In this document: one piece after another, positions 1 through 64,000 of the stretch
How positions within the stretch are numbered: position 1 is the stretch's first letter
How the letters are laid out: the number at the start of each line of letters is the position of its first letter
NCBI GenBank assembly: GCA_029667085.1
Contig: JARUHJ010000001.1
Coordinates: 1,054,001 to 1,118,000, forward strand
Source of the DNA: Deltaproteobacteria bacterium IMCC39524
GTDB lineage: Bacteria; Desulfobacterota; Desulfuromonadia; Desulfuromonadales; BM103
Direction: 5' to 3'
Length of the DNA stretch: 64,000 bases
Made by a program: the position numbers and the translations under genes
The notes under the pieces: model-generated
Told to the model about the DNA's origin: nothing
Database searches by the model: none
The model's input: only the letters and a program-made list of their open reading frames with translations

Positions 1-424
1 GTTTTTCCTTGCCCTGGTGAACACGCAAGGTGCCTAGCTCTGCGCCCTGCTGATGCAGGCTGAAATAGGTAACCTCCTCAAGCTTCATTTCTTCAGTATG
101 CAGCCGCCATAGCCCACGCTGTAACAGCAAACGTCGATCTGTGATCGCATAATAGACTTGATTCCACTCCAGGCGAGCCTGAAGAAGGTGACCGACACTG
201 AAGTAGACACCCAGGAGAACAAACGGCAGTGGCAGCCAGACCAACCAGGGGAGTGCATATTCATCAGCAAGGGCCAAGCCGAGGACCTGCCAATAGGAGC
301 AAATCGCCAGAAAAACCAACCCGAAGATCGAGTGTTTCCAGTGCCTGAAGGTGTAACAACGCGGCGCAGGACGCCCCTCCCAACAGACCTCTTCTCCAAC
401 ATCCAGAACCAGACCCCGTTTCAT
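1..424 (-). CDS. PH-domain (bPH2/YdbT-like) membrane protein, partial
   Basis: The reading frame opens at an ATG at 424 and runs off the left edge, so 141 residues are visible and the C-terminus is missing. The start begins MKRGLVLDVGEEV, followed by WEGRP near residue 15. Two hydrophobic segments lie at about 33-53 and 58-80, then YAITDRRLLL at about 92-101, the usual opening strand of bacterial PH domains of the YdbT/bPH2 type. Its ATG overlaps the stop of the upstream lipoprotein gene (ATGA), so the two are translationally coupled. The function of such membrane PH proteins is poorly defined. Family call moderately sure, role unknown. Confidence 0.7.
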   Translation of the reverse strand, partial: MKRGLVLDVGEEVCWEGRPAPRCYTFRHWKHSIFGLVFLAICSYWQVLGLALADEYALPWLVWLPLPFVLLGVYFSVGHLLQARLEWNQVYYAITDRRLLLQRGLWRLHTEEMKLEEVTYFSLHQQGAELGTLRVHQGKEK

Positions 425-1515
425 TGTCCACCTGTCGCTTGCGCCAGACGTCTGGCGGAAGAACGCCCGATTTTACTGTCTGGGTCAGCCTTAACGATCA
501 TCGTGTAAAGTGCCAGGGCCTCCTTGAGGTCACCACTCTTTTCCTTGACTTCGGCCAGCAGGAAGAGATTCTCGGTGACCGGCAGCTGCGCAACACTCTC
601 CGCGAGTTCCTGACTGGCTTGGCGTAGATGCCCTTTTCCCAGGTAAAGGTAACCCAACCCCATCCGGCTACGGTAATAGTCCGGTTGCAACTTAACGGCC
701 TTTTGCAAAGGCAGACGAGCCGACTGGAGTTGCCCGGCGCGGAGATATGCCATCCCCAGCGCTCTTAATATACGAGGCTCATCAGGGGTCGCTGTCGCCG
801 ATTGCAGATAAGTCGCGATCGACTGCGCTTCATTACCCTGTTTCTCAAAATCCCGCGCCTTGCGAAGAAGTTCGTAACCTGGCCGCAAGGTTGCCAGTCG
901 CTTGACCGAATCAGGCAAACTTGTGTCCCCTGACTTGCCTATACTGGCAGCGCGGTTTAATGCCAGACAGTCTGCCTCGCAGGCAGCCTCCTTGAAAAGA
1001 CGGGCCAGGCGAATATCTGCAGCATCAGGATCGTACTTGGAGTCTTGGACTGTAAGCTGTGCGGTCACCGCTTCATTCATCTCCCGCGTTGCGTGATCTT
1101 CATAGACATTCGCGGCAAGCGCTACACCCTTTTCGAGCAGAGAGGTCAGTTCGTCGCCGCTGGTGATCTCAGCCAGAAGACCTCGTGTTAGGACAAGGTA
1201 TCCGCCAGGCAAGGGATAAAGAGCCGGAGAGCTCAGGTCTGCGACCGTGAGTTTGCAATGACCTTTTCCCTGGGAGTGTTCAAGGCAGGCACGCTTTAAA
1301 TCTGTTATCAGGGAGAGATCGTAATAAGGGCCGCCAAGCATCTGCAGTAGTCTCGCTTCTATCGCCTCACCCAAGCGATCCTTCTCGGCAGAGGTCAAGG
1401 GCAAGGGTTCGACAGGGACTTGTGGGATGAAACCAGCGCAGCCAGCAATCAAGAGCAAGGAAGCGCCCAGACCAACAAGGCACAAAATATTTTTAAAACC
1501 AACGATCGTCATCAC
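421..1515 (-). CDS. TPR lipoprotein with degenerate M48 peptidase-like region
   Basis: A 364-residue protein with a signal peptide and lipobox (I23-A24-G25-C26), so probably anchored to a membrane facing the periplasm. Residues about 45-190 follow the layout of M48/BepA-type metalloproteases: PGGYLVLTRGLL at 103-114, ELTSLL at 122-127, and EADCLAL at 180-186 where M48 enzymes carry the third zinc ligand. The zinc-binding HExxH expected at about 129-133 reads KGVAL, so catalysis is unlikely. Residues about 215-350 form TPR-type helical repeats. The likely role is a scaffold or chaperone-like envelope factor derived from a BepA-like protease (inference). It is coupled to the PH-domain gene downstream. 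Confidence 0.65.
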   Translation of the reverse strand: MMTIVGFKNILCLVGLGASLLLIAGCAGFIPQVPVEPLPLTSAEKDRLGEAIEARLLQMLGGPYYDLSLITDLKRACLEHSQGKGHCKLTVADLSSPALYPLPGGYLVLTRGLLAEITSGDELTSLLEKGVALAANVYEDHATREMNEAVTAQLTVQDSKYDPDAADIRLARLFKEAACEADCLALNRAASIGKSGDTSLPDSVKRLATLRPGYELLRKARDFEKQGNEAQSIATYLQSATATPDEPRILRALGMAYLRAGQLQSARLPLQKAVKLQPDYYRSRMGLGYLYLGKGHLRQASQELAESVAQLPVTENLFLLAEVKEKSGDLKEALALYTMIVKADPDSKIGRSSARRLAQATGGQ

Positions 1516-1654
1516 TTCAATCCAGCAGCGTTATTTAGGAAGTGCATCTTAGGCCATGCTCGCAAATCAGACAAGTCCAAGTCAAACGTCTCGCCACTTT
1601 CCGAGCAAAGTGTTTGATTTTCAAGGGCCTTTTGTCCGGTGCAAAAAAAGCTGC

Positions 1655-1682
1655 TTGCATTTCCCCGCCAAGAGACTATGAT
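1655..1682 (+). promoter_or_regulatory. Candidate sigma-70 promoter of bipA
   Basis: TTGCAT at 1655-1660 and TATGAT at 1677-1682 are separated by 16 bases and lie about 55 bases before the bipA start. This is a motif match only. Confidence 0.45.
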
Positions 1683-1736
1683 GTTCGGCTTCCCAATCAA
1701 CTCCAGACGAATATGTATGTATAAAAGGTATCGATC

Positions 1737-3548
1737 ATGACACGTCACTTACGCAACATCGCAATTATCGCTCACGTCGACCACGGTAAAACCACCCTGG
1801 TTGATGCGATGCTTAAACAATCGGGGGTTTTCCGCGAGAACCAGGTCATCACTGAACGGGTGATGGACAGCAATGACCTGGAAAAAGAACGCGGCATCAC
1901 GATCCTCTCCAAAAACTTGTCAATTCATCATAACGGCATCAAAATCAACATCGTCGACACACCCGGCCACGCCGACTTCGGCGGTGAGGTCGAGCGTGTT
2001 CTGAAGATGGTTGACTCGGTCCTGCTTTTGGTTGACGCTTTCGACGGACCTATGCCTCAGACCCGCTTTGTGTTGAAAAAGTCCCTTGACCTCGGCCTCC
2101 GTCCCATCGTCGTTATCAACAAAATAGACCGGCCTGGATCGCGCCCTGAAAAGGTCGTCGACATGGTATTCGACCTCTTTTGCGAGCTCAATGCCGATGA
2201 GAACCAGCTGGATTTCCCTTTCATCTTCACCAGCGCCAAGCAGGGCATTGCCAAACGAGAGTTAGCAGATGACTCTGACAACCTCGAACCGCTGTTTGAA
2301 ATGATCCGTGAGCGAGTGGCCCCTCCCGTTGCTGATGCAGAGGCCCCCTTTCAGATGTTGGTTACCTCCATTGACTACAATGACTACCTCGGCCGCATTG
2401 CCACCGGAAAGATTTTCAACGGCAAGATCAGCACGGGCGAAACGGTCGCATTAATCATGAAAGGTGGCGAGATCAAAAAAGGTCGCATCACCAAGCTTCT
2501 TGGCTACGAGGGTCTCAACCAGGTTGAGATAACAGAAGCAAGCGCTGGTGACATCATCACCGTTGCCGGATTCGAAAATGTCGGCATCAGTGAAACCCTG
2601 GCCTGTGCAGAGAACCCCAAATCTTTGCCTTACCTCGCCATTGACGAGCCGACACTGGCGATGAACTTCATTGTCAACTCCTCACCCTTTGCGGGGCGTG
2701 AAGGTAAGTACGTCACTTCGCGCAACTTACGCGACCGCCTCTTCAAGGAATTGCGCACTAATGTTTCCTTGCGCGTGGAAGAGACCGCCCATACCGACAC
2801 CTTCAGAGTTTCGGGGCGTGGCGAGCTGCACCTGTCCATCCTGATCGAGAACATGCGCCGCGAGGGTTTTGAACTGGCAGTTTCCAAACCGGAAGTCATC
2901 TGCCGCGAGATCGATGGAGAGAAGTGCGAACCGATGGAGTACCTGGTTATTGATGTCCCTGAAGAATTCCAGGGCACTGTCATTGAAAAACTTGGAACCC
3001 GCAAAGCGGAAATGGCGGCCATGAATGCCCTCGACGGCTTCAACCGTCTGGAATTCATCATTCCGGCCCGCGGCCTGATTGGTCTCCGCAACGAGTTCCT
3101 CACAGATACCCGCGGCACCGGGGTCATGAACCATACCTTCCAAGGTTATGCCCCCTGGAAGGGTCCAATCGCAGGTCGTAAAAACGGTGTCTTGATCGCC
3201 ATCGAGACAGCAGAGACCGTTGCTTACTCACTCTTTAACCTGCAGGACCGCGGAATCCTTTTCGTGCAACCCGGCGTTAAAGTTTACGAAGGGATGATTC
3301 TCGGCCAGCATGCTAAAGAAAACGACCTCGTGGTGAATGCTTGCAAAGGTAAGAAACTAACCAACGTGCGCGCATCCGGTACCGATGAGTCAATTCGAAT
3401 TATACCGCCACGGGATTTGACCCTTGAGCAGGCACTGGAATTCATCGATAACGATGAGCTGGTTGAAGTGACCCCCCAATCGATTCGCTTGCGTAAGCGC
3501 TTGCTCGACGAAAACGATCGTAAAAAGGCTCACAAAAAAGCCAATTAA
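1737..3548 (+). CDS. bipA: Ribosome-associated GTPase BipA/TypA
   Basis: A 603-residue translational GTPase of the usual family length. Binds the ribosome and supports growth and 50S assembly under stress, especially at low temperature (family knowledge). Visible motifs are AHVDHGKT at 12-19 (G1), DTPGHADF (G3) and NKIDRP (G4), followed by EF-G-like domains and the BipA-specific C-terminus. [13 protein letters not shown] is characteristic of this family rather than of EF-G or LepA. An AAAGG stretch precedes the ATG at 1737. It is monocistronic, with a strong terminator downstream. Confidence 0.97.
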
Positions 3549-3608
3549 AAAAGATCTGGCGCAAGGCCCTCAAGGGGCAAGGAATAGTCCAGACAAAGAA
3601 TGAAGAGC

Positions 3609-3646
3609 AAAGGCAGCTTCCGTATAAGGAGCTGCCTTTGCTTTTG
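3609..3646 (+). terminator. Rho-independent terminator after bipA
   Basis: A perfect 10-bp stem, AAAGGCAGCT (3609-3618) with AGCTGCCTTT (3630-3639), is followed by a T-rich stretch. Confidence 0.85.
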
Positions 3647-3784
3647 CCTTTACGTTAAGGAAAAACCTTGAAAATTCGTGTCATTCCATCGTCCGAGTTG
3701 AGTGTTATGTGGCTTCATTTTGCATCGACTCTTCAGTACGGTTACCCTATCGAATAAATAAATCGAAAAAGGGAGTCAGATGTC

Positions 3785-3813
3785 TTGAAAAAATAAACAG
3801 ATAGCACTATGAT
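3785..3813 (+). promoter_or_regulatory. Candidate sigma-70 promoter of AMMECR1 gene
   Basis: TTGAAA at 3785-3790 and TATGAT at 3808-3813 with the ideal 17-base spacer. The predicted transcript would have a leader of roughly 45 bases before the GTG start. Confidence 0.6.
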
Positions 3814-3863
3814 TGGCGCGTTCTTCATGAGAAGCATTCACCCCAGACAACATCGGAGGCAGC

Positions 3864-4424
3864 GTGTACCGAGAGTTAAACGCTCACGAAAAGCAAGTTC
3901 TGTTGGCTATTGCCCGCCAGGCAATCGTTCACGGCGTTCAAACGGGTCAGGAGTACATCGAACCTCGAGAAGAAAAAGCCCTGAACCAACGTAACGGCTG
4001 TTTTGTGACGATCAAGCAAAACCGGCAATTGCGCGGCTGCATAGGCAACTTTCAGTCCGAGCTGCCACTGTTCAAAGAAGTCGCCCAGATGGCACAGGCG
4101 TCAGCATCGAAAGACCCCCGTTTTTATCCACTCAAAGAAGAAGATCTCACAAACTTCAACCTTGAAATCTCAGTGCTTTCACCACTGCGTAAAATTGAGA
4201 ATATTGAAGAGATCGAAGTCGGCACACACGGCATCTATATCGAAAAAAGTTTTTATCGGGGAGTGCTGCTTCCTCAAGTGGCAACCGAGCACAACTGGGA
4301 TCGCCAGACCTTCCTCAAACAAACCTGTATCAAGGCAGGATTGCCCACAGATGCGTGGGAAGCTGAAGATGCCGAGATCTACGTTTTCAGCGCCCAGGTG
4401 TTTGGCGAAGACACTTCAGAATAA
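3864..4424 (+). CDS. amrA: AMMECR1-domain protein (AmrA-like)
   Basis: A 186-residue AMMECR1-family protein. It carries the hallmark RGCIGNF at 57-63, the DPRFYPL segment, the NLEISVLSP strand and the GVLLPQVATEHNW segment near 143. The GTG at 3864 was chosen because GGAGG sits at 3855-3859 with correct spacing. In bacteria the family is often found with MEMO-like or radical-SAM partners (AmmeMemoRadiSam), but neither is next to this gene, which appears to stand alone between its own promoter and a terminator. The biochemical function is not established. Confidence 0.9.
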   Translation: MYRELNAHEKQVLLAIARQAIVHGVQTGQEYIEPREEKALNQRNGCFVTIKQNRQLRGCIGNFQSELPLFKEVAQMAQASASKDPRFYPLKEEDLTNFNLEISVLSPLRKIENIEEIEVGTHGIYIEKSFYRGVLLPQVATEHNWDRQTFLKQTCIKAGLPTDAWEAEDAEIYVFSAQVFGEDTSE

Positions 4425-4449
4425 GCCTTCGAGACAATATTCATAAAAA

Positions 4450-4478
4450 AACGGGAAGGCAGAATCTGCCTTCCCGTT
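4450..4478. terminator. Bidirectional terminator between convergent genes
   Basis: A near-perfect 14-bp stem, AACGGGAAGGCAGA (4450-4463) with TCTGCCTTCCCGTT (4465-4478), with A-rich sequence on the left and a T-containing tail on the right. It sits between the plus-strand AMMECR1 gene and the minus-strand GGDEF gene. Confidence 0.85.
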
Positions 4479-4495
4479 ATCGTTTAATTTCCAGC

Positions 4496-4537
4496 CCCCA
4501 GTAATCAGTCCCCAGACCCCAGTCCCCAGCCTCCAAC
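4496..4537. repeat. Degenerate heptamer tract (6 units)
   Basis: Six consecutive 7-base units: CCCCAGT, AATCAGT, CCCCAGA, CCCCAGT, CCCCAGC, CTCCAAC. It lies between the terminator and the 3' end of the GGDEF gene and belongs to the period-7 family seen at many other places in the window. Confidence 0.85.
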
Positions 4538-4542
4538 TCAAC

Positions 4543-5502
4543 TCAAGAGTCACATCGCGTGGTCACACGTCTATCGATCAAGTAGTTGCTACCAGGCAAA
4601 CTCTTCACATAGTCCTTGATCTCCGTAGCAACCTTAGCGATCTCAATAGGCGACGTAAAGGACCGCTTTACATCAGAGACAACCGCAATCGAAATAGACA
4701 TGATCGGAAAACGCCGCTTCACACCGTACCTGTCCGTCCCTTCGATAAAACCCTTCTCAAGATCATCGGCATGGTAGTAATCAGTGATCAGGCTGTCGAA
4801 CTCACTGATAATGGCCTTGCAAACCTGTTCGACGATCTCAGGTGAAGTGATCAAAACGAAATCATCGCCACCGATGTGACCAACAAAGTCCTGAGTTTCT
4901 GCGTATTCATCTTTAGCACGATAGAGAACCTCACCGGTCATCTTGATCAGATCACTGCCTTTGGCATAACCGTATCTGTCATTAAAAGCTTTGAAGTCAT
5001 CAAGGTCGATATAACAAAGCGCAAACTTCTCACCGTGTTCCATCTTGCCCTGCAACACCTGTTCAATGGCCATGTTGCCCGGCAGTCTTGTCAGTGGGCT
5101 GGCATCAAGATAGCGTTGCTGGCTATCCTTGATCTTCAGCATCATCTCCTGTATTTCACGGTCGAGACCATCACTTGCACTGAGAAACTCACTGGGAGTC
5201 ATTTCATCGAGGACAACGTCGCTAAGGTGTTTGGTGGCACGGCGCAAACGATCCATAATTTTAGAAGCCTGATGAACCGCAAACGCCATGGCAATCAGGC
5301 CACTCAAGAGACCAGCCAGGCAGAGAGCCATGACAATTCCCTGGCTGTTACGAAGCATTTCTTGCACGTGGAAAAAATTCGATGCCGTGAACTGATCGGC
5401 AACCTGCTCCAAAGAAGATAGTGCGACCAACCCGGCCACAATGAAAAAAGCAGCAGTCAGCAGGAAACTGATCAGAATGTAACGAATAAGGGTTAAATAC
5501 AT
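4543..5502 (-). CDS. Membrane GGDEF protein (diguanylate cyclase)
   Basis: From the chosen ATG at 5502 the protein has 319 residues. It has two transmembrane segments (about 5-30 and 54-76), a short linker helix and a GGDEF domain. The signature reads GGDDF at 211-215, an active-type variant. The inhibitory RxxD site expected just upstream reads ETQD, so product inhibition at that site is unlikely. The start at 5502 avoids overlap with the upstream zinc-ribbon gene; a start at 5586 would add 28 residues before the first membrane helix. Predicted to make cyclic di-GMP at the inner membrane; the short periplasmic loop may sense a signal (inference). Confidence 0.85.
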   Translation of the reverse strand: MYLTLIRYILISFLLTAAFFIVAGLVALSSLEQVADQFTASNFFHVQEMLRNSQGIVMALCLAGLLSGLIAMAFAVHQASKIMDRLRRATKHLSDVVLDEMTPSEFLSASDGLDREIQEMMLKIKDSQQRYLDASPLTRLPGNMAIEQVLQGKMEHGEKFALCYIDLDDFKAFNDRYGYAKGSDLIKMTGEVLYRAKDEYAETQDFVGHIGGDDFVLITSPEIVEQVCKAIISEFDSLITDYYHADDLEKGFIEGTDRYGVKRRFPIMSISIAVVSDVKRSFTSPIEIAKVATEIKDYVKSLPGSNYLIDRRVTTRCDS

Positions 5503-5539
5503 GTCAATCCAGACGTTACGCCGGCATAAGATGACTAAA

Positions 5540-5854
5540 CTATGGGGTGTCCTGTTCGGAGACTTCTTCCTTGAACCAGCGCTCAAACCAGGTGCGATGA
5601 TCTTTCTCAGAAAGCATTTTCAGATCATTGGGGCCGAGCCAGACGCCACCACAACTGACGCATTTATCCATCGGAACGCCCCTGAACTCCATCGCTTCAA
5701 TAGGATCGCCACATTTCGGGCAGCGACCAAGGCAGTATTCATGAATCAGTTTCTCGCGAGTTTCGGTCTTGATTTTCTCAATCAGTTCCTTTTCCAGATC
5801 GTGAAAGTATTTATTCTCTAAGGCTTTTTTGCGCTCTTCCCATGCGTCTGTCAT
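5540..5854 (-). CDS. Small zinc-ribbon (TFIIB-type) protein
   Basis: A 104-residue protein from the ATG at 5854, chosen because AGGAGGTG lies just upstream; a longer frame from 5887 lacks such a site. The first 40 residues are a charged helix. A zinc ribbon follows with Cys45, Cys48, Cys65 and Cys68 in CPKC and CVSC pairs and the GGVWLGPNDL tail typical of the zf-TFIIB family. Function unknown. It lies 37 bases upstream of the GGDEF gene and is probably cotranscribed with it. Confidence 0.8.
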   Translation of the reverse strand: MTDAWEERKKALENKYFHDLEKELIEKIKTETREKLIHEYCLGRCPKCGDPIEAMEFRGVPMDKCVSCGGVWLGPNDLKMLSEKDHRTWFERWFKEEVSEQDTP

Positions 5855-5920
5855 AGTGGCACCTCCTGGGATTGGCTGTTTCTTCAATTATAACAGGCAT
5901 TTGAATGCTAGCAACAAACC

Positions 5921-6880
5921 TCAGTCACTAAGTTCAAATTGACCCGCACCGTAAGTTGCACCTTTACCAATCCCAAACAGAGAGGCCGCAGCAAAAACCC
6001 AGTAAAGCTCCTGCAAGGCGGCCCCACGAACAGACATCTCGCCAATGAAACCACCAACAGACAAGCCCACTCTGCCGGGTAACGCGCGCCAATCCGACCA
6101 AATCATTCTGGCAGCGACGGTTTCAAGTTGATCGACGATTTCAAGCAGCGCAGCAGGATCATCAAGGACTTCAAGTTGACAGTGAGTATGCAACATTGAG
6201 GTCGTCCGTCTTAACATAAATGGAAAGATTTTCCGCAGCGAAGGTTTCCTTAAAGGTTTGCCATGAGTCATGAGCCGGGCCGGCGTTACAAACCTTAATT
6301 GAACCTGTTTCTGAACTGGCCCCTGACGCAGCAGCCAGGACAAGTCTTGAACAGAACAGGCCAGGGGCTCAAGAGGTTCATCCCTCCGCCACACCAGACC
6401 CTCTGATTGATCGGGTTCTAAATTAAGGAGTTCAATAACCTCAAAGTGACCCTCACCGGCAACAAGACCAAGCTTACCAATATGAATCAGGCTGCGCAGG
6501 AATTCGTGTATTAGCGGTATGCCTGTGCCAACAAAAAGTACTTCCAGAACACATCGATCACCAATAGAGAAGAACTCCTTCTGCATGACCGGCATGCTGA
6601 TGACGAAAGCCGGCGCCGGCTTTTGAAACTTGCGCAGCGCAACCGGATCAGCGCTTAAAGAAGGTTGAAACAGAGCACGCCATTGGCTTAGGGCCAACGA
6701 ATCCTGAGGATCGAAAAGTTGTCTTCCCGCTGCTCGTAAAAGTCTCCCAACACCTAGGATATCGGATGGTTGCAAAACACAAGGGGACTTCATCTCAAGA
6801 ACGAAACGTGCCTTGACGATGTCAACGTCCAGCAACTTGTCTGGCCATTCCGGTATAAAAAAATCGTTTTCAGGGGCCAT
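5921..6880 (-). CDS. Orphan Cas6-like RAMP protein
   Basis: A 319-residue protein whose second half matches the Cas6-type RAMP fold. It has a strand reading FVTPARLMTHGKP followed by a helix with MLRRTTSML, as in Cas6 proteins. The C-terminus has the pattern VGGFIGEMSVRG, then GIGKGATYGAGQ (about 303-314), equivalent to the glycine-rich loop of Cas6. The N-terminal half is less recognisable. Cas6 enzymes cut CRISPR precursor RNA, but no other cas gene and no CRISPR array is visible in this window, so this copy may act in trans or have another RNA substrate. It is divergent from tgt. The catalytic residues cannot be assigned from the sequence alone. Confidence 0.7.
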   Translation of the reverse strand: MAPENDFFIPEWPDKLLDVDIVKARFVLEMKSPCVLQPSDILGVGRLLRAAGRQLFDPQDSLALSQWRALFQPSLSADPVALRKFQKPAPAFVISMPVMQKEFFSIGDRCVLEVLFVGTGIPLIHEFLRSLIHIGKLGLVAGEGHFEVIELLNLEPDQSEGLVWRRDEPLEPLACSVQDLSWLLRQGPVQKQVQLRFVTPARLMTHGKPLRKPSLRKIFPFMLRRTTSMLHTHCQLEVLDDPAALLEIVDQLETVAARMIWSDWRALPGRVGLSVGGFIGEMSVRGAALQELYWVFAAASLFGIGKGATYGAGQFELSD

Positions 6881-6907
6881 TGCAGGTTATTGTAGTCCTT
6901 GTACAAT
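6880..6907 (+). promoter_or_regulatory. Possible tgt promoter
   Basis: TTGCAG at 6880-6885 and TACAAT at 6902-6907 with a 16-base spacer, about 100 bases before tgt. It is a weak match; the 130-base divergent region could hold other promoters. Confidence 0.3.
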
Positions 6908-7010
6908 TCTGTTAAAGTCCGCGCAAACGTTGATCTCACTCAATCGGCGTCGCTTGCAACATGAATAAACAACATTTTGCATCGTCTGCGCCAGAAAAGC
7001 CAAATATATC

Positions 7011-8135
7011 ATGTTGAAATTTGAACTGCTCGCCAAAGACAAGGGAACCCGCGCCCGTCGCGGACGCGTTACAACTCCACACGGAGTGATCGAAACTCCG
7101 ATCTTCATGCCTGTCGGCACTCATGGCGCTCTCAAGGCGATGACTCCTGCGCAGGTTGACGACGCCGGAGCCCAGATCATTCTCTCCAATACCTACCACC
7201 TGCATCTTAAACCCGGTGAAGCTCTGGTTGAGAAGGCCGGTGGCCTGCATAAGTTCATGAACTGGCCGAAACCAATCCTCACCGACAGCGGGGGATTCCA
7301 GGTCTTCTCCTTGCCTAAAAAAGAGATCACCGACACCGGGGTCTTTTTCAAGCATGAGGTTAATGGCGACCGTATCTTCCTTGGTCCCAAAGAAGCGACC
7401 GGCATCCAGAACCGGCTTGGCGCTGACATCATCATGGCTTTTGACGAATGCATCCCCTACCCGGCCACCCACGACTACGCCCGCAAATCCATTCGTAAAA
7501 CCTTGAACTGGGCAGAGCAATGCCTTAAAGCCCACAATCGTGAAGACCAGGCTCTGTTCGGCATCGTCCAGGGCGGCATTTACGATGACCTGCGACGTGA
7601 CTGTGCATTGGCCCTCAAGGAAATGGACTTCCCGGGTTATGCCGTAGGCGGTGTCAGCGTCGGTGAAGGACTTGAGTTACTGAAAAAGGTTGTCGACTAT
7701 ACAGAACCCTTCTTGCCCGAGGATAAACCCAGGTACCTGATGGGAGTCGGCTTGCCCGAAGATATTCTCGAAAGCATCGAGCGCGGCATGGATATGTTCG
7801 ATTGCGTCATCCCGACCCGTTATGCGCGCAGCGCGACCCTTTTCACTCGTCGTGGCAAGATTCGCCTGACCAACCGCCGCTACCGCCGGGACTTCTTTCC
7901 GGTCGATGCCTCTTGCAGCTGCTACTGTTGCACCAATTTCACCAGAGCCTATCTGCACCACCTCTTCAACGCCAACGAAGTGCTTTCCGCCACCCTGGCC
8001 GCCATCCACAACGTACGTTTCTACCTCGACATGGTTGCAGGTGCTAGAGAGGCGATCGAAGCAAATAACTATGCGGACTTCAAGGCCGACTTCCTCGGTG
8101 AGTATCTACGTGATGACGGCAAACCTGGTCATTGA
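7011..8135 (+). CDS. tgt: tRNA-guanine transglycosylase (queuosine synthesis)
   Basis: A 374-residue bacterial TGT of normal length. It exchanges guanine-34 for preQ1 in tRNAs with GUN anticodons. Asp92 in TDSGGFQVFSL is in the conserved active-site motif, GIVQGGIYDDLR is the substrate-binding loop, and the zinc site is CSCYCC plus a downstream His in TRAYLHHLF. The start at 7011 begins MLKFELLAKD, typical of the family. queA, often adjacent in other bacteria, is not here. Confidence 0.97.
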   Translation: MLKFELLAKDKGTRARRGRVTTPHGVIETPIFMPVGTHGALKAMTPAQVDDAGAQIILSNTYHLHLKPGEALVEKAGGLHKFMNWPKPILTDSGGFQVFSLPKKEITDTGVFFKHEVNGDRIFLGPKEATGIQNRLGADIIMAFDECIPYPATHDYARKSIRKTLNWAEQCLKAHNREDQALFGIVQGGIYDDLRRDCALALKEMDFPGYAVGGVSVGEGLELLKKVVDYTEPFLPEDKPRYLMGVGLPEDILESIERGMDMFDCVIPTRYARSATLFTRRGKIRLTNRRYRRDFFPVDASCSCYCCTNFTRAYLHHLFNANEVLSATLAAIHNVRFYLDMVAGAREAIEANNYADFKADFLGEYLRDDGKPGH

Positions 8136-8227
8136 CCCTGCCCCAGTCGGCCAAGATGAATGAATTACCTCGCTGCAAGCGACAGGGCTTCAGTAAACAA
8201 AAAAAGGTTAGGCTTGTACAAAAATAC

Positions 8228-8332
8228 TTTCGCCACAGAGCCACAGAGGACACAGAGAGGACCAAAGTTCTCTACTTTTCTCTGTGCCCTCTGTGCCTCG
8301 AGTGAGAGAAGCGAACGGGTGGCAAAAAGCAT
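8228..8332. repeat. Inverted-repeat element, CACAGAG type, left copy
   Basis: Imperfect inverted arms, GCCACAGAGGACACAGAGA at 8240-8258 and TCTCTGTGCCCTCTGTGCC at 8279-8297, are followed by a tail CTCGAGTGAG ... GAACGGGTGG (8297-8322). The tail recurs at 9345-9370. Such CACAGAG/CTCTGTG palindromic elements are scattered through many bacterial genomes (general knowledge). No transposase is present. Confidence 0.8.
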
Positions 8333-8385
8333 TTGTCTCATCTAAGCAAGCACTGGGAAATACAATCCACCCTTCCGATTGAATT

Positions 8386-9186
8386 ATGTCTAACGAATCC
8401 CGCATACCCCTCATTGACGTCGAACTTGCCAAGCGCCTGCACAAGGCCCTCACGGCTTCATCAGACGAGCTTTTCCAGCTTCTGACTGACCCGGACATGC
8501 AGGTTCTGCGTTCTACCTTCAAGAACCAGAACATCAATGAAGACCACCTCTTAACCCTGCTCAAGAGACGCGACCTCACTGAAGAGCTGCTCAAAGCGAT
8601 CTATCAACTGGACGTATCGAAACGCAGTCACCGACTGCAGGTTGCCTTGGTCAAGAATCCAAACACCCCTGGACCGGTCGCTCTGGCACTACTACCCTAT
8701 CTTCATCTCTTTGAGCTGGTTGACCTCTGCATGATCCCCGGGGTAACACCGGATCAGAAGTTTGGCGCCGAACGTGCCATCCTGCAACGCCTGCCAACCA
8801 CAGAACTCGGCAACAAAATGACCCTGGCACGACGGGCCACCGCAACGGTTGTCGGCGCTATCCTCAAGGAAGGCAACGCCCGCCTCGTTGAAATCTGCCT
8901 TGGCAGCCCACGGCTGCGTGAAGTCGCCATTCTTCAGTTCATCAACAGCGCGGCAGCGTCCCCGGAGACCATCTCCATGGTGGCAAGGCATTCAAAGTGG
9001 AAATCACGTCCCAATCTGAAGCTGGCCATCCTCAAGAACAGTCGCACTCCAGCCGTCTGGTTTACCCTCTTCCTGCCGCAACTGCGCACACCCGATGTTC
9101 GCAACCTGCTCGCGTCTCGCCGGCTCAGTCCGTCACAGAAGAAGCTTGTCCAGAACGAACTTAAAAAGCGTGGTGCGGGTGGGTAA
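8386..9186 (+). CDS. HEAT-like helical-repeat protein, unknown function
   Basis: A 266-residue protein made mostly of short amphipathic helices, with motifs LVKNPNTPGPVALALL, GNKMTLARRA and LGSPRLREVAIL spaced like leucine-rich-variant/HEAT repeats. There is no signal peptide or membrane segment, so it is probably cytosolic. The ATG at 8386 begins MSNESRIPLID. It is flanked on both sides by related inverted-repeat elements. It resembles a conserved uncharacterised family of this bacterial group; I cannot assign a function. Confidence 0.75.
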   Translation: MSNESRIPLIDVELAKRLHKALTASSDELFQLLTDPDMQVLRSTFKNQNINEDHLLTLLKRRDLTEELLKAIYQLDVSKRSHRLQVALVKNPNTPGPVALALLPYLHLFELVDLCMIPGVTPDQKFGAERAILQRLPTTELGNKMTLARRATATVVGAILKEGNARLVEICLGSPRLREVAILQFINSAAASPETISMVARHSKWKSRPNLKLAILKNSRTPAVWFTLFLPQLRTPDVRNLLASRRLSPSQKKLVQNELKKRGAGG

Positions 9187-9217
9187 CAGCCCGGTTAAAA
9201 TCAAAAGCCTTATTCAA

Positions 9218-9376
9218 CGCGGAGGCGCGGAGACACGGAGAAAACCAGGAAAGCTGTAAATAGGAAACAAAAGGGGCACTGATAAATCAATATCAGTGCC
9301 CTCAAAAAAACAAAAAACTCTGATTTTCTCTCTATTCTCTGTGACTCGAGTGAGCGAAGCGAACGGGTGGTAAATT
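9218..9376. repeat. Inverted-repeat element, right copy
   Basis: The left arm GCGGAGGCGCGGAGACACGG and the right arm TTTTCTCTCTATTCTCTGTG flank a centre of about 80 bases. The element ends with CTCGAGTGAGCGAAGC ... GAACGGGTGG (9345-9370), matching the tail of the element at 8297-8322 with one or two changes and in the same orientation. Confidence 0.7.
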
Positions 9377-9380
9377 TGGT

Positions 9381-9761
9381 TCAGGCTGTAGCTATCCACT
9401 CAATCTCTATCTCAGAGCCTTTCGGCAGAGCGGCCACCTGCACACAAGCTCTGGCTGGCGGAACATCACCAAAGAATTCACCGTAAATTTCGTTAACCGT
9501 TACAAAGTCGGCAAGATCAGTGAGGTAGATGGTGGTTTTGACAACATCATCAAAGCCTCGCCCCGAAGCCTTCAACATCGCTCCCATGTTCGCCATCACT
9601 TGCTGAGTCTGCTCGACGATGCCACCTTCGACAATCGTGCCACTTTGCGGATCCAGAGGAATTTGTCCGGAGTAGAAAGTGAAGTCTCCAACCTGAATGG
9701 CCTGGGAATAGGGGCCAATCGCGGCAGGTGCGTTATTGGTTTGTATCTGCTTTTTGTCCAT
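9381..9761 (-). CDS. ridA: RidA family enamine/imine deaminase
   Basis: A 126-residue YjgF/YER057c/UK114 protein that hydrolyses reactive 2-aminoacrylate and related imines. Family features are AIGPYSQAIQVGDFTFYSGQIPLDP near the N-terminus, and the C-terminal RACVQVAALPKGSEIEIE containing the active-site Arg and Glu. GGGAGGT precedes the ATG. It follows the Rel gene with a 25-base gap and is probably in the same operon. Confidence 0.96.
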   Translation of the reverse strand: MDKKQIQTNNAPAAIGPYSQAIQVGDFTFYSGQIPLDPQSGTIVEGGIVEQTQQVMANMGAMLKASGRGFDDVVKTTIYLTDLADFVTVNEIYGEFFGDVPPARACVQVAALPKGSEIEIEWIATA

Positions 9762-9786
9762 GAGTACCTCCCAAGTTTAGAATCAC

Positions 9787-11943
9787 TTACTTGTTGCGGC
9801 CGACCCTGACGCGCTCGACCTGCTGCACGCCTTTGACTTTCTGTACCGACTCCATAACCCGGGTCAGGTGTTGGACATCCTGCACGTCGATTTCAAAGCT
9901 ATGGATGCCGCGACCGTCATTGGTAGAGTAGACACTGGCACGCAGGATATTGGCTGCATTCTTGGTGATGACCTTGGTAATCGTTGCCAGGATACCTTTC
10001 TGGTCCAGACTGTAGACCCTGATTTTAACAGAGCGGGTCGCCCCTTTTTGCCGATTCCAGGACACCTCTACACGACGGTCAGGGTCGGTCTCAAGAACAC
10101 GGGGACAATCGGCGGCATGAACAGTGACACCAAGCCCTTGTGAAATAAATCCGATCACTTCATCGCCCGGCAAGGGGTTACAACACTTTGAGAATCTGAC
10201 CAGGATGCCTTCCAGCCCCTGCACGTTAATCGCATCAACCGGCTTTCTGCGAATTTTTCCCAGCACCTGGCTGAGCTTGCTCGGCTTGGGTGCCTCTGCC
10301 TTGAACTGCTCCGGAATAATTCGGGAAAGAACCTGATTGCAGGTCACCTTACCATAGCCGACGGCCGCCTGAAGATCTTCGAAATTGCGGAAACCCAGCT
10401 CCGACAAGGCGCCTTTAACCGTATCCAGGTTCAGCGCACGGTTGTAGCTAAAGCCGAACTTACGTAGCTCCTTTTCCAGGAGATCACGTCCCAGTTCAAG
10501 GCTCTTTTGCCGTTCCTGATCCTTAACCCAATGACGAATCCTGTTCTTCGCCTTGGAGGTTTTGACGAACTTCAACCAGTCTTTACTGGGAGTCTGGTTG
10601 GTAGAGGTGATGATATCAACAATGTCGCCGTTTTTCAGTTCGGTCCTCAATGGGACCAGTCGGCCATTAACCTTGGCGCCGTTGCAGCGATGACCAACAT
10701 CGGAGTGCACACTGTAGGCAAAGTCGATCGGTGTACTTTGCTTGGGCAGTTCCTTGACGTCCCCGTCCGGCGTGAACACATAAACCTCTTCCGGGAAAAG
10801 ATCGACCTTGACCGAAGACATGAACTCGCTGGAGTCCTTAAGTTCCTTCTGCCATTCCAGCATTTGCCGTAACCAGCTGAAGCGCCCTTCATCGGCATGA
10901 GCCGCTGATTTGCCCTCTTTATACTTCCAGTGCGCCGCGATCCCCTCTTCAGCAACGCTATGCATCTCTGCAGTACGCATCTGAACCTCCATACGCTGTC
11001 CTGAAGGGCCGAAAACTGTTGTATGGAGGGATTGGTACATATTCGCCTTGGGCATGGCGATAAAGTCTTTAAAACGCCCGGGCACCGGTTTCCAGGAGGA
11101 ATGAATCACTCCAAGCATGGCGTAGCAGTCACGCACGGTTGGCACGATAATACGGAAAGCAATCAAATCGTGAATTTGTTCGAACTCGATCTTTTGTTTA
11201 ACGATCTTTTTATGGATCGAGCAGATGTGTTTCAGGCGCCCCTGAACCTGTCCATCAATGTCATGTTCCTTGAGGATGTCCTCAAGCTTTTTCTTCACCG
11301 TAGCAACGTACTTGTCGCGCTCACGACGGTGCTGAGATATCTTCTTCGACAGCGTTTTGTAGGTTTCAGGCTCCAGGTACCGCAGAGAGAGGTCTTCCAG
11401 TTCACTCTTCACCCAACTGATACCGAGACGATTGGCCAGAGGCGCATAAATATCAGCGGTTTCCTGGGCGATCTTTAGTCGGCGTTCTTCAGGTTGATGA
11501 GAAAGCGTTCGCATGTTGTGCAGGCGATCTGCCAGTTTCACCAGGATAACGCGAATATCTCTGGCCATAGCCAGAAGCATTTTGCGGAAATTCTCAGCCT
11601 GTCGCTCTTCACTGGTCTTGAAGGTGATCTTGCTGATTTTAGTGACGCCATCGACCATTTCAGCCACTTCATCACCAAAGACTTCACGCAGCTCTGCCTC
11701 TGTCGAGAGGGTGTCTTCGATGGTGTCATGGAGAAGGCCGGTCATGATGGTCGGCACATCCATGTGCAGGCGCGTCAGGATCGAGGCCACTTCCATCAGG
11801 TGGGTCATGTAAGAATCGCCGGAGAGACGCGTTTGACCCTGGTGGACTTTTGCAGAATACACGTAGGCCTTGCGCACAGCGTCAAGGTCAGCGTCGGCGT
11901 GATAGGAACGGATTGCTTCGAGGATGTCGTCGATACGGATCAT
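9787..11943 (-). CDS. spoT: Bifunctional (p)ppGpp synthetase/hydrolase (Rel/SpoT)
   Basis: From the ATG at 11943 the protein is 718 residues: an HD hydrolase domain with GLLHDTIEDT near residue 50, the synthetase domain with an intact FRIIV region, a TGS domain (VYVFTPDGDVKELP), then a zinc-finger/helical linker with CCNPLPGD and a C-terminal ACT domain. Both catalytic domains look intact, so it probably makes and degrades the alarmone. A longer frame from 12006 begins inside a terminator-like hairpin and is rejected. Its neighbours rpoZ and gmk form a classical arrangement. Confidence 0.95.
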   Translation of the reverse strand: MIRIDDILEAIRSYHADADLDAVRKAYVYSAKVHQGQTRLSGDSYMTHLMEVASILTRLHMDVPTIMTGLLHDTIEDTLSTEAELREVFGDEVAEMVDGVTKISKITFKTSEERQAENFRKMLLAMARDIRVILVKLADRLHNMRTLSHQPEERRLKIAQETADIYAPLANRLGISWVKSELEDLSLRYLEPETYKTLSKKISQHRRERDKYVATVKKKLEDILKEHDIDGQVQGRLKHICSIHKKIVKQKIEFEQIHDLIAFRIIVPTVRDCYAMLGVIHSSWKPVPGRFKDFIAMPKANMYQSLHTTVFGPSGQRMEVQMRTAEMHSVAEEGIAAHWKYKEGKSAAHADEGRFSWLRQMLEWQKELKDSSEFMSSVKVDLFPEEVYVFTPDGDVKELPKQSTPIDFAYSVHSDVGHRCNGAKVNGRLVPLRTELKNGDIVDIITSTNQTPSKDWLKFVKTSKAKNRIRHWVKDQERQKSLELGRDLLEKELRKFGFSYNRALNLDTVKGALSELGFRNFEDLQAAVGYGKVTCNQVLSRIIPEQFKAEAPKPSKLSQVLGKIRRKPVDAINVQGLEGILVRFSKCCNPLPGDEVIGFISQGLGVTVHAADCPRVLETDPDRRVEVSWNRQKGATRSVKIRVYSLDQKGILATITKVITKNAANILRASVYSTNDGRGIHSFEIDVQDVQHLTRVMESVQKVKGVQQVERVRVGRNK

Positions 11944-11959
11944 AACCGACGTCCAGGTC

Positions 11960-12007
11960 GTTGGCCTCAGCCAACAAAAGGGATGCCGGCCATGACTGGC
12001 CGGCATC
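11960..12007 (-). terminator. Terminator-like hairpin plus second hairpin before Rel/SpoT
   Basis: Read on the minus strand, GATGCCGGCC (12007-11998) pairs with GGCCGGCATC (11991-11982), followed by CCCTTTTG. A second stem GTTGGC/GCCAAC (11975-11960) then ends about 16 bases before the spoT start. It could terminate rpoZ or attenuate spoT. Confidence 0.7.
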
Positions 12008-12060
12008 TTTAAATTTGCAGGGAACTCCGGTCTAAGACCATGAGCAAAAAATGATCAGGG

Positions 12061-12264
12061 TTATTTCGGGGTCGGGATTTCGAACTCAACCTTGCCCGCG
12101 GCAATTTCCCTGAGTGCCAGAACGATCTTACGGTTATTTGACTTGTTCTCGATCAACGGTTCTGCACCCTTGTAAAGCTGCTTGGTCCGCTTGGTTGCGA
12201 CCATGGTCAAAAGAAAACGGTTAGGAATAGCCTTCAAACAATCTTCAACAGTAATACGTGCCAT
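12061..12264 (-). CDS. rpoZ: RNA polymerase omega subunit
   Basis: A 67-residue protein beginning [19 protein letters not shown], the conserved omega N-terminus, with the VATKRTKQL and [12 protein letters not shown] helices. It assists folding and assembly of beta' and couples RNA polymerase to ppGpp. GAGGAAAA precedes the ATG. It sits between gmk and spoT, the usual position. Confidence 0.96.
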
Positions 12265-12393
12265 TTTTCCTCACTTTGTATCAGTCCCGATTGAATCGAG
12301 TGATATTATTTTTGTTAGATTGATCAAGATATACGTGTATGAAATTAATTTCAACCTGAATCAGTGAATTCTTGGTGGATAAGAGTAAGGAGC

Positions 12394-13053
12394 TTACTGC
12401 CTCAGGTTTAAGCCAAATTCTTCAGGCAAGGTCTTTAAAACACGATCAGAACGCAAAGTCTCAGCAAGCATAATCGCCCGGACCTTCTCTACAGCCTGCT
12501 CAAGGATATCATTCACCACAATATAATCAAACTTGACTGATTCGGCAATTTCACCAATGGCATTGGTCATGCGTCGTGCAATCGTCTCTTCGTCATCGGT
12601 GTTACGCGACTCCAGACGACTCAGCAATTCTTCCATGTTAGGAGGCAGAATAAAAAGGAAAACACCATCAAGACTGCTGTTGCGGAGTTGATCAGCTCCC
12701 TGGAAGTCGATATCGAGCAAAACGTCGGCCCCTGCTTCGCTGGCGTTTGTCAGCGTTTTGAGAGCAGTCCCGTAGCAGTTGCCATGAACCTCCGCCCATT
12801 CAGCAAACTCGCCAGCCGCAACCATCGCCTCAAACGTCTCTTTCGAGACAAAGTGGTAGTCCCTGCCCTCCTGCTCTCCTGACCGCATCGCCCTGGTCGT
12901 GTAGGAGATCGACTGGCGAAGATTCGGGAACAAGGTCAGGATAGCCCTGCAGATTGAGGTCTTGCCCGCACCTGAAGGTGCTGAAATCACGAAAAGGAGG
13001 CCTTTTCGTGATTTGGGGGCTGGGGATTGGGGGCTGGGGGCTGGTACAGTCAT
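12394..13053 (-). CDS. gmk: Guanylate kinase
   Basis: A 219-residue enzyme converting GMP to GDP. P-loop SAPSGAGKTS lies at about 24-33, with the GMP-binding SYTTRAMRSGEQEGRDYHFV segment after it. The normal start of the fold is at KGLLFVISAPSG. The preceding 17 residues are rich in Pro, Ser and Ala and are encoded by a period-7 DNA tract (13011-13045) just after the ATG, so this N-terminal extension looks like a repeat-derived addition. AAGG lies upstream of the ATG. Confidence 0.96.
   Translation of the reverse strand: MTVPAPSPQSPAPKSRKGLLFVISAPSGAGKTSICRAILTLFPNLRQSISYTTRAMRSGEQEGRDYHFVSKETFEAMVAAGEFAEWAEVHGNCYGTALKTLTNASEAGADVLLDIDFQGADQLRNSSLDGVFLFILPPNMEELLSRLESRNTDDEETIARRMTNAIGEIAESVKFDYIVVNDILEQAVEKVRAIMLAETLRSDRVLKTLPEEFGLNLRQ
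13011..13045. repeat. Heptamer tract inside gmk 5' end
   Basis: Five units in plus-strand order: ATTTGGG, GGCTGGG, GATTGGG, GGCTGGG, GGCTGGT. It encodes the Pro/Ser-rich leader of Gmk. Confidence 0.85.
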
Positions 13054-13063
13054 TAAGCTACCT

Positions 13064-13126
13064 TAGCTGTTAGCAGTTAGCAGGTGTCGAGTGCCAGTGC
13101 CCGAGTCACAAGTCACAAGTAACAGA
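13064..13126. repeat. Diverged heptamer tract between gmk and yicC
   Basis: Nine units in register: TAGCTGT, TAGCAGT, TAGCAGG, TGTCGAG, TGCCAGT, GCCCGAG, TCACAAG, TCACAAG, TAACAGA. It fills almost all of the gmk-yicC gap and ends at the yicC stop codon. Confidence 0.75.
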
Positions 13127-13127
13127 C

Positions 13128-14009
13128 CTACTCCATATTCTGAACCTGTTCGCGGATTTTTTCGAGTTCGGATTTCATGCCGACAACTGAATTGGTCAGC
13201 TCGGCATCATTCGACTTTGAACCCATGGTGTTGACTTCACGGTTCAATTCCTGAACCAGAAAATCCATACGCCGACCTACAGGCTCTTTGTCTTCGTAAA
13301 GGGCACGAAACTGAACCAGGTGGCTCTTAAAACGAGCAATCTCTTCGCTGATATCACAGCGGTCAGTAAACACCGCAATTTCCTGGGCAACACGCTGAGG
13401 ATCCATTTCAAGGCCCTGTTGCAAACGTGCCAGGCGTTCCGTCAACTTCTCCTGCCATTCGAGCGGCACCAAAGGAGCTCTTTCCACCACCTTAACCAGT
13501 AAAACCTCGGCTGTTTGCAAGCGAGCTTCCAGATCCAGTCGTGTCTCTTCCCCTTCCGCTCGACGCATCGCAAGAAGTTGCTCCAAACCATTTTCGAGCG
13601 CGGCAAAGAGACACTTCTGCAAGGCCTTTTCATCAAGCTCAGCCTCTTTGACCTGAATCACATCCTTCTGATTGGCAATATATTCAGCTGTAGTTTCACC
13701 AGCAAGGCCAAGCTCCTGGCGCATATCATTGAGGATTTTCTGGTATGCAGTCGCCAGCTCAACATTCAGCTGCGGTGCTGCCAGGCTATCACCGGTCAAC
13801 TCGTAATTAACATAAACATCAATCTTGCCTCGCTTCAGTGCCTGGGCAAGACGCTTGCGCAAGCTATTCTCCAACGCCAGCAAGCTGCGCGGCATCTTGA
13901 CAGAGATATCCGCGTATCTATGATTCACCGACTTGAGCTCAACTGTGACCGTGAGACCGTCACACACCGACTCGCCTTTGCCGTAACCTGTCATGCTGTT
14001 TAGTGACAT
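13128..14009 (-). CDS. yicC: YicC family endoribonuclease
   Basis: A 293-residue YicC protein with the N-terminal SMTGYGKGE motif and the C-terminal DUF1732 region (GRRMDFLVQELNREVNTMGSKS). YicC homologues are reported as endoribonucleases acting on small RNA; this is family knowledge, not shown here. GGAG lies 5 bases before the ATG. It precedes gmk in the same direction, a very common pairing. Confidence 0.93.
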   Translation of the reverse strand: MSLNSMTGYGKGESVCDGLTVTVELKSVNHRYADISVKMPRSLLALENSLRKRLAQALKRGKIDVYVNYELTGDSLAAPQLNVELATAYQKILNDMRQELGLAGETTAEYIANQKDVIQVKEAELDEKALQKCLFAALENGLEQLLAMRRAEGEETRLDLEARLQTAEVLLVKVVERAPLVPLEWQEKLTERLARLQQGLEMDPQRVAQEIAVFTDRCDISEEIARFKSHLVQFRALYEDKEPVGRRMDFLVQELNREVNTMGSKSNDAELTNSVVGMKSELEKIREQVQNME

Positions 14010-14077
14010 TTAATCTCCATATGGAATAACTAAGCTAAGAATTAATCAAGTGCGAACATTCGGGCAATACAACCAAG

Positions 14078-14644
14078 TTAAGTCCAATCGACCTGAAGAC
14101 AATCATTTTCAGAGAGCAATGGTGCCTTTAAATCTTTCTCAGAAAGAGAAAGGTCGGTACTTGTCGGCCATTCTATCGCCAACGAGGCATCATTCCAAGC
14201 AATGCTTCTTTCTTGCTCTGGTGCATAATAATTGGTCGCTTTGTAATGAACTTCAGCAACAGGACTCAGCACCAAAAACCCGTGTGCAAAGCCTTCAGGC
14301 ACCCACATTTGCATTTTGTTTTCAGAAGACAAACGGAGCCCTACCCAATGACCAAAGGTCGGCGAATCATGTCTAATATCGACAGCGACGTCGAATATCT
14401 CGCCGGCAAGCACACTGATAAGCTTTCCCTGAGCTGCCGGTGGCAACTGATAATGTAATCCGCGCAAGACGCCTTTGGTTGATTGAGAATGATTATCCTG
14501 GACAAACTCGCAGTCAACACCCGTTGCTTCAAGCCAATCACGTTTGTTAAAAGATTCAAAAAAGAATCCTCGTGGATCGCCAAAGACGCGAGGCTTGATT
14601 AATAGAACCTCGGCTAGGGTTGTCTGTATAACTTCAATAGGCAT
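14078..14644 (-). CDS. rfbC: dTDP-4-dehydrorhamnose 3,5-epimerase
   Basis: A 188-residue cupin epimerase of the dTDP-L-rhamnose pathway. Motifs are DPRGFFFESFN, the catalytic His in GVLRGLHYQ and the YKATNYYAPEQER segment. It is the last gene of the rfb group (rfbB, four-helix protein, rfbD, rfbA, rfbC), 21 bases after rfbA. Confidence 0.97.
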   Translation of the reverse strand: MPIEVIQTTLAEVLLIKPRVFGDPRGFFFESFNKRDWLEATGVDCEFVQDNHSQSTKGVLRGLHYQLPPAAQGKLISVLAGEIFDVAVDIRHDSPTFGHWVGLRLSSENKMQMWVPEGFAHGFLVLSPVAEVHYKATNYYAPEQERSIAWNDASLAIEWPTSTDLSLSEKDLKAPLLSENDCLQVDWT

Positions 14645-14665
14645 AGAAACTCTTTCTGGGCGAAC

Positions 14666-15541
14666 TTAGTATTCGCGTAAGACTCTCTCTAAATATGAAC
14701 GATAGCTTGAGGGTGGTGTCGTAGCAATCACAGACTCCATTTCCTGTGTGTTGATAAACCCTTGATGGAGAGCAATCTCCTCGAGACAGGCAATCTTGAG
14801 TCCTTGGCGAGCTTCGAGAGTCCCAATGAAATGGCTGGCTTCGAGAAGGCTTTCATGAGTGCCGGTGTCCAACCAGGCTATACCGCGCCCAAGCTTCTGG
14901 ACTTTCAGCTTGCCCTCTTCCTGGTATGCCTTGTTGACATCAGTGATCTCAAGTTCTCCCCGGGCTGAAAGTTTTAACGATTTGGTAACACTGACTACGT
15001 TTTTGTCGTACAGATAAAGCCCTGGGATAGCGTAGTGAGATTTCGGTTGAGCGGGTTTCTCCTCAATGCTGAGGACTTTGCCCTCTTTGTCAAATTCAAC
15101 AACGCCATAGCGCTCAGGGTCATGAACCGGATAACCAAAAACCGCAGCACCTCCATTGAAAGAATGCGCAATATCATCAAACCTGAAATGGCCGTAGAAG
15201 ATATTGTCACCAAGGATCAAAGCAACATTTTCATTATCAATAAATTCTTCTCCGACAAGAAACGCTTGAGCGATTCCTTTCGGTTCTGGCTGCACCTTGT
15301 AGGACAGGTTAACACCCCAGCGGCTGCCATCGCCCAGCAAGGCTTCAAAACGTGGGGTATCCTCTGGCGTCGAAATAATCAGTATATCTTTAATCCCCGC
15401 CATCATAAGCGTGGACAAAGGGTAATAGATCATCGGCTTGTCATAGACCGGCTGCAGTTGTTTGCTGGCGACCAGTGTCAACGGGTAAAGACGGCTACCG
15501 GCGCCTCCAGCGAGGACAATACCTTTCTTAATGCCTTGCAT
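14666..15541 (-). CDS. rfbA: Glucose-1-phosphate thymidylyltransferase
   Basis: 291 residues from the ATG at 15541, chosen because AAGGAG lies upstream; a frame from 15571 would overlap rfbD. Makes dTDP-glucose. The nucleotide-binding signature [16 protein letters not shown] is at residues about 6-21, followed by [17 protein letters not shown] and the LGDNIFYG metal-binding motif. It is the first committed step of the dTDP-rhamnose branch. Confidence 0.97.
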
Positions 15542-15554
15542 TTTTTTACGCTCC

Positions 15555-16487
15555 TTAGGATCTGGCTTCACGTTGCAAAAAATAAGCGTTCAAGCTATAT
15601 CGCCAACCAGGGATATCTACTCCGGTCGCTGCTTTATATTTCTGTTTCTCAAAAACCGAATTAGCCGGTCGTTTCGCTGGCAAAGGATAGTCTTCGGTCG
15701 CTATAGGATGAATCTTTTGCACCTTAAGGGCCAAATTACGTTTTTGTGCTTCCTCGACGATTGCACAAGCAAATTCATACCAACTGCAGCGCCCTTCATT
15801 TGCAAAATGGTAGAGACCATAGAGACTGGATGTTGGAGATTTGGGGCTGGCAGAGGCTGCAAGCAAGCAGAAAACTGCATCGGCTAAATCAGCTGTATAA
15901 GTCGGCGAACCAAGCTGGTCAGAAATAATCCGAAGCTCTTCTCTCTCTGCGGCCAGACGCAGGATCGTTTCGACGAAATTGTTGCCACCCGGGCCGTAAA
16001 GCCAACTGGTTCTGACAATAAAATATTTTTCAAGGTCACTGTTGATGATAGCCTGTTCACCCACCAGCTTTGTGTTGCCATACACTGATTGTGGATTAGG
16101 CGCGTCACTCTCAACATAAGGAGTCGTCGCCTGTCCATCAAATACATAATCGGTCGAGATGTGAACCAGGGTCGCCTCAACGGCTAGAGCAGCCTCTACC
16201 AGGAAGCCAACCGCCGTGCCGTTAACAGACATAGCCAAGTCACGCTCGGTCTCAGCACCATCAACATTCGTAAATGCCGCACAATTGATAATGACGTCAG
16301 GAGCCAAAGAGCTCAACACATCAACAACTTGATATCGATCATTCAAGTCAAAATCAGGCAGATCAAACAGATGAAAATTACAATCTTGCGGCGCACGCTC
16401 ACGGATCATTCTTGCCAACATGCCATTCGCACCGATCAAAGCTATCTTACGGTGATCGGTTATCTGTGATTGGTGATCAGTCTGCAT
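15555..16487 (-). CDS. rfbD: dTDP-4-dehydrorhamnose reductase with repeat-derived segments
   Basis: About 310 residues from the ATG at 16487, preceded by AGAGGA. NADPH-dependent SDR-like reductase completing dTDP-L-rhamnose. [14 protein letters not shown] is the dinucleotide site; STDYVFDG and YGNTKLVGE carry the catalytic Thr/Tyr/Lys region. Residues 2-12 ([11 protein letters not shown]) come from a heptamer tract directly after the start codon, and a second tract at 15823-15850 encodes a Ser/Pro-rich loop (ASPKSPTSS) before LYGLYHFAN. The start overlaps the end of the four-helix protein gene by 11 bases. Confidence 0.95.
15823..15850. repeat. Heptamer tract inside rfbD
   Basis: Four units, AGACTGG, ATGTTGG, AGATTTG, GGGCTGG, encode a Ser/Pro-rich loop in RfbD. 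Confidence 0.75.
16451..16485. repeat. Heptamer tract at rfbD start
   Basis: Five units, GGTGATC, GGTTATC, TGTGATT, GGTGATC, AGTCTGC, lie immediately after the rfbD start codon on the minus strand and encode its first dozen residues. Confidence 0.8.
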
Positions 16488-16845
16488 ATTTCCTCTTCTT
16501 ACCATTCACAGAACTTGATAGACCATGTAACATTTTCCTTATTTGTTCAATTTCTAGACTGACCGAAATATCAGGTGGCAGGTAATTAAGATTTTCAGCA
16601 ATCAATAATTGAGTTTCCATTTCTGCCAAAGAACCAAGAGATATGGACAAGAACCGGGAAAACTCCTTTGAGGAGCGACGTGCAGCACCTTCGGCTATGT
16701 TGGACGGGACGGAAACGGCCGCTCGACGCATTTGACTTGTTAAACCGTACAACTCATCAGGTGGGAACTTCTTTGTAAGCACATAAATTTCACTAACCAG
16801 CCCAATACTTTTCTTCCAAACATCAAGGTCTCTGTGGCTTTTCAT
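16477..16845 (-). CDS. Four-helix bundle protein (S23/IVP family)
   Basis: A 122-residue all-helical protein of the family named after the 23S rRNA intervening-sequence protein. Motifs are HRDLDVWKKSIGLV at the N-terminus, PPDELYGLTSQMRRAAVSVPSNIAEGAAR in the centre and FLSISLGSLAEMETQL. Members form pentameric four-helix bundles; function unclear. Here it sits inside the rhamnose gene group, overlapping rfbD by 11 bases, so it is probably cotranscribed. No rRNA gene is nearby. Confidence 0.93.
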   Translation of the reverse strand: MKSHRDLDVWKKSIGLVSEIYVLTKKFPPDELYGLTSQMRRAAVSVPSNIAEGAARRSSKEFSRFLSISLGSLAEMETQLLIAENLNYLPPDISVSLEIEQIRKMLHGLSSSVNGKKRKYAD

Positions 16846-16894
16846 AATCCCTCCTCATAACTTTCATAAGTCAATCCATAGACACATTATATCA

Positions 16895-16922
16895 ATCACC
16901 AATCACCAATCACCAATCACTG
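16895..16922. repeat. Heptamer tract between rfbB and the four-helix gene
   Basis: Four units: ATCACCA, ATCACCA, ATCACCA, ATCACTG. The tract abuts the rfbB stop codon. Confidence 0.9.
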
Positions 16923-16923
16923 T

Positions 16924-18000
16924 TCACCTGTTTTCATACATCCCAGCATAATAATCCTGATAGGATCCGTCCAGAACCCCTGCCATCCACGCATCGTTAC
17001 TAAGATACCACGCGATGGTCGTGCGAATGCCGTCTTCGAAGGTCACAGAAGGTTCCCAGCCAAGCTCTTGCTTGATCTTGGTCGCATCGATGGCATAACG
17101 ACGGTCATGGCCGGCACGATCCTTAACAAACTTGACCAGGCTTCTGCGCACCTGGCCATCCGGCAACAAACCGACCTGCTCATCAAGAACATCGCAGATT
17201 GTCTGCACGACCTCTATATTTTGTTTTTCGCTGTTACCACCAATATTATATGTCTCACCGACCCGACCCTGTTCAAGAACCTTGAGGATGGCAGTACAAT
17301 GATCAACGACATAGAGCCAATCACGAACATTTTTACCGTCACCATAGACAGGTAAAGCTTTGCCGTTCAGTGCGTTATTAATGATCAAAGGAATGAGCTT
17401 TTCTGGAAATTGGTAAGGCCCGTAATTGTTGGAACAGTTGGTGATAAGCACTGGCAGGCCATATGTATGGTGATAGGCACTGACCAGATGGTCAGATGAG
17501 GCCTTGCTTGCAGAATAGGGAGAACGTGGATCATAGGGGGTCGTTTCTTTGAATAAACCTGTATCACCCAGAGAACCGTAGACTTCATCAGTAGAAACGT
17601 GGAGGAAACGGGGGTTGGGGACTGGAGACTGGGGACTGGAGAGCCAATGCTTCTTCGCTGTTTCCAGAAGCGCAAAGGTCCCGACGATGTTAGTTTGAAT
17701 GAATTCTGCAGGACCCTCAATACTGCGATCAACGTGGGACTCGGCAGCAAAGTGAACGACGGTATCAATGTGTTCTTCTGTAAACAATTTATCAAGCAGT
17801 TCACGATCGCAGATATCCCCACGCACGAAACTATAGCGTGGGTCATCATCGAAACCGGCCAGATTAGACAGATTACCGGCGTAGGTCAGGTTGTCTATAT
17901 TGATGATACGGCAATCATTAAGGCTTTTCAGGATCAATTGAACGAAATTGGAGCCTATGAAACCGCAGCCGCCAGTAATTAGAATGTTTTTCAAGAACAT
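16924..18000 (-). CDS. rfbB: dTDP-glucose 4,6-dehydratase with repeat-derived loop
   Basis: A 358-residue SDR enzyme making dTDP-4-keto-6-deoxyglucose. GGCGFIGSNFV is the NAD site, HVSTDEVYGSLG carries the catalytic Thr-Asp-Glu, and YSASKASSDHLV the Tyr-x-x-x-Lys pair. Just before HVSTDEVYG there is a Ser/Pro-rich stretch (SSPQSPVPNPR) encoded by a period-7 tract at 17612-17639, at a surface loop that varies in this family. GGAAAGG precedes the ATG. It is the first gene of the rfb group. Confidence 0.97.
   Translation of the reverse strand: MFLKNILITGGCGFIGSNFVQLILKSLNDCRIINIDNLTYAGNLSNLAGFDDDPRYSFVRGDICDRELLDKLFTEEHIDTVVHFAAESHVDRSIEGPAEFIQTNIVGTFALLETAKKHWLSSPQSPVPNPRFLHVSTDEVYGSLGDTGLFKETTPYDPRSPYSASKASSDHLVSAYHHTYGLPVLITNCSNNYGPYQFPEKLIPLIINNALNGKALPVYGDGKNVRDWLYVVDHCTAILKVLEQGRVGETYNIGGNSEKQNIEVVQTICDVLDEQVGLLPDGQVRRSLVKFVKDRAGHDRRYAIDATKIKQELGWEPSVTFEDGIRTTIAWYLSNDAWMAGVLDGSYQDYYAGMYENR
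17612..17639. repeat. Heptamer tract inside rfbB
   Basis: Four units: GGGTTGG, GGACTGG, AGACTGG, GGACTGG. It encodes a Pro/Ser-rich loop in RfbB. Confidence 0.85.
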
Positions 18001-18128
18001 GACCTTTCCATAGGGTTTGTAAGCCGGAGAAGCAACGAGAGAAGAAGATAGAGAGTTGGAAGTTTAGCACACTCGAAAAAAAAAGAATAATGGAAGAAAC
18101 TTAAGCACCCATCACACAGGAACGAGCA

Positions 18129-20057
18129 CTAACCTTTATCAGATTGTCGAACCAATGGAACAACTTTTCCTATTGAAGAACCATTTATCGGATCAAACTT
18201 GCGGTAATCTTGAACAGTTGGCTTAAATTCAGGAACTATCTGCTGCAGGAGTAAAACCACTTTCTTTAGCTCTATGGCCTTTGCAGCAACAAATAAATGC
18301 TCCAACTGTTCGAGCGGAACAACACTCTCTTGTACCTCTGCCCTAGCCACACAAATCTTTTCATGACTTGTCCCGACGACCCCTTCACCTGCTAAAAGAA
18401 GTTCCTCATACAACTTCTCGCCAGGACGTAAACCGCTAAAAACAATTTCGATGTCTTCATAAGGTTTCAGCCCGGAAAGACGGATCAATTCTTCCGCCAA
18501 ACTGAGGATTTTGACAGGCGCCCCCATATTGAGCAAGAAGATCTCACCGCCTACCCCCATACTCCCAGCCTGAAGCACAAGTTGACCAGCTTCCGGAATG
18601 GTCATGAAATAGCGGGTCACATCACGATGTGTCACAGTGACAGGACCACCCTTGGCGATTTGCTCCTTGAAGGTAGGGATCACACTGCCATTGCTGCCCA
18701 GGACATTGCCAAATCGTACTGTTACAAAATGAGTTTTGCTCCGCTGGGACAATGACTGTACGTACATTTCAGCGGCACGTTTTGTAGCTCCCATGACATT
18801 CGTTGGATTCACAGCCTTATCGGTCGAAACCATCACAAAATGTTTCACACCGAAAGCATGTGCGGCATCAGCTACGCGTTTGGTACCACGGACATTATTA
18901 TTTACAGCCTCAGCCGGATTAACTTCCATCAAGGGGACATGTTTGTACGCTGCAGCATGAAAGACCACGTCTGGCATAAACTCGTCAAAAATTGCGTTCA
19001 CCCGGGACCGGTTGCGAACATCTCCAACAATTGGGAATATTGCAACTTCCGTCTCTAATTGTCGCAATTCATTATCAATGTGAAAGAGAGGTGTTTCAGA
19101 ATTTTCAAATAGAATCAATTTGGCGGGTGAAAACTTGATGATCTGACGACAAAGTTCACTACCGATGCTCCCTGCGGCTCCTGTCACTAGAACCCTTTGA
19201 CCTTTCAGGTAGCTCGCGATACGAGCGGTTTCAAGGCGCACAGGATCACGGCCAAGTAGGTCCTCAAGTTCAACGTCACGAATGTTATTAACCGAAGCCG
19301 TCCCATCTATCATGGCTTCAACTCCCGGCAGCGTCTTGAAAGTCGTAAGACACTCTTCACAGCTTTTGACAATAGAACGAAGCTGTGCACCGGTTGCAGA
19401 TGGAATCGCAATAATCACCTGATCAACACTTCTCGCATGGCAGATTTCAGCGAGATTCTCCTGTCGGCCAAGAACTCTAATCCCTTGGAAATTCTGTCCT
19501 TTTTTCAGGGGATCATCATCCACAAAACCGACGAGGCTCATATTGAGGCGGGGATTCGATCGGACTTCCCTGGCTATCGACTGTCCCGCGCTACCGGCAC
19601 CCACGATAAGAATCCGTTTACCAGAAACATGATCGCGGGTTTGTGGCCTAAAATAGTTTTCCCGAAAAGCACGCACCAGAAAACGGATACCGCCAGAGAA
19701 AGTAAAGCAGATGAGCCAGTCAAGCAGGACCACAGTCCTGGGGATATTCGTCGCTCTGTAAGTGATGAATGCGTAAAGAAGTAAGACTAGCGAAGCGAGG
19801 ACATTGGCCTGAAAGATCTTGACCAGGTCCGGCATAGAAACATAACGCCACCATCCACGGAAGGCATCAAACTTCCAGAGCACAACCAGCTTGATAACAA
19901 TCACAGCAGGAAGCAGGTGATAAAACCTCTGGTAGGCTTCTGGAGGAATATTAAAATCGAAACGGAGTTGAAAGGCAGAGAAGAAGGAGCCAGCGACAAT
20001 CACAAGCTGGAAGAACAGGATGACCGGAAGACGTTTTTCAATAAACCACTTAGACAT
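18129..20057 (-). CDS. pglF: UDP-GlcNAc 4,6-dehydratase, membrane type (PglF/CapD-like)
   Basis: A 642-residue protein with four N-terminal transmembrane segments (within about 10-115), a Rossmann-like domain (IVGAGSAGQSIARE) and a C-terminal SDR domain (VTGAAGSIGSELCRQI). The STDKAVNPTNVMGATKR motif identifies the inverting/retaining sugar dehydratase family (WbpM, PglF, CapD). With the aminotransferase, acetyltransferase and phosphosugar transferase genes upstream it fits the bacillosamine pathway. GAGGGAGG lies just before the ATG. Product stereochemistry cannot be read from sequence, so a WbpM-like QuiNAc role is possible. Confidence 0.88.
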   Translation of the reverse strand: MSKWFIEKRLPVILFFQLVIVAGSFFSAFQLRFDFNIPPEAYQRFYHLLPAVIVIKLVVLWKFDAFRGWWRYVSMPDLVKIFQANVLASLVLLLYAFITYRATNIPRTVVLLDWLICFTFSGGIRFLVRAFRENYFRPQTRDHVSGKRILIVGAGSAGQSIAREVRSNPRLNMSLVGFVDDDPLKKGQNFQGIRVLGRQENLAEICHARSVDQVIIAIPSATGAQLRSIVKSCEECLTTFKTLPGVEAMIDGTASVNNIRDVELEDLLGRDPVRLETARIASYLKGQRVLVTGAAGSIGSELCRQIIKFSPAKLILFENSETPLFHIDNELRQLETEVAIFPIVGDVRNRSRVNAIFDEFMPDVVFHAAAYKHVPLMEVNPAEAVNNNVRGTKRVADAAHAFGVKHFVMVSTDKAVNPTNVMGATKRAAEMYVQSLSQRSKTHFVTVRFGNVLGSNGSVIPTFKEQIAKGGPVTVTHRDVTRYFMTIPEAGQLVLQAGSMGVGGEIFLLNMGAPVKILSLAEELIRLSGLKPYEDIEIVFSGLRPGEKLYEELLLAGEGVVGTSHEKICVARAEVQESVVPLEQLEHLFVAAKAIELKKVVLLLQQIVPEFKPTVQDYRKFDPINGSSIGKVVPLVRQSDKG

Positions 20058-20243
20058 TTGCCTCCCTCCAGAGCATCGACATAACCCTGAAGCTTAAAAT
20101 ATCAGTAGCCATAACCTAGTTAAGGCCACAGAAACAAACAAGTAAACCAAACAGACAACAACTACTCATCAGCAAAATTTGTCGCGCATTATCTCATCCA
20201 CACTGATTAAATTCAACCTTTAAGAACGTGTGAAACGGCGCGT

Positions 20244-21437
20244 CTAATAGCAAGGCTTTCTTGTTCTAGTAGCTATTAACATGACCTTCTCTATAGCGTG
20301 TAACATAACGCGCAAGTTTTCCTCGAGCAGGGTGGGATGAACCATAAACATCAGACTGGTCTCGCCTAATTCACGGGCTATGGGTAATGGTCGCCGTGGC
20401 CCGAGCCCTACGTCACGGAAAGCCTTCTCAAGGTAAACTTCGCTGCAACTTCCGGAGAAACAGGGGACTCCTTCAGCTATGATTGCGCTCATAATACGAT
20501 CACGACTCCACCCTTTCTTCAGCTGATCAGGGCGAACAAAAACGTAGTACTTATAGTAGCTATGGAAAACCCCTTCCGGAGGTTGAGCCGTGCGCAAAGC
20601 GGGTTGCCTTTTGAGTGCTTCATTGAGAATTGTGGCATTGCTTCTGCGAACGGCGACCCAATCAGTTAAATGCCGCAATTGGATGCGGCCGATTGCGCTC
20701 TGCATCTCAGTAAGCCGCAGGTTGGAACCGAAAGATTCGTGCAACCAGCGAAAACCGGGAGGATGCTCTCGCTTATACACAGCATCGTAACTCTTGCCAT
20801 GGTCCTTAAAAGCCCAAGCTTTCTCCCAGAGCTCCAAGTCTTCAGTAACCAGCATCCCTCCCTCCCCACCAGTGGTCATAATCTTATCCTGGCAGAAAGA
20901 AAAGGCGGCCACATGACCAAGAGAGCCTACGGGACGTCCCTTGTAACGCGCTCCGTGGCACTGGGCGCAGTCTTCGACAACCTTGAGATCATGTTCATTG
21001 GCCAGCGCCATGATTGAGTCCATGTCACAGGGCCAGCCTGCAAGATGCACGGCGATAATGGCGCGAGTCTTATCGGTGATCAACGGTCGAATTGTTTCAG
21101 CAGTAAGGTTCTGGCTATCAGGATCCACATCAGCAAACACCGGGGTCGCTCCGCACATGACAATGCTTGAGGCTGAAGCAATGAAGGTGCGACAGGGAGT
21201 GATCACCTCGTCGCCAGGACCAATGCCGAGAGCCCTCAAGGCCAACTCCAAGGCAACTGAGCCGTTGGCTAAGGCTATGGCATGTTGGACACTGGAATAC
21301 GCAGCAAATTCCTCCTCGAACGCACGCCCTTCATGACCGGTCCAGTAATTGACCTTGTTGGAGAGCAGGACCTTCTGGATAGCTTCGGCTTCCTCTTGGG
21401 TGAAGGATGGCCATGGGGGAAAGGGAATCTTCAGCAT
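20244..21437 (-). CDS. pglE: DegT/DnrJ/EryC1 sugar aminotransferase (PglE-like)
   Basis: A 397-residue PLP enzyme. NGSVALELALRALGIGPGDEV is the cofactor-phosphate site, EDCAQCHGA carries the cofactor Asp, and FSFCQDKIMTTGGEGG carries the Schiff-base Lys. Position between the acetyltransferase and the dehydratase suggests C4 amination of a 4-keto-6-deoxy UDP-HexNAc. AAGGA precedes the ATG. The substrate is inferred from context only. Confidence 0.88.
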   Translation of the reverse strand: MLKIPFPPWPSFTQEEAEAIQKVLLSNKVNYWTGHEGRAFEEEFAAYSSVQHAIALANGSVALELALRALGIGPGDEVITPCRTFIASASSIVMCGATPVFADVDPDSQNLTAETIRPLITDKTRAIIAVHLAGWPCDMDSIMALANEHDLKVVEDCAQCHGARYKGRPVGSLGHVAAFSFCQDKIMTTGGEGGMLVTEDLELWEKAWAFKDHGKSYDAVYKREHPPGFRWLHESFGSNLRLTEMQSAIGRIQLRHLTDWVAVRRSNATILNEALKRQPALRTAQPPEGVFHSYYKYYVFVRPDQLKKGWSRDRIMSAIIAEGVPCFSGSCSEVYLEKAFRDVGLGPRRPLPIARELGETSLMFMVHPTLLEENLRVMLHAIEKVMLIATRTRKPCY

Positions 21438-21551
21438 GAATTGTTTTCCTTGAAAAGTCTCAAGAGCGCCTCACATCTTCTCATTGCATCCATTATGGGG
21501 CACGAAAAGGCTCGGAGAAAATAATTCTTACCTGTTGGTGCGTGACGCGGC

Positions 21552-22193
21552 CTAAGCCTTTTCTCTGGCCGGGTTGCCTACCACAGTCATGCAGTCCGGC
21601 ACATCCCAGATCACCACCGCACCGGCACCAACAGTCACATCTTCACCTATAGTCAAATTGGGAATAACTGTTGCCCCCGCAGCGACAAAGGAACCATTGC
21701 CAATGGTAACAGTGCCGCAAATCGTTGCTCCAGGTGCTATATGAATGTCATCTCCAAGAGTACAATCGTGATCAACGCTGGCACAGGTATTTATAATAGT
21801 ATTCTTGCCGAAGCTTGTCGCCGAATTTATCGTAACGTTAGCCATAACAACTGAACCTTGGCCGATAGAAACATTTCGCCCAATCTTCGCCGAGGGATGA
21901 ATGGCCGAAGTCAGGCTGAAACCTTGTCTTTCCAACCAGGCAGCCACGTCCCCACGCGCTTGGTTGTTGCCGATAGCAACAATCGCATTGCTTGCTGCAT
22001 CGGCCTGTGACAACAGGTCATCTTTACCACCGATGATCAAATAACCAAAAAACTCTTGCCCCTTGAGAGAAGGGTCATCATCAACCAGAAAGGCAATTTC
22101 GTAGTCTCCCTGTTTCTCGATGATGTCGATTACGACCTTGGCATGACCACTGGCACCAAAAACAAAAATCTTTTCTTTCTCTTCACACCTCAC
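21552..22193 (-). CDS. pglD: NeuD/PglD-type sugar N-acetyltransferase, start in repeat
   Basis: A 213-residue protein with an N-terminal Rossmann-like subdomain (VFGASGHAKVVIDII) and a left-handed beta-helix of hexapeptide repeats. The catalytic His is in NTCASVDHDCTLGDD and the C-terminus ends VVGNPA. Predicted to acetylate the 4-amino group of UDP-4-amino-6-deoxy-GlcNAc. The only plausible start is a GTG at 22193 inside a heptamer tract; the previous unit supplies GAGGTG at good spacing, so the repeat appears to form the ribosome-binding site. The pglC stop codon is in the same tract. Confidence 0.88.
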   Translation of the reverse strand: MRCEEKEKIFVFGASGHAKVVIDIIEKQGDYEIAFLVDDDPSLKGQEFFGYLIIGGKDDLLSQADAASNAIVAIGNNQARGDVAAWLERQGFSLTSAIHPSAKIGRNVSIGQGSVVMANVTINSATSFGKNTIINTCASVDHDCTLGDDIHIAPGATICGTVTIGNGSFVAAGATVIPNLTIGEDVTVGAGAVVIWDVPDCMTVVGNPAREKA

Positions 22194-22210
22194 AGCTCAC
22201 ACCTCACTGT
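22183..22210. repeat. Heptamer tract spanning pglC stop and pglD start
   Basis: Four units: TCACACC, TCACAGC, TCACACC, TCACTGT. On the minus strand these give the pglC TGA stop, a GAGGTG ribosome-binding site and the GTG start of pglD. Confidence 0.85.
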
Positions 22211-22814
22211 CCTTGCTTCCCTTAAACTTTTCCATCGTCACTTGCCCAGCCTGACAGATTCCTTCACGTTTAAAAACTTTTATAAACGTCAGATAGAGAA
22301 TCTTGATGTCCAACCAGAAGGATTGATTATCCACATACCAGACATCCAGTTCAAATTTTTCTTCCCAACTGATTGCGTTACGGCCATTGACTTGGGCCCA
22401 ACCTGTGATCCCCGGTCTGATATCGTGGCGTCTAGCCTGTTCAGTGGAATAGAGGGGCATATACTCCATCAAAAGCGGACGTGGTCCGACAAGACTCATC
22501 TCCCCTTTGAGTACATTGAACAGTTCGGGCAATTCATCCAAGCTGGAACTACGCAGGAAGTTACCGAAAGGTGTCAAGCGTTCAGCGTCAGGAAGAAGTT
22601 GTCCGTCCGCACTTTTTGTATCGGTCATAGTCCTGAACTTAAACATCCGGAAAGCATGGCCCTGAAATCCTGGGCGAACCTGGGTGAAGAAAGCGGGACA
22701 GCCCAAACGGCGCAGCACTAAGACATAGAGGACAGCCAGCACCGGAAACAGGCCGATCAATAGGACTGCGGCGACGAGAATATCGAAGATGCGTTTGGCA
22801 ATAAGTCCAATCAT
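22197..22814 (-). CDS. pglC: Initiating phosphoglycosyl transferase (PglC-like)
   Basis: A 205-residue bacterial sugar transferase of the small, monotopic type. It has one hydrophobic re-entrant segment at about 9-31, then FTQVRPGFQGHAFRMFKFRTM, LDELPELFNVLKGEMSLVGPRPL (with the catalytic Asp-Glu) and PGITGWAQVNGRNAISW. Transfers phospho-diacetamido sugar to undecaprenyl phosphate, starting glycan assembly at the inner membrane. It overlaps the upstream glycosyltransferase by one base. Confidence 0.93.
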   Translation of the reverse strand: MIGLIAKRIFDILVAAVLLIGLFPVLAVLYVLVLRRLGCPAFFTQVRPGFQGHAFRMFKFRTMTDTKSADGQLLPDAERLTPFGNFLRSSSLDELPELFNVLKGEMSLVGPRPLLMEYMPLYSTEQARRHDIRPGITGWAQVNGRNAISWEEKFELDVWYVDNQSFWLDIKILYLTFIKVFKREGICQAGQVTMEKFKGSKDSEV

Positions 22815-24031
22815 CAGCTTCCAGTCACCTTTTCACAGACCCGTTCCAGAGTTAGTGCCAACTTTTTCACGTCATGGATTTCGGCAACAAAAGCCCTGCC
22901 TTTTCGGCCCATTTCATTACGCTCTTCAACTGAGAGCGCAGCCAGTTGCTTGAGCGCATCAGCCATAGCAGCGGAATCCTCGGCAGGCACGACGATACCT
23001 GCCCCGGTTTCTGCAACAGGATTATTCAACGACTTGCCGCCAAAAACCACCGGCCGGGCCATAGCCATATAGTCGTAGAGTTTATTGAGCGACATTCCAT
23101 ACTTGTACAGCGGGCTATCTTTCAACGTGACAATGAACAGATCAGCAACTTGAAGAACATTATAGACGTCCACTTTGGGGGTCGGAGCATGGAAAGCGAT
23201 TGATGTCAGACTTAAGTCCGTCGCCATCTGCTGCAAACGTTCCTTTTCCGGTCCGTCGCCATAGAACAGAAAACGGAACCTGTCCCCCAGCTCTTCTTTT
23301 TCCAGTAGACTGATGGTCATAATAACTGAATCTAGTCCGTTGGCGACACCGTGGGAACCGGCGTAAATCACTTTCAGTTGTTTACTTTCTGTTGCCGCAT
23401 CGCAGGGCACCTGATCGACAGCAACACCGTTCGGCAACCAGGTGACTTTCTCTTCATCAATGTTGCCAACCTGGTTGATATAGGATACGGCCCCCGGCAT
23501 CAGGGCGAGAATATGATCCGCTTCCCGGTAAAGGATTCTCTCCTGGCGTGCCATGATTTTCACCAGCGGATGCCAACTGGAGATATTGCCCAGATCGAGC
23601 AGAGTCTGCGGCCAAAGATCACGGATTTCCGCTAGGAACGGGACCCTCAGCTTACGAGCAAGAACAAGAGCGGCCATGGCACCGAACAGGTGCGGACTGG
23701 AACCGATGATCACATCTGGCTTCTCAAGTGTTTCGCTACCGACTCCAGACTTCACCCGTCGGGAGAAGATTAACATATTGAACAATCGCCCAACACTTCC
23801 TCGGTAAGCCGGGGTCTTCAACCACAGAAACGAGACATCGCCGTGCTTGCTGAACCTAAAACTCTCCCCTTCACGACAATGCTCATCTCGCTTCGTCCAA
23901 TGGTTGAAGCTTGAGGCTATAATCGTCACCTCGTGACCAAGTGCCGCCAATTGAACCGCTTGATCATAGTGGCGGGTGCCGCCTGCACTCTCGGGGGAAA
24001 GAGCATAATGATTGATGAACCAGATTCGCAT
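22814..24031 (-). CDS. GT4 glycosyltransferase (WbuB-like)
   Basis: A 405-residue GT-B enzyme. The N-terminus reads MRIWFINHYALSPESAGGTRHY, typical of WbuB-type transferases. A C-terminal GT4 domain contains VIYAGSHGVANGLDSVI and the MSLNKLYDYMAMARPVVF nucleotide-binding Glu region. Probably adds the second sugar onto the PglC product. It is the first gene of the pgl-like group and follows the next GT with a 13-base gap. Confidence 0.9.
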   Translation of the reverse strand: MRIWFINHYALSPESAGGTRHYDQAVQLAALGHEVTIIASSFNHWTKRDEHCREGESFRFSKHGDVSFLWLKTPAYRGSVGRLFNMLIFSRRVKSGVGSETLEKPDVIIGSSPHLFGAMAALVLARKLRVPFLAEIRDLWPQTLLDLGNISSWHPLVKIMARQERILYREADHILALMPGAVSYINQVGNIDEEKVTWLPNGVAVDQVPCDAATESKQLKVIYAGSHGVANGLDSVIMTISLLEKEELGDRFRFLFYGDGPEKERLQQMATDLSLTSIAFHAPTPKVDVYNVLQVADLFIVTLKDSPLYKYGMSLNKLYDYMAMARPVVFGGKSLNNPVAETGAGIVVPAEDSAAMADALKQLAALSVEERNEMGRKGRAFVAEIHDVKKLALTLERVCEKVTGS

Positions 24032-24044
24032 CGACTTACCTACC

Positions 24045-25190
24045 CTAACTCAGTTTCCGATAAATATCTTCGAGAATGGTCGACTCATTCTCCCAGTTCA
24101 AAATCTTAGTTGCCGCGACGCTGTTCCGTTGCGCCTGGGACAGAACCTCGGGATGATCCAGATAACGATTGATGGCGACGGCCAGACTTTTCGGATCGTT
24201 GTTGCTAAAGGTACTGCCCAATTCATAGGTCTCTACCAACTGGGCCATTTCAGGCAAATCACTGACGATAGTCGCCAAACCTGCATGAATATATTCGAAA
24301 AGCTTGTTTGGCAGGCAGAGTTCATAGCTCTTACAGATCGGCTCAATCGGCGACACGCCAATATCAGCACTCGACGAGTAACCGAGTAGTACTGCAGGGG
24401 CCACAGCGGGGTGGAAAAACACACGGTCACAAAGTCCCATTTCTGTCACCTGAGCAATCACGTCCTGCTTGATATGCCCATCGCCCATGAAGACCAGTAC
24501 GCCGTTGTCTTTGACAAAAGGCATTGCAGAAACCAGGGTTTCAACGCCGCGCCCGGCGGCCACTGCCCCCTGATAGAGGATGATAGTCTTGTCAGCATCA
24601 ATGCAGAACTCCTTGCGGAAAAGGTCCTTCTTTTCGACCTTCGCTAGTTCGGGGATATTCCTGATCACATGCACCTTGTCGACGCCAAACTCCTCTTCCA
24701 AAACCTTGGCCACGTGGCCACCGACAGAAATATTGACATTCGCCCTGCGAGCGATAAAGCGCTGCATAAAAAGGGCGGGCTTTTTGATGCAATCGGGAAA
24801 CTTGATGATGCTGGAAGACCCGGACCAAAGCTCGTGAGAATCGTAAATCAGCTTAGCACCGGTGAATTTTGCCACGACATAACCAATCATAATCGCATTT
24901 AGATCATGCACATGCACGATATCCGGTTTAGAGCACAAGCCGCTGACGATCATACGCAGGAAAGCTTCAAAGTATTTCACCATCAGAATTAAATAATTCC
25001 GCCCCCAGTTTTTACTGACTAACGGGAACCTTTGTAGAGAATAGTTCTGCAGATTCTCCAGCTTGGGCAAACCATCACCGTAAAGAGCAAACACCTGCAC
25101 TTTAAAGCCAGCGTCACGACCGACCTTACAGGCGCGCAAGACTCTGGAGTCGTTTGTAAAATCATTTAATACGATGTGCAGAAGTTTCAT
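24045..25190 (-). CDS. GT4 glycosyltransferase
   Basis: A 381-residue GT-B protein from the ATG at 25190; an in-frame TTG at 25202 is less likely. The N-terminus MKLLHIVLNDFTNDSRVLRACKV and the HVHDLNAIMIGYV segment match the two paralogous GTs at 28879-30381 and 32305-33717, so the three may share ancestry. The C-terminal domain has ILYQGAVAAGRGVETLV and LCLPNKLFEYIHAGLATI. Sugar donor and acceptor are not predictable. Confidence 0.88.
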   Translation of the reverse strand: MKLLHIVLNDFTNDSRVLRACKVGRDAGFKVQVFALYGDGLPKLENLQNYSLQRFPLVSKNWGRNYLILMVKYFEAFLRMIVSGLCSKPDIVHVHDLNAIMIGYVVAKFTGAKLIYDSHELWSGSSSIIKFPDCIKKPALFMQRFIARRANVNISVGGHVAKVLEEEFGVDKVHVIRNIPELAKVEKKDLFRKEFCIDADKTIILYQGAVAAGRGVETLVSAMPFVKDNGVLVFMGDGHIKQDVIAQVTEMGLCDRVFFHPAVAPAVLLGYSSSADIGVSPIEPICKSYELCLPNKLFEYIHAGLATIVSDLPEMAQLVETYELGSTFSNNDPKSLAVAINRYLDHPEVLSQAQRNSVAATKILNWENESTILEDIYRKLS

Positions 25191-25208
25191 TCGTAAACCC
25201 AAGGAATC

Positions 25209-27062
25209 TTAGAGAAGGAGGTCTTCATCATCTTCAAGAACAATCGCTGCTGCTGACTTATCACTTTTCAAGCCAGTAATAATATCATTGAACAGATCAA
25301 CTCTATCTCTCAGAAATTGGTAGTCACCGATCCCAATAACATCCAGGTCACATCCGACAATGAATCTGCTGTCATCATTGTATATTTTGATTTTGTTTAA
25401 CACGGGAAACGTATTTGCCGTAAAGATGATTTTATAGCCTGCAAGCAAGGTTAAGTATTTATGGATAAATGGCTGCTCAAACGATGAAAACAGAGCGTAA
25501 TCAATGACAACAATTTCTTTTTTATATATAAAGACGTACGCACTTAACATCAGAAACAGTGCTTCTTTCCCGATCTTATCGACCAGTGAATCGTCTATGA
25601 ACTCATTCAAGTTTTCTTTTATTCGTTCTAAATCCAGAACATCTCTAAACTCTTCCAACAATTGCCATAGTTCATCAACTGCATCCTTGCCCTGATTCAG
25701 GCCAATTGAGTTTTCAAGCAAAGTCAATGTACTGACGAAATCGGACGAACCGTGGAAGTAGATATTGGAACCGAGACCTGCCCCCCCCTGATTTATGTTC
25801 TCTATAAGAAAACGTTTAATTTCAGGAGAAACCGGAGTAATTCTTGCGCCCGTCAAATGGAGTAGATAAGCAGGTTGCCCCACCACAAGTTCCAGTTGAG
25901 GCATAGAACCATCTATAAATAGTGAAGATTTGTCATTGACTGACAGAAGTTTTGGTTTTTCCTCATGCAAAGAATCCATAACACTCTGTCGTTCCGTCTC
26001 ACAGACAAACTCATGATAAACCCTGACCGTCGGATAGAAGCGGCTGACACCTACCGCAATCGTAACAACCTTCCTTAAGCTTGCTCCCGAATATCTTAAA
26101 GCAATCAAAAACACCAGAATTGAAGTCCAGGACTCCGGATTACTCTCTATCGTCGATCCAAAAAGGAGAAAGAGCCAAACCATACTAATGGTAATGAATA
26201 TCTGACTGACATAATTACTTCTTTGAGCAACGAGCATCCTTTCATAAAAAAGGCTCAGTACACTATCAACATTACTCGCATCAATAATCTTACCAATTGT
26301 CGCCTTGTCGTAATTTGGGTTTCCATTGCCCATCAAGAGCTCATATGTTTTGGTGAGTTCTCTGTTCAAAGAGGAAAATCCCGTCACATACGCACCCTGA
26401 ATCACAGTTGACTTCTTGCTGATCAAATAGACTAACGCCATATAAATTAAAGCAACAGGCACAATAGATAAGGTGGCCAGGAAATAGAGTTTGATGAGGA
26501 GGGCCAATGAGACTAAAAAAATTAAAATCGGCTGAATAGCCTCCATGAGAAGCTTTAGAGAGACGGCCAAATAATTTGTATAGACAGTTGCAACGTGTCG
26601 GTGATCATGCTGTGGAGCCAGAAATTTGATACGCGAACTCAAATCGGTTCGGCGTGTAGCAAAATCTACAACACTGACTGCGCGAACCATTGCCTCTTTG
26701 TGAAAAGCTGCAGAAAGTGTATAAACACCTTTTTGCGACCAAAAGACGCAGTAAGCGCTCAAAACACCAAGAACAAGTGCCGCCCCCCCATAAAATAGTA
26801 GACCCTCAAGTCCATCAGGAACAGGGACGGAGTACCCTCGAAAAGCAAATTCTTTGCCGGATATTTGATAACGGGCGTATCCGATAAGAACCGCAAATGA
26901 TGCTGCGACAGTACCAACGCCTAAGAAATTAGCCGTAAAAACCCAAAAAAAAGCTCTCTTTCTACCTTCGAGACCTTCCTTAAGAATCCAAACCGCAGTG
27001 TTCAAGAAGTTTTGTACGCCACCAAATGTCTTCTTAGCTTTACTATGGAAACCATGCACCAT
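25209..27062 (-). CDS. Polytopic protein resembling an ABC exporter with dead ATPase domain
   Basis: 617 residues. Residues about 35-330 contain six hydrophobic helices with long cytoplasmic extensions, in the pattern of an ABC exporter transmembrane domain. Residues about 370-600 follow the order of an ABC nucleotide-binding domain but without its catalytic motifs. Where Walker A should be, the sequence reads GQPAYLLHLTGARIT with no GKS/T. A TLLENSIGL segment fits the Q-loop area. The ABC signature LSGGQ is absent. EIVVIDYALFSSFEQPF sits at Walker B without DE, and IIFTANT at the switch strand. The C-terminus is acidic. Lies between GT genes in an AT-rich region. Could be a glycan transport or assembly scaffold (inference). 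Confidence 0.55.
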   Translation of the reverse strand: MVHGFHSKAKKTFGGVQNFLNTAVWILKEGLEGRKRAFFWVFTANFLGVGTVAASFAVLIGYARYQISGKEFAFRGYSVPVPDGLEGLLFYGGAALVLGVLSAYCVFWSQKGVYTLSAAFHKEAMVRAVSVVDFATRRTDLSSRIKFLAPQHDHRHVATVYTNYLAVSLKLLMEAIQPILIFLVSLALLIKLYFLATLSIVPVALIYMALVYLISKKSTVIQGAYVTGFSSLNRELTKTYELLMGNGNPNYDKATIGKIIDASNVDSVLSLFYERMLVAQRSNYVSQIFITISMVWLFLLFGSTIESNPESWTSILVFLIALRYSGASLRKVVTIAVGVSRFYPTVRVYHEFVCETERQSVMDSLHEEKPKLLSVNDKSSLFIDGSMPQLELVVGQPAYLLHLTGARITPVSPEIKRFLIENINQGGAGLGSNIYFHGSSDFVSTLTLLENSIGLNQGKDAVDELWQLLEEFRDVLDLERIKENLNEFIDDSLVDKIGKEALFLMLSAYVFIYKKEIVVIDYALFSSFEQPFIHKYLTLLAGYKIIFTANTFPVLNKIKIYNDDSRFIVGCDLDVIGIGDYQFLRDRVDLFNDIITGLKSDKSAAAIVLEDDEDLLL

Positions 27063-27112
27063 TAAGTTCTACCTATTAGAAAACCACTGTAAGTCGTGGT
27101 ATGGCTCATTGA

Positions 27113-28861
27113 CTATAAAAGAAGATTAAGCCTCTTTCTTGCCTTCATAGAAATAGCATCAGAGATAATTTGACGCGCTTCAAAGTCTGACTTTGGTTCT
27201 TCCGCCCATAAATGAGATCTGAATAGTATTAAAAAGTTTCTGCCATTCGTACTGATTTTTTCTGGATACTCAAACGTCTCTGTTGCCTCATCAGTGAATC
27301 GCCCACCAGAAAATTCCAAAAATGATTTTCCACCTGGACCTTCTACCAATATACTGTCTGGCCTGTAGCTAAATATTTTCTCAAAAATATCAACTTTATT
27401 TTCGTATATTTTTGACGCCCATATTTCACTGTCAGAGTTTTCATCCAGCTTAACCCTAAGTCCAACGTTATGTTTCATAATGCGAATATTTTTTATAGAA
27501 TTTATGTTGTCCTCGGTTGCCAAATTATAAAAAGAAGAATCAACATCAAAAAAGAAAGTGCAGGTTCTATTATTTTCCAAAAGCACAGATGCCAACTGGT
27601 GGGAAGATTCCACATCGTAATCAGCGATGCATGCAATAGACATATGTGCCCACCTTTGGGATGATTGAGCTAAGAACTCTTCTAAATAATCATATGCAAA
27701 CATTGACCGGTCTTCAGGCTGTGGCAAAGCCTGAAACATTCCAGACGGATGCCAAGCGCCTTCAGAAGTAATACCCTCTAAAGTGGATAGAATTTCATTG
27801 CCGATCTTAATGGAAGCCTCTCCATCACCAAAAAGACCCACGGGTTTACCTAGCGGTATTTTGAAATTTTCCAATGCACTCAAAATATCGCTTTCCCCAC
27901 CAGGAATAACTTTGCACCAACCACTTTCCACGATTTCATTCCAACCTGAGTTCGGAAGAGGGACAATCGCCGGTCGACCGCCAAAAAAGGCTTCACGTGC
28001 CAACCCCCCGGAATCAGTAAAGCAAAGGGAACAAGCATCAAGCATTGATAAAATGTCAAAATAACCAAGGGGCTCGATCAACTTCAAACTCCCAGATGGC
28101 TCCCAATTCTTCTCCTTTAATATATTCCTAACCCTTGGATGTAGAGGCAAAACCACATCAATATCTGCATTATCTAATGCTCTTAATATTTCATCTAGTC
28201 GCCTAAATTCAGCCGTATTTTCGTTTCTGTGAATTGTTGCTAATATATAATCTCCTGTAATTCCAAAGTCACTAGGCTTGGCATAACTTCCACTTTCAAT
28301 TTGTTTTTTCCCCCAGCAAAACAAATCATACATAGGGTCACCGACCCATCGAACCCTTTCAGGATTATAGCCTTCCCTCATTAGATAGCGATAAGCCTTT
28401 TCAGTTGAGGTTAAACACTTCCAGGCCAACTCATCAGTAACTATTCGATTGACTTCCTCTGGAGCTAGATTTCTTCTGTAATTTCGTTCTCCAGCCTCAA
28501 CATGAAATAATGGGATATGCAGATGAGATGCAACCAGCGCAGCCGCTATTGTTGAATTAGTATCACCATAAACCATGACCGCATCCGGTGCCTGCTCCTC
28601 CATAATATGTCTCAATTTAGGCAACATCGCACCAATCTGGTCTACAATCGCACCTGAGCCCATTTGCAAATTTACATCAGGGTCTGACAAGCCAAGTTGC
28701 TCGAAAAAAACATCACTCAACATTTTGTCATAATGCTGCCCGGTATGAACAAAATATGTATTAATCTTTTTATCAAGACCGCTCTTTTTCCAAAGTTTAT
28801 TAACAATTGCGGCTTTGATAAATTGAGGTCTGTTTCCAACAACAACAATTATTTTTTTCAT
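27113..28861 (-). CDS. wbpI: UDP-HexNAc 2-epimerase (WecB/WbpI-like) with extra C-terminal domain
   Basis: 582 residues, about 200 more than ordinary WecB/WbpI enzymes. Residues 1 to about 375 are a complete GT-B-fold 2-epimerase (VGNRPQFIKAAI, HTGQHYDKMLSD, VYGDTNSTIAAALVA, HVEAGERNYRRNLAPEEVNR). With WbpA, B, E and D in the same region it would complete UDP-ManNAc3NAcA synthesis. The remaining residues resemble a polysaccharide-deacetylase (NodB) barrel: IADYDVESSHQLASVLL, TFFFDVDSSFYNL, MKHNVGLRVKLD match the order of RxDVD, TFFF...FYNL and GHEIGLHYD in that family, but the metal His residues look replaced. The fusion is unusual and its role unknown. Confidence 0.85.
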   Translation of the reverse strand: MKKIIVVVGNRPQFIKAAIVNKLWKKSGLDKKINTYFVHTGQHYDKMLSDVFFEQLGLSDPDVNLQMGSGAIVDQIGAMLPKLRHIMEEQAPDAVMVYGDTNSTIAAALVASHLHIPLFHVEAGERNYRRNLAPEEVNRIVTDELAWKCLTSTEKAYRYLMREGYNPERVRWVGDPMYDLFCWGKKQIESGSYAKPSDFGITGDYILATIHRNENTAEFRRLDEILRALDNADIDVVLPLHPRVRNILKEKNWEPSGSLKLIEPLGYFDILSMLDACSLCFTDSGGLAREAFFGGRPAIVPLPNSGWNEIVESGWCKVIPGGESDILSALENFKIPLGKPVGLFGDGEASIKIGNEILSTLEGITSEGAWHPSGMFQALPQPEDRSMFAYDYLEEFLAQSSQRWAHMSIACIADYDVESSHQLASVLLENNRTCTFFFDVDSSFYNLATEDNINSIKNIRIMKHNVGLRVKLDENSDSEIWASKIYENKVDIFEKIFSYRPDSILVEGPGGKSFLEFSGGRFTDEATETFEYPEKISTNGRNFLILFRSHLWAEEPKSDFEARQIISDAISMKARKRLNLLL

Positions 28862-28878
28862 AAGTCACTCAATAAAAG

Positions 28879-30381
28879 TCAAATGAAGCTTTTATATAAT
28901 TCCAACAATTTACCTTCTTGGGCATCCCAAGAGTAGAAATCTTCTAACTTCTTTCGAGTTTTATCGTTTAATAAATAGGTCTTCCTATCTTTAACAATTC
29001 TTGTAATTGTTTTCGCAATACTCTCTGGATCAGTCTGATCCATCTTTAATCCGAGACTAAGAGATTCTACAAAACAAGTCATCTCCGGAAGGTCAGATAC
29101 ACACATTGGCAAACCAGCAAAGGCCATTTCAAACAATTTATTTGGCAGCGCATATCGATGATTCAAAGACACATCCTGAAAAGGGCAGATACCAACATCG
29201 CAGGTCGCTACAAATTGGGGGACATCTTTAGCTGGGACAGGATCAAGAAGATGGACCCTATCGCCTACAGAAAATTTCTCAGCAACCTTCAAAAGCCAAC
29301 TATCATGGTCTTCCCGGCGAGGACCAACAACTGCTAAATGAGTATTAGGGATATAAGTCAATGCCTCCACAACCTTATGAAGGCCACGTGACTCTGTCCC
29401 CATAGCGCCTACGTAACCAACCAGAGGAATGCCGTTTGGAAGAGAACAAGAACTTCTGATATCTCCACTATCCAAAGGTTTCTTCTGCCTATCGTCGACC
29501 GAACGACCACGCAAATCGGGAGAATTCATTATCGTTACAGGCTGTTTTTTCTTAAATAGATCAAAGTGATAGTCTGATGAAGAGTCGCATACAGCTATCA
29601 TTTCATCGACTTCAGGAAATAATGACTTTTCTAAATCCAATATGAACTTTTTCTTTTTTCCCCCATCGTCAGTAGGAGCTCTTTCAGCTTCAATTTCATG
29701 CGCATCAAACACGACCTTAGCCCCACAGCGACGAGCCAGGCCTATTGCAGCAGGGAGAGTAAACAAGTCATGTGCATGTATAACATCAGGAGAAATTTCG
29801 AAATCAAGGGATAGAAAATCATATGCATACTGATAGTATCTAAAAAAGAATAAATTATTATTTCTCCGCTCTCTATATTCTTTTATACCATCAACATATT
29901 CTTTCTTATAATTATTTAAATCTCTTAATTCATTTGTAAGATCATATTTTTTATCGAAAAACCGCCTAAACAACCTGAATATTTTTTTATGCTTGTTCTT
30001 GTTTTGACGTGTGCTTAAAATTAACTCTCTAGTCAAATCCATATTTTCTCTTGCACTATAAGCATTTTTTCTCTTCGAATAGACTGATGTCAGCTCATTT
30101 GCTAAAAACGCCTGATCATCGCCAAACAAAGACAAAACCTCATCATTCAACTCATAGTCTTTATCTTCGAAAGTAGGAAATCTTTTATATACAACATCAT
30201 CTAGAATATTTTCATCAGGGGCATCTCCAATCAATCTGGCATACACACGTACATTATGTCCCTGCCGGGCAAGAGTATTTGCTTCCTTTATCACCCTTAC
30301 ATCGTTCATACAATTATTGACTACCAAGCAGAAAATATTTAATTTTCTATTTTCATCATTTACAACGCTTCCGTTCAACAA
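28879..30381 (-). CDS. GT4 glycosyltransferase, AT-rich
   Basis: A 500-residue GT-B protein. N-terminus NIFCLVVNNCMNDVRVIKEANTLA, central DVIHAHDLFTLPAAIGLARR, and C-terminal domain with VGYVGAMGTESRGLHKVVEAL and YALPNKLFEMAFAGLPMCV. It carries a charged helical insert (about 85-180) rich in Lys, Arg and Asn. It is closely similar in architecture to the protein at 32305-33717. Codon use is visibly more AT-rich than the flanking housekeeping genes, suggesting transfer. A start a few residues downstream is possible. Confidence 0.88.
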   Translation of the reverse strand: MLNGSVVNDENRKLNIFCLVVNNCMNDVRVIKEANTLARQGHNVRVYARLIGDAPDENILDDVVYKRFPTFEDKDYELNDEVLSLFGDDQAFLANELTSVYSKRKNAYSARENMDLTRELILSTRQNKNKHKKIFRLFRRFFDKKYDLTNELRDLNNYKKEYVDGIKEYRERRNNNLFFFRYYQYAYDFLSLDFEISPDVIHAHDLFTLPAAIGLARRCGAKVVFDAHEIEAERAPTDDGGKKKKFILDLEKSLFPEVDEMIAVCDSSSDYHFDLFKKKQPVTIMNSPDLRGRSVDDRQKKPLDSGDIRSSCSLPNGIPLVGYVGAMGTESRGLHKVVEALTYIPNTHLAVVGPRREDHDSWLLKVAEKFSVGDRVHLLDPVPAKDVPQFVATCDVGICPFQDVSLNHRYALPNKLFEMAFAGLPMCVSDLPEMTCFVESLSLGLKMDQTDPESIAKTITRIVKDRKTYLLNDKTRKKLEDFYSWDAQEGKLLELYKSFI

Positions 30382-30431
30382 AACCTCCCCAAAAAGTTCT
30401 ATATTAGATGATATTTCAAATGATAATATGG

Positions 30432-31355
30432 CTAAAGTTGTCTTTTTAAGACACCACTAGCCCAAGACAAGCCAACCCCAAAACCACTAATAACGATATT
30501 TTTCACAGAAGCATCCGCGAACTCATCCTGCAAAAGAATAGGTATTGTCGATGCACAACTATTTCCATAATCACCAATGGAAAAAGGGACCTTGGACAGA
30601 TGCACCCCTAATTTACTTGCTATTTTCTCAACGATGACTTTACTGCCTTGATGAAGTAGATATTTATCAATCTCCTCCAAACTCAAGCCATTTTTTTCCA
30701 ACATCGTCAAGATATCCGGCGGTACAGTCTTAGCCGCAAAATTAAAAACCGCACGGCCATTCATGTACAAATACTTTTCTTTAACAATAAGATTGTTGTA
30801 ATCCTCACCTCTTGTGCCAAAAGTAAAAAGACCTGGAACAAAAACCGGATCAGTGGTGATATAAGTCGCGGCAGCCGCATCGCCAAACAACAACGCCGTC
30901 CCCTTATCCTCCTGGTTGACAACCTTTGAATATGGGTCGGCTGTTATCAGTAAACCCTTCGTAAAACCATTTACCACCATAAAAGCCTGAATAACTGACA
31001 AGGCGTAAACGAACCCGGAGCAGCCTAACGAGATATCAAAACATGCACAGTTGGCAGGCAGTCCAAGTCGGCCATGCACCAATGCCGAGGTATGGGGTAT
31101 CTGATAATCAGGATTTTGCGTCACGACTATCAACGCTTCGATCTCAGACGCGTTTACTGCACTGCGTTCCAACAGATTCTCATAGGCCTTAATACATATA
31201 TCGGCAGTATTTTCGTCTGCCGCCATCTGCGCAACCTTCTTTATGCCTGTCTTCTGCTCAATAAAATTATCATCGATGGAAAATTGTTTTTTTCTCCCAT
31301 AATTGTCTATCCGTGTTTCGGGTATATAGACGCCTACATCTTTAATTCCTAGCAT
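30432..31355 (-). CDS. 3-oxoacyl-ACP synthase III family protein
   Basis: A 307-residue FabH-like condensing enzyme with an intact catalytic triad: Cys112 in FDISLGCSGFVYAL, His235 in LLHQGSK and Asn265 in GDYGNSCAST. Members in glycan clusters are thought to make short acyl or 3-hydroxyacyl precursors for sugar acylation (family-level inference). The LpxD-like N-acyltransferase gene lies 27 bases upstream in the same direction, strengthening that idea. No ketoreductase or dedicated ACP is adjacent. An ordinary fatty acid synthesis FabH is less likely given the context. Confidence 0.9.
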   Translation of the reverse strand: MLGIKDVGVYIPETRIDNYGRKKQFSIDDNFIEQKTGIKKVAQMAADENTADICIKAYENLLERSAVNASEIEALIVVTQNPDYQIPHTSALVHGRLGLPANCACFDISLGCSGFVYALSVIQAFMVVNGFTKGLLITADPYSKVVNQEDKGTALLFGDAAAATYITTDPVFVPGLFTFGTRGEDYNNLIVKEKYLYMNGRAVFNFAAKTVPPDILTMLEKNGLSLEEIDKYLLHQGSKVIVEKIASKLGVHLSKVPFSIGDYGNSCASTIPILLQDEFADASVKNIVISGFGVGLSWASGVLKRQL

Positions 31356-31382
31356 AGATATCCCACCTCTGAGAGCTAAGAC

Positions 31383-32303
31383 CTACTTCTTAGGTCGCAT
31401 AATTGAACGGAAATTTTTCACAAACAGACTATGATCCACAGCAAAGTTTCCAGTAACGGTCGCTCCCTCCGGAACATCTCTGGCCACAACCGCCCCAATG
31501 GTCACCGAAGCACCTGCTCCGATCGACAGACCGTTCGAAACGGTTGAGTTCGGGCCAAGATAAGCTTTATCACCAAGGGTTACACGACCGCTTAGCATCG
31601 AACAGGCTGCCATTTTCACACCCTCACCGAGGATGCAATCATGGGCCACATGAACATTATTATCGAAGGAACAATAATCCCCGATTTCTGTAAAAACCGC
31701 AAAAGTGCTTCGAGCAATTGTGACCCCCCCCAAGAAGACCCCCCCTCTGCCGATCCTTACTCCCCCAGCCTGCTTTAAAAGTTGAGGCGTGCCATCAATT
31801 GTAGAAATTTCATAGGCGTCGGTTCCGATTACAGTATTGGGGCCAACAATGCTGTTCTCCCCTATCACCGAGCGGGGCATAATAGTGGCGTTTGGCCCTA
31901 CAACAACGCCATCACCAATTACAACATCGTGATCAGCGACATAGGCTGTTGGATGAATCTCGGCAGAACCTGCTATTTTCGAAGGGAAAGATGCCCAGTA
32001 ATAATCATCCTCAAGGCAAAGAGCGGCATGGATTTTATAGGCAACCTGAACAGGCTCATCGGCCACGGCACACCCCAGGCCCTCCGGAACTTTATCGACT
32101 AGTTCAGCTGTGCAGATAACCCCGGAGATACTATCGATATTATTGTTGAGCTCTCTGAGATACCTGCCATTGGTAAAGGGGACTAACTTTCGCGATATCA
32201 TTGTAGGCATCTTGCCCACGCAGAAGAACTCGCAATCACGCTCAATGTTTGCAAAATAAGTCGCAAAACCACTTAACTTTTTTTCTGAATTAGCAGCAAA
32301 CAT
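31383..32303 (-). CDS. LpxD-like sugar N-acyltransferase
   Basis: 306 residues from the ATG at 32303, one base after the stop of the upstream GT, with GGGAGGG inside that gene's 3' end as ribosome-binding site. An N-terminal domain of about 110 residues is followed by a long left-handed beta-helix of hexapeptide repeats, with NNVHVAHDCILGEGV carrying the catalytic His. This resembles LpxD, but the position in an O-antigen-type region next to a KAS III gene suggests acylation of a nucleotide amino sugar rather than lipid A. Acyl chain unknown. Confidence 0.85.
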   Translation of the reverse strand: MFAANSEKKLSGFATYFANIERDCEFFCVGKMPTMISRKLVPFTNGRYLRELNNNIDSISGVICTAELVDKVPEGLGCAVADEPVQVAYKIHAALCLEDDYYWASFPSKIAGSAEIHPTAYVADHDVVIGDGVVVGPNATIMPRSVIGENSIVGPNTVIGTDAYEISTIDGTPQLLKQAGGVRIGRGGVFLGGVTIARSTFAVFTEIGDYCSFDNNVHVAHDCILGEGVKMAACSMLSGRVTLGDKAYLGPNSTVSNGLSIGAGASVTIGAVVARDVPEGATVTGNFAVDHSLFVKNFRSIMRPKK

Positions 32304-32304
32304 C

Positions 32305-33717
32305 TTACCCTCCCATCGCAATATTCTTATACAAACCCAGCAACTTATCTGCCTGAATCGGCCAACTGTATTCGGATTGAAGCACATCCCTATTTTCCTG
32401 TGTTATGACAAACTTCTCGCGATCCTTCAAAACAGCACGAACCGTCTCCGCTATAGAGCTCGGGCTGGTCTGATCCATAATCATGCCGACACCAAGTTTC
32501 TCGACGAATTTGGACATCTCAGGAAGGTCGGACACACAGATCGGTATCTCAGCAAAAGCCATCTCAAACAACTTATTGGGCATGGCGAACCGATAACTGA
32601 GGGTCGCGTCCTGAATCGGACATATTCCGACATCACATGTCCTGATGGCAGCGACAACGTGTTCGGGCGGTACGGGCTTCAACATATGCACCCGATCCTG
32701 TACCTTTGACCTGATCGCTGCATTTTTCAACCACTTGTCATAGGTTATATGGCGTGGTCCGAGCACCACCATATGCATATCGGGGAGTTTGGCCAAAGCT
32801 TCAACAACCTTATCCAGGCCTCGTGCTTCGGTACCTATCCCGCCAGTATAGATGAGCACTTTGTCATCATCACTCAAACCGGCCATCTTCCGCACATCAC
32901 AGTCCTCGCCATAATCGATAGTTTCTGAAAATTCAGGAGAATTCATAACGACGAGGGGTTTAGATTTTTTGAAAATTTCATAGTAGAAGTCTGCCGCGGA
33001 ATCGCAGACAGTAACCATTCTATCGACTTCTGTAAGCAGTGAGGCCTCCATAGAGGCAATAAAATCTTTCTTCTCTTTCGTCAATGGCGGGACACGCTCG
33101 GTTTCAATCTCATGGGCATCATAAATAACCTTGACCTTAAACTTGCGCCCCAGCGCAATGGCTGCGGGCAATGTATAAAGGTCATGGGCATGAATTATGT
33201 CTGGAGCAGTATCGAAATCGAGCGACATGAGATTTTCAGCATAGTCGAAATACCTCAAGTAAAACCTCGACTCTATGGCTTTTAGCTTGGCTTTATCGGT
33301 GATCTTGTTCGTTGTGGTTGAGGGCTTTTTATTCCTGCCCAACAGATTGACAAGGCGAGAATAGAAATGTTTTTTTATTCGTACATAGATTTTATACTTA
33401 AGATCGTAAACCACATTTTTGTATGCGCTCATCTCTTGCAAAAGAGATTCTATTTTGTTTTTTTCAGGACCAAAAACGTCCAGCACCTCAGCCCTGAGTG
33501 GTGTGTTAACATTTCTGAACGCTTTAAAGCAGTCGAAACGGACAAACTCGATACCATCGACCACTTCCCTGTCGGGAACCTTATCGGCCGCTCGTGCATA
33601 GATACGCACCCTGTAGCCGGCCGAAGCTAGCGCCCCAGCCTGCTTCAGCACTCTGGAATCAGCAGTGCAAGGGTTTGAGACGAGAGAAAAAATTGTCAGA
33701 TCAGAATTGTTAGACAT
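32305..33717 (-). CDS. GT4 glycosyltransferase, paralogue of 28879-30381
   Basis: A 470-residue GT-B protein with N-terminus TIFSLVSNPCTADSRVLKQAG, DIIHAHDLYTLPAAIALGRK, VKVIYDAHEIE, and C-terminal LIYTGGIGTEARGLDKVVEAL and MPNKLFEMAFAEIPICV. It shares these blocks and the same internal helical insert with the protein at 28879-30381, so the two are paralogues flanking the KAS III/LpxD-like pair. GC content is more normal than in its partner. The gene is coupled to the LpxD-like gene. Confidence 0.9.
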   Translation of the reverse strand: MSNNSDLTIFSLVSNPCTADSRVLKQAGALASAGYRVRIYARAADKVPDREVVDGIEFVRFDCFKAFRNVNTPLRAEVLDVFGPEKNKIESLLQEMSAYKNVVYDLKYKIYVRIKKHFYSRLVNLLGRNKKPSTTTNKITDKAKLKAIESRFYLRYFDYAENLMSLDFDTAPDIIHAHDLYTLPAAIALGRKFKVKVIYDAHEIETERVPPLTKEKKDFIASMEASLLTEVDRMVTVCDSAADFYYEIFKKSKPLVVMNSPEFSETIDYGEDCDVRKMAGLSDDDKVLIYTGGIGTEARGLDKVVEALAKLPDMHMVVLGPRHITYDKWLKNAAIRSKVQDRVHMLKPVPPEHVVAAIRTCDVGICPIQDATLSYRFAMPNKLFEMAFAEIPICVSDLPEMSKFVEKLGVGMIMDQTSPSSIAETVRAVLKDREKFVITQENRDVLQSEYSWPIQADKLLGLYKNIAMGG

Positions 33718-33764
33718 TTACAGGCTCTACCTCTTGAATAAAATGACTACTCATAAAATGGTCA

Positions 33765-34925
33765 TTAAGTTCGAAATCTCTCACTTCTTATTTCTTTAAT
33801 TTTCGCTGCGACTATCTGGACATCAGAATCAGGTATATATGGATACATGGGCAGACTTACAATCTGTTGTGAAACTTTCTCTGAAACAGGAAAATCACCT
33901 TCGGAATAACCCAGAACCTTATACGCCGTCTGTAAATGTAACGGTTTCGGATAGTAGACTGCCGTCGGTATCCCTCGCTCATCCAATTTTTTCTGTAGAT
34001 CATCCCGATTTTCAATAACAATTGAATACTGAGCCCAGGCACTTCCATACCCTTCGGGAACGTGAGGCGTCACGACTCCCGGAACCTCTGATAAAAGCTC
34101 CGTGTATTTATCCGCCACCCGCTGTCGTGCTTCAATCTCATCGGGAAATATTTCCAGCTTCGGTAACAAAACAGCCGCCTGAATCGTATCCAGACGACCA
34201 TTGATACCGATACACACGTTGTCGTACTTGTCCTTACCCTTACCATGTACCCGGATCGAGCACATGGTTTCAGCCAATTCGTCATCGTCAGTAAAAATAG
34301 CTCCGCCATCGCCATAACAACCCAACGGTTTAGCTGGAAAAAAGCTTGTTGTAGCAACATCGGCAAGGCTTCCAGCCCTACGTCCCTTATAAACACCACC
34401 AAACCCCTGCGCTGCATCTTCCAAAACGAACAGGTCGTGTTTACGGGCAATAGCATTGATCGCATCGTAATCGGCTGGTAGCCCGAACAGGTCGACGGGA
34501 ATGATGCCTCTAGGAACTAGAGGTTGTTCGATGTTCATTTTTCGTTGTTCGAGGTTGGTTATTGCTTCATCAAGTTTCTGCGGATCGATATTGAAAGTTC
34601 TGGGATCGATATCGACGAATACCGGAGTCGCACCAAGTAACGAAATCACTTCGCCGGTAGCAACAAAGGTGAATGGCGTCGTAAAGATCGCATCCCCTGG
34701 CCCGACACCATAGGCCATCAAAGCCATCAGCAGCGCATCGGTTCCATTGGCGACACCGATGCAATGCTTAACACCAGTGAACTCGGCAAGTAGTGATTCA
34801 AGCTCACCAACTTCCGGGCCCATGATGTACTGACCATGATCCAACACCTTCTGAATCGCTGCATCAATTTGTGGTCTGATCAGTTTCTGTTGAGCTTTAA
34901 GATCTATAAAATTTATTTTTTCCAT
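33765..34925 (-). CDS. wbpE: Sugar aminotransferase (WbpE-like) with repeat-derived loop
   Basis: 386 residues from the ATG at 34925, chosen for the AGGA upstream and the family-like start MEKINFIDLKAQ. A DegT/DnrJ-type PLP enzyme: GTDALLMALMAYGVGPGD, EDAAQGFGG and the Lys in SFFPAKPLGCYGDGGAIF. In the Wbp pathway it aminates C3 of UDP-3-keto-GlcNAcA. A 42-base period-7 tract at 34522-34563 encodes TNLEQRKMNIEQP, an extra loop before GIIPVDLFGLPAD. Confidence 0.93.
   Translation of the reverse strand: MEKINFIDLKAQQKLIRPQIDAAIQKVLDHGQYIMGPEVGELESLLAEFTGVKHCIGVANGTDALLMALMAYGVGPGDAIFTTPFTFVATGEVISLLGATPVFVDIDPRTFNIDPQKLDEAITNLEQRKMNIEQPLVPRGIIPVDLFGLPADYDAINAIARKHDLFVLEDAAQGFGGVYKGRRAGSLADVATTSFFPAKPLGCYGDGGAIFTDDDELAETMCSIRVHGKGKDKYDNVCIGINGRLDTIQAAVLLPKLEIFPDEIEARQRVADKYTELLSEVPGVVTPHVPEGYGSAWAQYSIVIENRDDLQKKLDERGIPTAVYYPKPLHLQTAYKVLGYSEGDFPVSEKVSQQIVSLPMYPYIPDSDVQIVAAKIKEIRSERFRT
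34522..34563. repeat. Heptamer tract inside wbpE
   Basis: Six units: GGTTGTT, CGATGTT, CATTTTT, CGTTGTT, CGAGGTT, GGTTATT. Diverged but in exact 7-base register; encodes an additional loop of the aminotransferase. Confidence 0.75.
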
Positions 34926-34951
34926 AAGAATCATTCCTAGTAATTTCAATG

Positions 34952-36805
34952 TCACATATTTAGTTTTGGTCTATACAAACACTGAACTTCTTTTCGTAAT
35001 GGGCTTATAACTTCGCCAATATAAATGTAGTCTTCAGAAAAATGGATATTAAAATCATTAAGTATTGATTCTGACACATGTCTACGTCCTTGAGGTGAAG
35101 TTAAAACCCACGCCCTTTCTAACACCTCATTCGCAACGAAACTAAGTAAACTTCCAACATAAGCATTTGACCCGGGATAACCACCTATTAACCACGGCGC
35201 ACCAGGAGTCATCGCCCCGAGGATATAGGCCGCTCCGGGACTGCCGCCGGTTAAATCAATCAGGGGGGTATCAATGACCCATCCAGAACTTTGTGCCACC
35301 TCTTTTAGTGTATTCACATAATTGCTTGTACTGGAATCAACATAAATTACTGAAGCAGCTCTTCCAACGGTCACCATTTCAGTTTGTTCTACAATAGGTG
35401 CGCATCTATATGGGTTCGAAAATGCGCCTTGAAAAATCAAGAGGACACTCACAGCGACAACACAGCAATAAACCTGAGATACGACAGACCGAGAATTCAT
35501 CTTTCCAACAATAAGGGTAAGGCATAGGGCTGCTGATACAAAAAAAACAAACCCTCCAGAAGCATGACGTAGCAGGCCGGTATTGGACCCAAATGCATAA
35601 GCAAATGGGCCCAACATTATACAAGTAATTACCCATATCAGATTTATTGAATATGATTTGCAGATTTGAATGTTTGGGTAACCCCGAATACTGTAAAGCG
35701 CTACCGATACGACTGTTGTAAGAACTAAAAGAATACCAGCTATACCGAGATACCGACCATAGTCAACTCCACCTGACCAGAAATCAGCTTGCAATCCACC
35801 CCACCAAACGAACACAAATATACAAACAATAGAAAAGTCTTTTACAGAGTTTCTAAACCTTTCTGGGATCAAGCAAATGACCAAGACAATCAGAGCTAAG
35901 ATTCCCCACCACATACCGTGAATCTTGTAAATACGAAAAGGAATCGACATGATATCAGCAAAGGAACGAGATACTAAAGAGCCAAAGTCATTTCCACCGC
36001 CGATAATATGAATTAGATCAAGCCCATTTTGAATTTTAATAATAAAGGTACTGAGTCCCTGTTCGAAAAAAAGAATATGAAGACAAAAAAAAGAGATTAG
36101 AGAAATACCAGAGATCACAACAAACCTAAATATTCTTTTGCGATTACTTGAAGACAAGACCCAAACAAAACCAACGACAGACAGCATAGCGGATGTTGTA
36201 GGCTTAGCCATAAATGCCAACCCCACACTTAAACCAAAGACAATACTTCCACAGAAAAATAACTGTCCCCGTTGAGTGGTACGATCAGTAACAGAGGTGT
36301 TAAGTAAAGTCGTTAGCAGAAGGCCCGAATAGGCTAATAGACATGAAACAAGAGCCAGCCAGTTATACCCTGGAGTTGGTAACCACCAAGCGTAGAAGCA
36401 TAATGCGGCCAGAAGGGTTGTACAGATTCGAGAAAATTTGATTAACAAACCATCCCGAGTGACTAAATCTTCAAAAAAGACAAATTCAAGGATTATCGAG
36501 TATAGCGTTGTAATTATTATCAATAAGAGTAGACCAAGCAACCTAAAGGAGTCGAGGTCACCATCAACTAAAGAGTAAAGGATACCGGTGTAAAAACCAA
36601 ACTGGGAAACAGAAGCAACCAGAGTCGAGGGTGATCCTGCCGAAAGCAGGTAAAGAGATTCATCAGTAATATCTAACCCACGGTCCAGATTAATGATTAA
36701 CTTTGAAACCAAATAAAGAAAGGTAAGGATGGGAATAATCGCAAGGAAATTGCCAAGGCTGCTCGGGCCAGCTAAAGAAAACTTATTCCAGTGTGAAATT
36801 TTCAT
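34952..36805 (-). CDS. GT-C-like polytopic membrane protein
   Basis: A 617-residue protein with about 11-13 hydrophobic helices and a soluble C-terminal region of about 130 residues. After the first helix, LDRGLDITDESLYLL gives the acidic Asp-x-x-Asp-Glu motif seen in the first periplasmic loop of GT-C lipid-linked glycosyltransferases. This suggests a polyprenyl-phosphate-sugar-dependent transferase; an O-antigen-like polymerase is an alternative. Base composition is AT-rich like other variable genes here. Family call tentative. Confidence 0.6.
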   Translation of the reverse strand: MKISHWNKFSLAGPSSLGNFLAIIPILTFLYLVSKLIINLDRGLDITDESLYLLSAGSPSTLVASVSQFGFYTGILYSLVDGDLDSFRLLGLLLLIIITTLYSIILEFVFFEDLVTRDGLLIKFSRICTTLLAALCFYAWWLPTPGYNWLALVSCLLAYSGLLLTTLLNTSVTDRTTQRGQLFFCGSIVFGLSVGLAFMAKPTTSAMLSVVGFVWVLSSSNRKRIFRFVVISGISLISFFCLHILFFEQGLSTFIIKIQNGLDLIHIIGGGNDFGSLVSRSFADIMSIPFRIYKIHGMWWGILALIVLVICLIPERFRNSVKDFSIVCIFVFVWWGGLQADFWSGGVDYGRYLGIAGILLVLTTVVSVALYSIRGYPNIQICKSYSINLIWVITCIMLGPFAYAFGSNTGLLRHASGGFVFFVSAALCLTLIVGKMNSRSVVSQVYCCVVAVSVLLIFQGAFSNPYRCAPIVEQTEMVTVGRAASVIYVDSSTSNYVNTLKEVAQSSGWVIDTPLIDLTGGSPGAAYILGAMTPGAPWLIGGYPGSNAYVGSLLSFVANEVLERAWVLTSPQGRRHVSESILNDFNIHFSEDYIYIGEVISPLRKEVQCLYRPKLNM

Positions 36806-36909
36806 AAAAAAATCATATGAACTCTAAAAAATATCGTTATGACAATATCTGGAAACCTTCGAACAAGAGAGGGACTCCACAATAACTAGCCTAATCCGTC
36901 AGAAGTTAC

Positions 36910-37575
36910 TTATTTTAGATCTTCATAAAAAATACTTCCTTTTGACATTTCTTCAGGTAAAGATGCTTCCTCATCAAGATCGAGGCAACGAAGAGATTCT
37001 GTTGATTGCTTATCGTTTGTTGTTACGAATTGATATCGAAGTCCGCTCTCGGGGCAAAGCATAACTCCATCGGCATCGGATTTTTTGAGCATATGCCCAT
37101 GTCTGCTCATCCATCCCTTTTGACGTGCCGGGACACCAATCATCAGGGCATAATCAGGCACATCCTTTAACACTACGGCACCGGCCGCGATAAAAGAATA
37201 ACGGCCAATTACAATACCACTTGTAAGAGTTGCATTTGCTCCAATAGAGCATCCACGACGTAACAGAGTCTTTTCGTACAGTGACCGCCTGAGAACCTGA
37301 GATCGGGGGTTGGTGACATTGGTAAGCACACAGGAAGGCCCAAGAAAAACATCGTCCTCTATCGTGATACCTTCGTAAATAGAGACATTATTCTGAACTT
37401 TTACGTTATTACCGATAACAACGTCATTGGCGATAAAAGTATTTTGCCCAAAGCTACACCTTTCGCCAATTTTTGCACCTGGCATCACGTGGGAAAAATG
37501 CCAGATCTTGGTTCCGGAACCAATCTCGGCACCCTCATCAACATAGGATGATTCGTGAACAAAAAAGTCAGACAT
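36910..37575 (-). CDS. wbpD: N-acetyltransferase (WbpD-like)
   Basis: A 221-residue left-handed beta-helix acetyltransferase. GSGTKIWHFSHVMPGAKIG at the start and GQNTFIANDVVIGNNVKVQNNVSIYEG are signature stretches of WbpD/WlbB, which acetylates the 3-amino group of UDP-GlcNAc3NA. The C-terminal tail of about 60 residues is a little longer than usual (CPESGLRYQF). It sits directly after wbpB. Confidence 0.93.
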   Translation of the reverse strand: MSDFFVHESSYVDEGAEIGSGTKIWHFSHVMPGAKIGERCSFGQNTFIANDVVIGNNVKVQNNVSIYEGITIEDDVFLGPSCVLTNVTNPRSQVLRRSLYEKTLLRRGCSIGANATLTSGIVIGRYSFIAAGAVVLKDVPDYALMIGVPARQKGWMSRHGHMLKKSDADGVMLCPESGLRYQFVTTNDKQSTESLRCLDLDEEASLPEEMSKGSIFYEDLK

Positions 37576-37598
37576 ATAACTACCTCTTCATAGGCACT

Positions 37599-38603
<1,005 letters not shown>

Positions 38604-38787
38604 TTATTATTTGAACTCAAGATCATTTTTGGTGCGCGTTTACGACGTTTCTATTTTATTAGCACTCTGCCAAACCTCTACGGCTGTAGTTTACGAGTCT
38701 TTAAAACGATAGAAGCACAGATGTTAATTTATGAATCATACCCCTTCAGCGTTCATCAATATTCCATAAATTCTCTAAGCCTCTGAG

Positions 38788-40131
38788 CTACAAACTCCAG
38801 TAGCCCAAGCCTGCTTTCACAACGTCCTCGCGCTGCAACACACCCTTCACATCCATCACCACTCCGGGTCCATTACCGTTACGACAAAGTCGCTTCAGAT
38901 CTTCGGGAATAATTTTCGCAAAGGCAGTATGGGCAACGGCCCAGATAATCCCATCAACAGGGGCAAGCCCTTCCAAATCCACCAGACCGAAACCATATTC
39001 ATGCTGCACCTCAGCAGAATCGGCCATAGGATCGTGCACTAAAACCTCAACGCCATACTCCTTGAGTTCAGTTACGATATCAACCACCTTGGTATTGCGG
39101 ATGTCGGGGCAGTTTTCTTTAAAGGTCAAACCAAGCACCAAGATCCGAGCGCCCTTAACCGCCTTGTCGGCAACAATCAATTGCTTGACAGTTTGTTCAG
39201 CAACGAATTTGCCCATGCCATCGTTGATGCGCCGGCCAGCGAGGATGACTTGAGGATGGTAGCCAACCTGTTCTGCTTTGTGCGTAAGATAGTAGGGATC
39301 GACACCGATGCAGTGACCACCGACCAAACCAGGGGTAAAGGGGAGAAAATTCCACTTGGTACCGGCCGCAGCAAGGACATCGCGTGTAGAGATATCCATA
39401 CGGCCAAAGATCAGCGCCAACTCGTTCATCAAGGCAATATTCAGGTCACGCTGGGTGTTCTCGATCACCTTAGCTGCCTCGGCAACCTTGATGCTGGCAG
39501 CGCGATGCACACCGACAGTCACCACAAGTTCGTAAACCTGGGCGACAGTTTCCAGAGTTTCAGCATCCTGCCCTGAAACCACCTTGATGATCTTGTCAAC
39601 GGTATGGACTTTATCACCCGGATTGATTCGCTCAGGTGAGTAACCGACCTTGAAATCAACACCACACTTCAACCCAGACATTTCTTCAAGAATCGGTACG
39701 GCGACCTCCTCAGTCACCCCAGGGTAAACAGTCGACTCGTAGACAATAATACTGCCTTGCGCCAGGTTCGACCCAATCATGCGACTGGCCGATTCGATCG
39801 GTCGCAGGTCGGGATTATTGTTGCCATCGATCGGAGTTGGTACTGTGACGATAAGGAACTGTGCGTCTTTAAGCCGCGCCGGTTCAGTGGTGTAATCAAT
39901 CTGTGTTGCAGCCAGCTGCTCCAAGGTCAGCTCGCCGGTGGCATCCATACCATCACTCAATTGTGCCATTTTACGTTCGTCGATATCGAAACCGATCACA
40001 TCAACCTTGTGGCCGAAAGCAGCGGCCAAAGGAAGACCGACATAACCAAGACCGATGACGGCAATTTTTGCTTTACGATTCACGATTGAGTCGATTGAAA
40101 TCACAGTTGGCACCTTCAAATCTTCATTCAT
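38788..40131 (-). CDS. wbpA: UDP-HexNAc 6-dehydrogenase (WbpA-like)
   Basis: A 447-residue nucleotide sugar dehydrogenase. IAVIGLGYVGLPLAAAFG is the NAD site, the catalytic Cys lies in GGHCIGVDPYYL, and VLGLTFKENCPDIRNTKV is the UDP-binding domain. Two-step oxidation of UDP-GlcNAc to the uronic acid is predicted, the first step towards UDP-ManNAc3NAcA; WbpO/TviB specificity for UDP-GalNAc is an alternative. GGGGGAT precedes the ATG and a good promoter lies upstream, so this may be the first gene of the variable-region operon. Confidence 0.93.
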   Translation of the reverse strand: MNEDLKVPTVISIDSIVNRKAKIAVIGLGYVGLPLAAAFGHKVDVIGFDIDERKMAQLSDGMDATGELTLEQLAATQIDYTTEPARLKDAQFLIVTVPTPIDGNNNPDLRPIESASRMIGSNLAQGSIIVYESTVYPGVTEEVAVPILEEMSGLKCGVDFKVGYSPERINPGDKVHTVDKIIKVVSGQDAETLETVAQVYELVVTVGVHRAASIKVAEAAKVIENTQRDLNIALMNELALIFGRMDISTRDVLAAAGTKWNFLPFTPGLVGGHCIGVDPYYLTHKAEQVGYHPQVILAGRRINDGMGKFVAEQTVKQLIVADKAVKGARILVLGLTFKENCPDIRNTKVVDIVTELKEYGVEVLVHDPMADSAEVQHEYGFGLVDLEGLAPVDGIIWAVAHTAFAKIIPEDLKRLCRNGNGPGVVMDVKGVLQREDVVKAGLGYWSL

Positions 40132-40531
40132 CTAAAGTTATCCCCCAAAAAGAATAATTTTTCTTTATATGTTTCGTGAAGGCTAAGAGTCAAGAGAATG
40201 TTTCAATACCAGTCGATTTAATCTGAAAGAATGACAGTCAATCGGATTTAACGTTGCAACACTTTGGTTACGAGAGGCAGATTCTCCATATTAACCAAAC
40301 AACAGAGCCTTTCAGAATCAAAACTTCCACAACCAGGGGCTACAAGTTTTTGCATATAAAAACTAAAAACACTCAATCGGTTGTTTGCAACTGTAGGAGT
40401 GGCTACGGCAGCAATACAGAGAACGGACTTCAAGTACAAGATTTCAAAGTGTCAATCAGCCTCTGGTGTTATTTGGGGATTCCGAAGAGTATGTGCTCGT
40501 AGAAGGACTAAACTAAATTTTTTTGAAGCTA
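40132..40531. other. 400-base gap between gmhB and wbpA
   Basis: Apart from the promoter near its left end I see no supported gene, terminator or JUMPstart/ops element here. The short open frames have no coding character. It marks the boundary between the heptose/sulfate genes and the glycan operon. Confidence 0.5.
40164..40193 (-). promoter_or_regulatory. Candidate sigma-70 promoter of wbpA
   Basis: On the minus strand TTGACT (40193-40188) and TATAAA (40169-40164) are separated by 18 bases, about 33 bases before wbpA. It probably drives the downstream glycan genes. Confidence 0.6.
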
Positions 40532-41137
40532 TCAGCACCCGTTCAAGTCTTCCATTATCAACGACGCCGCACAACCAAGATCTAAACATCTCTTCACGGC
40601 CTCGGTTACCAACTTGGACGATGTCGCTGCTCCATAGCCGGTCAATACCAGCAGAGTCTTGCAACCAGCTCTTTGACCGGCCTCAATATCTGCTAATTTG
40701 TCACCGACCATATAAGATTTGGACAAATCGATATCATGTTCACGGGAAGCTTGCAACAACATGCCAGGGTTGCCTTTCCGACAGTTGCAGGCGGCCTTGT
40801 AAACACCAAGACCTTTATCGGGGTGATGTGGGCAGAAATAAAAATCGTCAATTGACGTACCGTAACCAGCTAGTTCGGTTTGAATGTGCTGATGGAGTTG
40901 ATTGACAGAGTCTTCGTCAAAATAGCCCCGTGCAACACCGGACTGGTTACTGACGACAATCACTAGAAAACCAGCATCTTTCAGTTTTTTTATCGCTTCG
41001 GGGGCACCAGGAATGAACTCGAAATCTTCGATTTTATGAAGATAGTCCTTCTCGATGTTGATGGTACCGTCACGGTCGAGAAAAACGGCTCGACGGGTGT
41101 GGTCATTTTTAATGATTGAGACAGGAGGATGGCTCAA
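40532..41137 (-). CDS. gmhB: D-glycero-D-manno-heptose 1,7-bisphosphate 7-phosphatase
   Basis: A 201-residue HAD-family phosphatase. AVFLDRDGTINIEKDYL carries the nucleophile Asp and acid Asp, VVSNQSGVARG is motif II, the zinc-binding loop is CPHHPDKGLGVYKAACNCRKG, and MVGDKLADIEAG is motif III/IV. Acts in ADP-heptose synthesis with GmhA and HldE, also encoded in this window. The start appears to be TTG at 41137, with GAGGT just upstream inside the end of cysQ, two bases after its stop. Confidence 0.95.
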   Translation of the reverse strand: MSHPPVSIIKNDHTRRAVFLDRDGTINIEKDYLHKIEDFEFIPGAPEAIKKLKDAGFLVIVVSNQSGVARGYFDEDSVNQLHQHIQTELAGYGTSIDDFYFCPHHPDKGLGVYKAACNCRKGNPGMLLQASREHDIDLSKSYMVGDKLADIEAGQRAGCKTLLVLTGYGAATSSKLVTEAVKRCLDLGCAASLIMEDLNGC

Positions 41138-41139
41138 AG

Positions 41140-41904
41140 TTACCTCAACCTTCCCGACACTATGAAATAAGGATTGAGCAGGTTTTGTTTATTGTATACA
41201 AGTGCTTGGCCATTTGACTGAAGGACAGTTCCCCCGGCAGCTTCGACAACTGCATGCCCTGCCGCCGTATCCCACTCCATAGTCGGCCCCAGGCGTGGAT
41301 AGAGGTCGGCCAGGCCTTCAGCAACGACACACAGCTTGAGAGAACTACCCACCGGCATTGCCTCAGCGACCTTGATGTCCTTCAGATAAGCCTCAAGATC
41401 AGGTGAAGGATGCGAACGACTCATGACCACCGTCAACCCAGCTTCTGGATCCGCCTCACGCACCATTATTTGTTCCGGCTTACCCCCAGCCTCCAGCCTC
41501 CAGCCTCCAGCCCCCAAAGTCCCATAATACATCTTGTCTTGAACCGGGACATAAACAACACCGGCAAACGGTCGGCCATCTTCAATCAAAGCTATATTGA
41601 CCGTAAATTCCCCATTGCGTTTGATGAATTCCTTGGTGCCGTCCAACGGATCGACACACCAGAATCGTGACCAACCCTTACGCTCTTCATAAGGGATATC
41701 AGCGCCCTCTTCTGACAGGATGGGGATTTCCGGAAAATGTTGCCTCAAGCCAGCAACGATCACCTCATGTGAAGCCTTGTCGGCAGCAGTTAAAGGCGAC
41801 TGGTCGTCTTTCATTTCGACTTCGATTTCACCATCGTAAACGGACAAAATGGCCTTGCCAGCTTCTTTGGCGATTCTGCATACTTTTTTTATGTCGATTT
41901 TCAT
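41140..41904 (-). CDS. cysQ: 3'(2'),5'-bisphosphate nucleotidase CysQ with repeat-derived segment
   Basis: A 254-residue FIG-superfamily phosphatase removing the 3'-phosphate of PAP, the by-product of sulfotransferases. Motifs are SPLTAADKASHEVI, LSEEGAD, WCVDPLDGTKEFIKRNGEFTVNIALI (metal site) and EWDTAAGHAVVEAAGG. A heptamer tract at 41484-41518 encodes GAGGWRLEAGG between strands of the core fold. The ATG at 41904 has no clear Shine-Dalgarno sequence and sits only a few bases from the long heptamer array. Context: cysD-cysN/C-cysQ plus sulfotransferases. Confidence 0.95.
   Translation of the reverse strand: MKIDIKKVCRIAKEAGKAILSVYDGEIEVEMKDDQSPLTAADKASHEVIVAGLRQHFPEIPILSEEGADIPYEERKGWSRFWCVDPLDGTKEFIKRNGEFTVNIALIEDGRPFAGVVYVPVQDKMYYGTLGAGGWRLEAGGKPEQIMVREADPEAGLTVVMSRSHPSPDLEAYLKDIKVAEAMPVGSSLKLCVVAEGLADLYPRLGPTMEWDTAAGHAVVEAAGGTVLQSNGQALVYNKQNLLNPYFIVSGRLR
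41484..41518. repeat. Heptamer tract inside cysQ
   Basis: Five units: CCCCAGC, CTCCAGC, CTCCAGC, CTCCAGC, CCCCAAA. Encodes a Gly-rich loop in CysQ. Confidence 0.9.
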
Positions 41905-41913
41905 TTACATAAC

Positions 41914-42144
41914 TCAGTTGTCAGTTGTCAGTTGTCAGTTGTCAGTTGTCAGTTGTCAGTTGTCAGTTGTCAGTTGTCAGTTGTCAGTTGTCAGTTGTCA
42001 GTTGTCAGGTGTCAGTTGTCAGTTGTCAGTTGTCAGTTGTCAGGTGTCAGGTGTCAGGTGTCAGGTGTCAGGTGTCAGGTGTCAGGTGTCAGGTGTCAGT
42101 ATGATTTAAACTGAAGACTGAAAGCTGACAACTGATAGCTAACG
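41914..42144. repeat. Long heptamer array between cysQ and cysN/C
   Basis: 26 exact 7-base units from 41914 to 42095: 13 TCAGTTG, 1 TCAGGTG, 4 TCAGTTG, 8 TCAGGTG, followed by TCAGTAT. From 42110 five degenerate units run in the opposite sense (ACTGAAG, ACTGAAA, GCTGACA, ACTGATA, GCTAACG). The blocks of variant units imply local duplication. Any open frame across it is an artefact. Confidence 0.97.
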
Positions 42145-42174
42145 CTTTCTCAGTTTCTAACTGAGAATAGCGTT
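42141..42174 (-). promoter_or_regulatory. Hairpin over the cysN/C stop codon
   Basis: AACGCTTTCTCAGTT (42141-42155) pairs with AACTGAGAATAGCGTT (42159-42174) with one bulged base. The stem contains the end of cysN/C. No T-run follows, so it is more likely an RNA-stabilising or repeat-derived structure than a classical terminator. Confidence 0.55.
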
Positions 42175-44043
42175 AACAATTTCTTCTGCAATGTCATCAG
42201 CCGACCGTGTTCCGGCTTCGACCTCGATTTCCGGATTTTCCGGTGGCTCATAGTCGGAATCAATGCCGGTAAAGTTCGGCAACTCCCCTGCTCTGGCTTT
42301 TTTGTACAAGCCTTTAGGGTCGCGGACTTCGCAGATTTCAAGCGGGGTATTGACAAAAATTTCTACAAACTCACCTTCTTCCAGCAGTTCGCGGGCCAAC
42401 CTACGTTCACTCTTGAAGGGAGAAATGAAAGACGTCAAAACAATCATCCCGGCGTCCACGAACAACCTGGCGGTTTCAGCGATACGCCGGATATTTTCAA
42501 CACGATCAGCATCGGTGAAACCGAGGTCGCGATTGAGACCGTGACGGACATTGTCACCATCGAGGAGATAGGTACGCTTGCCGAGACTGTGCAATTTTTT
42601 TTCCACCAGGTTAGCGATGGTCGACTTGCCGGCCCCTGAAAGGCCGGTGAACCAGAGCACCTTGGGTTGCTGGTCGTTCATCTCGGCACGGCTCTGCTTG
42701 TTGATATCAATCGACTGCCAATGGATATTGGTGGCACGGCGCAGCGGGAAATCAATCATGCCGGCGCCGACCGTGGCATTGGTAAAACGATCGATAAGGA
42801 TAAAGTTGCCGGTGGAGCGATTTTCCTGGTAGGGATCGCAGGAAATCGGCTTGGTCAGGCTGATATTGCAGACACCGACTTCGTTGAGTTCGAGGGTCTT
42901 GGCAGGCTCGTGCTGCAGGGTATTGACGTTGACCTTATGTTTAAGCGCGCTGATATGAGCCGGGACCGTCGCGGAACCGGCCTTGAGTAGGTAACTACGG
43001 CCCGGCAGCAGTGCGTCTTCGTGCATCCAGACCAGATGTGCCATGAACTGATCGGCGTATGAGGGGCGCTGTTCAGGGCAGCAGAGCATATCTCCGCGAC
43101 TGATATCGATCTCGTCTTCCAGGGTGATGGTAACGGCCTGGCCTGCAACGGCCTCAGAGAGATCCCCATCCATGGTGACGATTCTCGCCACCTTGCTGAC
43201 CTGCCCTGACGAAGGGACGACCAATTCATCGCCCGGTTTAACGATTCCCGAGGCGATGGTCCCAGAGAAACCACGGAAATCTAGATTGGGACGATTGACC
43301 CACTGTACCCGCATCCGAAACGACTTGTTCAGAGCGTTATCACTAATCTCGACATACTCCAGATGATGCATCAGTGTTGGGCCCTTATACCAAGGAGTAC
43401 GCTCACTGGCATTGATGATATTGTCACCCTTAAGAGCCGAGATTGGAATACAACAGATTTCTTCGAAACCAAGGTCCGCGGCAAAAAGCTTGTATTCATC
43501 TATAATGGACTGATATTGGGCCTGCGAATAGTCAACCAGGTCCATCTTGTTGATCGCCAATACCACCTTGCGGATACCAACCAGAGACGTCAAAAAGCTG
43601 TGACGACGGGTCTGGATAAGGACACCTTTACGCGCATCTATCAGGATAATAGCTACCTCGGCGGTCGAAGCTCCGGTGACCATATTCCTGGTGTATTGCT
43701 CGTGTCCGGGGGTATCGGCGACGATGAACTTGCGCTTGTCGGTTGAGAAGAAACGGTAAGCTACGTCGATGGTGATACCCTGCTCACGTTCTGCCTGCAA
43801 GCCATCAAGGAGTAACGCGTAGTCTATTTCTTCGCCCTGAGTGCCGACCTTCTTGCTATCGACTTCGAGGGCAGCCAGCTGATCCTCAAAAACGAGTTTT
43901 GAGTCCCAAAGAAGACGTCCGATCAGGGTACTCTTGCCATCGTCAACACTCCCGCAGGTGATGAAGCGCAGCATCTGTTTCTGTTCCTGGGTTTTTAAAT
44001 ATGCGGCGATGTCTTCCGCTATCAGATCAGACTGGTGAGCCAT
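42157..44043 (-). CDS. cysNC: Sulfate adenylyltransferase subunit 1 / APS kinase fusion
   Basis: A 628-residue CysN-CysC fusion of normal length. Residues about 25-430 form the GTPase that drives sulfate adenylylation: GSVDDGKST at 31-39, [19 protein letters not shown]. Residues about 445-628 are APS kinase with P-loop [20 protein letters not shown] and [11 protein letters not shown]. Together with CysD it makes APS, then PAPS. GGAG precedes the ATG, just inside the flank of a heptamer array. The CysC part is canonical, unlike the separate kinase at 45339-46112. Confidence 0.97.
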
Positions 44044-44052
44044 GCGAAACTC

Positions 44053-44178
44053 CAGTTATCAGTTATCAGTTATCAGTTATCAGTTATCAGTTATCAGTTA
44101 TCAGTTATCAGTTATCAGTTATCAGTTATCAGTTATCAGCTATCAGTTTTCTGACTATTGACAACTGCACACTAATAA
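44053..44178. repeat. Heptamer array between cysN/C and cysD
   Basis: 12 exact CAGTTAT units (44053-44136), then CAGCTAT and CAGTTTT. Four degenerate units follow in the opposite sense: CTGACTA, TTGACAA, CTGCACA, CTAATAA. The whole cysN/C-cysD gap is essentially this array. Confidence 0.97.
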
Positions 44179-44204
44179 ACAAGAAGTATATTCCTGCTCT
44201 TTGA

Positions 44205-45110
44205 TCAGAAATAGCCTTCTTGCTTCTTCTTCTCCATCGAACCAGCAGAATCATAGTCGATGAGACGCCCCTGCCGTTCCGAAGTCCGCGTCAAGAGCAT
44301 CTCCTGGATAATCTCCGGCAAAGTGGCCGCCGTTGACTCAACTGCGCCAGTCAACGGATAACAGCCGAGGGTACGGAAACGTACTGATTTCATCTGCACT
44401 TCTTCACCAGGTTTAAGTTTGATGCGATCGTCATCGATCAGGATCAGCATTCCGTCACGTTCTACGACTGGCCGCACCTTTGAGTAATAGAGAGGAACAA
44501 TGGGGATCTCTTCGAGGTAGATGTACTGCCAGATATCGAGCTCGGTCCAATTGGAAAGAGGAAAGGAGCGGATGCTCTCACCCGGTTTAACTTTGGCGTT
44601 GTAAAGGTTCCAGAGCTCAGGACGTTGGTTCTTCGGGTCCCAACGATGGTTTTCACTTCGGAATGAGAAAATACGTTCTTTAGCACGCGATTTCTCTTCG
44701 TCGCGACGTGCCCCTCCAAAAGCCGCATCGAACTTGTATTTGTCGAGACCTTGCTTTAGGCCCTCGGTCTTCATGATATCGGTGTATAGCGCACTTCCGT
44801 GTGTAAAGGGGTTGATTCCCTGGCGGGCGCCTTCTTCATTAGTATAAACCAGCAGGTCAAAATCGTATTCTTTACGCATCCGCTCACGAAATTCGATCAT
44901 CTCGCGAAACTTCCAGGTCGTATCGACATGCATCAAAGGAAACGGAATCTTTGAGGGGAAAAAAGCCTTCTTGGCCAGATGAAGCATGACCGCAGAATCC
45001 TTGCCTATGGAGTAAAGCATGACCGGATTCTCAAATTCGGCCGCAACCTCGCGGATGATATGGATGCTTTCTGCCTCGAGTTGACGCAGATGGGTCATTT
45101 CGATTTTCAT
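44205..45110 (-). CDS. cysD: Sulfate adenylyltransferase subunit 2
   Basis: A 301-residue PAPS-reductase-like ATP pyrophosphatase: [14 protein letters not shown] is the PP-loop, [15 protein letters not shown] and [15 protein letters not shown] are family signatures, and the C-terminal [20 protein letters not shown] and SERQGRLID match CysD. Works as a heterodimer with CysN. AAAGG precedes the ATG. Heptamer arrays flank the gene on both sides. Confidence 0.97.
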
Positions 45111-45127
45111 GGGAAGAACCTTTGGTT

Positions 45128-45332
45128 ATCAGTAATCAGTAATCAGTAATCAGTAATCAGTAATCAGTAATCAGTAATCAGTAATCAGTAATCAGTAATC
45201 AGTAATCAGTAATCAGTGGTCAGTGGTCAGTGGTCAGTGGTCAATGGTCAGTGGTCAATGGTCAGTGGTCAATGGTCAGTGGTCAGTGGTCAGGAACACT
45301 TAAAACCGCAAACTGCAAACTGCAAACGGTAA
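45128..45332. repeat. Heptamer array between cysD and DUF2061-APS kinase gene
   Basis: 24 units from 45128 to 45295: 12 ATCAGTA, then ATCAGTG, GTCAGTG and GTCAATG units partly alternating, ending GTCAGGA. After a short spacer there are degenerate units ACCGCAA, ACTGCAA, ACTGCAA, ACGGTAA (45305-45332) in the opposite sense. Same architecture as the two arrays to the left. Confidence 0.97.
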
Positions 45333-45338
45333 GCTAAA

Positions 45339-46112
45339 TTAGCTATTTTTCAAGAAATTATTCTGCAAATAATCAGTTATCTGTTTGACAGCATCTTCCG
45401 TCGAGACATGATCGACTTCAACTGTAATCTCAGCTTGTTCCGGCACATCATAGGCCGCATCCACCCCTGGAAAATGCTGATACTCACCTCTACGGGCCTT
45501 AGCGTAATGGCCTTTCTCATCGCGCTGCACGCATGCGTCGACGGTTGACTTCATATAAACTTCAACGAAATTTTTGGCAACACTGCGGGCAAAGTTCCGG
45601 CTTTGCGCGAAGGGAGAGACAAAAGAAGCGACCACGATAACACCATTTTTCTGGAGCATAGCACAGAGATGTCCAGCACGCTTAACGTGGAGGTTAACCT
45701 CCTCCGGTGCAAATCCGGTCTCAGGAAACAAAGGCCGAACATCATTACTGTCAAGACGCTCAACCTTTAGATGGTCCTTTAGTAACTCCTGATAGACCTT
45801 GTCTGCAACTGCTTTTTTCCCGGAACAAGGCAGGCCGGTGAACCAGAGAACAAAAGAAGGGACTTCTTTTTTGCCGAAGCGAATTTTTTGCCAGAGGCGT
45901 TCGTGGAAGAAGTAGAGACCCATCTTGGCAATGACTTCGAAAAGTCCCACGGTGATCGCCAGGGCGAATTCACCGGTGAAGATAAAAACGATCACCGCTG
46001 TGGTGATTGTCGCCCAGGTTCTCCAGGAAATGGCTTTGAGGATAGAGCGTTGTTTTGTTTCATACTGCAAATCAAAAATCCATTCTTGATATTTTGCAAA
46101 ATGAGAAAGCAA
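45339..46112 (-). CDS. DUF2061-APS kinase fusion with altered P-loop
   Basis: 257 residues. Residues about 18-78 are a DUF2061 membrane domain (SILKAISWRTWATITTAVIVF, then GLFEVIAKMGLYFFHERLW). Residues about 85-255 are APS-kinase-like: FTGLPCSGKKAVAD, LDSNDVR and SFVSPFAQSRNFAR. In the P-loop (93-100) the usual Ser/Thr after the Lys is Lys100, so activity is uncertain. It may recruit PAPS synthesis to the membrane, or be a regulatory paralogue (inference). The start is unclear: TTG at 46112 has no good ribosome-binding site; residue 15 (TTG) is an alternative. Confidence 0.85.
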   Translation of the reverse strand: MLSHFAKYQEWIFDLQYETKQRSILKAISWRTWATITTAVIVFIFTGEFALAITVGLFEVIAKMGLYFFHERLWQKIRFGKKEVPSFVLWFTGLPCSGKKAVADKVYQELLKDHLKVERLDSNDVRPLFPETGFAPEEVNLHVKRAGHLCAMLQKNGVIVVASFVSPFAQSRNFARSVAKNFVEVYMKSTVDACVQRDEKGHYAKARRGEYQHFPGVDAAYDVPEQAEITVEVDHVSTEDAVKQITDYLQNNFLKNS

Positions 46113-46246
46113 GCATTACATAGAGGAGAGCATTCATTTGCATATTGTATTCTGCTACAATTATTCAGCAGAGGCTATCCAACAGATTTATTTGATTTAT
46201 CACACAAATATCTCAATTAAAACTGTTTAAAACTTTAACATAATTA

Positions 46247-46480
46247 CTATCTATCTTCACTGTGCTGCTGAAGAATTTTTTCAATGGTGCCAGTGATGGA
46301 CTTTCAATCAACAAAATCAATCAACTCCACTCGGCCTCCATAGATTTCCACCAACTCTTTGTCAACCACACTGTCCAGAGTGTAGTCCCCACCCTTGACA
46401 AGGATATCTGGACGTATCGCAGCGACAACTTCCACGGGTGTATCCAAGCCAAACACAACCTCGAAAACAATTGTCTATTG
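46247..46480 (-). pseudogene. Remnant of an HldE-type nucleotidyltransferase domain
   Basis: On the minus strand the sequence reads VVFGLDTPVEVVAAIRPD, ILVKGGDYTLDSVVDKELV, then EIYGGRVELIDFVD, a TGA stop, KSITGTIEKILQQHSEDR and a final TAG. It matches the C-terminal end of intact HldE at 47261-48733 (VVFDEDTPLELITALRPD ... YGGRVELINFVDGKST) with a nonsense change at the Gly codon. The upstream part of the domain is missing or frame-disrupted. Divergence from hldE is substantial, so it is an old or imported paralogue, not a recent duplicate. Confidence 0.8.
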
Positions 46481-46532
46481 GGGCAGTTGAGTCACTGGAT
46501 TGGACTCTGAGCCATCAAAAAGACAGAATCGC

Positions 46533-47228
46533 TCAGGTTTGATAGCCAAAGAGCTTGAAATCATCTGCATATCGCCTGCAAATCAGTTCCCTCGTCTCGA
46601 CGTTCATTTCGGGAAGAGCCTTCTTGCTGCTGACGTTGATTTGCGGTGGAGGCGCAAGTTTGAAACGCCTCTGCAGTTCCTGCCAATCTTCATTCAACTG
46701 CTCGAGTTTCCCAACGAAAGCGGGCAGAAGGCTGTTCTGCCATGTGAGGAACCAGGCTTGCGAGCGAAAGTGCCGATCTGATTTATCATCAGGCAGGGTT
46801 GCGACCAGGCGAACAAAATCTTCGAAGGACATATCGAGTGCAACACCATGTTTTTCAAATATATTGCGGCCGCCATAATTCCTGACATCTTCGATCTTGT
46901 TCTTGTAGCAAGAGTAAATCCTGTCATAAGGGTTACGGACAAAAGCGAAGAGAAAATATTGATCAGACAACTTTGCAATCTGCTCTTGTTGCAGGTGTCT
47001 TGCATAACGAGTCTCGTATTCTCTTACCAGCTTCTTGGCAAAATTCTGGTCGGGAATGGATCCGGAGACATGGGCGGTTACAGCGACACGGATCGAACGA
47101 CTGGCCACCTTGGGGATCTGTATATAACCAAATTTATGCTCCGGGAAAAGATAGAGTTGTGGTTTTTCTCGTCCCAGTTTACGGCGTTTATTCCAGAGCC
47201 TCAGCTGATGTGAAATCTGCAAACTCAC
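46533..47228 (-). CDS. Sulfotransferase (Sulfotransfer_2 type)
   Basis: A 231-residue PAPS-dependent carbohydrate sulfotransferase. IPKVASRSI at 38-46 is the 5'-phosphosulfate-binding loop and FVRNPYDRIYSCY at about 96-108 the 3'-phosphate-binding motif, in the order of the family. No signal peptide, so it acts in the cytoplasm, probably on a lipid-linked or nucleotide glycan. The GTG at 47228 lies immediately after AGGAG; an in-frame TTG two codons later has better spacing. It links the PAPS genes to the LPS locus. Confidence 0.85.
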   Translation of the reverse strand: MSLQISHQLRLWNKRRKLGREKPQLYLFPEHKFGYIQIPKVASRSIRVAVTAHVSGSIPDQNFAKKLVREYETRYARHLQQEQIAKLSDQYFLFAFVRNPYDRIYSCYKNKIEDVRNYGGRNIFEKHGVALDMSFEDFVRLVATLPDDKSDRHFRSQAWFLTWQNSLLPAFVGKLEQLNEDWQELQRRFKLAPPPQINVSSKKALPEMNVETRELICRRYADDFKLFGYQT

Positions 47229-47260
47229 TCTCCTAGCTTATTATTCAAGCGGAACGATGT

Positions 47261-48733
47261 TCAGTCCTGGTATGACTCGAGGATCTTATTGATAATATTC
47301 GTTGTCGATTTACCATCAACAAAATTGATCAACTCGACCCGACCGCCATAGCTCTCAACGATTTCACGGCCGACGACACCTTCAGGGGTGTAGTCACCGC
47401 CCTTAACGAGGACATCCGGCCGCAAGGCTGTAATCAACTCCAGCGGAGTATCTTCATCAAAAACAACCACGTAGTCGATACAATCAAGCGCAGCGAGGAT
47501 ATGGGCTCTTTCAGACTCGCCAATCAAAGGTCTGTTGGGTCCTTTAAGGCGTTTGATCGAGTCGTCTGAGTTCAGTCCGAGCACCAGCAAGTCGCCGAGT
47601 TGCCGTGCTGCCTGCAGGTACTTGACGTGCCCGACGTGGAGCAGATCGAAACAGCCGTTAGTAAAAACGATGGTCTTGCCTCTCTGCCGATCGCCGGCAA
47701 GGATGTTCTGCAGAAGAGAGGAAGCGCAGATCTTCTGATCCGATTCATGCTGCTGTGCGCCGACCGTATCAAGTATCTCCTGAATGCTGACCGTTGAGGT
47801 CCCGACCTTGCCAACAGCAATCCCGGCAGCGAGGTTGGCCAGACCGGCAGAACAAGCCAAAGGCAACTTCTGCGCCATCCCTAGGCCAAACAAAGACAGG
47901 ACAGTATCCCCGGCCCCGGAAACATCATAGACTTCACGAGCAACAGTCGGCAGATTGATTTCCCCATCAGAGGAGAAAACTGTCATCCCCTCTTCACTGC
48001 GCGTAAGGACCAATGCTTCCAATTCCAGTTCTGCTCGCAATTTTTGACCTGCTTTCAGCATACTGGCTTCATCGGTAATCAAGATTCCCGTAGCCTGTTG
48101 GGCCTCTTTACGGTTGGGCGTCAGTAATGTCGCGCCTTTATATTTACTGTAATCATCTCCTTTCGGATCGACAAGAACGGGAACATTTGCTTCCCGGCCT
48201 ATGGCAATCACTTCCTTAAGAAGACGATCTGTCATGACTCCCTTTTGATAATCAGAGAGATAGATGACATCAAGAGAAGAAACAGAAGCCTGCAGATACT
48301 TAAGGATTCTATCCTCGCTCGCCGAAGAGATCTCCGCACGGGTTTCCTGATCGATCCTGACAATCTGCTGGTTGCTGGCCAGAACGCGTGTTTTGCGGCT
48401 GGTAACCCTCCCCGCTTGGCTAAACACACCATGTTTGTGGACACCCCGCTCGGCAAGTCTTCGCAGCAGGAACTGGCCATCATCGTCATCGCCTACGACA
48501 CTGACGACATCAACCTGGCAGTTAAGGGTGAGCAGGTTATTGATGACATTTCCGGCGCCACCGAGGCGCAGTTCCTTGCGCTTGACTTCAACGATCTGAA
48601 CCGGAGCCTCAGGGCTGATCCGATCCACAGTTCCCCATATATATTCATCAAGCATCAGGTCACCAAGGATCAGCGCTCTGGTCTTGGCGACACCTTCGAG
48701 AAACGATTCTATCAATACTCTATCCATGGACAT
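47261..48733 (-). CDS. hldE: Bifunctional heptose kinase/adenylyltransferase HldE
   Basis: 490 residues from the ATG at 48733, close to the family norm of about 475; a longer frame from 48856 overlaps the upstream gene and is rejected. AAGGGAG lies upstream. Residues 1 to about 330 are a PfkB-type kinase (ILGDLMLDEYIWG, DVSGAGDTVLSLFGLG); residues about 355-490 are the nucleotidyltransferase (FTNGCFDLLHVGHVKYL, PDVLVKGGDYTPEGVVG). Makes ADP-heptose precursor for the LPS core. A damaged paralogue of its C-terminus lies at 46247-46480. Confidence 0.97.
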   Translation of the reverse strand: MSMDRVLIESFLEGVAKTRALILGDLMLDEYIWGTVDRISPEAPVQIVEVKRKELRLGGAGNVINNLLTLNCQVDVVSVVGDDDDGQFLLRRLAERGVHKHGVFSQAGRVTSRKTRVLASNQQIVRIDQETRAEISSASEDRILKYLQASVSSLDVIYLSDYQKGVMTDRLLKEVIAIGREANVPVLVDPKGDDYSKYKGATLLTPNRKEAQQATGILITDEASMLKAGQKLRAELELEALVLTRSEEGMTVFSSDGEINLPTVAREVYDVSGAGDTVLSLFGLGMAQKLPLACSAGLANLAAGIAVGKVGTSTVSIQEILDTVGAQQHESDQKICASSLLQNILAGDRQRGKTIVFTNGCFDLLHVGHVKYLQAARQLGDLLVLGLNSDDSIKRLKGPNRPLIGESERAHILAALDCIDYVVVFDEDTPLELITALRPDVLVKGGDYTPEGVVGREIVESYGGRVELINFVDGKSTTNIINKILESYQD

Positions 48734-48737
48734 AATT

Positions 48738-49697
48738 TCAGGCTCCCTTGCCAAGCTTGTCGAGAATGGCAGCAGCCAACAGAGGAATGTTGATTTCATG
48801 ATGTCCGACAATCGAATAGCCCTTGCCGCTACCTGAGGTCGGCCGTTTGATGACATTCTGCATCGGACGATAGTGTTGGTTCATATCGAAGTTCGCCGTT
48901 GTGAAATTATCGACATGGTGGCCAAGATTCTGGGCGATAGACAACGCTTTCAGGAAAATTTCGGGCATGATGACAGCAGAACCGACATTCAGCCAGACGC
49001 CCCCGTCACCCAGATCGGCAACGACAGATGTGATCAGGCGAAAATCCCGAATACTCATTTCACCAGTCACAGCGCCATCCATTTCGGGATGCTGGTGAAT
49101 GATGTCCGTCCCCATGGCGACATGGGCCGTTACGGGCAAACCTTTTTCCACACAGGATGCGATAAGGCTGTATTCTTTAAAGGGGTGCTCTTTCGCTATA
49201 ATCCATTCGCCAACAGCCTGAGCAAAACCAATTCCTCTGTCCAGGCCGGCTTTGATTGCCCGGTTCATGCCAGCGCCCGTTTCATCGGAGAAGCCGAAGT
49301 CACCCGAGTGCAGGACATCGCCGACCTCTTCTGAAGTTGCGCCGACCAGGGACACTTCGAAATCATGGATTGACGCAGAACCGTTCATGGCCACTGCTGT
49401 AATGACATCGGCATCAATGAGGGCCTTGAGGGTCGGCTGCAAGCCGCACTTGATGACGTGTCCGCCCATCGCCAGAACAACAGGGCGATCTTTCCTGCGA
49501 GCCTCAACAATCTTTTCAGCAACGGCGCGCAATGAGTCAGCGCCGAGAAGTTTCGGCATGGCACCGAGCAAATCGAAGCAGGTCATGCCTGGTTTCACTG
49601 GCTGGCCGAAATGATCATCGACATTGACCTTGTTGTTGCGGGTCTCTATGGAATATGTTTTGACTTTTAATATGTCAATTGGAGCATATTTTTTCAT
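48738..49697 (-). CDS. Conserved protein of unknown function next to hldE
   Basis: 319 residues, soluble, no signal peptide. Conserved-looking blocks are VLAMGGHVIKCGLQP (about 73-87), AMNGSASIHDFEVSLVGATSEE, HVAMGTDIIHQHPEMDG, WLNVGSAVIMPEIFLKAL and YSIVGHHEINIPLLAAAIL. Several His and Asp residues suggest an enzyme. The GGH/Rossmann-like pattern faintly recalls deoxyhypusine synthase-type NAD domains, but I cannot confirm this. AGAGG precedes the ATG, and its stop is four bases before hldE, so it is cotranscribed with heptose synthesis. Confidence 0.75.
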   Translation of the reverse strand: MKKYAPIDILKVKTYSIETRNNKVNVDDHFGQPVKPGMTCFDLLGAMPKLLGADSLRAVAEKIVEARRKDRPVVLAMGGHVIKCGLQPTLKALIDADVITAVAMNGSASIHDFEVSLVGATSEEVGDVLHSGDFGFSDETGAGMNRAIKAGLDRGIGFAQAVGEWIIAKEHPFKEYSLIASCVEKGLPVTAHVAMGTDIIHQHPEMDGAVTGEMSIRDFRLITSVVADLGDGGVWLNVGSAVIMPEIFLKALSIAQNLGHHVDNFTTANFDMNQHYRPMQNVIKRPTSGSGKGYSIVGHHEINIPLLAAAILDKLGKGA

Positions 49698-49780
49698 AAA
49701 GACCTCTTTGCAAATACAGGGAAATAATCCTTGCTACAAGGTACCAAGGATAGCGCTTCTGCAATAAATCTTGATGGCAG

Positions 49781-49807
49781 AAAAAATCCGGGATATCTTT
49801 TTCCGGA
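49781..49807 (-). terminator. Weak Rho-independent terminator after tandem kinase gene
   Basis: On the minus strand TCCGG (49807-49803) pairs with CCGGA (49791-49787) followed by six T residues. The short stem makes it a weak candidate; the 233-base gap here would also hold the promoter of the unknown gene/hldE operon. Confidence 0.45.
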
Positions 49808-49930
49808 CGTCGTTTTTTTGCCAGCGTTTCTTTTAAACTTCATTTGTGCATGCCTGCCTGAGGTAAGACTTTACATTGACTGAGAAGTCTTGGCCATCAG
49901 ATTAACATAGGACCTTCGTTTGCTTTAGCA

Positions 49931-51337
49931 TCAACCTGGAAGGTGCTCATCAAACCAGCGCATCAATGTGGGTAGAGACTTCCAGTTCTGCAAAAAACGC
50001 TGTCGATCCCTCCGAAAAAACTTCTGCAAGCCTTCGGGAGAAGAATATTCGTGCATCGCATCAAGGTCGAGCACCCAAGGTTGGTTGTCCTTAATCAGGA
50101 AATTTGTTGCCTTGCAATCGCCATGGCGAATGTAGAGTTGATGGAATAACCGAAACAAGCTGACAAATCTTTCAGCCACCTCCTCTTTAACAGAAGCAGC
50201 CACTGAATCAGACTGAAAAAAAGCCTCAGCATTCACCCCGGAGATGAAATCGCAGACATAATACCCCTTGGAGCGAAAGGGGCCAATTCGTTTTTCTACC
50301 ATGGCCACCGCCCTCGGTGTTGCAATACCAGAGATTTTCAACCGATGCGCGTTTCCCCACGACCGCCACGCACGCGTCGGGCGAAGACAGCGACTCAACG
50401 CATGACGCAGGTTCTTTATATTGTAACGTTTAACAACCCAGTCGCAGTCATCGACCTTCACCCGGACTACGGTCGAGGTGTTCCCCCCCTTTAAAAGCTC
50501 CCCTTTGCGCATGAAGGCATCCGGATCATCAAAAAACTGGCACAATACTTCCGTCTGCGCATCACGGCGAGCGACCGCAATTTGCCCGGCCTTTTTTGAA
50601 CGGACAAACTCACTGCAAGAGCGATAGCTTTTTTTGACGTACTTAAGGCGTCTCCTGCGGCGGATTTTCGGCAAATCCAGCTTGACCTGCTCCAGGAGAC
50701 GAATTCCGTCCAAGTTACGCTGATTAGCATAGACCGGAATCACGGTTTCCATCAAGGCATCGTGTTCAGGATTCAGTTGAGCAAAAAGTAGTGCGAGATT
50801 CTCGCTGCTGGCCTTATAAGCAAGGGGATCCCCACTGCTTCTGATACAGATCGCGTCACCATCGATAGCATACAGCTTTTGATCGGAAACTAGAAAATTG
50901 CCAAGGTGTAAATCCTCCTGGGCAAGTCCGGCCTCGTGAAGGGTGCCGAGAAGTTCCACAAGTTTCTGAAGAAACGCCAAGCGGCTGTTCTCGCTCCCCA
51001 GTGTATTCCAAATTTCCAGAGCGGTTTGCGCTTGAGGTAAAAAATCAAAAACAAGGGCAAAGTTACCGTCTGTCAACTGACCGCCGAAAAGAAGCTGCGG
51101 CACAGCTGCAGACGCCTTCTCCAAGGCCTCAACCCCTTCCTTTTCTCTTTTCCAGTGTCGACATGCACTCCGACTATCCAGAAACAATTTGACAAGGACC
51201 GGACGCTGCTGCCAAAGGCCTCTTAAGACAAGGCGCTTTCCCGGTAAATCACGCAATATCTGCTCACAGAGAAGAGCGCTGTCCTTGGTAGACTTGAGAT
51301 GGATATAAAAGGGTAGAGTCCTGACGCAGAAAGTCAT
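49931..51337 (-). CDS. Tandem LPS sugar kinase (two WaaP/Kdo-kinase-like domains)
   Basis: 468 residues holding two protein-kinase-like domains. The first has QEDLHLGNF at 140-148 and AIDGDA at 157-162 (catalytic and metal-binding loops); the second has HGDCKATNF at 405-413 and LDLD at 423-426. Each is preceded by an N-lobe with a plausible Lys (VLVKLFL, DWVVKRYN). Both keep the catalytic Asp and metal Asp, so both could be active, phosphorylating core sugars. Single-domain Kdo or heptose kinases are the norm. The ribosome-binding site at 51337 is weak. Confidence 0.8.
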   Translation of the reverse strand: MTFCVRTLPFYIHLKSTKDSALLCEQILRDLPGKRLVLRGLWQQRPVLVKLFLDSRSACRHWKREKEGVEALEKASAAVPQLLFGGQLTDGNFALVFDFLPQAQTALEIWNTLGSENSRLAFLQKLVELLGTLHEAGLAQEDLHLGNFLVSDQKLYAIDGDAICIRSSGDPLAYKASSENLALLFAQLNPEHDALMETVIPVYANQRNLDGIRLLEQVKLDLPKIRRRRRLKYVKKSYRSCSEFVRSKKAGQIAVARRDAQTEVLCQFFDDPDAFMRKGELLKGGNTSTVVRVKVDDCDWVVKRYNIKNLRHALSRCLRPTRAWRSWGNAHRLKISGIATPRAVAMVEKRIGPFRSKGYYVCDFISGVNAEAFFQSDSVAASVKEEVAERFVSLFRLFHQLYIRHGDCKATNFLIKDNQPWVLDLDAMHEYSSPEGLQKFFRRDRQRFLQNWKSLPTLMRWFDEHLPG

Positions 51338-51433
51338 AGTGACAGAGATACCATCTTGAGTTTAGCAATCCGGTCAACCGTTCGTAATGATGAATTGGAG
51401 TGGAAAATCAGTTTATCATTCACAATAACCCTG

Positions 51434-52279
51434 TCACTCATATTTGGTCAGGCCATCGTCAACCATGGCAACGCCGAGATGTTGCAAAAGATTCTTAACA
51501 CCATCGTTGCTAACAATCCTTTGTTTTTGATCCTTACTCAAAAATTCTTTCCAGCGACAATCAAAATGCTTTATTTTTTTCTGATTGACCCATTCGTATT
51601 CAGACTTTGTTGAACCATGGTGAATAAAATTCCAATAATCAGCTTGTCCTTCTTCGTAGCTGCAACCCATCCATTCCATGAGATTAGAGAGAGTCTGCTC
51701 TTCATGTTTAACCAAATCATGATACGTGACGTTATAGACATCGAGCTGATTCTTCGCAATAAAATCAATGATGGTCTGGTTTTGCTTGAGCCATTTGCCG
51801 ACGTAAATATCGAGGCTGTCGCCCAATAAAGCCTTCTTTAAATTTCTTCCTGAGTGCTTTACAAGCTTGAAACGTTCCCTGAATATGGACCTGTTTTCAT
51901 CGAGGAGCCAACGCCGCACAAGGGCACGTGGATCCCGAACCAGGTGGATAAATTTCTTTTCGTACCTTTGATCCGTGAGGAATTTTTCCGCCCAGAATAT
52001 TTTCTTGGAGGTGTCGATCAAGCCATCAATATCAGGGCCGACGTTGGAGAAGATCAACTCATAAACATTCTCAACATTCTCGGGTGAAAGACCTGAAAGC
52101 ACCGGACATCGCGCATGTCCCTGACAAAACCCGCACAAAGACCTGGCGCTGTCTGTGTTAATTTTTCTGAGCCATTTGATCTCACCAATATGCTGGAAAC
52201 GAGAATGACTTCCCAACATTAAAGAAAGGAAGTGAGAGCCAGAAAAATTTGACGACATGATATAGATTATCTTCTTCAT
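51434..52279 (-). CDS. Sulfotransferase family protein
   Basis: 281 residues with a P-loop-like SSNFSGSHFLSLML at 9-22 (5'-phosphosulfate site) and HLVRDPRALVRRW near 131 (3'-phosphate site), the standard PAPS sulfotransferase arrangement. A CGFCQGHARCP segment at about 47-57 may bind a metal or form disulfides. No membrane segment. It lies one base after the upstream kinase gene, so the two are coupled. Substrate unknown; probably a core or surface sugar. Confidence 0.82.
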   Translation of the reverse strand: MKKIIYIMSSNFSGSHFLSLMLGSHSRFQHIGEIKWLRKINTDSARSLCGFCQGHARCPVLSGLSPENVENVYELIFSNVGPDIDGLIDTSKKIFWAEKFLTDQRYEKKFIHLVRDPRALVRRWLLDENRSIFRERFKLVKHSGRNLKKALLGDSLDIYVGKWLKQNQTIIDFIAKNQLDVYNVTYHDLVKHEEQTLSNLMEWMGCSYEEGQADYWNFIHHGSTKSEYEWVNQKKIKHFDCRWKEFLSKDQKQRIVSNDGVKNLLQHLGVAMVDDGLTKYE

Positions 52280-52280
52280 G

Positions 52281-52955
52281 CTAAACTTGCCCTCCCGCTC
52301 CGGTGAGACTTTTCAATAAAACAGTCAATTCATTCTTTTGTGCCACTGGCAAGTCGCTCTCACTAAAATATATGTCCATAAAATCTTCCAACCCAAAGTT
52401 TAAGAGTGCTTCCTGGTCCACTTTATACCGCGTTAGATGCCTGAAATTCCTCTTTCGCATCTGCAGGGAGAGTTGGCCCTGAACCACTTTCATGTCTGCC
52501 ATATCAATCAAACCTAACGAATTTAAGTCATCTGACACAATCACATTGTTCAAATGAATTGACCGAAAAAAAACACCTTTGTTGTGAAGTTCCGCGAAGA
52601 AAGCGGCAAACCTTTTCAGAACATCGTCACAGCAGGTCTGATCCTGCAGGACAGTTCTCAGGGTCTGACCAGGAACAGGGGTGTAAAAGACCAGGGTCCG
52701 CTTAATTGGCTTACAATAGTACACATCTTCGACATCAACAGTTTTTATACCCAGACTCTTCAGGGTAAGAGCATTGTCTACAAAACGAGAGGAGTATGAT
52801 TTCAAACGGGCAGACGAAATGAGCCTTTTCTGCCTGAAAAGCTTAACGATACAACCATCTGAGGTTTTAAGAACTTTGAGGCCGTGTCCATCCTGCTCCA
52901 ACACCTCAGACTCAGCAACCAGGCGCTCATATTCATCGAGAGAAAAAGATTTCAA
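52281..52955 (-). CDS. LPS kinase-like protein (toluene-tolerance/BUD32-like)
   Basis: A 224-residue kinase-fold protein. GCIVKLFRQK contains the likely Lys. The catalytic loop reads FFRSIHLNN at 129-137 instead of HxDxxxxN, and LGLIDMADM (147-155) carries the metal Asp. The FRSLHLxN form is characteristic of a small kinase family found in LPS loci, so the missing Asp is a family trait rather than damage. The start is TTG at 52955 after a G-rich stretch. It is located next to gmhA and a sulfotransferase. Activity is uncertain. Confidence 0.72.
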   Translation of the reverse strand: MKSFSLDEYERLVAESEVLEQDGHGLKVLKTSDGCIVKLFRQKRLISSARLKSYSSRFVDNALTLKSLGIKTVDVEDVYYCKPIKRTLVFYTPVPGQTLRTVLQDQTCCDDVLKRFAAFFAELHNKGVFFRSIHLNNVIVSDDLNSLGLIDMADMKVVQGQLSLQMRKRNFRHLTRYKVDQEALLNFGLEDFMDIYFSESDLPVAQKNELTVLLKSLTGAGGQV

Positions 52956-52991
52956 AGGTTTTTGCCCCCACGGTTCGATGGACTCATGATA

Positions 52992-53576
52992 TTAATCGGA
53001 CTCCAAACAGAAAAGGCCTTTTTCAACCAGATCGCAGATGATGTGAATAATGACAAGATGCGCTTCCTGAATCCGTGGCGTTTCAGAGCTCGGGACCGTA
53101 AGATGAAGATCGACTACAGAAGCAATGTCGCCGCCATCGCAACCAAGCAAGCCCAGAGTTTTGGCACCTATATCCTTGCCGGCGTCAATAGCCCGCTTGA
53201 CGTTAACGGACTTGCCGCTAGTGGAAATACCAAACACGACATCTCCGGGTTCTGCTAGAGCCTCAACCTGTCTTTTAAAAATTTCATTAAAGCCGTAATC
53301 GTTTCCTACAGCGGTAAGGATCGAGGTATCAGTCGTTAATGCGATTGCCGGGAGAGCTTTGCGCTCCATGAGAAAACGGCCGACCATCTCAGCTGCAAAA
53401 TGTTGCGCATCAGCTGCAGAACCGCCGTTACCCATGAGCAGGACTTTTTTACCATTGCGCAGAGCATCAACCAACATCTCTACAGAAGCAGTAATAGCTT
53501 CAGCCAGCTGCTCTTCGACACTCCTGACAACTTCAATATGCGCCTTCATCTGACGGCTTATTTCGTTAACCATCAT
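52992..53576 (-). CDS. gmhA: Sedoheptulose-7-phosphate isomerase
   Basis: A 194-residue SIS-domain protein: [25 protein letters not shown] is the phosphosugar site, [17 protein letters not shown] and [15 protein letters not shown] complete the active site, and the C-terminal [13 protein letters not shown] carries the His/Glu pair. First step of ADP-heptose synthesis. AAAGGAAAA precedes the ATG. It overlaps the upstream GT gene by 11 bases. Confidence 0.97.
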
Positions 53577-55170
53577 TTTTCCTTTCGTAAATCATTACTG
53601 TCTTTTTACGCCCGGGGAAAGACTTAATGAGTTCATAGTTTTTGGAATCGGAATCTTTGTCCACCTGTTTATTGTCAAGATAAACAACTACGATTTTTTG
53701 TCCTCCCGTTAATGCTATTTTATCGAGTTCTTGCAGTTGATTATGTTGTTTAATTTGTATTCGTTTTTTTTGGGGAAAGAGATCGTATTCCCCGAGGAAA
53801 AGGCCAGAATGATACGCAATACTTTCTTCGTTGAATATTATTTTTGTCTGTGAAATATCACGATTATCAGACAACCAAACACCAGCCATCTTGATTTCTT
53901 CTTTCTCGCCAGAGCTTTTGCTTAGCACCTTATTCGCAGGCAATGCAACGCACAGGATAGCCAGAATGAAGACGACTGTCGTGCGTAAACGGGCCCTATT
54001 CGAATGGGCCACCATGCGATCCAGACCATGCCCTACCAGAATAAATGAGAGAACAAGTGGAACAAACATGTAACGGCTGGTTATAAAATTTCGCGTTATA
54101 AGAAAAAAATAATCCATCATAAAGAAGCTAAACAGGACCACCATCAATAAGGCAACTCTTCTATTCCACTGTTCTTTCAAATTCAATCCATAGACCAACG
54201 GGATAATAAAAAGCGGGAACAGATCTTTGACAAACGTCTGTATCATACCTATTAGATAAACCAGATAAATATTATATCGAGCGTATTCAAAAAAATCATT
54301 GGGGATTCGCCCTCCAGGGAAATCAAGCTCAACCCCTTTGAGGTGAGTATAAATACTCTTGTAAATCTTCAGATGATCCATCCTAAGGAAGTTTAAATAT
54401 TTAGATAAAAACTTTTGTATAAGTTCTTGCGGGATTTCACCGCCAGCAACCAGAACAGCTATCAAAAGCAAACCACAAAAAGGCAAAAAGCAAAAAGCAG
54501 CCAAGCATTTAGCATTGAAGCTTCGGCCTTCAGATATAAAAATTGCTGAAGCGACCAGAAAAAACAAAATGGCTAAAAAGAGAATAACCCCTTCACTACG
54601 AACCAGCACAGAAAAGCAGCACAACAGGCTCGAAGTCAAAAAAAAGCCATAGCGTGATTCTCGAATGGCATAAAGTACAAGCCACAAAGAGAGAGTAATC
54701 AGCAACATAAAAAAGGGGTCTCTTATAACCGCCGTACACTTTCCATTAACAGAGGGGGCAATGGTGAACACCAGAGCGGTAAAGAAAGCCGCTTGTTTAT
54801 TGAACAAATCAGAGGTAATAAGATACAGAGGTATAGTTGCCAGCAGCAAAGAGAGACAGGAAAGGATTTTCCCGGCAAGGAACCAGTCGTGTACAACCAA
54901 TTGAACAAGACCGAGGGCGAAAGAGTAACCGATCACTGGATAGCTGTTAAAAGAGGCAACAATATCCCCCCGGACCAGCTCACGTGCTGCTGAAGTGAAA
55001 ACTATACCATCGGAATTAATGATATCCGCCTGATAAATCAGAACGGCCTTGATTAGTAATGAGAAACCAAGCAGTGCCATCAGAGAAACAATGGGACGTT
55101 TTTCTAATTCACTTAAAATATTCATTGTTCTCTCAAAAAACACAGCACTGTAACCTTGACTATCTTTCAT
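53566..55170 (-). CDS. GT39-like membrane glycosyltransferase
   Basis: A 534-residue polytopic protein with about 10-12 hydrophobic helices. [20 protein letters not shown] in the first periplasmic loop gives the acidic motif, and [23 protein letters not shown] and [10 protein letters not shown] match PMT/GT39-type (ArnT-like) transferases that use polyprenyl-phosphate sugars in the periplasm. A C-terminal soluble part of about 120 residues follows. The start is uncertain: ATG at 55125 has GAGAG upstream and removes 15 residues. Likely modifies the LPS core or lipid A. Confidence 0.78.
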
Positions 55171-55181
55171 TCCATAAATTC

Positions 55182-55988
55182 TTAATTGTATCGTTTATTA
55201 AATTTCTTATAAAGATTGATCGATTTTCTATCGACTTTTGACCAAAACCCTTTGAGCTCACCTATGACCTGATTGACGGGTAAACCTTTATAACATGAGA
55301 TAAAGCGCAAGCGGTCGCGACTCGTCATACCAGCATCCATACTTGAGAAATGAAGTCCCGCCAAATCTTTTTCAACCCATCTTGTTGGAACCACGGAACG
55401 AACCTGAGTACGATGCAGGTCAATTACATACAAGGGTGGATCAAAGTCACTCTGCTCTTGTTGCAGCCATTTTGCCGGTAGCAGGAAATGACAAAGGTAG
55501 AAATCTCTATGGTTAACACCGTTTTGATGCATAATCCTGGCAATCTCAGCAACCTTCATTATAAGTGCTCGTTTCCTTTTCGGGCTCAGGGTCTGGTACT
55601 TACCATCAATAACGAGATCTTCCAGACTAATGGAATCTTCAATCTCTTCCGTAATGAGGAATGACTGCTTGGTGGCTGGGTTACTACCACGGGCTCCATA
55701 CCCTGCGATGGTCATGGTCTGAACACCAAGCCGCTCGAGAGCAAGGATGGCGTCACGTTCGTCCTTGGCGCCAAGAACCGGGGATTTAAGACTGAGGAGG
55801 GACTTGATGATTTCACCCCAGCCAACACCCGGATGAATTTTCAGGAAATAACCTTTGCCGTCGTGTTCGAAACGCAAAGTCTTACGCCCTTTGAAATTTC
55901 GATAGATCTTACCCTCTGTTGCAAAAACTTGGTCAAAAGCGTTCTCTCCGGAAAACTTCTCCTGCAATTCCGGGCAAAGAGTCATCAT
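55182..55988 (-). CDS. waaP: LPS core heptose(I) kinase (WaaP/RfaP-like)
   Basis: A 268-residue kinase-fold protein: KIYRNFKGRKTLRFEHDGKGYFLKIH carries the ATP Lys; GVNHRDFYLCHFLL is the catalytic loop with Asp; LYVIDLHRTQVR holds the metal Asp. These are the WaaP signatures. It phosphorylates the first core heptose, important for outer membrane integrity. The ATG overlaps the waaG-like stop (ATGATGA), so the two are translationally coupled. Confidence 0.93.
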   Translation of the reverse strand: MMTLCPELQEKFSGENAFDQVFATEGKIYRNFKGRKTLRFEHDGKGYFLKIHPGVGWGEIIKSLLSLKSPVLGAKDERDAILALERLGVQTMTIAGYGARGSNPATKQSFLITEEIEDSISLEDLVIDGKYQTLSPKRKRALIMKVAEIARIMHQNGVNHRDFYLCHFLLPAKWLQQEQSDFDPPLYVIDLHRTQVRSVVPTRWVEKDLAGLHFSSMDAGMTSRDRLRFISCYKGLPVNQVIGELKGFWSKVDRKSINLYKKFNKRYN

Positions 55989-57118
55989 GAGCGACTTCTC
56001 CTGCGGGCAACGTCTTCGATGACGTCGACAGCTTTCTCATGCAATCCGGTGACATCAACTCTGGCCGTATATTTGACGCCATTTTCAGCAAAACGACTCA
56101 AGTCTGATGAAGAGAGAACGTCAGAAAGAGCTTTGTCCAATGCTTTCTGTTCAAAAGGCATGGGAACGATACGGCCCGAGTCTGCCTCTTGAACATGGAA
56201 AGCATATCCACAATTTTCAGTGACAACAACAGGTAATCCTGCAGCCATGGCCTCGATAAGGACAGTGCCGGTATTCTCAGTTCGAGCCGGATGGACGAGT
56301 AGGTCCGCAGCAAGAAGGAAGTCAGGAACATCTTCTCTTCCACCCAAAAAATTCACCTGTTCAACGAGATTGTTCTTTTCTGCAATCTTGCTGAAGAGTT
56401 CAATTTTCCCCCGGCCCAGCACATATAGTTTTACCCGCTTGCGCAAATCTTGCGGTAATGAAGCAATTGCATTGATTGCTCGATCGACGCCCTTGGTGTG
56501 AAAAGCGGAACCGACCATGAGCAACATGAGTTGATCTTCCAAAAGGCCCAGATCACCCCGTATCCTGGAGCGAACTTCAGCGGCGTTTGCCGGCCGGAAA
56601 CGATCTTCGTAAATGCCCGGCGGCAGGAGATGGAAGCGTTCCTCCGGGGTGCCATAGCATTCTATAAATTTACGTTGCTCCTGCGGAGAGATCGATAAAA
56701 TTTCCGTTTTTGACTCAGGAGAAAAAATTGCCTTTTCAAATCCAACATAGGTACTGTACCGCCCCATGACAAAAGAGGCAAGAGCACCCAGTTTCCTGGT
56801 TCTGGCCTGGTAACAGGAATCTGCCGCATAATAGACATCAAGGCCCTGCATCTTGTTGAAGCCTACGACGGCGTCATAAGACAACTTCGGCAAAAGGTTG
56901 ACAACGGTTCGGGCAAACTTCAGACATCGCCTGTGGTTTGAAAAAGCAGAATGCGGCAGAATCTGCACGTCAAGGCCATCAGGAATGTCTCCATGCCAGC
57001 CCATCGTCAGAATTTTAACCGAATGGCCTCTCGACACGGCGATGGCTGTGATCTTCATCAAATCACGCTGCAAACCGCCGTATGGGAAGTATTCGTAAAG
57101 GCAAAAGATCAACTTCAA
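55985..57118 (-). CDS. waaG: LPS core glucosyltransferase (WaaG-like GT4)
   Basis: 377 residues, GT-B fold: MKLIFCLYEYFPYGGLQRDL start, VVGFNKMQGLDVYYAADSCY mid-segment characteristic of WaaG, LMLLMVGSAFHTKGVDRAI and EAMAAGLPVVVTENCGYAFHV with the donor-binding Glu. Predicted to add glucose to the inner core heptose; the donor sugar in this organism is unverified. It overlaps both waaP and lpxK by four bases. Confidence 0.92.
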   Translation of the reverse strand: MKLIFCLYEYFPYGGLQRDLMKITAIAVSRGHSVKILTMGWHGDIPDGLDVQILPHSAFSNHRRCLKFARTVVNLLPKLSYDAVVGFNKMQGLDVYYAADSCYQARTRKLGALASFVMGRYSTYVGFEKAIFSPESKTEILSISPQEQRKFIECYGTPEERFHLLPPGIYEDRFRPANAAEVRSRIRGDLGLLEDQLMLLMVGSAFHTKGVDRAINAIASLPQDLRKRVKLYVLGRGKIELFSKIAEKNNLVEQVNFLGGREDVPDFLLAADLLVHPARTENTGTVLIEAMAAGLPVVVTENCGYAFHVQEADSGRIVPMPFEQKALDKALSDVLSSSDLSRFAENGVKYTARVDVTGLHEKAVDVIEDVARRRSRS

Positions 57119-58203
57119 TGGAGACCACCAATGGACTTAGATCCAGAGATTAACTTCATCAGCATCTCGTCAAGATCTTTCGTTTCGGAAAAAGTCATCT
57201 CAACCCCAACCTGGTAACAAGGAATCGGCAGGCTGACCCCGGCAAGTTTTACAGCGTCCTTCTCGGTCGTGATCAAGGCGTCAGCCCCCTGACAACTTTT
57301 TGATAAACGTGCGATCAGGGAGTCATCATACACCTGATGATCCGCAAGAGAAATCACTTCCTTGAGGGTCAGGTGATGATTTCTCAGTCCGGCAAAAAAA
57401 TCCTTAGGGCGTGCGATACCGGCGAAAGCGACGCAAGATTTCCCAACCAGCTCCGACAGGAGAAGATGATCGCCCGACAAACTAGCCAGCTGTTGCGAAA
57501 GAGTATGGCAGCTGAAAAGGGTTGGTTTAGCCGCTATTGCAAGATTCGTCTTGCCGGGAAAAGAACGTGTCATAACAAGAAGGTGGCTCCGATTCAGTGC
57601 AGTCGTCGGCTCCCGAAGTGGCCCGACTGGGAGCATCCGGCCGTTGCCAAAGGGTTTTTCACTATCCAGCAGGACGATATCGAGATCTCTATACACAGCG
57701 CGATGCTGGAAGCCGTCATCAAGGATGATCAGATCAGCCCCGGCCTCTTCCGCCGCTTTAACGCCGAGTGCTCTGCGCCTTGCCACGAAAACAGGGACAG
57801 AGGGGTTTTTACGGGCGAGAAGAAAAGGTTCGTCACCACAACTCGCGGGCTTCGTCGCCTTTGCCCCTTCCAGAACCACCCTCAAAACCGGATCGGTATA
57901 ATCGCCACCGTACCCACGACTGACAATAGTGGCCTTTACGTCATGTTTCTGCATCCACTTGGCCAGGAAATCTGTCATCGGCGTCTTCCCGGTGCCACCA
58001 ACCGTCAGATTTCCAACGGAGACAACAGGGACTTTGGCACGATAAATCTTTTTAAAACCGGCAGAGTAAGCGTACAGCCTTAGCCTGACAATGGCTCCAT
58101 ACAAACAACTAAGGGGCCAAAGCCCCAGGAAAGCAACATAGCCACAGAGGCTTGTTGGTCCATTTTTTAGCAGTTTCAGATAAAAGGTACGCAAAAAGGC
58201 CAT
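57115..58203 (-). CDS. lpxK: Tetraacyldisaccharide 4'-kinase
   Basis: A 362-residue inner-membrane-associated kinase: an N-terminal hydrophobic helix (about 18-40), then VPVVSVGNLTVGGTGKTPMTDFLA with the P-loop, SRGYGGDYTDPVLRV, and LIILDDGFQHRAVYRDLDIVLLD. Phosphorylates lipid A precursor at the 4' position. It overlaps waaA by one base and waaG by four. Confidence 0.97.
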   Translation of the reverse strand: MAFLRTFYLKLLKNGPTSLCGYVAFLGLWPLSCLYGAIVRLRLYAYSAGFKKIYRAKVPVVSVGNLTVGGTGKTPMTDFLAKWMQKHDVKATIVSRGYGGDYTDPVLRVVLEGAKATKPASCGDEPFLLARKNPSVPVFVARRRALGVKAAEEAGADLIILDDGFQHRAVYRDLDIVLLDSEKPFGNGRMLPVGPLREPTTALNRSHLLVMTRSFPGKTNLAIAAKPTLFSCHTLSQQLASLSGDHLLLSELVGKSCVAFAGIARPKDFFAGLRNHHLTLKEVISLADHQVYDDSLIARLSKSCQGADALITTEKDAVKLAGVSLPIPCYQVGVEMTFSETKDLDEMLMKLISGSKSIGGLH

Positions 58204-59498
58204 CAGTCGTCTATATATCGTGAGATGATTGACACGGTCCGTTCGGTCGCCCCCTGGTTCTCCTGCAGCAGGTGACGGCCATTATCGCCAATGCGCTCAG
58301 CTTCACTCGGGTTTTCCAGCAGAATCTTCATCTGACGGTAGAGGTCATCAGAGTCCATGACCTGAAGACCGCCATGTGCCGCTCGTAACAGGCGGGCAAT
58401 CTCTTTGAAGTTCTGCATGTAAGGCCCAAACAAAACAGGCTTTTTCACCAGAGAAGCTTCCAGAACATTGTGACCGCCGGTCGGCACCAGGCTGCCACCG
58501 ACGAATACCAGATCCGCCAGAGTGTAGAGCTTTAACATTTCTCCAAGGGTATCAACAACCATGACCTCGCCGGGCAAGAAATGTTTAGCCATGGTTGAAA
58601 CAGTACTTCGTAAGGTCGCATCAACATCTTTTTTTGCCAGATCATCAATAACCTGTCGGCATCTTTCCGGGTGCCTGGGAACCAGAACCAGAAAAAGCTC
58701 GGGACAAATTTTTCGTAAGCTCTGATAGACATCAATCAACAGCTTCTCTTCACCATCATGAGTGCTGCCTGCGACCCAGATTCTGCTGTTTGCGGGCAAC
58801 TTCAATTCTTGCTTTAAAGCCTCCAGGTCTGTCATATCAATCGCTGGAGGTTGCATATCAAATTTGAGATTTCCGGTGACCTGAACACGACCGGAAGCAG
58901 CACCAAGATGCCTGATACGTCGCGAATCCTGCTCCGACTGCATGCAAAAATCTGAGAAACTGTCGAGAATCGGCACGAGAAGCTTGCCTGCCATACGATA
59001 GCGCGGAAAGGACCTGTCCGAGATGCGGCCGTTCACCAGAACCATCGGGATGTTACGGCTTTTTGCTTCAAGAACAAAGTTCGGCCAGATCTCGGTTTCC
59101 ACCAGGATAATGACATCCGGTTGAATAATATTGAGGGTTTTGCGAACAACCCATCGTAAATCGAAAGGGAAAAAGATGTAGTGATCAATTTCAGAAAGCT
59201 TTGTAGCGATCTTGCGGCCGGTTTCGGTGACATTGGACAAGACCAGCAAAGCGTCCGGATGTTTTTTCTTTAACGCTTTCAAAAGAGGAATGGCGGCACG
59301 GGTTTCTCCAACAGAAACCGCATGCACCCAAATGATTTTTCGCCCCTCGAGGAGTTGTCGAAAATCCTGCGCGTAAATTCCCAAACGCTCACGCACTCCA
59401 TGTCTTGCTTTACCATAACGCAAGCCACGGAACAGGTAATAGGGCACAAGAAAAAGGGCCGAGAGATAGAGGATCAGATCATACAGCAGAAAGATCAT
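58203..59498 (-). CDS. waaA: Kdo transferase
   Basis: A 431-residue GT-B (GT30) enzyme with one N-terminal membrane anchor. IIWVHAVSVGETRAAIPLLKAL contains the catalytic Glu; VEVEIWP-type VETEIWPNFVLEAK, AGSTHDGEEKLLIDVY and PTGGHNVLEASLVKKPVLFGPY are family signatures. Attaches Kdo to lipid IVA. It overlaps the DUF374 gene by 20 bases. Confidence 0.97.
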   Translation of the reverse strand: MIFLLYDLILYLSALFLVPYYLFRGLRYGKARHGVRERLGIYAQDFRQLLEGRKIIWVHAVSVGETRAAIPLLKALKKKHPDALLVLSNVTETGRKIATKLSEIDHYIFFPFDLRWVVRKTLNIIQPDVIILVETEIWPNFVLEAKSRNIPMVLVNGRISDRSFPRYRMAGKLLVPILDSFSDFCMQSEQDSRRIRHLGAASGRVQVTGNLKFDMQPPAIDMTDLEALKQELKLPANSRIWVAGSTHDGEEKLLIDVYQSLRKICPELFLVLVPRHPERCRQVIDDLAKKDVDATLRSTVSTMAKHFLPGEVMVVDTLGEMLKLYTLADLVFVGGSLVPTGGHNVLEASLVKKPVLFGPYMQNFKEIARLLRAAHGGLQVMDSDDLYRQMKILLENPSEAERIGDNGRHLLQENQGATERTVSIISRYIDD

Positions 59499-60147
59499 AT
59501 TGGTTCAAATACTCTCCGGCGTGACGCGTGTTGGCATCCATGGCTTCTTGTACCCTGGACTGGAAATCTTCAATGGACTCATTTTCATCATAATAGAGAG
59601 GTTCACCAACTGCATAAACAGCCTTTCCCCAGGGGTACGGCAGAAGAAACCGGTCCCATGACTGAAACCTATGGCCATGGCTGCAAGCAAAGGCAAGTGG
59701 CACAATCGGCCGTCCAGACAATCGCGCCAACTGAACAACCCCCTCTTTAAGCCGATGACGTGGTCCGGTTGGCCCGTCCGGAGTAATACCCAAAGTACAG
59801 GGCTCTTTCGAGAGTCGTACCAATTCCCGGAAAGCAGCTCGCCCGCCTCTGTTTGAGGAGCCACGGACAGTCTCTAAACCAAAATAACTGATGACCCTTG
59901 TAATCAGCTCACCATCCTTGGACTTGCTGATTAAGACTTTCGCAGCGCCACCTTCGTAGCGCGGAGAAATCAGCAGGAGCTGGTCATGCCAGGTGGCGAT
60001 AATAACATGTTGCCCCTCAGACCAGATCAGTTTCAACCGCTCTTCGCCAACCGTCTCAGGTTTCAGAAGAAGATAAATAAGTTTAATCAACTTGGCCGCT
60101 AGCCAGGGTGTCGTACTGAGTAGAATTCTGTCCCCGAAAGACGGCAT
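59479..60147 (-). CDS. Lysophospholipid acyltransferase family protein (DUF374)
   Basis: 222 residues. IIATWHDQLLLISPRY contains the HxxxxD-like acyltransferase pair (H-D-Q), ISKSKDGELITRVISYFGLETVRGSSNRGG is the acceptor region and LGITPDGPTGPRHRLKEGVVQLARL the characteristic DUF374 stretch. The family frequently sits beside waaA and msbA and is thought to acylate lipid A or a phospholipid; substrate unproven. It overlaps msbA by one base. Confidence 0.92.
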   Translation of the reverse strand: MPSFGDRILLSTTPWLAAKLIKLIYLLLKPETVGEERLKLIWSEGQHVIIATWHDQLLLISPRYEGGAAKVLISKSKDGELITRVISYFGLETVRGSSNRGGRAAFRELVRLSKEPCTLGITPDGPTGPRHRLKEGVVQLARLSGRPIVPLAFACSHGHRFQSWDRFLLPYPWGKAVYAVGEPLYYDENESIEDFQSRVQEAMDANTRHAGEYLNQYDLSAV

Positions 60148-61889
60148 CAGACAGTCTCAAATTGCATATCGTAAAGATTGCGATAAAGGCCGCCCTGGGC
60201 AAGCAACTCCTGATGATTGCCAACCTGAACAACCCTGCCCTGCTCCATAACCACAATCCTGTCTGCATGCATGATGGTTGACAAACGATGCGCAATAACC
60301 AGGGTCGTACGATTTTTCATCAGGTTGCCGAGCGCCTTTTGCACCATAGCTTCGCTTTCAGTATCCAGGGCGCTGGTCGCTTCATCGAGGATCAGAACAG
60401 GGGCATCTTTAAGCAAGGCCCGCGCAACACAAAGACGTTGCCGCTGACCTCCTGAAAGACGAACACCACGATCACCGATTAAGGTGTCATATCCTTCAGG
60501 CAGCTTGTTGATGAAATCGGTGGCATAAGCCTGCTCTGCCGCGTCGGCCACGGCTTGTGCGTCGGCATCCTGCTTGCCGTAGCGAATATTGTCGAGAACC
60601 GAGCCACTGAAAAGAAATGTTTCCTGATCGACAAAAGCAAGGTTCTTCTTAAGGCTCTCCAGTGAAATATCACGGATATCGTAACCATCAATTTTGACGG
60701 AGCCCTGCTGCGGATCGTAGAAACGCGCCATCAAGCCTGCCACAGTTGATTTACCAGCGCCACTGGGACCGACCAGGGCAATCACTTCACCCGGGTTCGC
60801 ATGAAGGCTGAAATCCGTCAGAACGGCTTCATCGCCGTAGCTGAAAGTAACATTATCAAAAACAATTTCACCACGTGCGCGTTCGATTTCTATCGCTTCC
60901 GGCTTGTCCACGACATCACGAGGCTCATCCAGCAGAGTAAATACACCCTCGGCAGCACCAATCGATTTCTGGATAATATTACTGACCCGGGTCAGACGCT
61001 TAACAGGGGTAAACATCATCAAAATTGCGGCAACAATTGAGAAGAGCTGACCCTGGCTTAAGTCGCCAGAAAGGACCCTATGGACACCGTACCAGATCAC
61101 ACCACTACCACCAAGGGCAGCCAAAATTTCTACTGCAGGCGCAGTCAAAGAGTTGTACTTGATCGCTTTGCGCAAGTATTTATAATATTGCTTATTCTCT
61201 GTTTTAAATTCCTGGATCTGGGTTTCTTCCTGGCCGAAAGCTTTGATAACTTTTATGCCGCTGAAAGACTCCTGCAAGGTGCCGGTCAGGAAACCCATGC
61301 GTTTAAGGCCACTTTTCGTATTATTTCTGATTCGCCGACCAAGTTGTGTCGCCGGAATCACACAGAAGGGCATGACCGAAAAAGCGACTGAAGCCAGTCT
61401 CCAGTCTTTATAAAAAGCCAGCGTGATTAATCCGATCAGGGTGAAGCTCTCACGGACACCATCCACCAGAATATCAGCGGCCGATCTTTGCAATATGCCA
61501 ACATCATTGAGAACTCTCGAGGTAATAACTCCCGGGGGCTGATTGACATGGAACCCCATCGACAGATGCATCGATTGGCTGAAGAGGTCATTACGAATAT
61601 CCTGGACCGCCAGTTGGCCGGCCGTTTTGATATAATACTCCTGATAAAAACGTCCAACGCCCTTGGAAACAGCCAGGCCGATAATCACAACAGGAACGAG
61701 GTAGGCCAAATCAGTGTTTTTGGCGGTAATGATCTTGTCTACCAAGGGTTCAATCAGGTTGATATAAGCCACGTCGGAACCGGCGACAACCAGAGAAAAG
61801 ATCAGGGAGAGCACAATACGCCACATATAGGGTCTGGAATACTGGACGACTCTTAGGTAAATCTGTTTTTTGGTCATTTGACTCTTCAT
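60147..61889 (-). CDS. msbA: Lipid A flippase/ABC exporter MsbA
   Basis: A 580-residue half-transporter: six transmembrane helices (to about 320) and an ATPase domain with GPSGAGKST (Walker A), LSGGQRQRLCVARALL (signature), VLILDEATSALD (Walker B) and VIAHRLSTI (switch His). Length and place between lpxB and waaA fit MsbA, which flips core-lipid A to the periplasmic leaflet. Its intact motifs contrast with the protein at 25209-27062. Confidence 0.95.
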   Translation of the reverse strand: MKSQMTKKQIYLRVVQYSRPYMWRIVLSLIFSLVVAGSDVAYINLIEPLVDKIITAKNTDLAYLVPVVIIGLAVSKGVGRFYQEYYIKTAGQLAVQDIRNDLFSQSMHLSMGFHVNQPPGVITSRVLNDVGILQRSAADILVDGVRESFTLIGLITLAFYKDWRLASVAFSVMPFCVIPATQLGRRIRNNTKSGLKRMGFLTGTLQESFSGIKVIKAFGQEETQIQEFKTENKQYYKYLRKAIKYNSLTAPAVEILAALGGSGVIWYGVHRVLSGDLSQGQLFSIVAAILMMFTPVKRLTRVSNIIQKSIGAAEGVFTLLDEPRDVVDKPEAIEIERARGEIVFDNVTFSYGDEAVLTDFSLHANPGEVIALVGPSGAGKSTVAGLMARFYDPQQGSVKIDGYDIRDISLESLKKNLAFVDQETFLFSGSVLDNIRYGKQDADAQAVADAAEQAYATDFINKLPEGYDTLIGDRGVRLSGGQRQRLCVARALLKDAPVLILDEATSALDTESEAMVQKALGNLMKNRTTLVIAHRLSTIMHADRIVVMEQGRVVQVGNHQELLAQGGLYRNLYDMQFETV

Positions 61890-61924
61890 CTATATCAATA
61901 CCTGGTTATCACTGAAGTCAAACA

Positions 61925-63073
61925 TTACAGTAGCTGTAACAACATTTCTGCTACCCGCGCTGAACACCCTGGCTCACCAAGTTTTGTATGAACCTGCTCG
62001 AGGGCTGAGCGCATGTCATTCGCGTACCGGCTATCGTTCAGAACCCGGAGGGCTTCATCGGCCAAGTTCTGTGGCGTTGCCATATCCTGGATAAACTCGG
62101 GCACAATCCGGTCCTCTGCAACAATGTTGGCCAAACCAGCATGATCAACCTTTATGAGGCGTTTGCCAATAGAGTAAGTAAGCGGCGACACCTTGTAAAA
62201 AATCGCCATGGGCGTACCGACCAGCGCAATCTGCAAAGTCACCGTCCCTGAAACCGTTAAAATCGTGTCACAACTACTTGCGACATCATAGATTGTTGCG
62301 TCATCAGACTCTATGAATGAAACCGGTAGTTCCGTGGGGAAACGAGACTGAATATCATCACGTGACAGGGTGTTGGCAACCGGCACCAGGAAATGTGCCT
62401 CCGGTTCCTTATCGAAAATCAGTTGCGCCGACTCTACGAGTGTATCAAGCATATAGCGTAACTCGTTATGTCGACTGCCCGGGAAAAGGCCAACCACCTT
62501 CTTGCCCTGAGCAATCTGCAGGCGGGGACGAAGGTTCTGACAGTTACCGGCCTCTTCGAATTCGTCCAGCAAGGGATGACCAACGTATTTGACCAGGATA
62601 TCCTGACCGGCATAAAAAGCAGGCTCAAACGGGAATATGGCGGCAAGGGAGTCAACAACAGCAGCGATTTTCTTGACCCTGCCACGACGCCAGGCCCAGA
62701 CTTGCGGACTGACGTAGTAAAGAACCGGGATACCGGCTTTTTTAGCCTGGCGAGCCAATCTCAAATTAAATTCGGGGAAATCTATCAGGACAAGAGCATC
62801 AGGCTTGTTGCTGCCGTAGAACTCTCTCTTAAGCTTATTGAAAGCTTTCAATATCACAGGAAGATGACCAACTATTTCGACGATGCCCATGACTGCAAGT
62901 TCTTCACCTGGAATCAGGATTTCGCAACCCTTCGCTGCCATATTCTTGCCGCCGACGCCAAAAAACTTTGTATCAGGCAGCTGAGCAGTAATAGCACTCA
63001 TCAATTTTGCACCATGTAAGTCTCCGGAGGCCTCTCCGGTGACAATCATGATACGCTTACTTGAGTCTCCCAC
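61925..63073 (-). CDS. lpxB: Lipid A disaccharide synthase
   Basis: A 382-residue GT19 enzyme joining UDP-diacyl-GlcN and lipid X. IMIVTGEASGDLHGAKLM starts the fold, DFPEFNLRLARQAKKAGIPVLYYVSPQVWAWRRGRV is diagnostic, and LFPGSRHNELRYMLDTL and SGTVTLQIALVGTPMAIFYKV form the donor site. GTG at 63073 was chosen with AGGAAAG upstream; an ATG eight residues later is possible. Confidence 0.97.
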   Translation of the reverse strand: MGDSSKRIMIVTGEASGDLHGAKLMSAITAQLPDTKFFGVGGKNMAAKGCEILIPGEELAVMGIVEIVGHLPVILKAFNKLKREFYGSNKPDALVLIDFPEFNLRLARQAKKAGIPVLYYVSPQVWAWRRGRVKKIAAVVDSLAAIFPFEPAFYAGQDILVKYVGHPLLDEFEEAGNCQNLRPRLQIAQGKKVVGLFPGSRHNELRYMLDTLVESAQLIFDKEPEAHFLVPVANTLSRDDIQSRFPTELPVSFIESDDATIYDVASSCDTILTVSGTVTLQIALVGTPMAIFYKVSPLTYSIGKRLIKVDHAGLANIVAEDRIVPEFIQDMATPQNLADEALRVLNDSRYANDMRSALEQVHTKLGEPGCSARVAEMLLQLL

Positions 63074-63154
63074 TATTTACTTTCCTATGAGTGCCTTGGC
63101 AATAAATCGGTGAAGGCAAAAATAAAATTAACGTTTCTATAGCCTAAAAAACTA

Positions 63155-63275
63155 TTTAACACAAAGACGCAAAGGGGTAGAGAAAGCTCGCAAAGAAAAC
63201 AACTTCAAAAAGCGAGAGTGGTTTCCCTTTGCGCCTTTCTTGGCTTTTCTTAGCGTCTTTGCGTTGGCCTTTTGA
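63155..63275. repeat. Inverted-repeat element between lpxB and lpxA
   Basis: AACACAAAGACGCAAAGG near 63159-63176 pairs imperfectly with CTTAGCGTCTTTGCGTTGG near 63249-63267; the inner parts also match (GCAAAG ... CTTTGC). It is of the same general type as the elements at 8.2 and 9.2 kb but with a different core word. It fills most of the 283-base gap; no gene seen. Confidence 0.75.
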
Positions 63276-63356
63276 TTTTAACTCTTACTGTTTTGGTGTA
63301 AAGACGTATTCCCTTTGTTTGGGTTATAGGTCCATAAATTAACCAAGACAGACGAA

Positions 63357-64000
63357 TCACCTTGCGATGCCACGTTGGCTCTCTTTGATAAACTTGACGA
63401 AATGATCTAACTCCGGAGTCGACTCAACTTCATCAGCAATTTTCTCCAGGGCTTCTTCCAGTCGCAGACCAGAACGAAAAATCAAACGGTAGGACTTCTT
63501 GATCCCCTTGATCGATTCCTCTGTGAACCCTCTTCTCTTAAGTCCGATCAGATTCAAACCAACGGTTTTTGCCCTGTCACCCTGCGCGATAGTATAGGGA
63601 GGCACATCCTGCGCGACCATTGCTCCACCACTGATCATGGTATGACAACCAATACGGCAAAACTGATGAACAGCGGAGAGCCCACCGAGGATCGCGTTTG
63701 ATTCAACCTCGATGTGACCTGCCAGGGTGGCACCATTGGCCAGGATGACGTGATCGTTAACGATACAGTCATGAGCAACGTGAGAGTAGGCCATAAACAG
63801 ATTGTCGTGACCGATCTTTGTAATGCCGCCACCCTCTTCCGTGCCACGGTTCAAAGTCGTAAATTCGCGGATCCGGTTACGGTCACCGATCTTCAGGTAA
63901 GTTTCCTGACCGGCATACTTGAGATCCTGCGGGTCTGCGCCGACAGAAGAGAACTGGAAGATCTTGTTGTCTGCCCCCAGTTCAGTCCAACCTTCAACAA
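63357..64000 (-). CDS. lpxA: UDP-GlcNAc O-acyltransferase LpxA, 5' end outside window
   Basis: The frame is open to the right edge (about 214 codons visible); the missing N-terminus is roughly 50 residues. From the edge it reads VEGWTELGADNKIFQFSSVG, then REFTTLNRGTEEGGGITKIG, DNLFMAYSHVAHDCIVND (catalytic His) and IGLKRRGFTEESIKGI in the C-terminal helical domain. Left-handed beta-helix transferring the first acyl chain of lipid A. The ATG at 63854 inside NRGTEE is internal and not the true start. Confidence 0.96.
   Translation of the reverse strand, partial: VEGWTELGADNKIFQFSSVGADPQDLKYAGQETYLKIGDRNRIREFTTLNRGTEEGGGITKIGHDNLFMAYSHVAHDCIVNDHVILANGATLAGHIEVESNAILGGLSAVHQFCRIGCHTMISGGAMVAQDVPPYTIAQGDRAKTVGLNLIGLKRRGFTEESIKGIKKSYRLIFRSGLRLEEALEKIADEVESTPELDHFVKFIKESQRGIAR

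Follow-up and report, generated by a model that had tools for sequence, protein, structure and literature searches.

An ancient family of motif-less ABC exporter descendants encoded in bacterial surface-glycan gene clusters

The gene under study lies on the minus strand at 25209..27062 of the window, by which we mean the whole 64,000-nucleotide stretch of DNA that was analysed. It is flanked by glycan genes, and an intact exporter gene farther along the window served as a control outside the family described below. The features are as follows.

24045..25202, minus strand: GT4 glycosyltransferase, the next gene downstream after a 6 bp gap (Pfam PF13692, PF13439, PF00534)
25209..27062, minus strand: pseudo-ABC exporter gene, 617 aa; intact open reading frame without catalytic ABC motifs, whose family profile matches ABC exporters
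25212..25244, minus strand: acidic C-terminal tail IVLEDDEDLLL, residues 607-617, paralleled in all relatives with a known C-terminal end
25263..25925, minus strand: C-terminal domain, residues 380-600, a degenerate nucleotide-binding domain (NBD) with no Walker A or signature (family C-terminal columns against the NBD profile)
25500..25514, minus strand: remnant Walker B strand IVVID, residues 517-521, with Tyr, not Glu, as the next residue
26007..26957, minus strand: transmembrane region, residues 36-352, with a six-helix ABC exporter layout (hydropathy; family transmembrane domain, TMD, against the ABC profile)
26040..26129, minus strand: most conserved stretch of the family, at the end of the last helix, from W312 to R341 and including L322-R323; SRFYP runs to residue 344 (conservation count, eight relatives)
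27113..28861, minus strand: UDP-GlcNAc 2-epimerase of the WecB/WbpI type, the next gene upstream (Pfam PF02350, E 8.5e-77)
28879..30381, minus strand: GT4 glycosyltransferase (Pfam)
46533..47228, minus strand: sulfotransferase in the same wider glycan region, ~20 kb away (Pfam PF03567, E 4e-26)
51434..52279, minus strand: sulfotransferase in the same wider glycan region, ~25 kb away (Pfam PF13469, E 2e-8)
60147..61889, minus strand: intact MsbA-type ABC exporter retaining Walker A, LSGGQ and Walker B (PF00664, E 2.6e-48)

The reading frame starts with ATG and runs for 617 codons free of stops and frameshifts, with coding-like codon-position GC in both halves of the gene. Hydropathy segments at residues 36-65, 83-110, 163-221 (a double segment), 282-308 and 311-333 fit six helices followed by a soluble C-terminal half of ~260 residues. 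A pattern scan of the entire protein found no GxxxxGK[ST], no [hydrophobic]SGG and no hhhhDE string, while a Walker-B-like strand is retained with its Asp (IVVID). An earlier, sequence-only reading had described an intact gene with this layout among glycan genes, and both points are borne out, the flanking genes encoding a glycosyltransferase and an epimerase. Its description of the motif loss stands for Walker A, LSGGQ and the catalytic Glu and needs correction for the Walker B Asp, which persists.

On its own, the window protein had no match in Pfam or NCBIfam, including the Wzx/MATE flippase families PF01943 and PF13440, which were equally unmatched in its relatives, and its matches to PDB sequences were noise only. 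Against ABC profiles it gave a weak TMD signal and no NBD signal, and the C-terminal half alone scored no better against the NBD profile than shuffled sequence. Single-sequence AlphaFold models gave no fold support for the whole protein (pLDDT 37), and the model of the C-terminal domain (pLDDT 40, pTM 0.42) found no match in a fold search. The single sequence was thus insufficient to prove an ABC assignment, and relatives were needed.

The wider cluster has features of its own. The neighbouring epimerase (27113-28861) carries a 205-aa C-terminal extension (residues ~378-582) with no Pfam match even at E 10, which by eye recalls a degenerate NodB polysaccharide deacetylase (IACIADYD...CTFFFDVDS). 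From sequence reading, with the epimerase alone tested, a pathway of the UDP-ManNAc3NAcA type seems to be encoded on the minus strand at 27113-40131, comprising a dehydrogenase (38788), a WbpB-like oxidoreductase (37599), a hexapeptide acetyltransferase (36910), an aminotransferase (33765) and the epimerase (27113). Within the cluster lies a FabH-like ketoacyl-ACP synthase III gene (30432-31355, minus strand; PF08541/PF08545), adjoined by an LpxD-like hexapeptide transferase gene (31383-32387); the synthase may supply some sugar with an unusual acyl group. The cluster also encodes a 617-aa multi-helix membrane protein (34952-36805, minus strand), which has no significant Pfam or NCBIfam match and is possibly a GT-C transferase or polymerase. 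Between 40532 and 52279, sequence reading recognised CysD, CysN/CysC-like, APS-kinase-like and CysQ-like ORFs, which together with the two sulfotransferases suggest a sulfated surface glycan. GC content is 38-41% at 25209-30381 and 34952-36805 versus 47% for the whole window, and none of the other sampled genomes from the source genus has the pseudo-ABC gene; together these point to horizontal acquisition.

Searches of ~1,995 genomes in total, in overlapping sets all from one phylum, identified relatives of the window protein in six other genomes of that phylum. Among 277 genomes of its own class, the sole relative was an N-terminal fragment in genome G118 (35% identity over 113 residues), located in a glycan cluster that also encodes Wzx and WecB. 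This cut-off copy (locus L069, 9296-9832) is flanked by transposase-like ORFs (7057-7929 and 15660-16181), and the remaining part of the gene was not found in the G118 genome. A 389-genome sample of another class yielded full-length relatives in G850, G663 and G799, and searching the order of G850 with a profile brought in relatives from G719 and G943. The long members measure 614 (L091), 604 (L077), 573 (L081), 550 (L092) and 538 (L078) residues; L079, at 362 residues, ends after the TMD, lacking the NBD and keeping the acidic end, and L080 and L093 probably belong to a single gene divided between two contigs, one half on each. Pairwise TMD identity among members is 13-28%. Two of the genomes hold two divergent members each (L077 and L078 in G850; L079 and L080/L093 in G663), making hetero-oligomers inside the family conceivable.

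Several candidates were set aside. A match in G059 ran antisense across an OmpH/Skp-like gene, other weak matches that were opened for inspection looked unrelated (e.g. a branched-chain permease and DXS-like proteins), and matches in G188, G659 and G1056, with further ones from the phylum search, were intact exporters. Two scans of genome contigs and one of viral contigs returned no relative, and plasmid and phage searches were also empty. We found no description of the family in the open-access literature.

With the relatives in hand, descent from ABC exporters became apparent. A family profile built from eight relatives aligned in collinear order with a profile of 39 intact exporters over its full length, TMD through C-terminus (HHalign probability 98.4%, P 5e-15). 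The TMD alone matched with P 2.6e-11 and the C-terminal half matched the NBD profile with P 2e-5; for each of these three comparisons, 0 of 30 column shuffles (block-wise for the two halves) did as well, and the family TMD gave no match to the NBD profile. Individual members agree with this result: L077, L079, L081 and L091 match the exporter HMM with E 1e-7 to 1e-10, and L081 matches PF00664 in register (E 4e-4), under the curated cut-off. Even as a single sequence, L091 hits the NBD profile (E 2e-5), in an alignment spanning the signature helix, the H-loop strand and a Walker B strand that reads VVIIDQ, where Asp-Gln takes the Walker B position; it also matches NCBIfam MsbA models in the NBD register. 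The top PDB matches for the family were BmrA, TM288 and MsbA. By profile comparison the family thus has the six-helix TMD of type I/IV exporters, and the C-terminal NBD is present only as a degenerate remnant that is absent in L079. Computation from sequence profiles shows the family to be ABC exporters of type I/IV by descent, and we regard its identity as an ancient pseudo-ABC family as highly probable. The resemblance to ABC exporters proposed by the sequence-only reading is therefore upheld by profile comparison and drew no support from structure prediction or fold search.

The loss of the ATPase is common to the whole family. In a pattern scan, no member had Walker A or an LSGG signature, and a hhhhDE string occurred in the L093 half only. 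From later searches with the family HMM, 16 non-member locus entries ranking below the family were inspected, or 14 after removal of two duplicates; all of them have Walker A and all but one have the signature by the pattern used. In an IQ-TREE phylogeny of the TMDs of the family and 28 intact exporters, the family formed one side of a branch with support 100/100; several branches are long, and the tree supports the family as a unit but no particular order within it. On this computational evidence the ATPase was lost once, ancestrally. Conservation of the motif loss in homologues, which the earlier reading had offered as a check, is confirmed, and simple decay of a single gene, which close homologues with intact motifs would have indicated, is rejected since the homologues are equally motif-less and form one clade.

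What persists is uneven along the protein. The degenerate domain shrinks across the family as the proteins shorten from 617 to 538 residues. The most conserved residues all lie at the last helix and its cytosolic end: among eight relatives, W312 and R341 are conserved in 8/8, L322, R323 and Y343 in 7/8, and P344 and R348 in 6/8. The last 20 residues contain 4-10 acidic residues in every member with a known end, including L079, compared to a mean of 2.7 in the 39 intact exporters. A conservation count found no conserved acidic residue within the transmembrane helices that could carry protons, and three mainly acidic columns (29, 83 and 161) fall outside or at the edge of predicted helices. The computations show a previously unassigned family that kept its membrane domain, a variably decayed NBD and an acidic tail through deep divergence. 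Walker A, the signature and the catalytic Glu are needed for ATP-driven ABC transport; with all of them missing, it is not credible that the protein by itself carries out ATP-driven transport, and we infer that it works without ATP hydrolysis.

Glycan clusters surround the gene at all informative family loci. At nearly all loci its neighbours are glycosyltransferases, NDP-sugar epimerases and aminotransferases, and L077, at a contig end, adjoins a CysQ-like gene. Pfam-supported sulfotransferases occur at L078, L079, L081 and L092, with a weak match at L091, and none was seen at the L069 and L093 loci. Sulfotransferase HMMs built from family-locus proteins gave one weak match among 15 intact-exporter loci, a comparison that is partly circular and only suggestive. 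A Wzx-type flippase gene lies directly downstream of the family gene at L092 and L069, which argues against the family protein as the sole flippase there. In the window cluster we recognised no Wzx, and both PF01943 genes of this genome are far from it, leaving room for a transport role. A role in glycan assembly, as put forward by the earlier reading, fits these neighbourhoods; the sensing role that it named as an alternative drew no support.

These observations bear differently on what the protein might do. If the gene were a vanishing pseudogene, left by decay of an ordinary exporter's ATPase in the source lineage, this could account for its absence from the other genomes sampled in its genus and for the lone fragment near transposase-like genes in G118. 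However, frames are open in several genera despite the low TMD identity, all members are motif-less and in one clade, and an unselected 1.8-kb frame is not expected to stay open across such distances; we give this reading only the slightest chance for the window gene, and for the family as a whole the comparisons already refute it. The protein could instead be the dead half of a heterodimer in which an active ABC half-transporter supplies ATP hydrolysis, as degenerate nucleotide-binding sites are common among heterodimeric exporters (PMC7756269). Yet known degenerate sites keep most motifs, whereas here Walker A and the signature are gone and the NBD dwindles to nothing in L079. No other ABC gene was present in the fetched family loci: NBD-profile matches there came from L091 itself only, and in the window from MsbA only, ~33 kb away. 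A distant active partner is possible, but the source genome has two other clear PF00664 proteins and one below the cut-off, and we consider a dead heterodimer half improbable.

The protein could also be an ATP-independent transporter, its ABC-type membrane domain flipping a lipid-linked glycan with the proton gradient or downstream polymerisation as the driving force. The TMD is kept by every long member, Wzx was not seen in the window cluster, the ABC exporters PglK and Wzk are able to flip lipid-linked glycans (PMC5395944, PMC4990322), and SLiPT proteins provide a precedent for an exporter TMD without an NBD (PMC13316013). Against it, the transmembrane helices have no conserved acidic residues resembling the glutamate ladder, Wzx is adjacent at two loci, and the NBD remnant and tail would be superfluous for a purely secondary transporter. 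We regard this reading as rather unlikely. Given the motif loss, the lack of a counterpart to the glutamate ladder and the lack of an active partner nearby, we favour a glycan-lipid-binding scaffold, with the ATP-independent flippase second; this functional assignment is tentative.

As a scaffold, the family protein would form the usual exporter-type dimer and perform no ATP-driven transport. Its six-helix cavity may still hold a lipid-linked glycan or its lipid carrier, while the cytosolic remnant and acidic tail would dock glycosyltransferases or modifying enzymes such as sulfotransferases, making it an ATP-independent site of binding and assembly, not a pump. Taken as a whole, the explanation that combines ABC-exporter descent, a single loss of the ATPase and a glycan-lipid-binding scaffold falls just short of an even chance. 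Evenly balanced, in our judgment, is the broader proposal that ATP hydrolysis was given up once, long ago, that the exporter body became either a glycan-lipid-binding assembly platform or an ATP-independent flippase, that the acidic tail recruits glycan-modifying enzymes and that the NBD has been shrinking from nearly full length to absent.

ABC exporters are textbook ATP-driven pumps; what we describe seems to be no single broken gene but a long-established, functional family whose activity consumes no ATP. The family may offer a way to test the capabilities of an ABC membrane domain by itself, and it represents an unannotated component of clusters for surface glycans, possibly sulfated ones. 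The sequence-only reading called this a new kind of component, which is fair, with the qualification that SbmA and BacA already show an exporter fold working without an ATPase (PMC13316013).

With type I/IV exporters of the MsbA, BmrA and PglK kind (PF00664 plus PF00005), the family shares a collinear six-helix TMD and C-terminal domain in a full-length profile match, along with remnants of the Walker B strand and signature helix; it differs in having no Walker A, LSGGQ or catalytic Glu, a shortened or lost NBD, an acidic tail and a clade of its own. The lipid-linked glycan flippases PglK and Wzk have both the exporter architecture and the glycan setting in common with the family, which is by motif content incapable of ATP hydrolysis. 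Degenerate-site heterodimers such as TM287/288, TAP and CFTR likewise keep an impaired NBD under selection, but there one site is active and ATP binds, whereas the family has lost every motif and lacks a nearby gene for an active partner; in such heterodimers the degenerate sites keep binding ATP and require an active partner (PMC7756269). The nearest precedent is provided by the SLiPT peptide transporters SbmA and BacA (PF05992), in which an exporter-type TMD runs on the proton gradient with no ATPase (PMC13316013), as the family has an exporter-type TMD without a functional one. Neither the window protein nor its relatives match PF05992, most members keep an NBD remnant, and with no conserved transmembrane glutamates they have no counterpart to the glutamate ladder; SbmA and BacA take up peptides, whereas the family belongs to glycan clusters. 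In SbmA the fold has been re-energised and the NBD is simply missing, while in this family a dead NBD shrinks as the membrane part stays conserved together with a new acidic tail.
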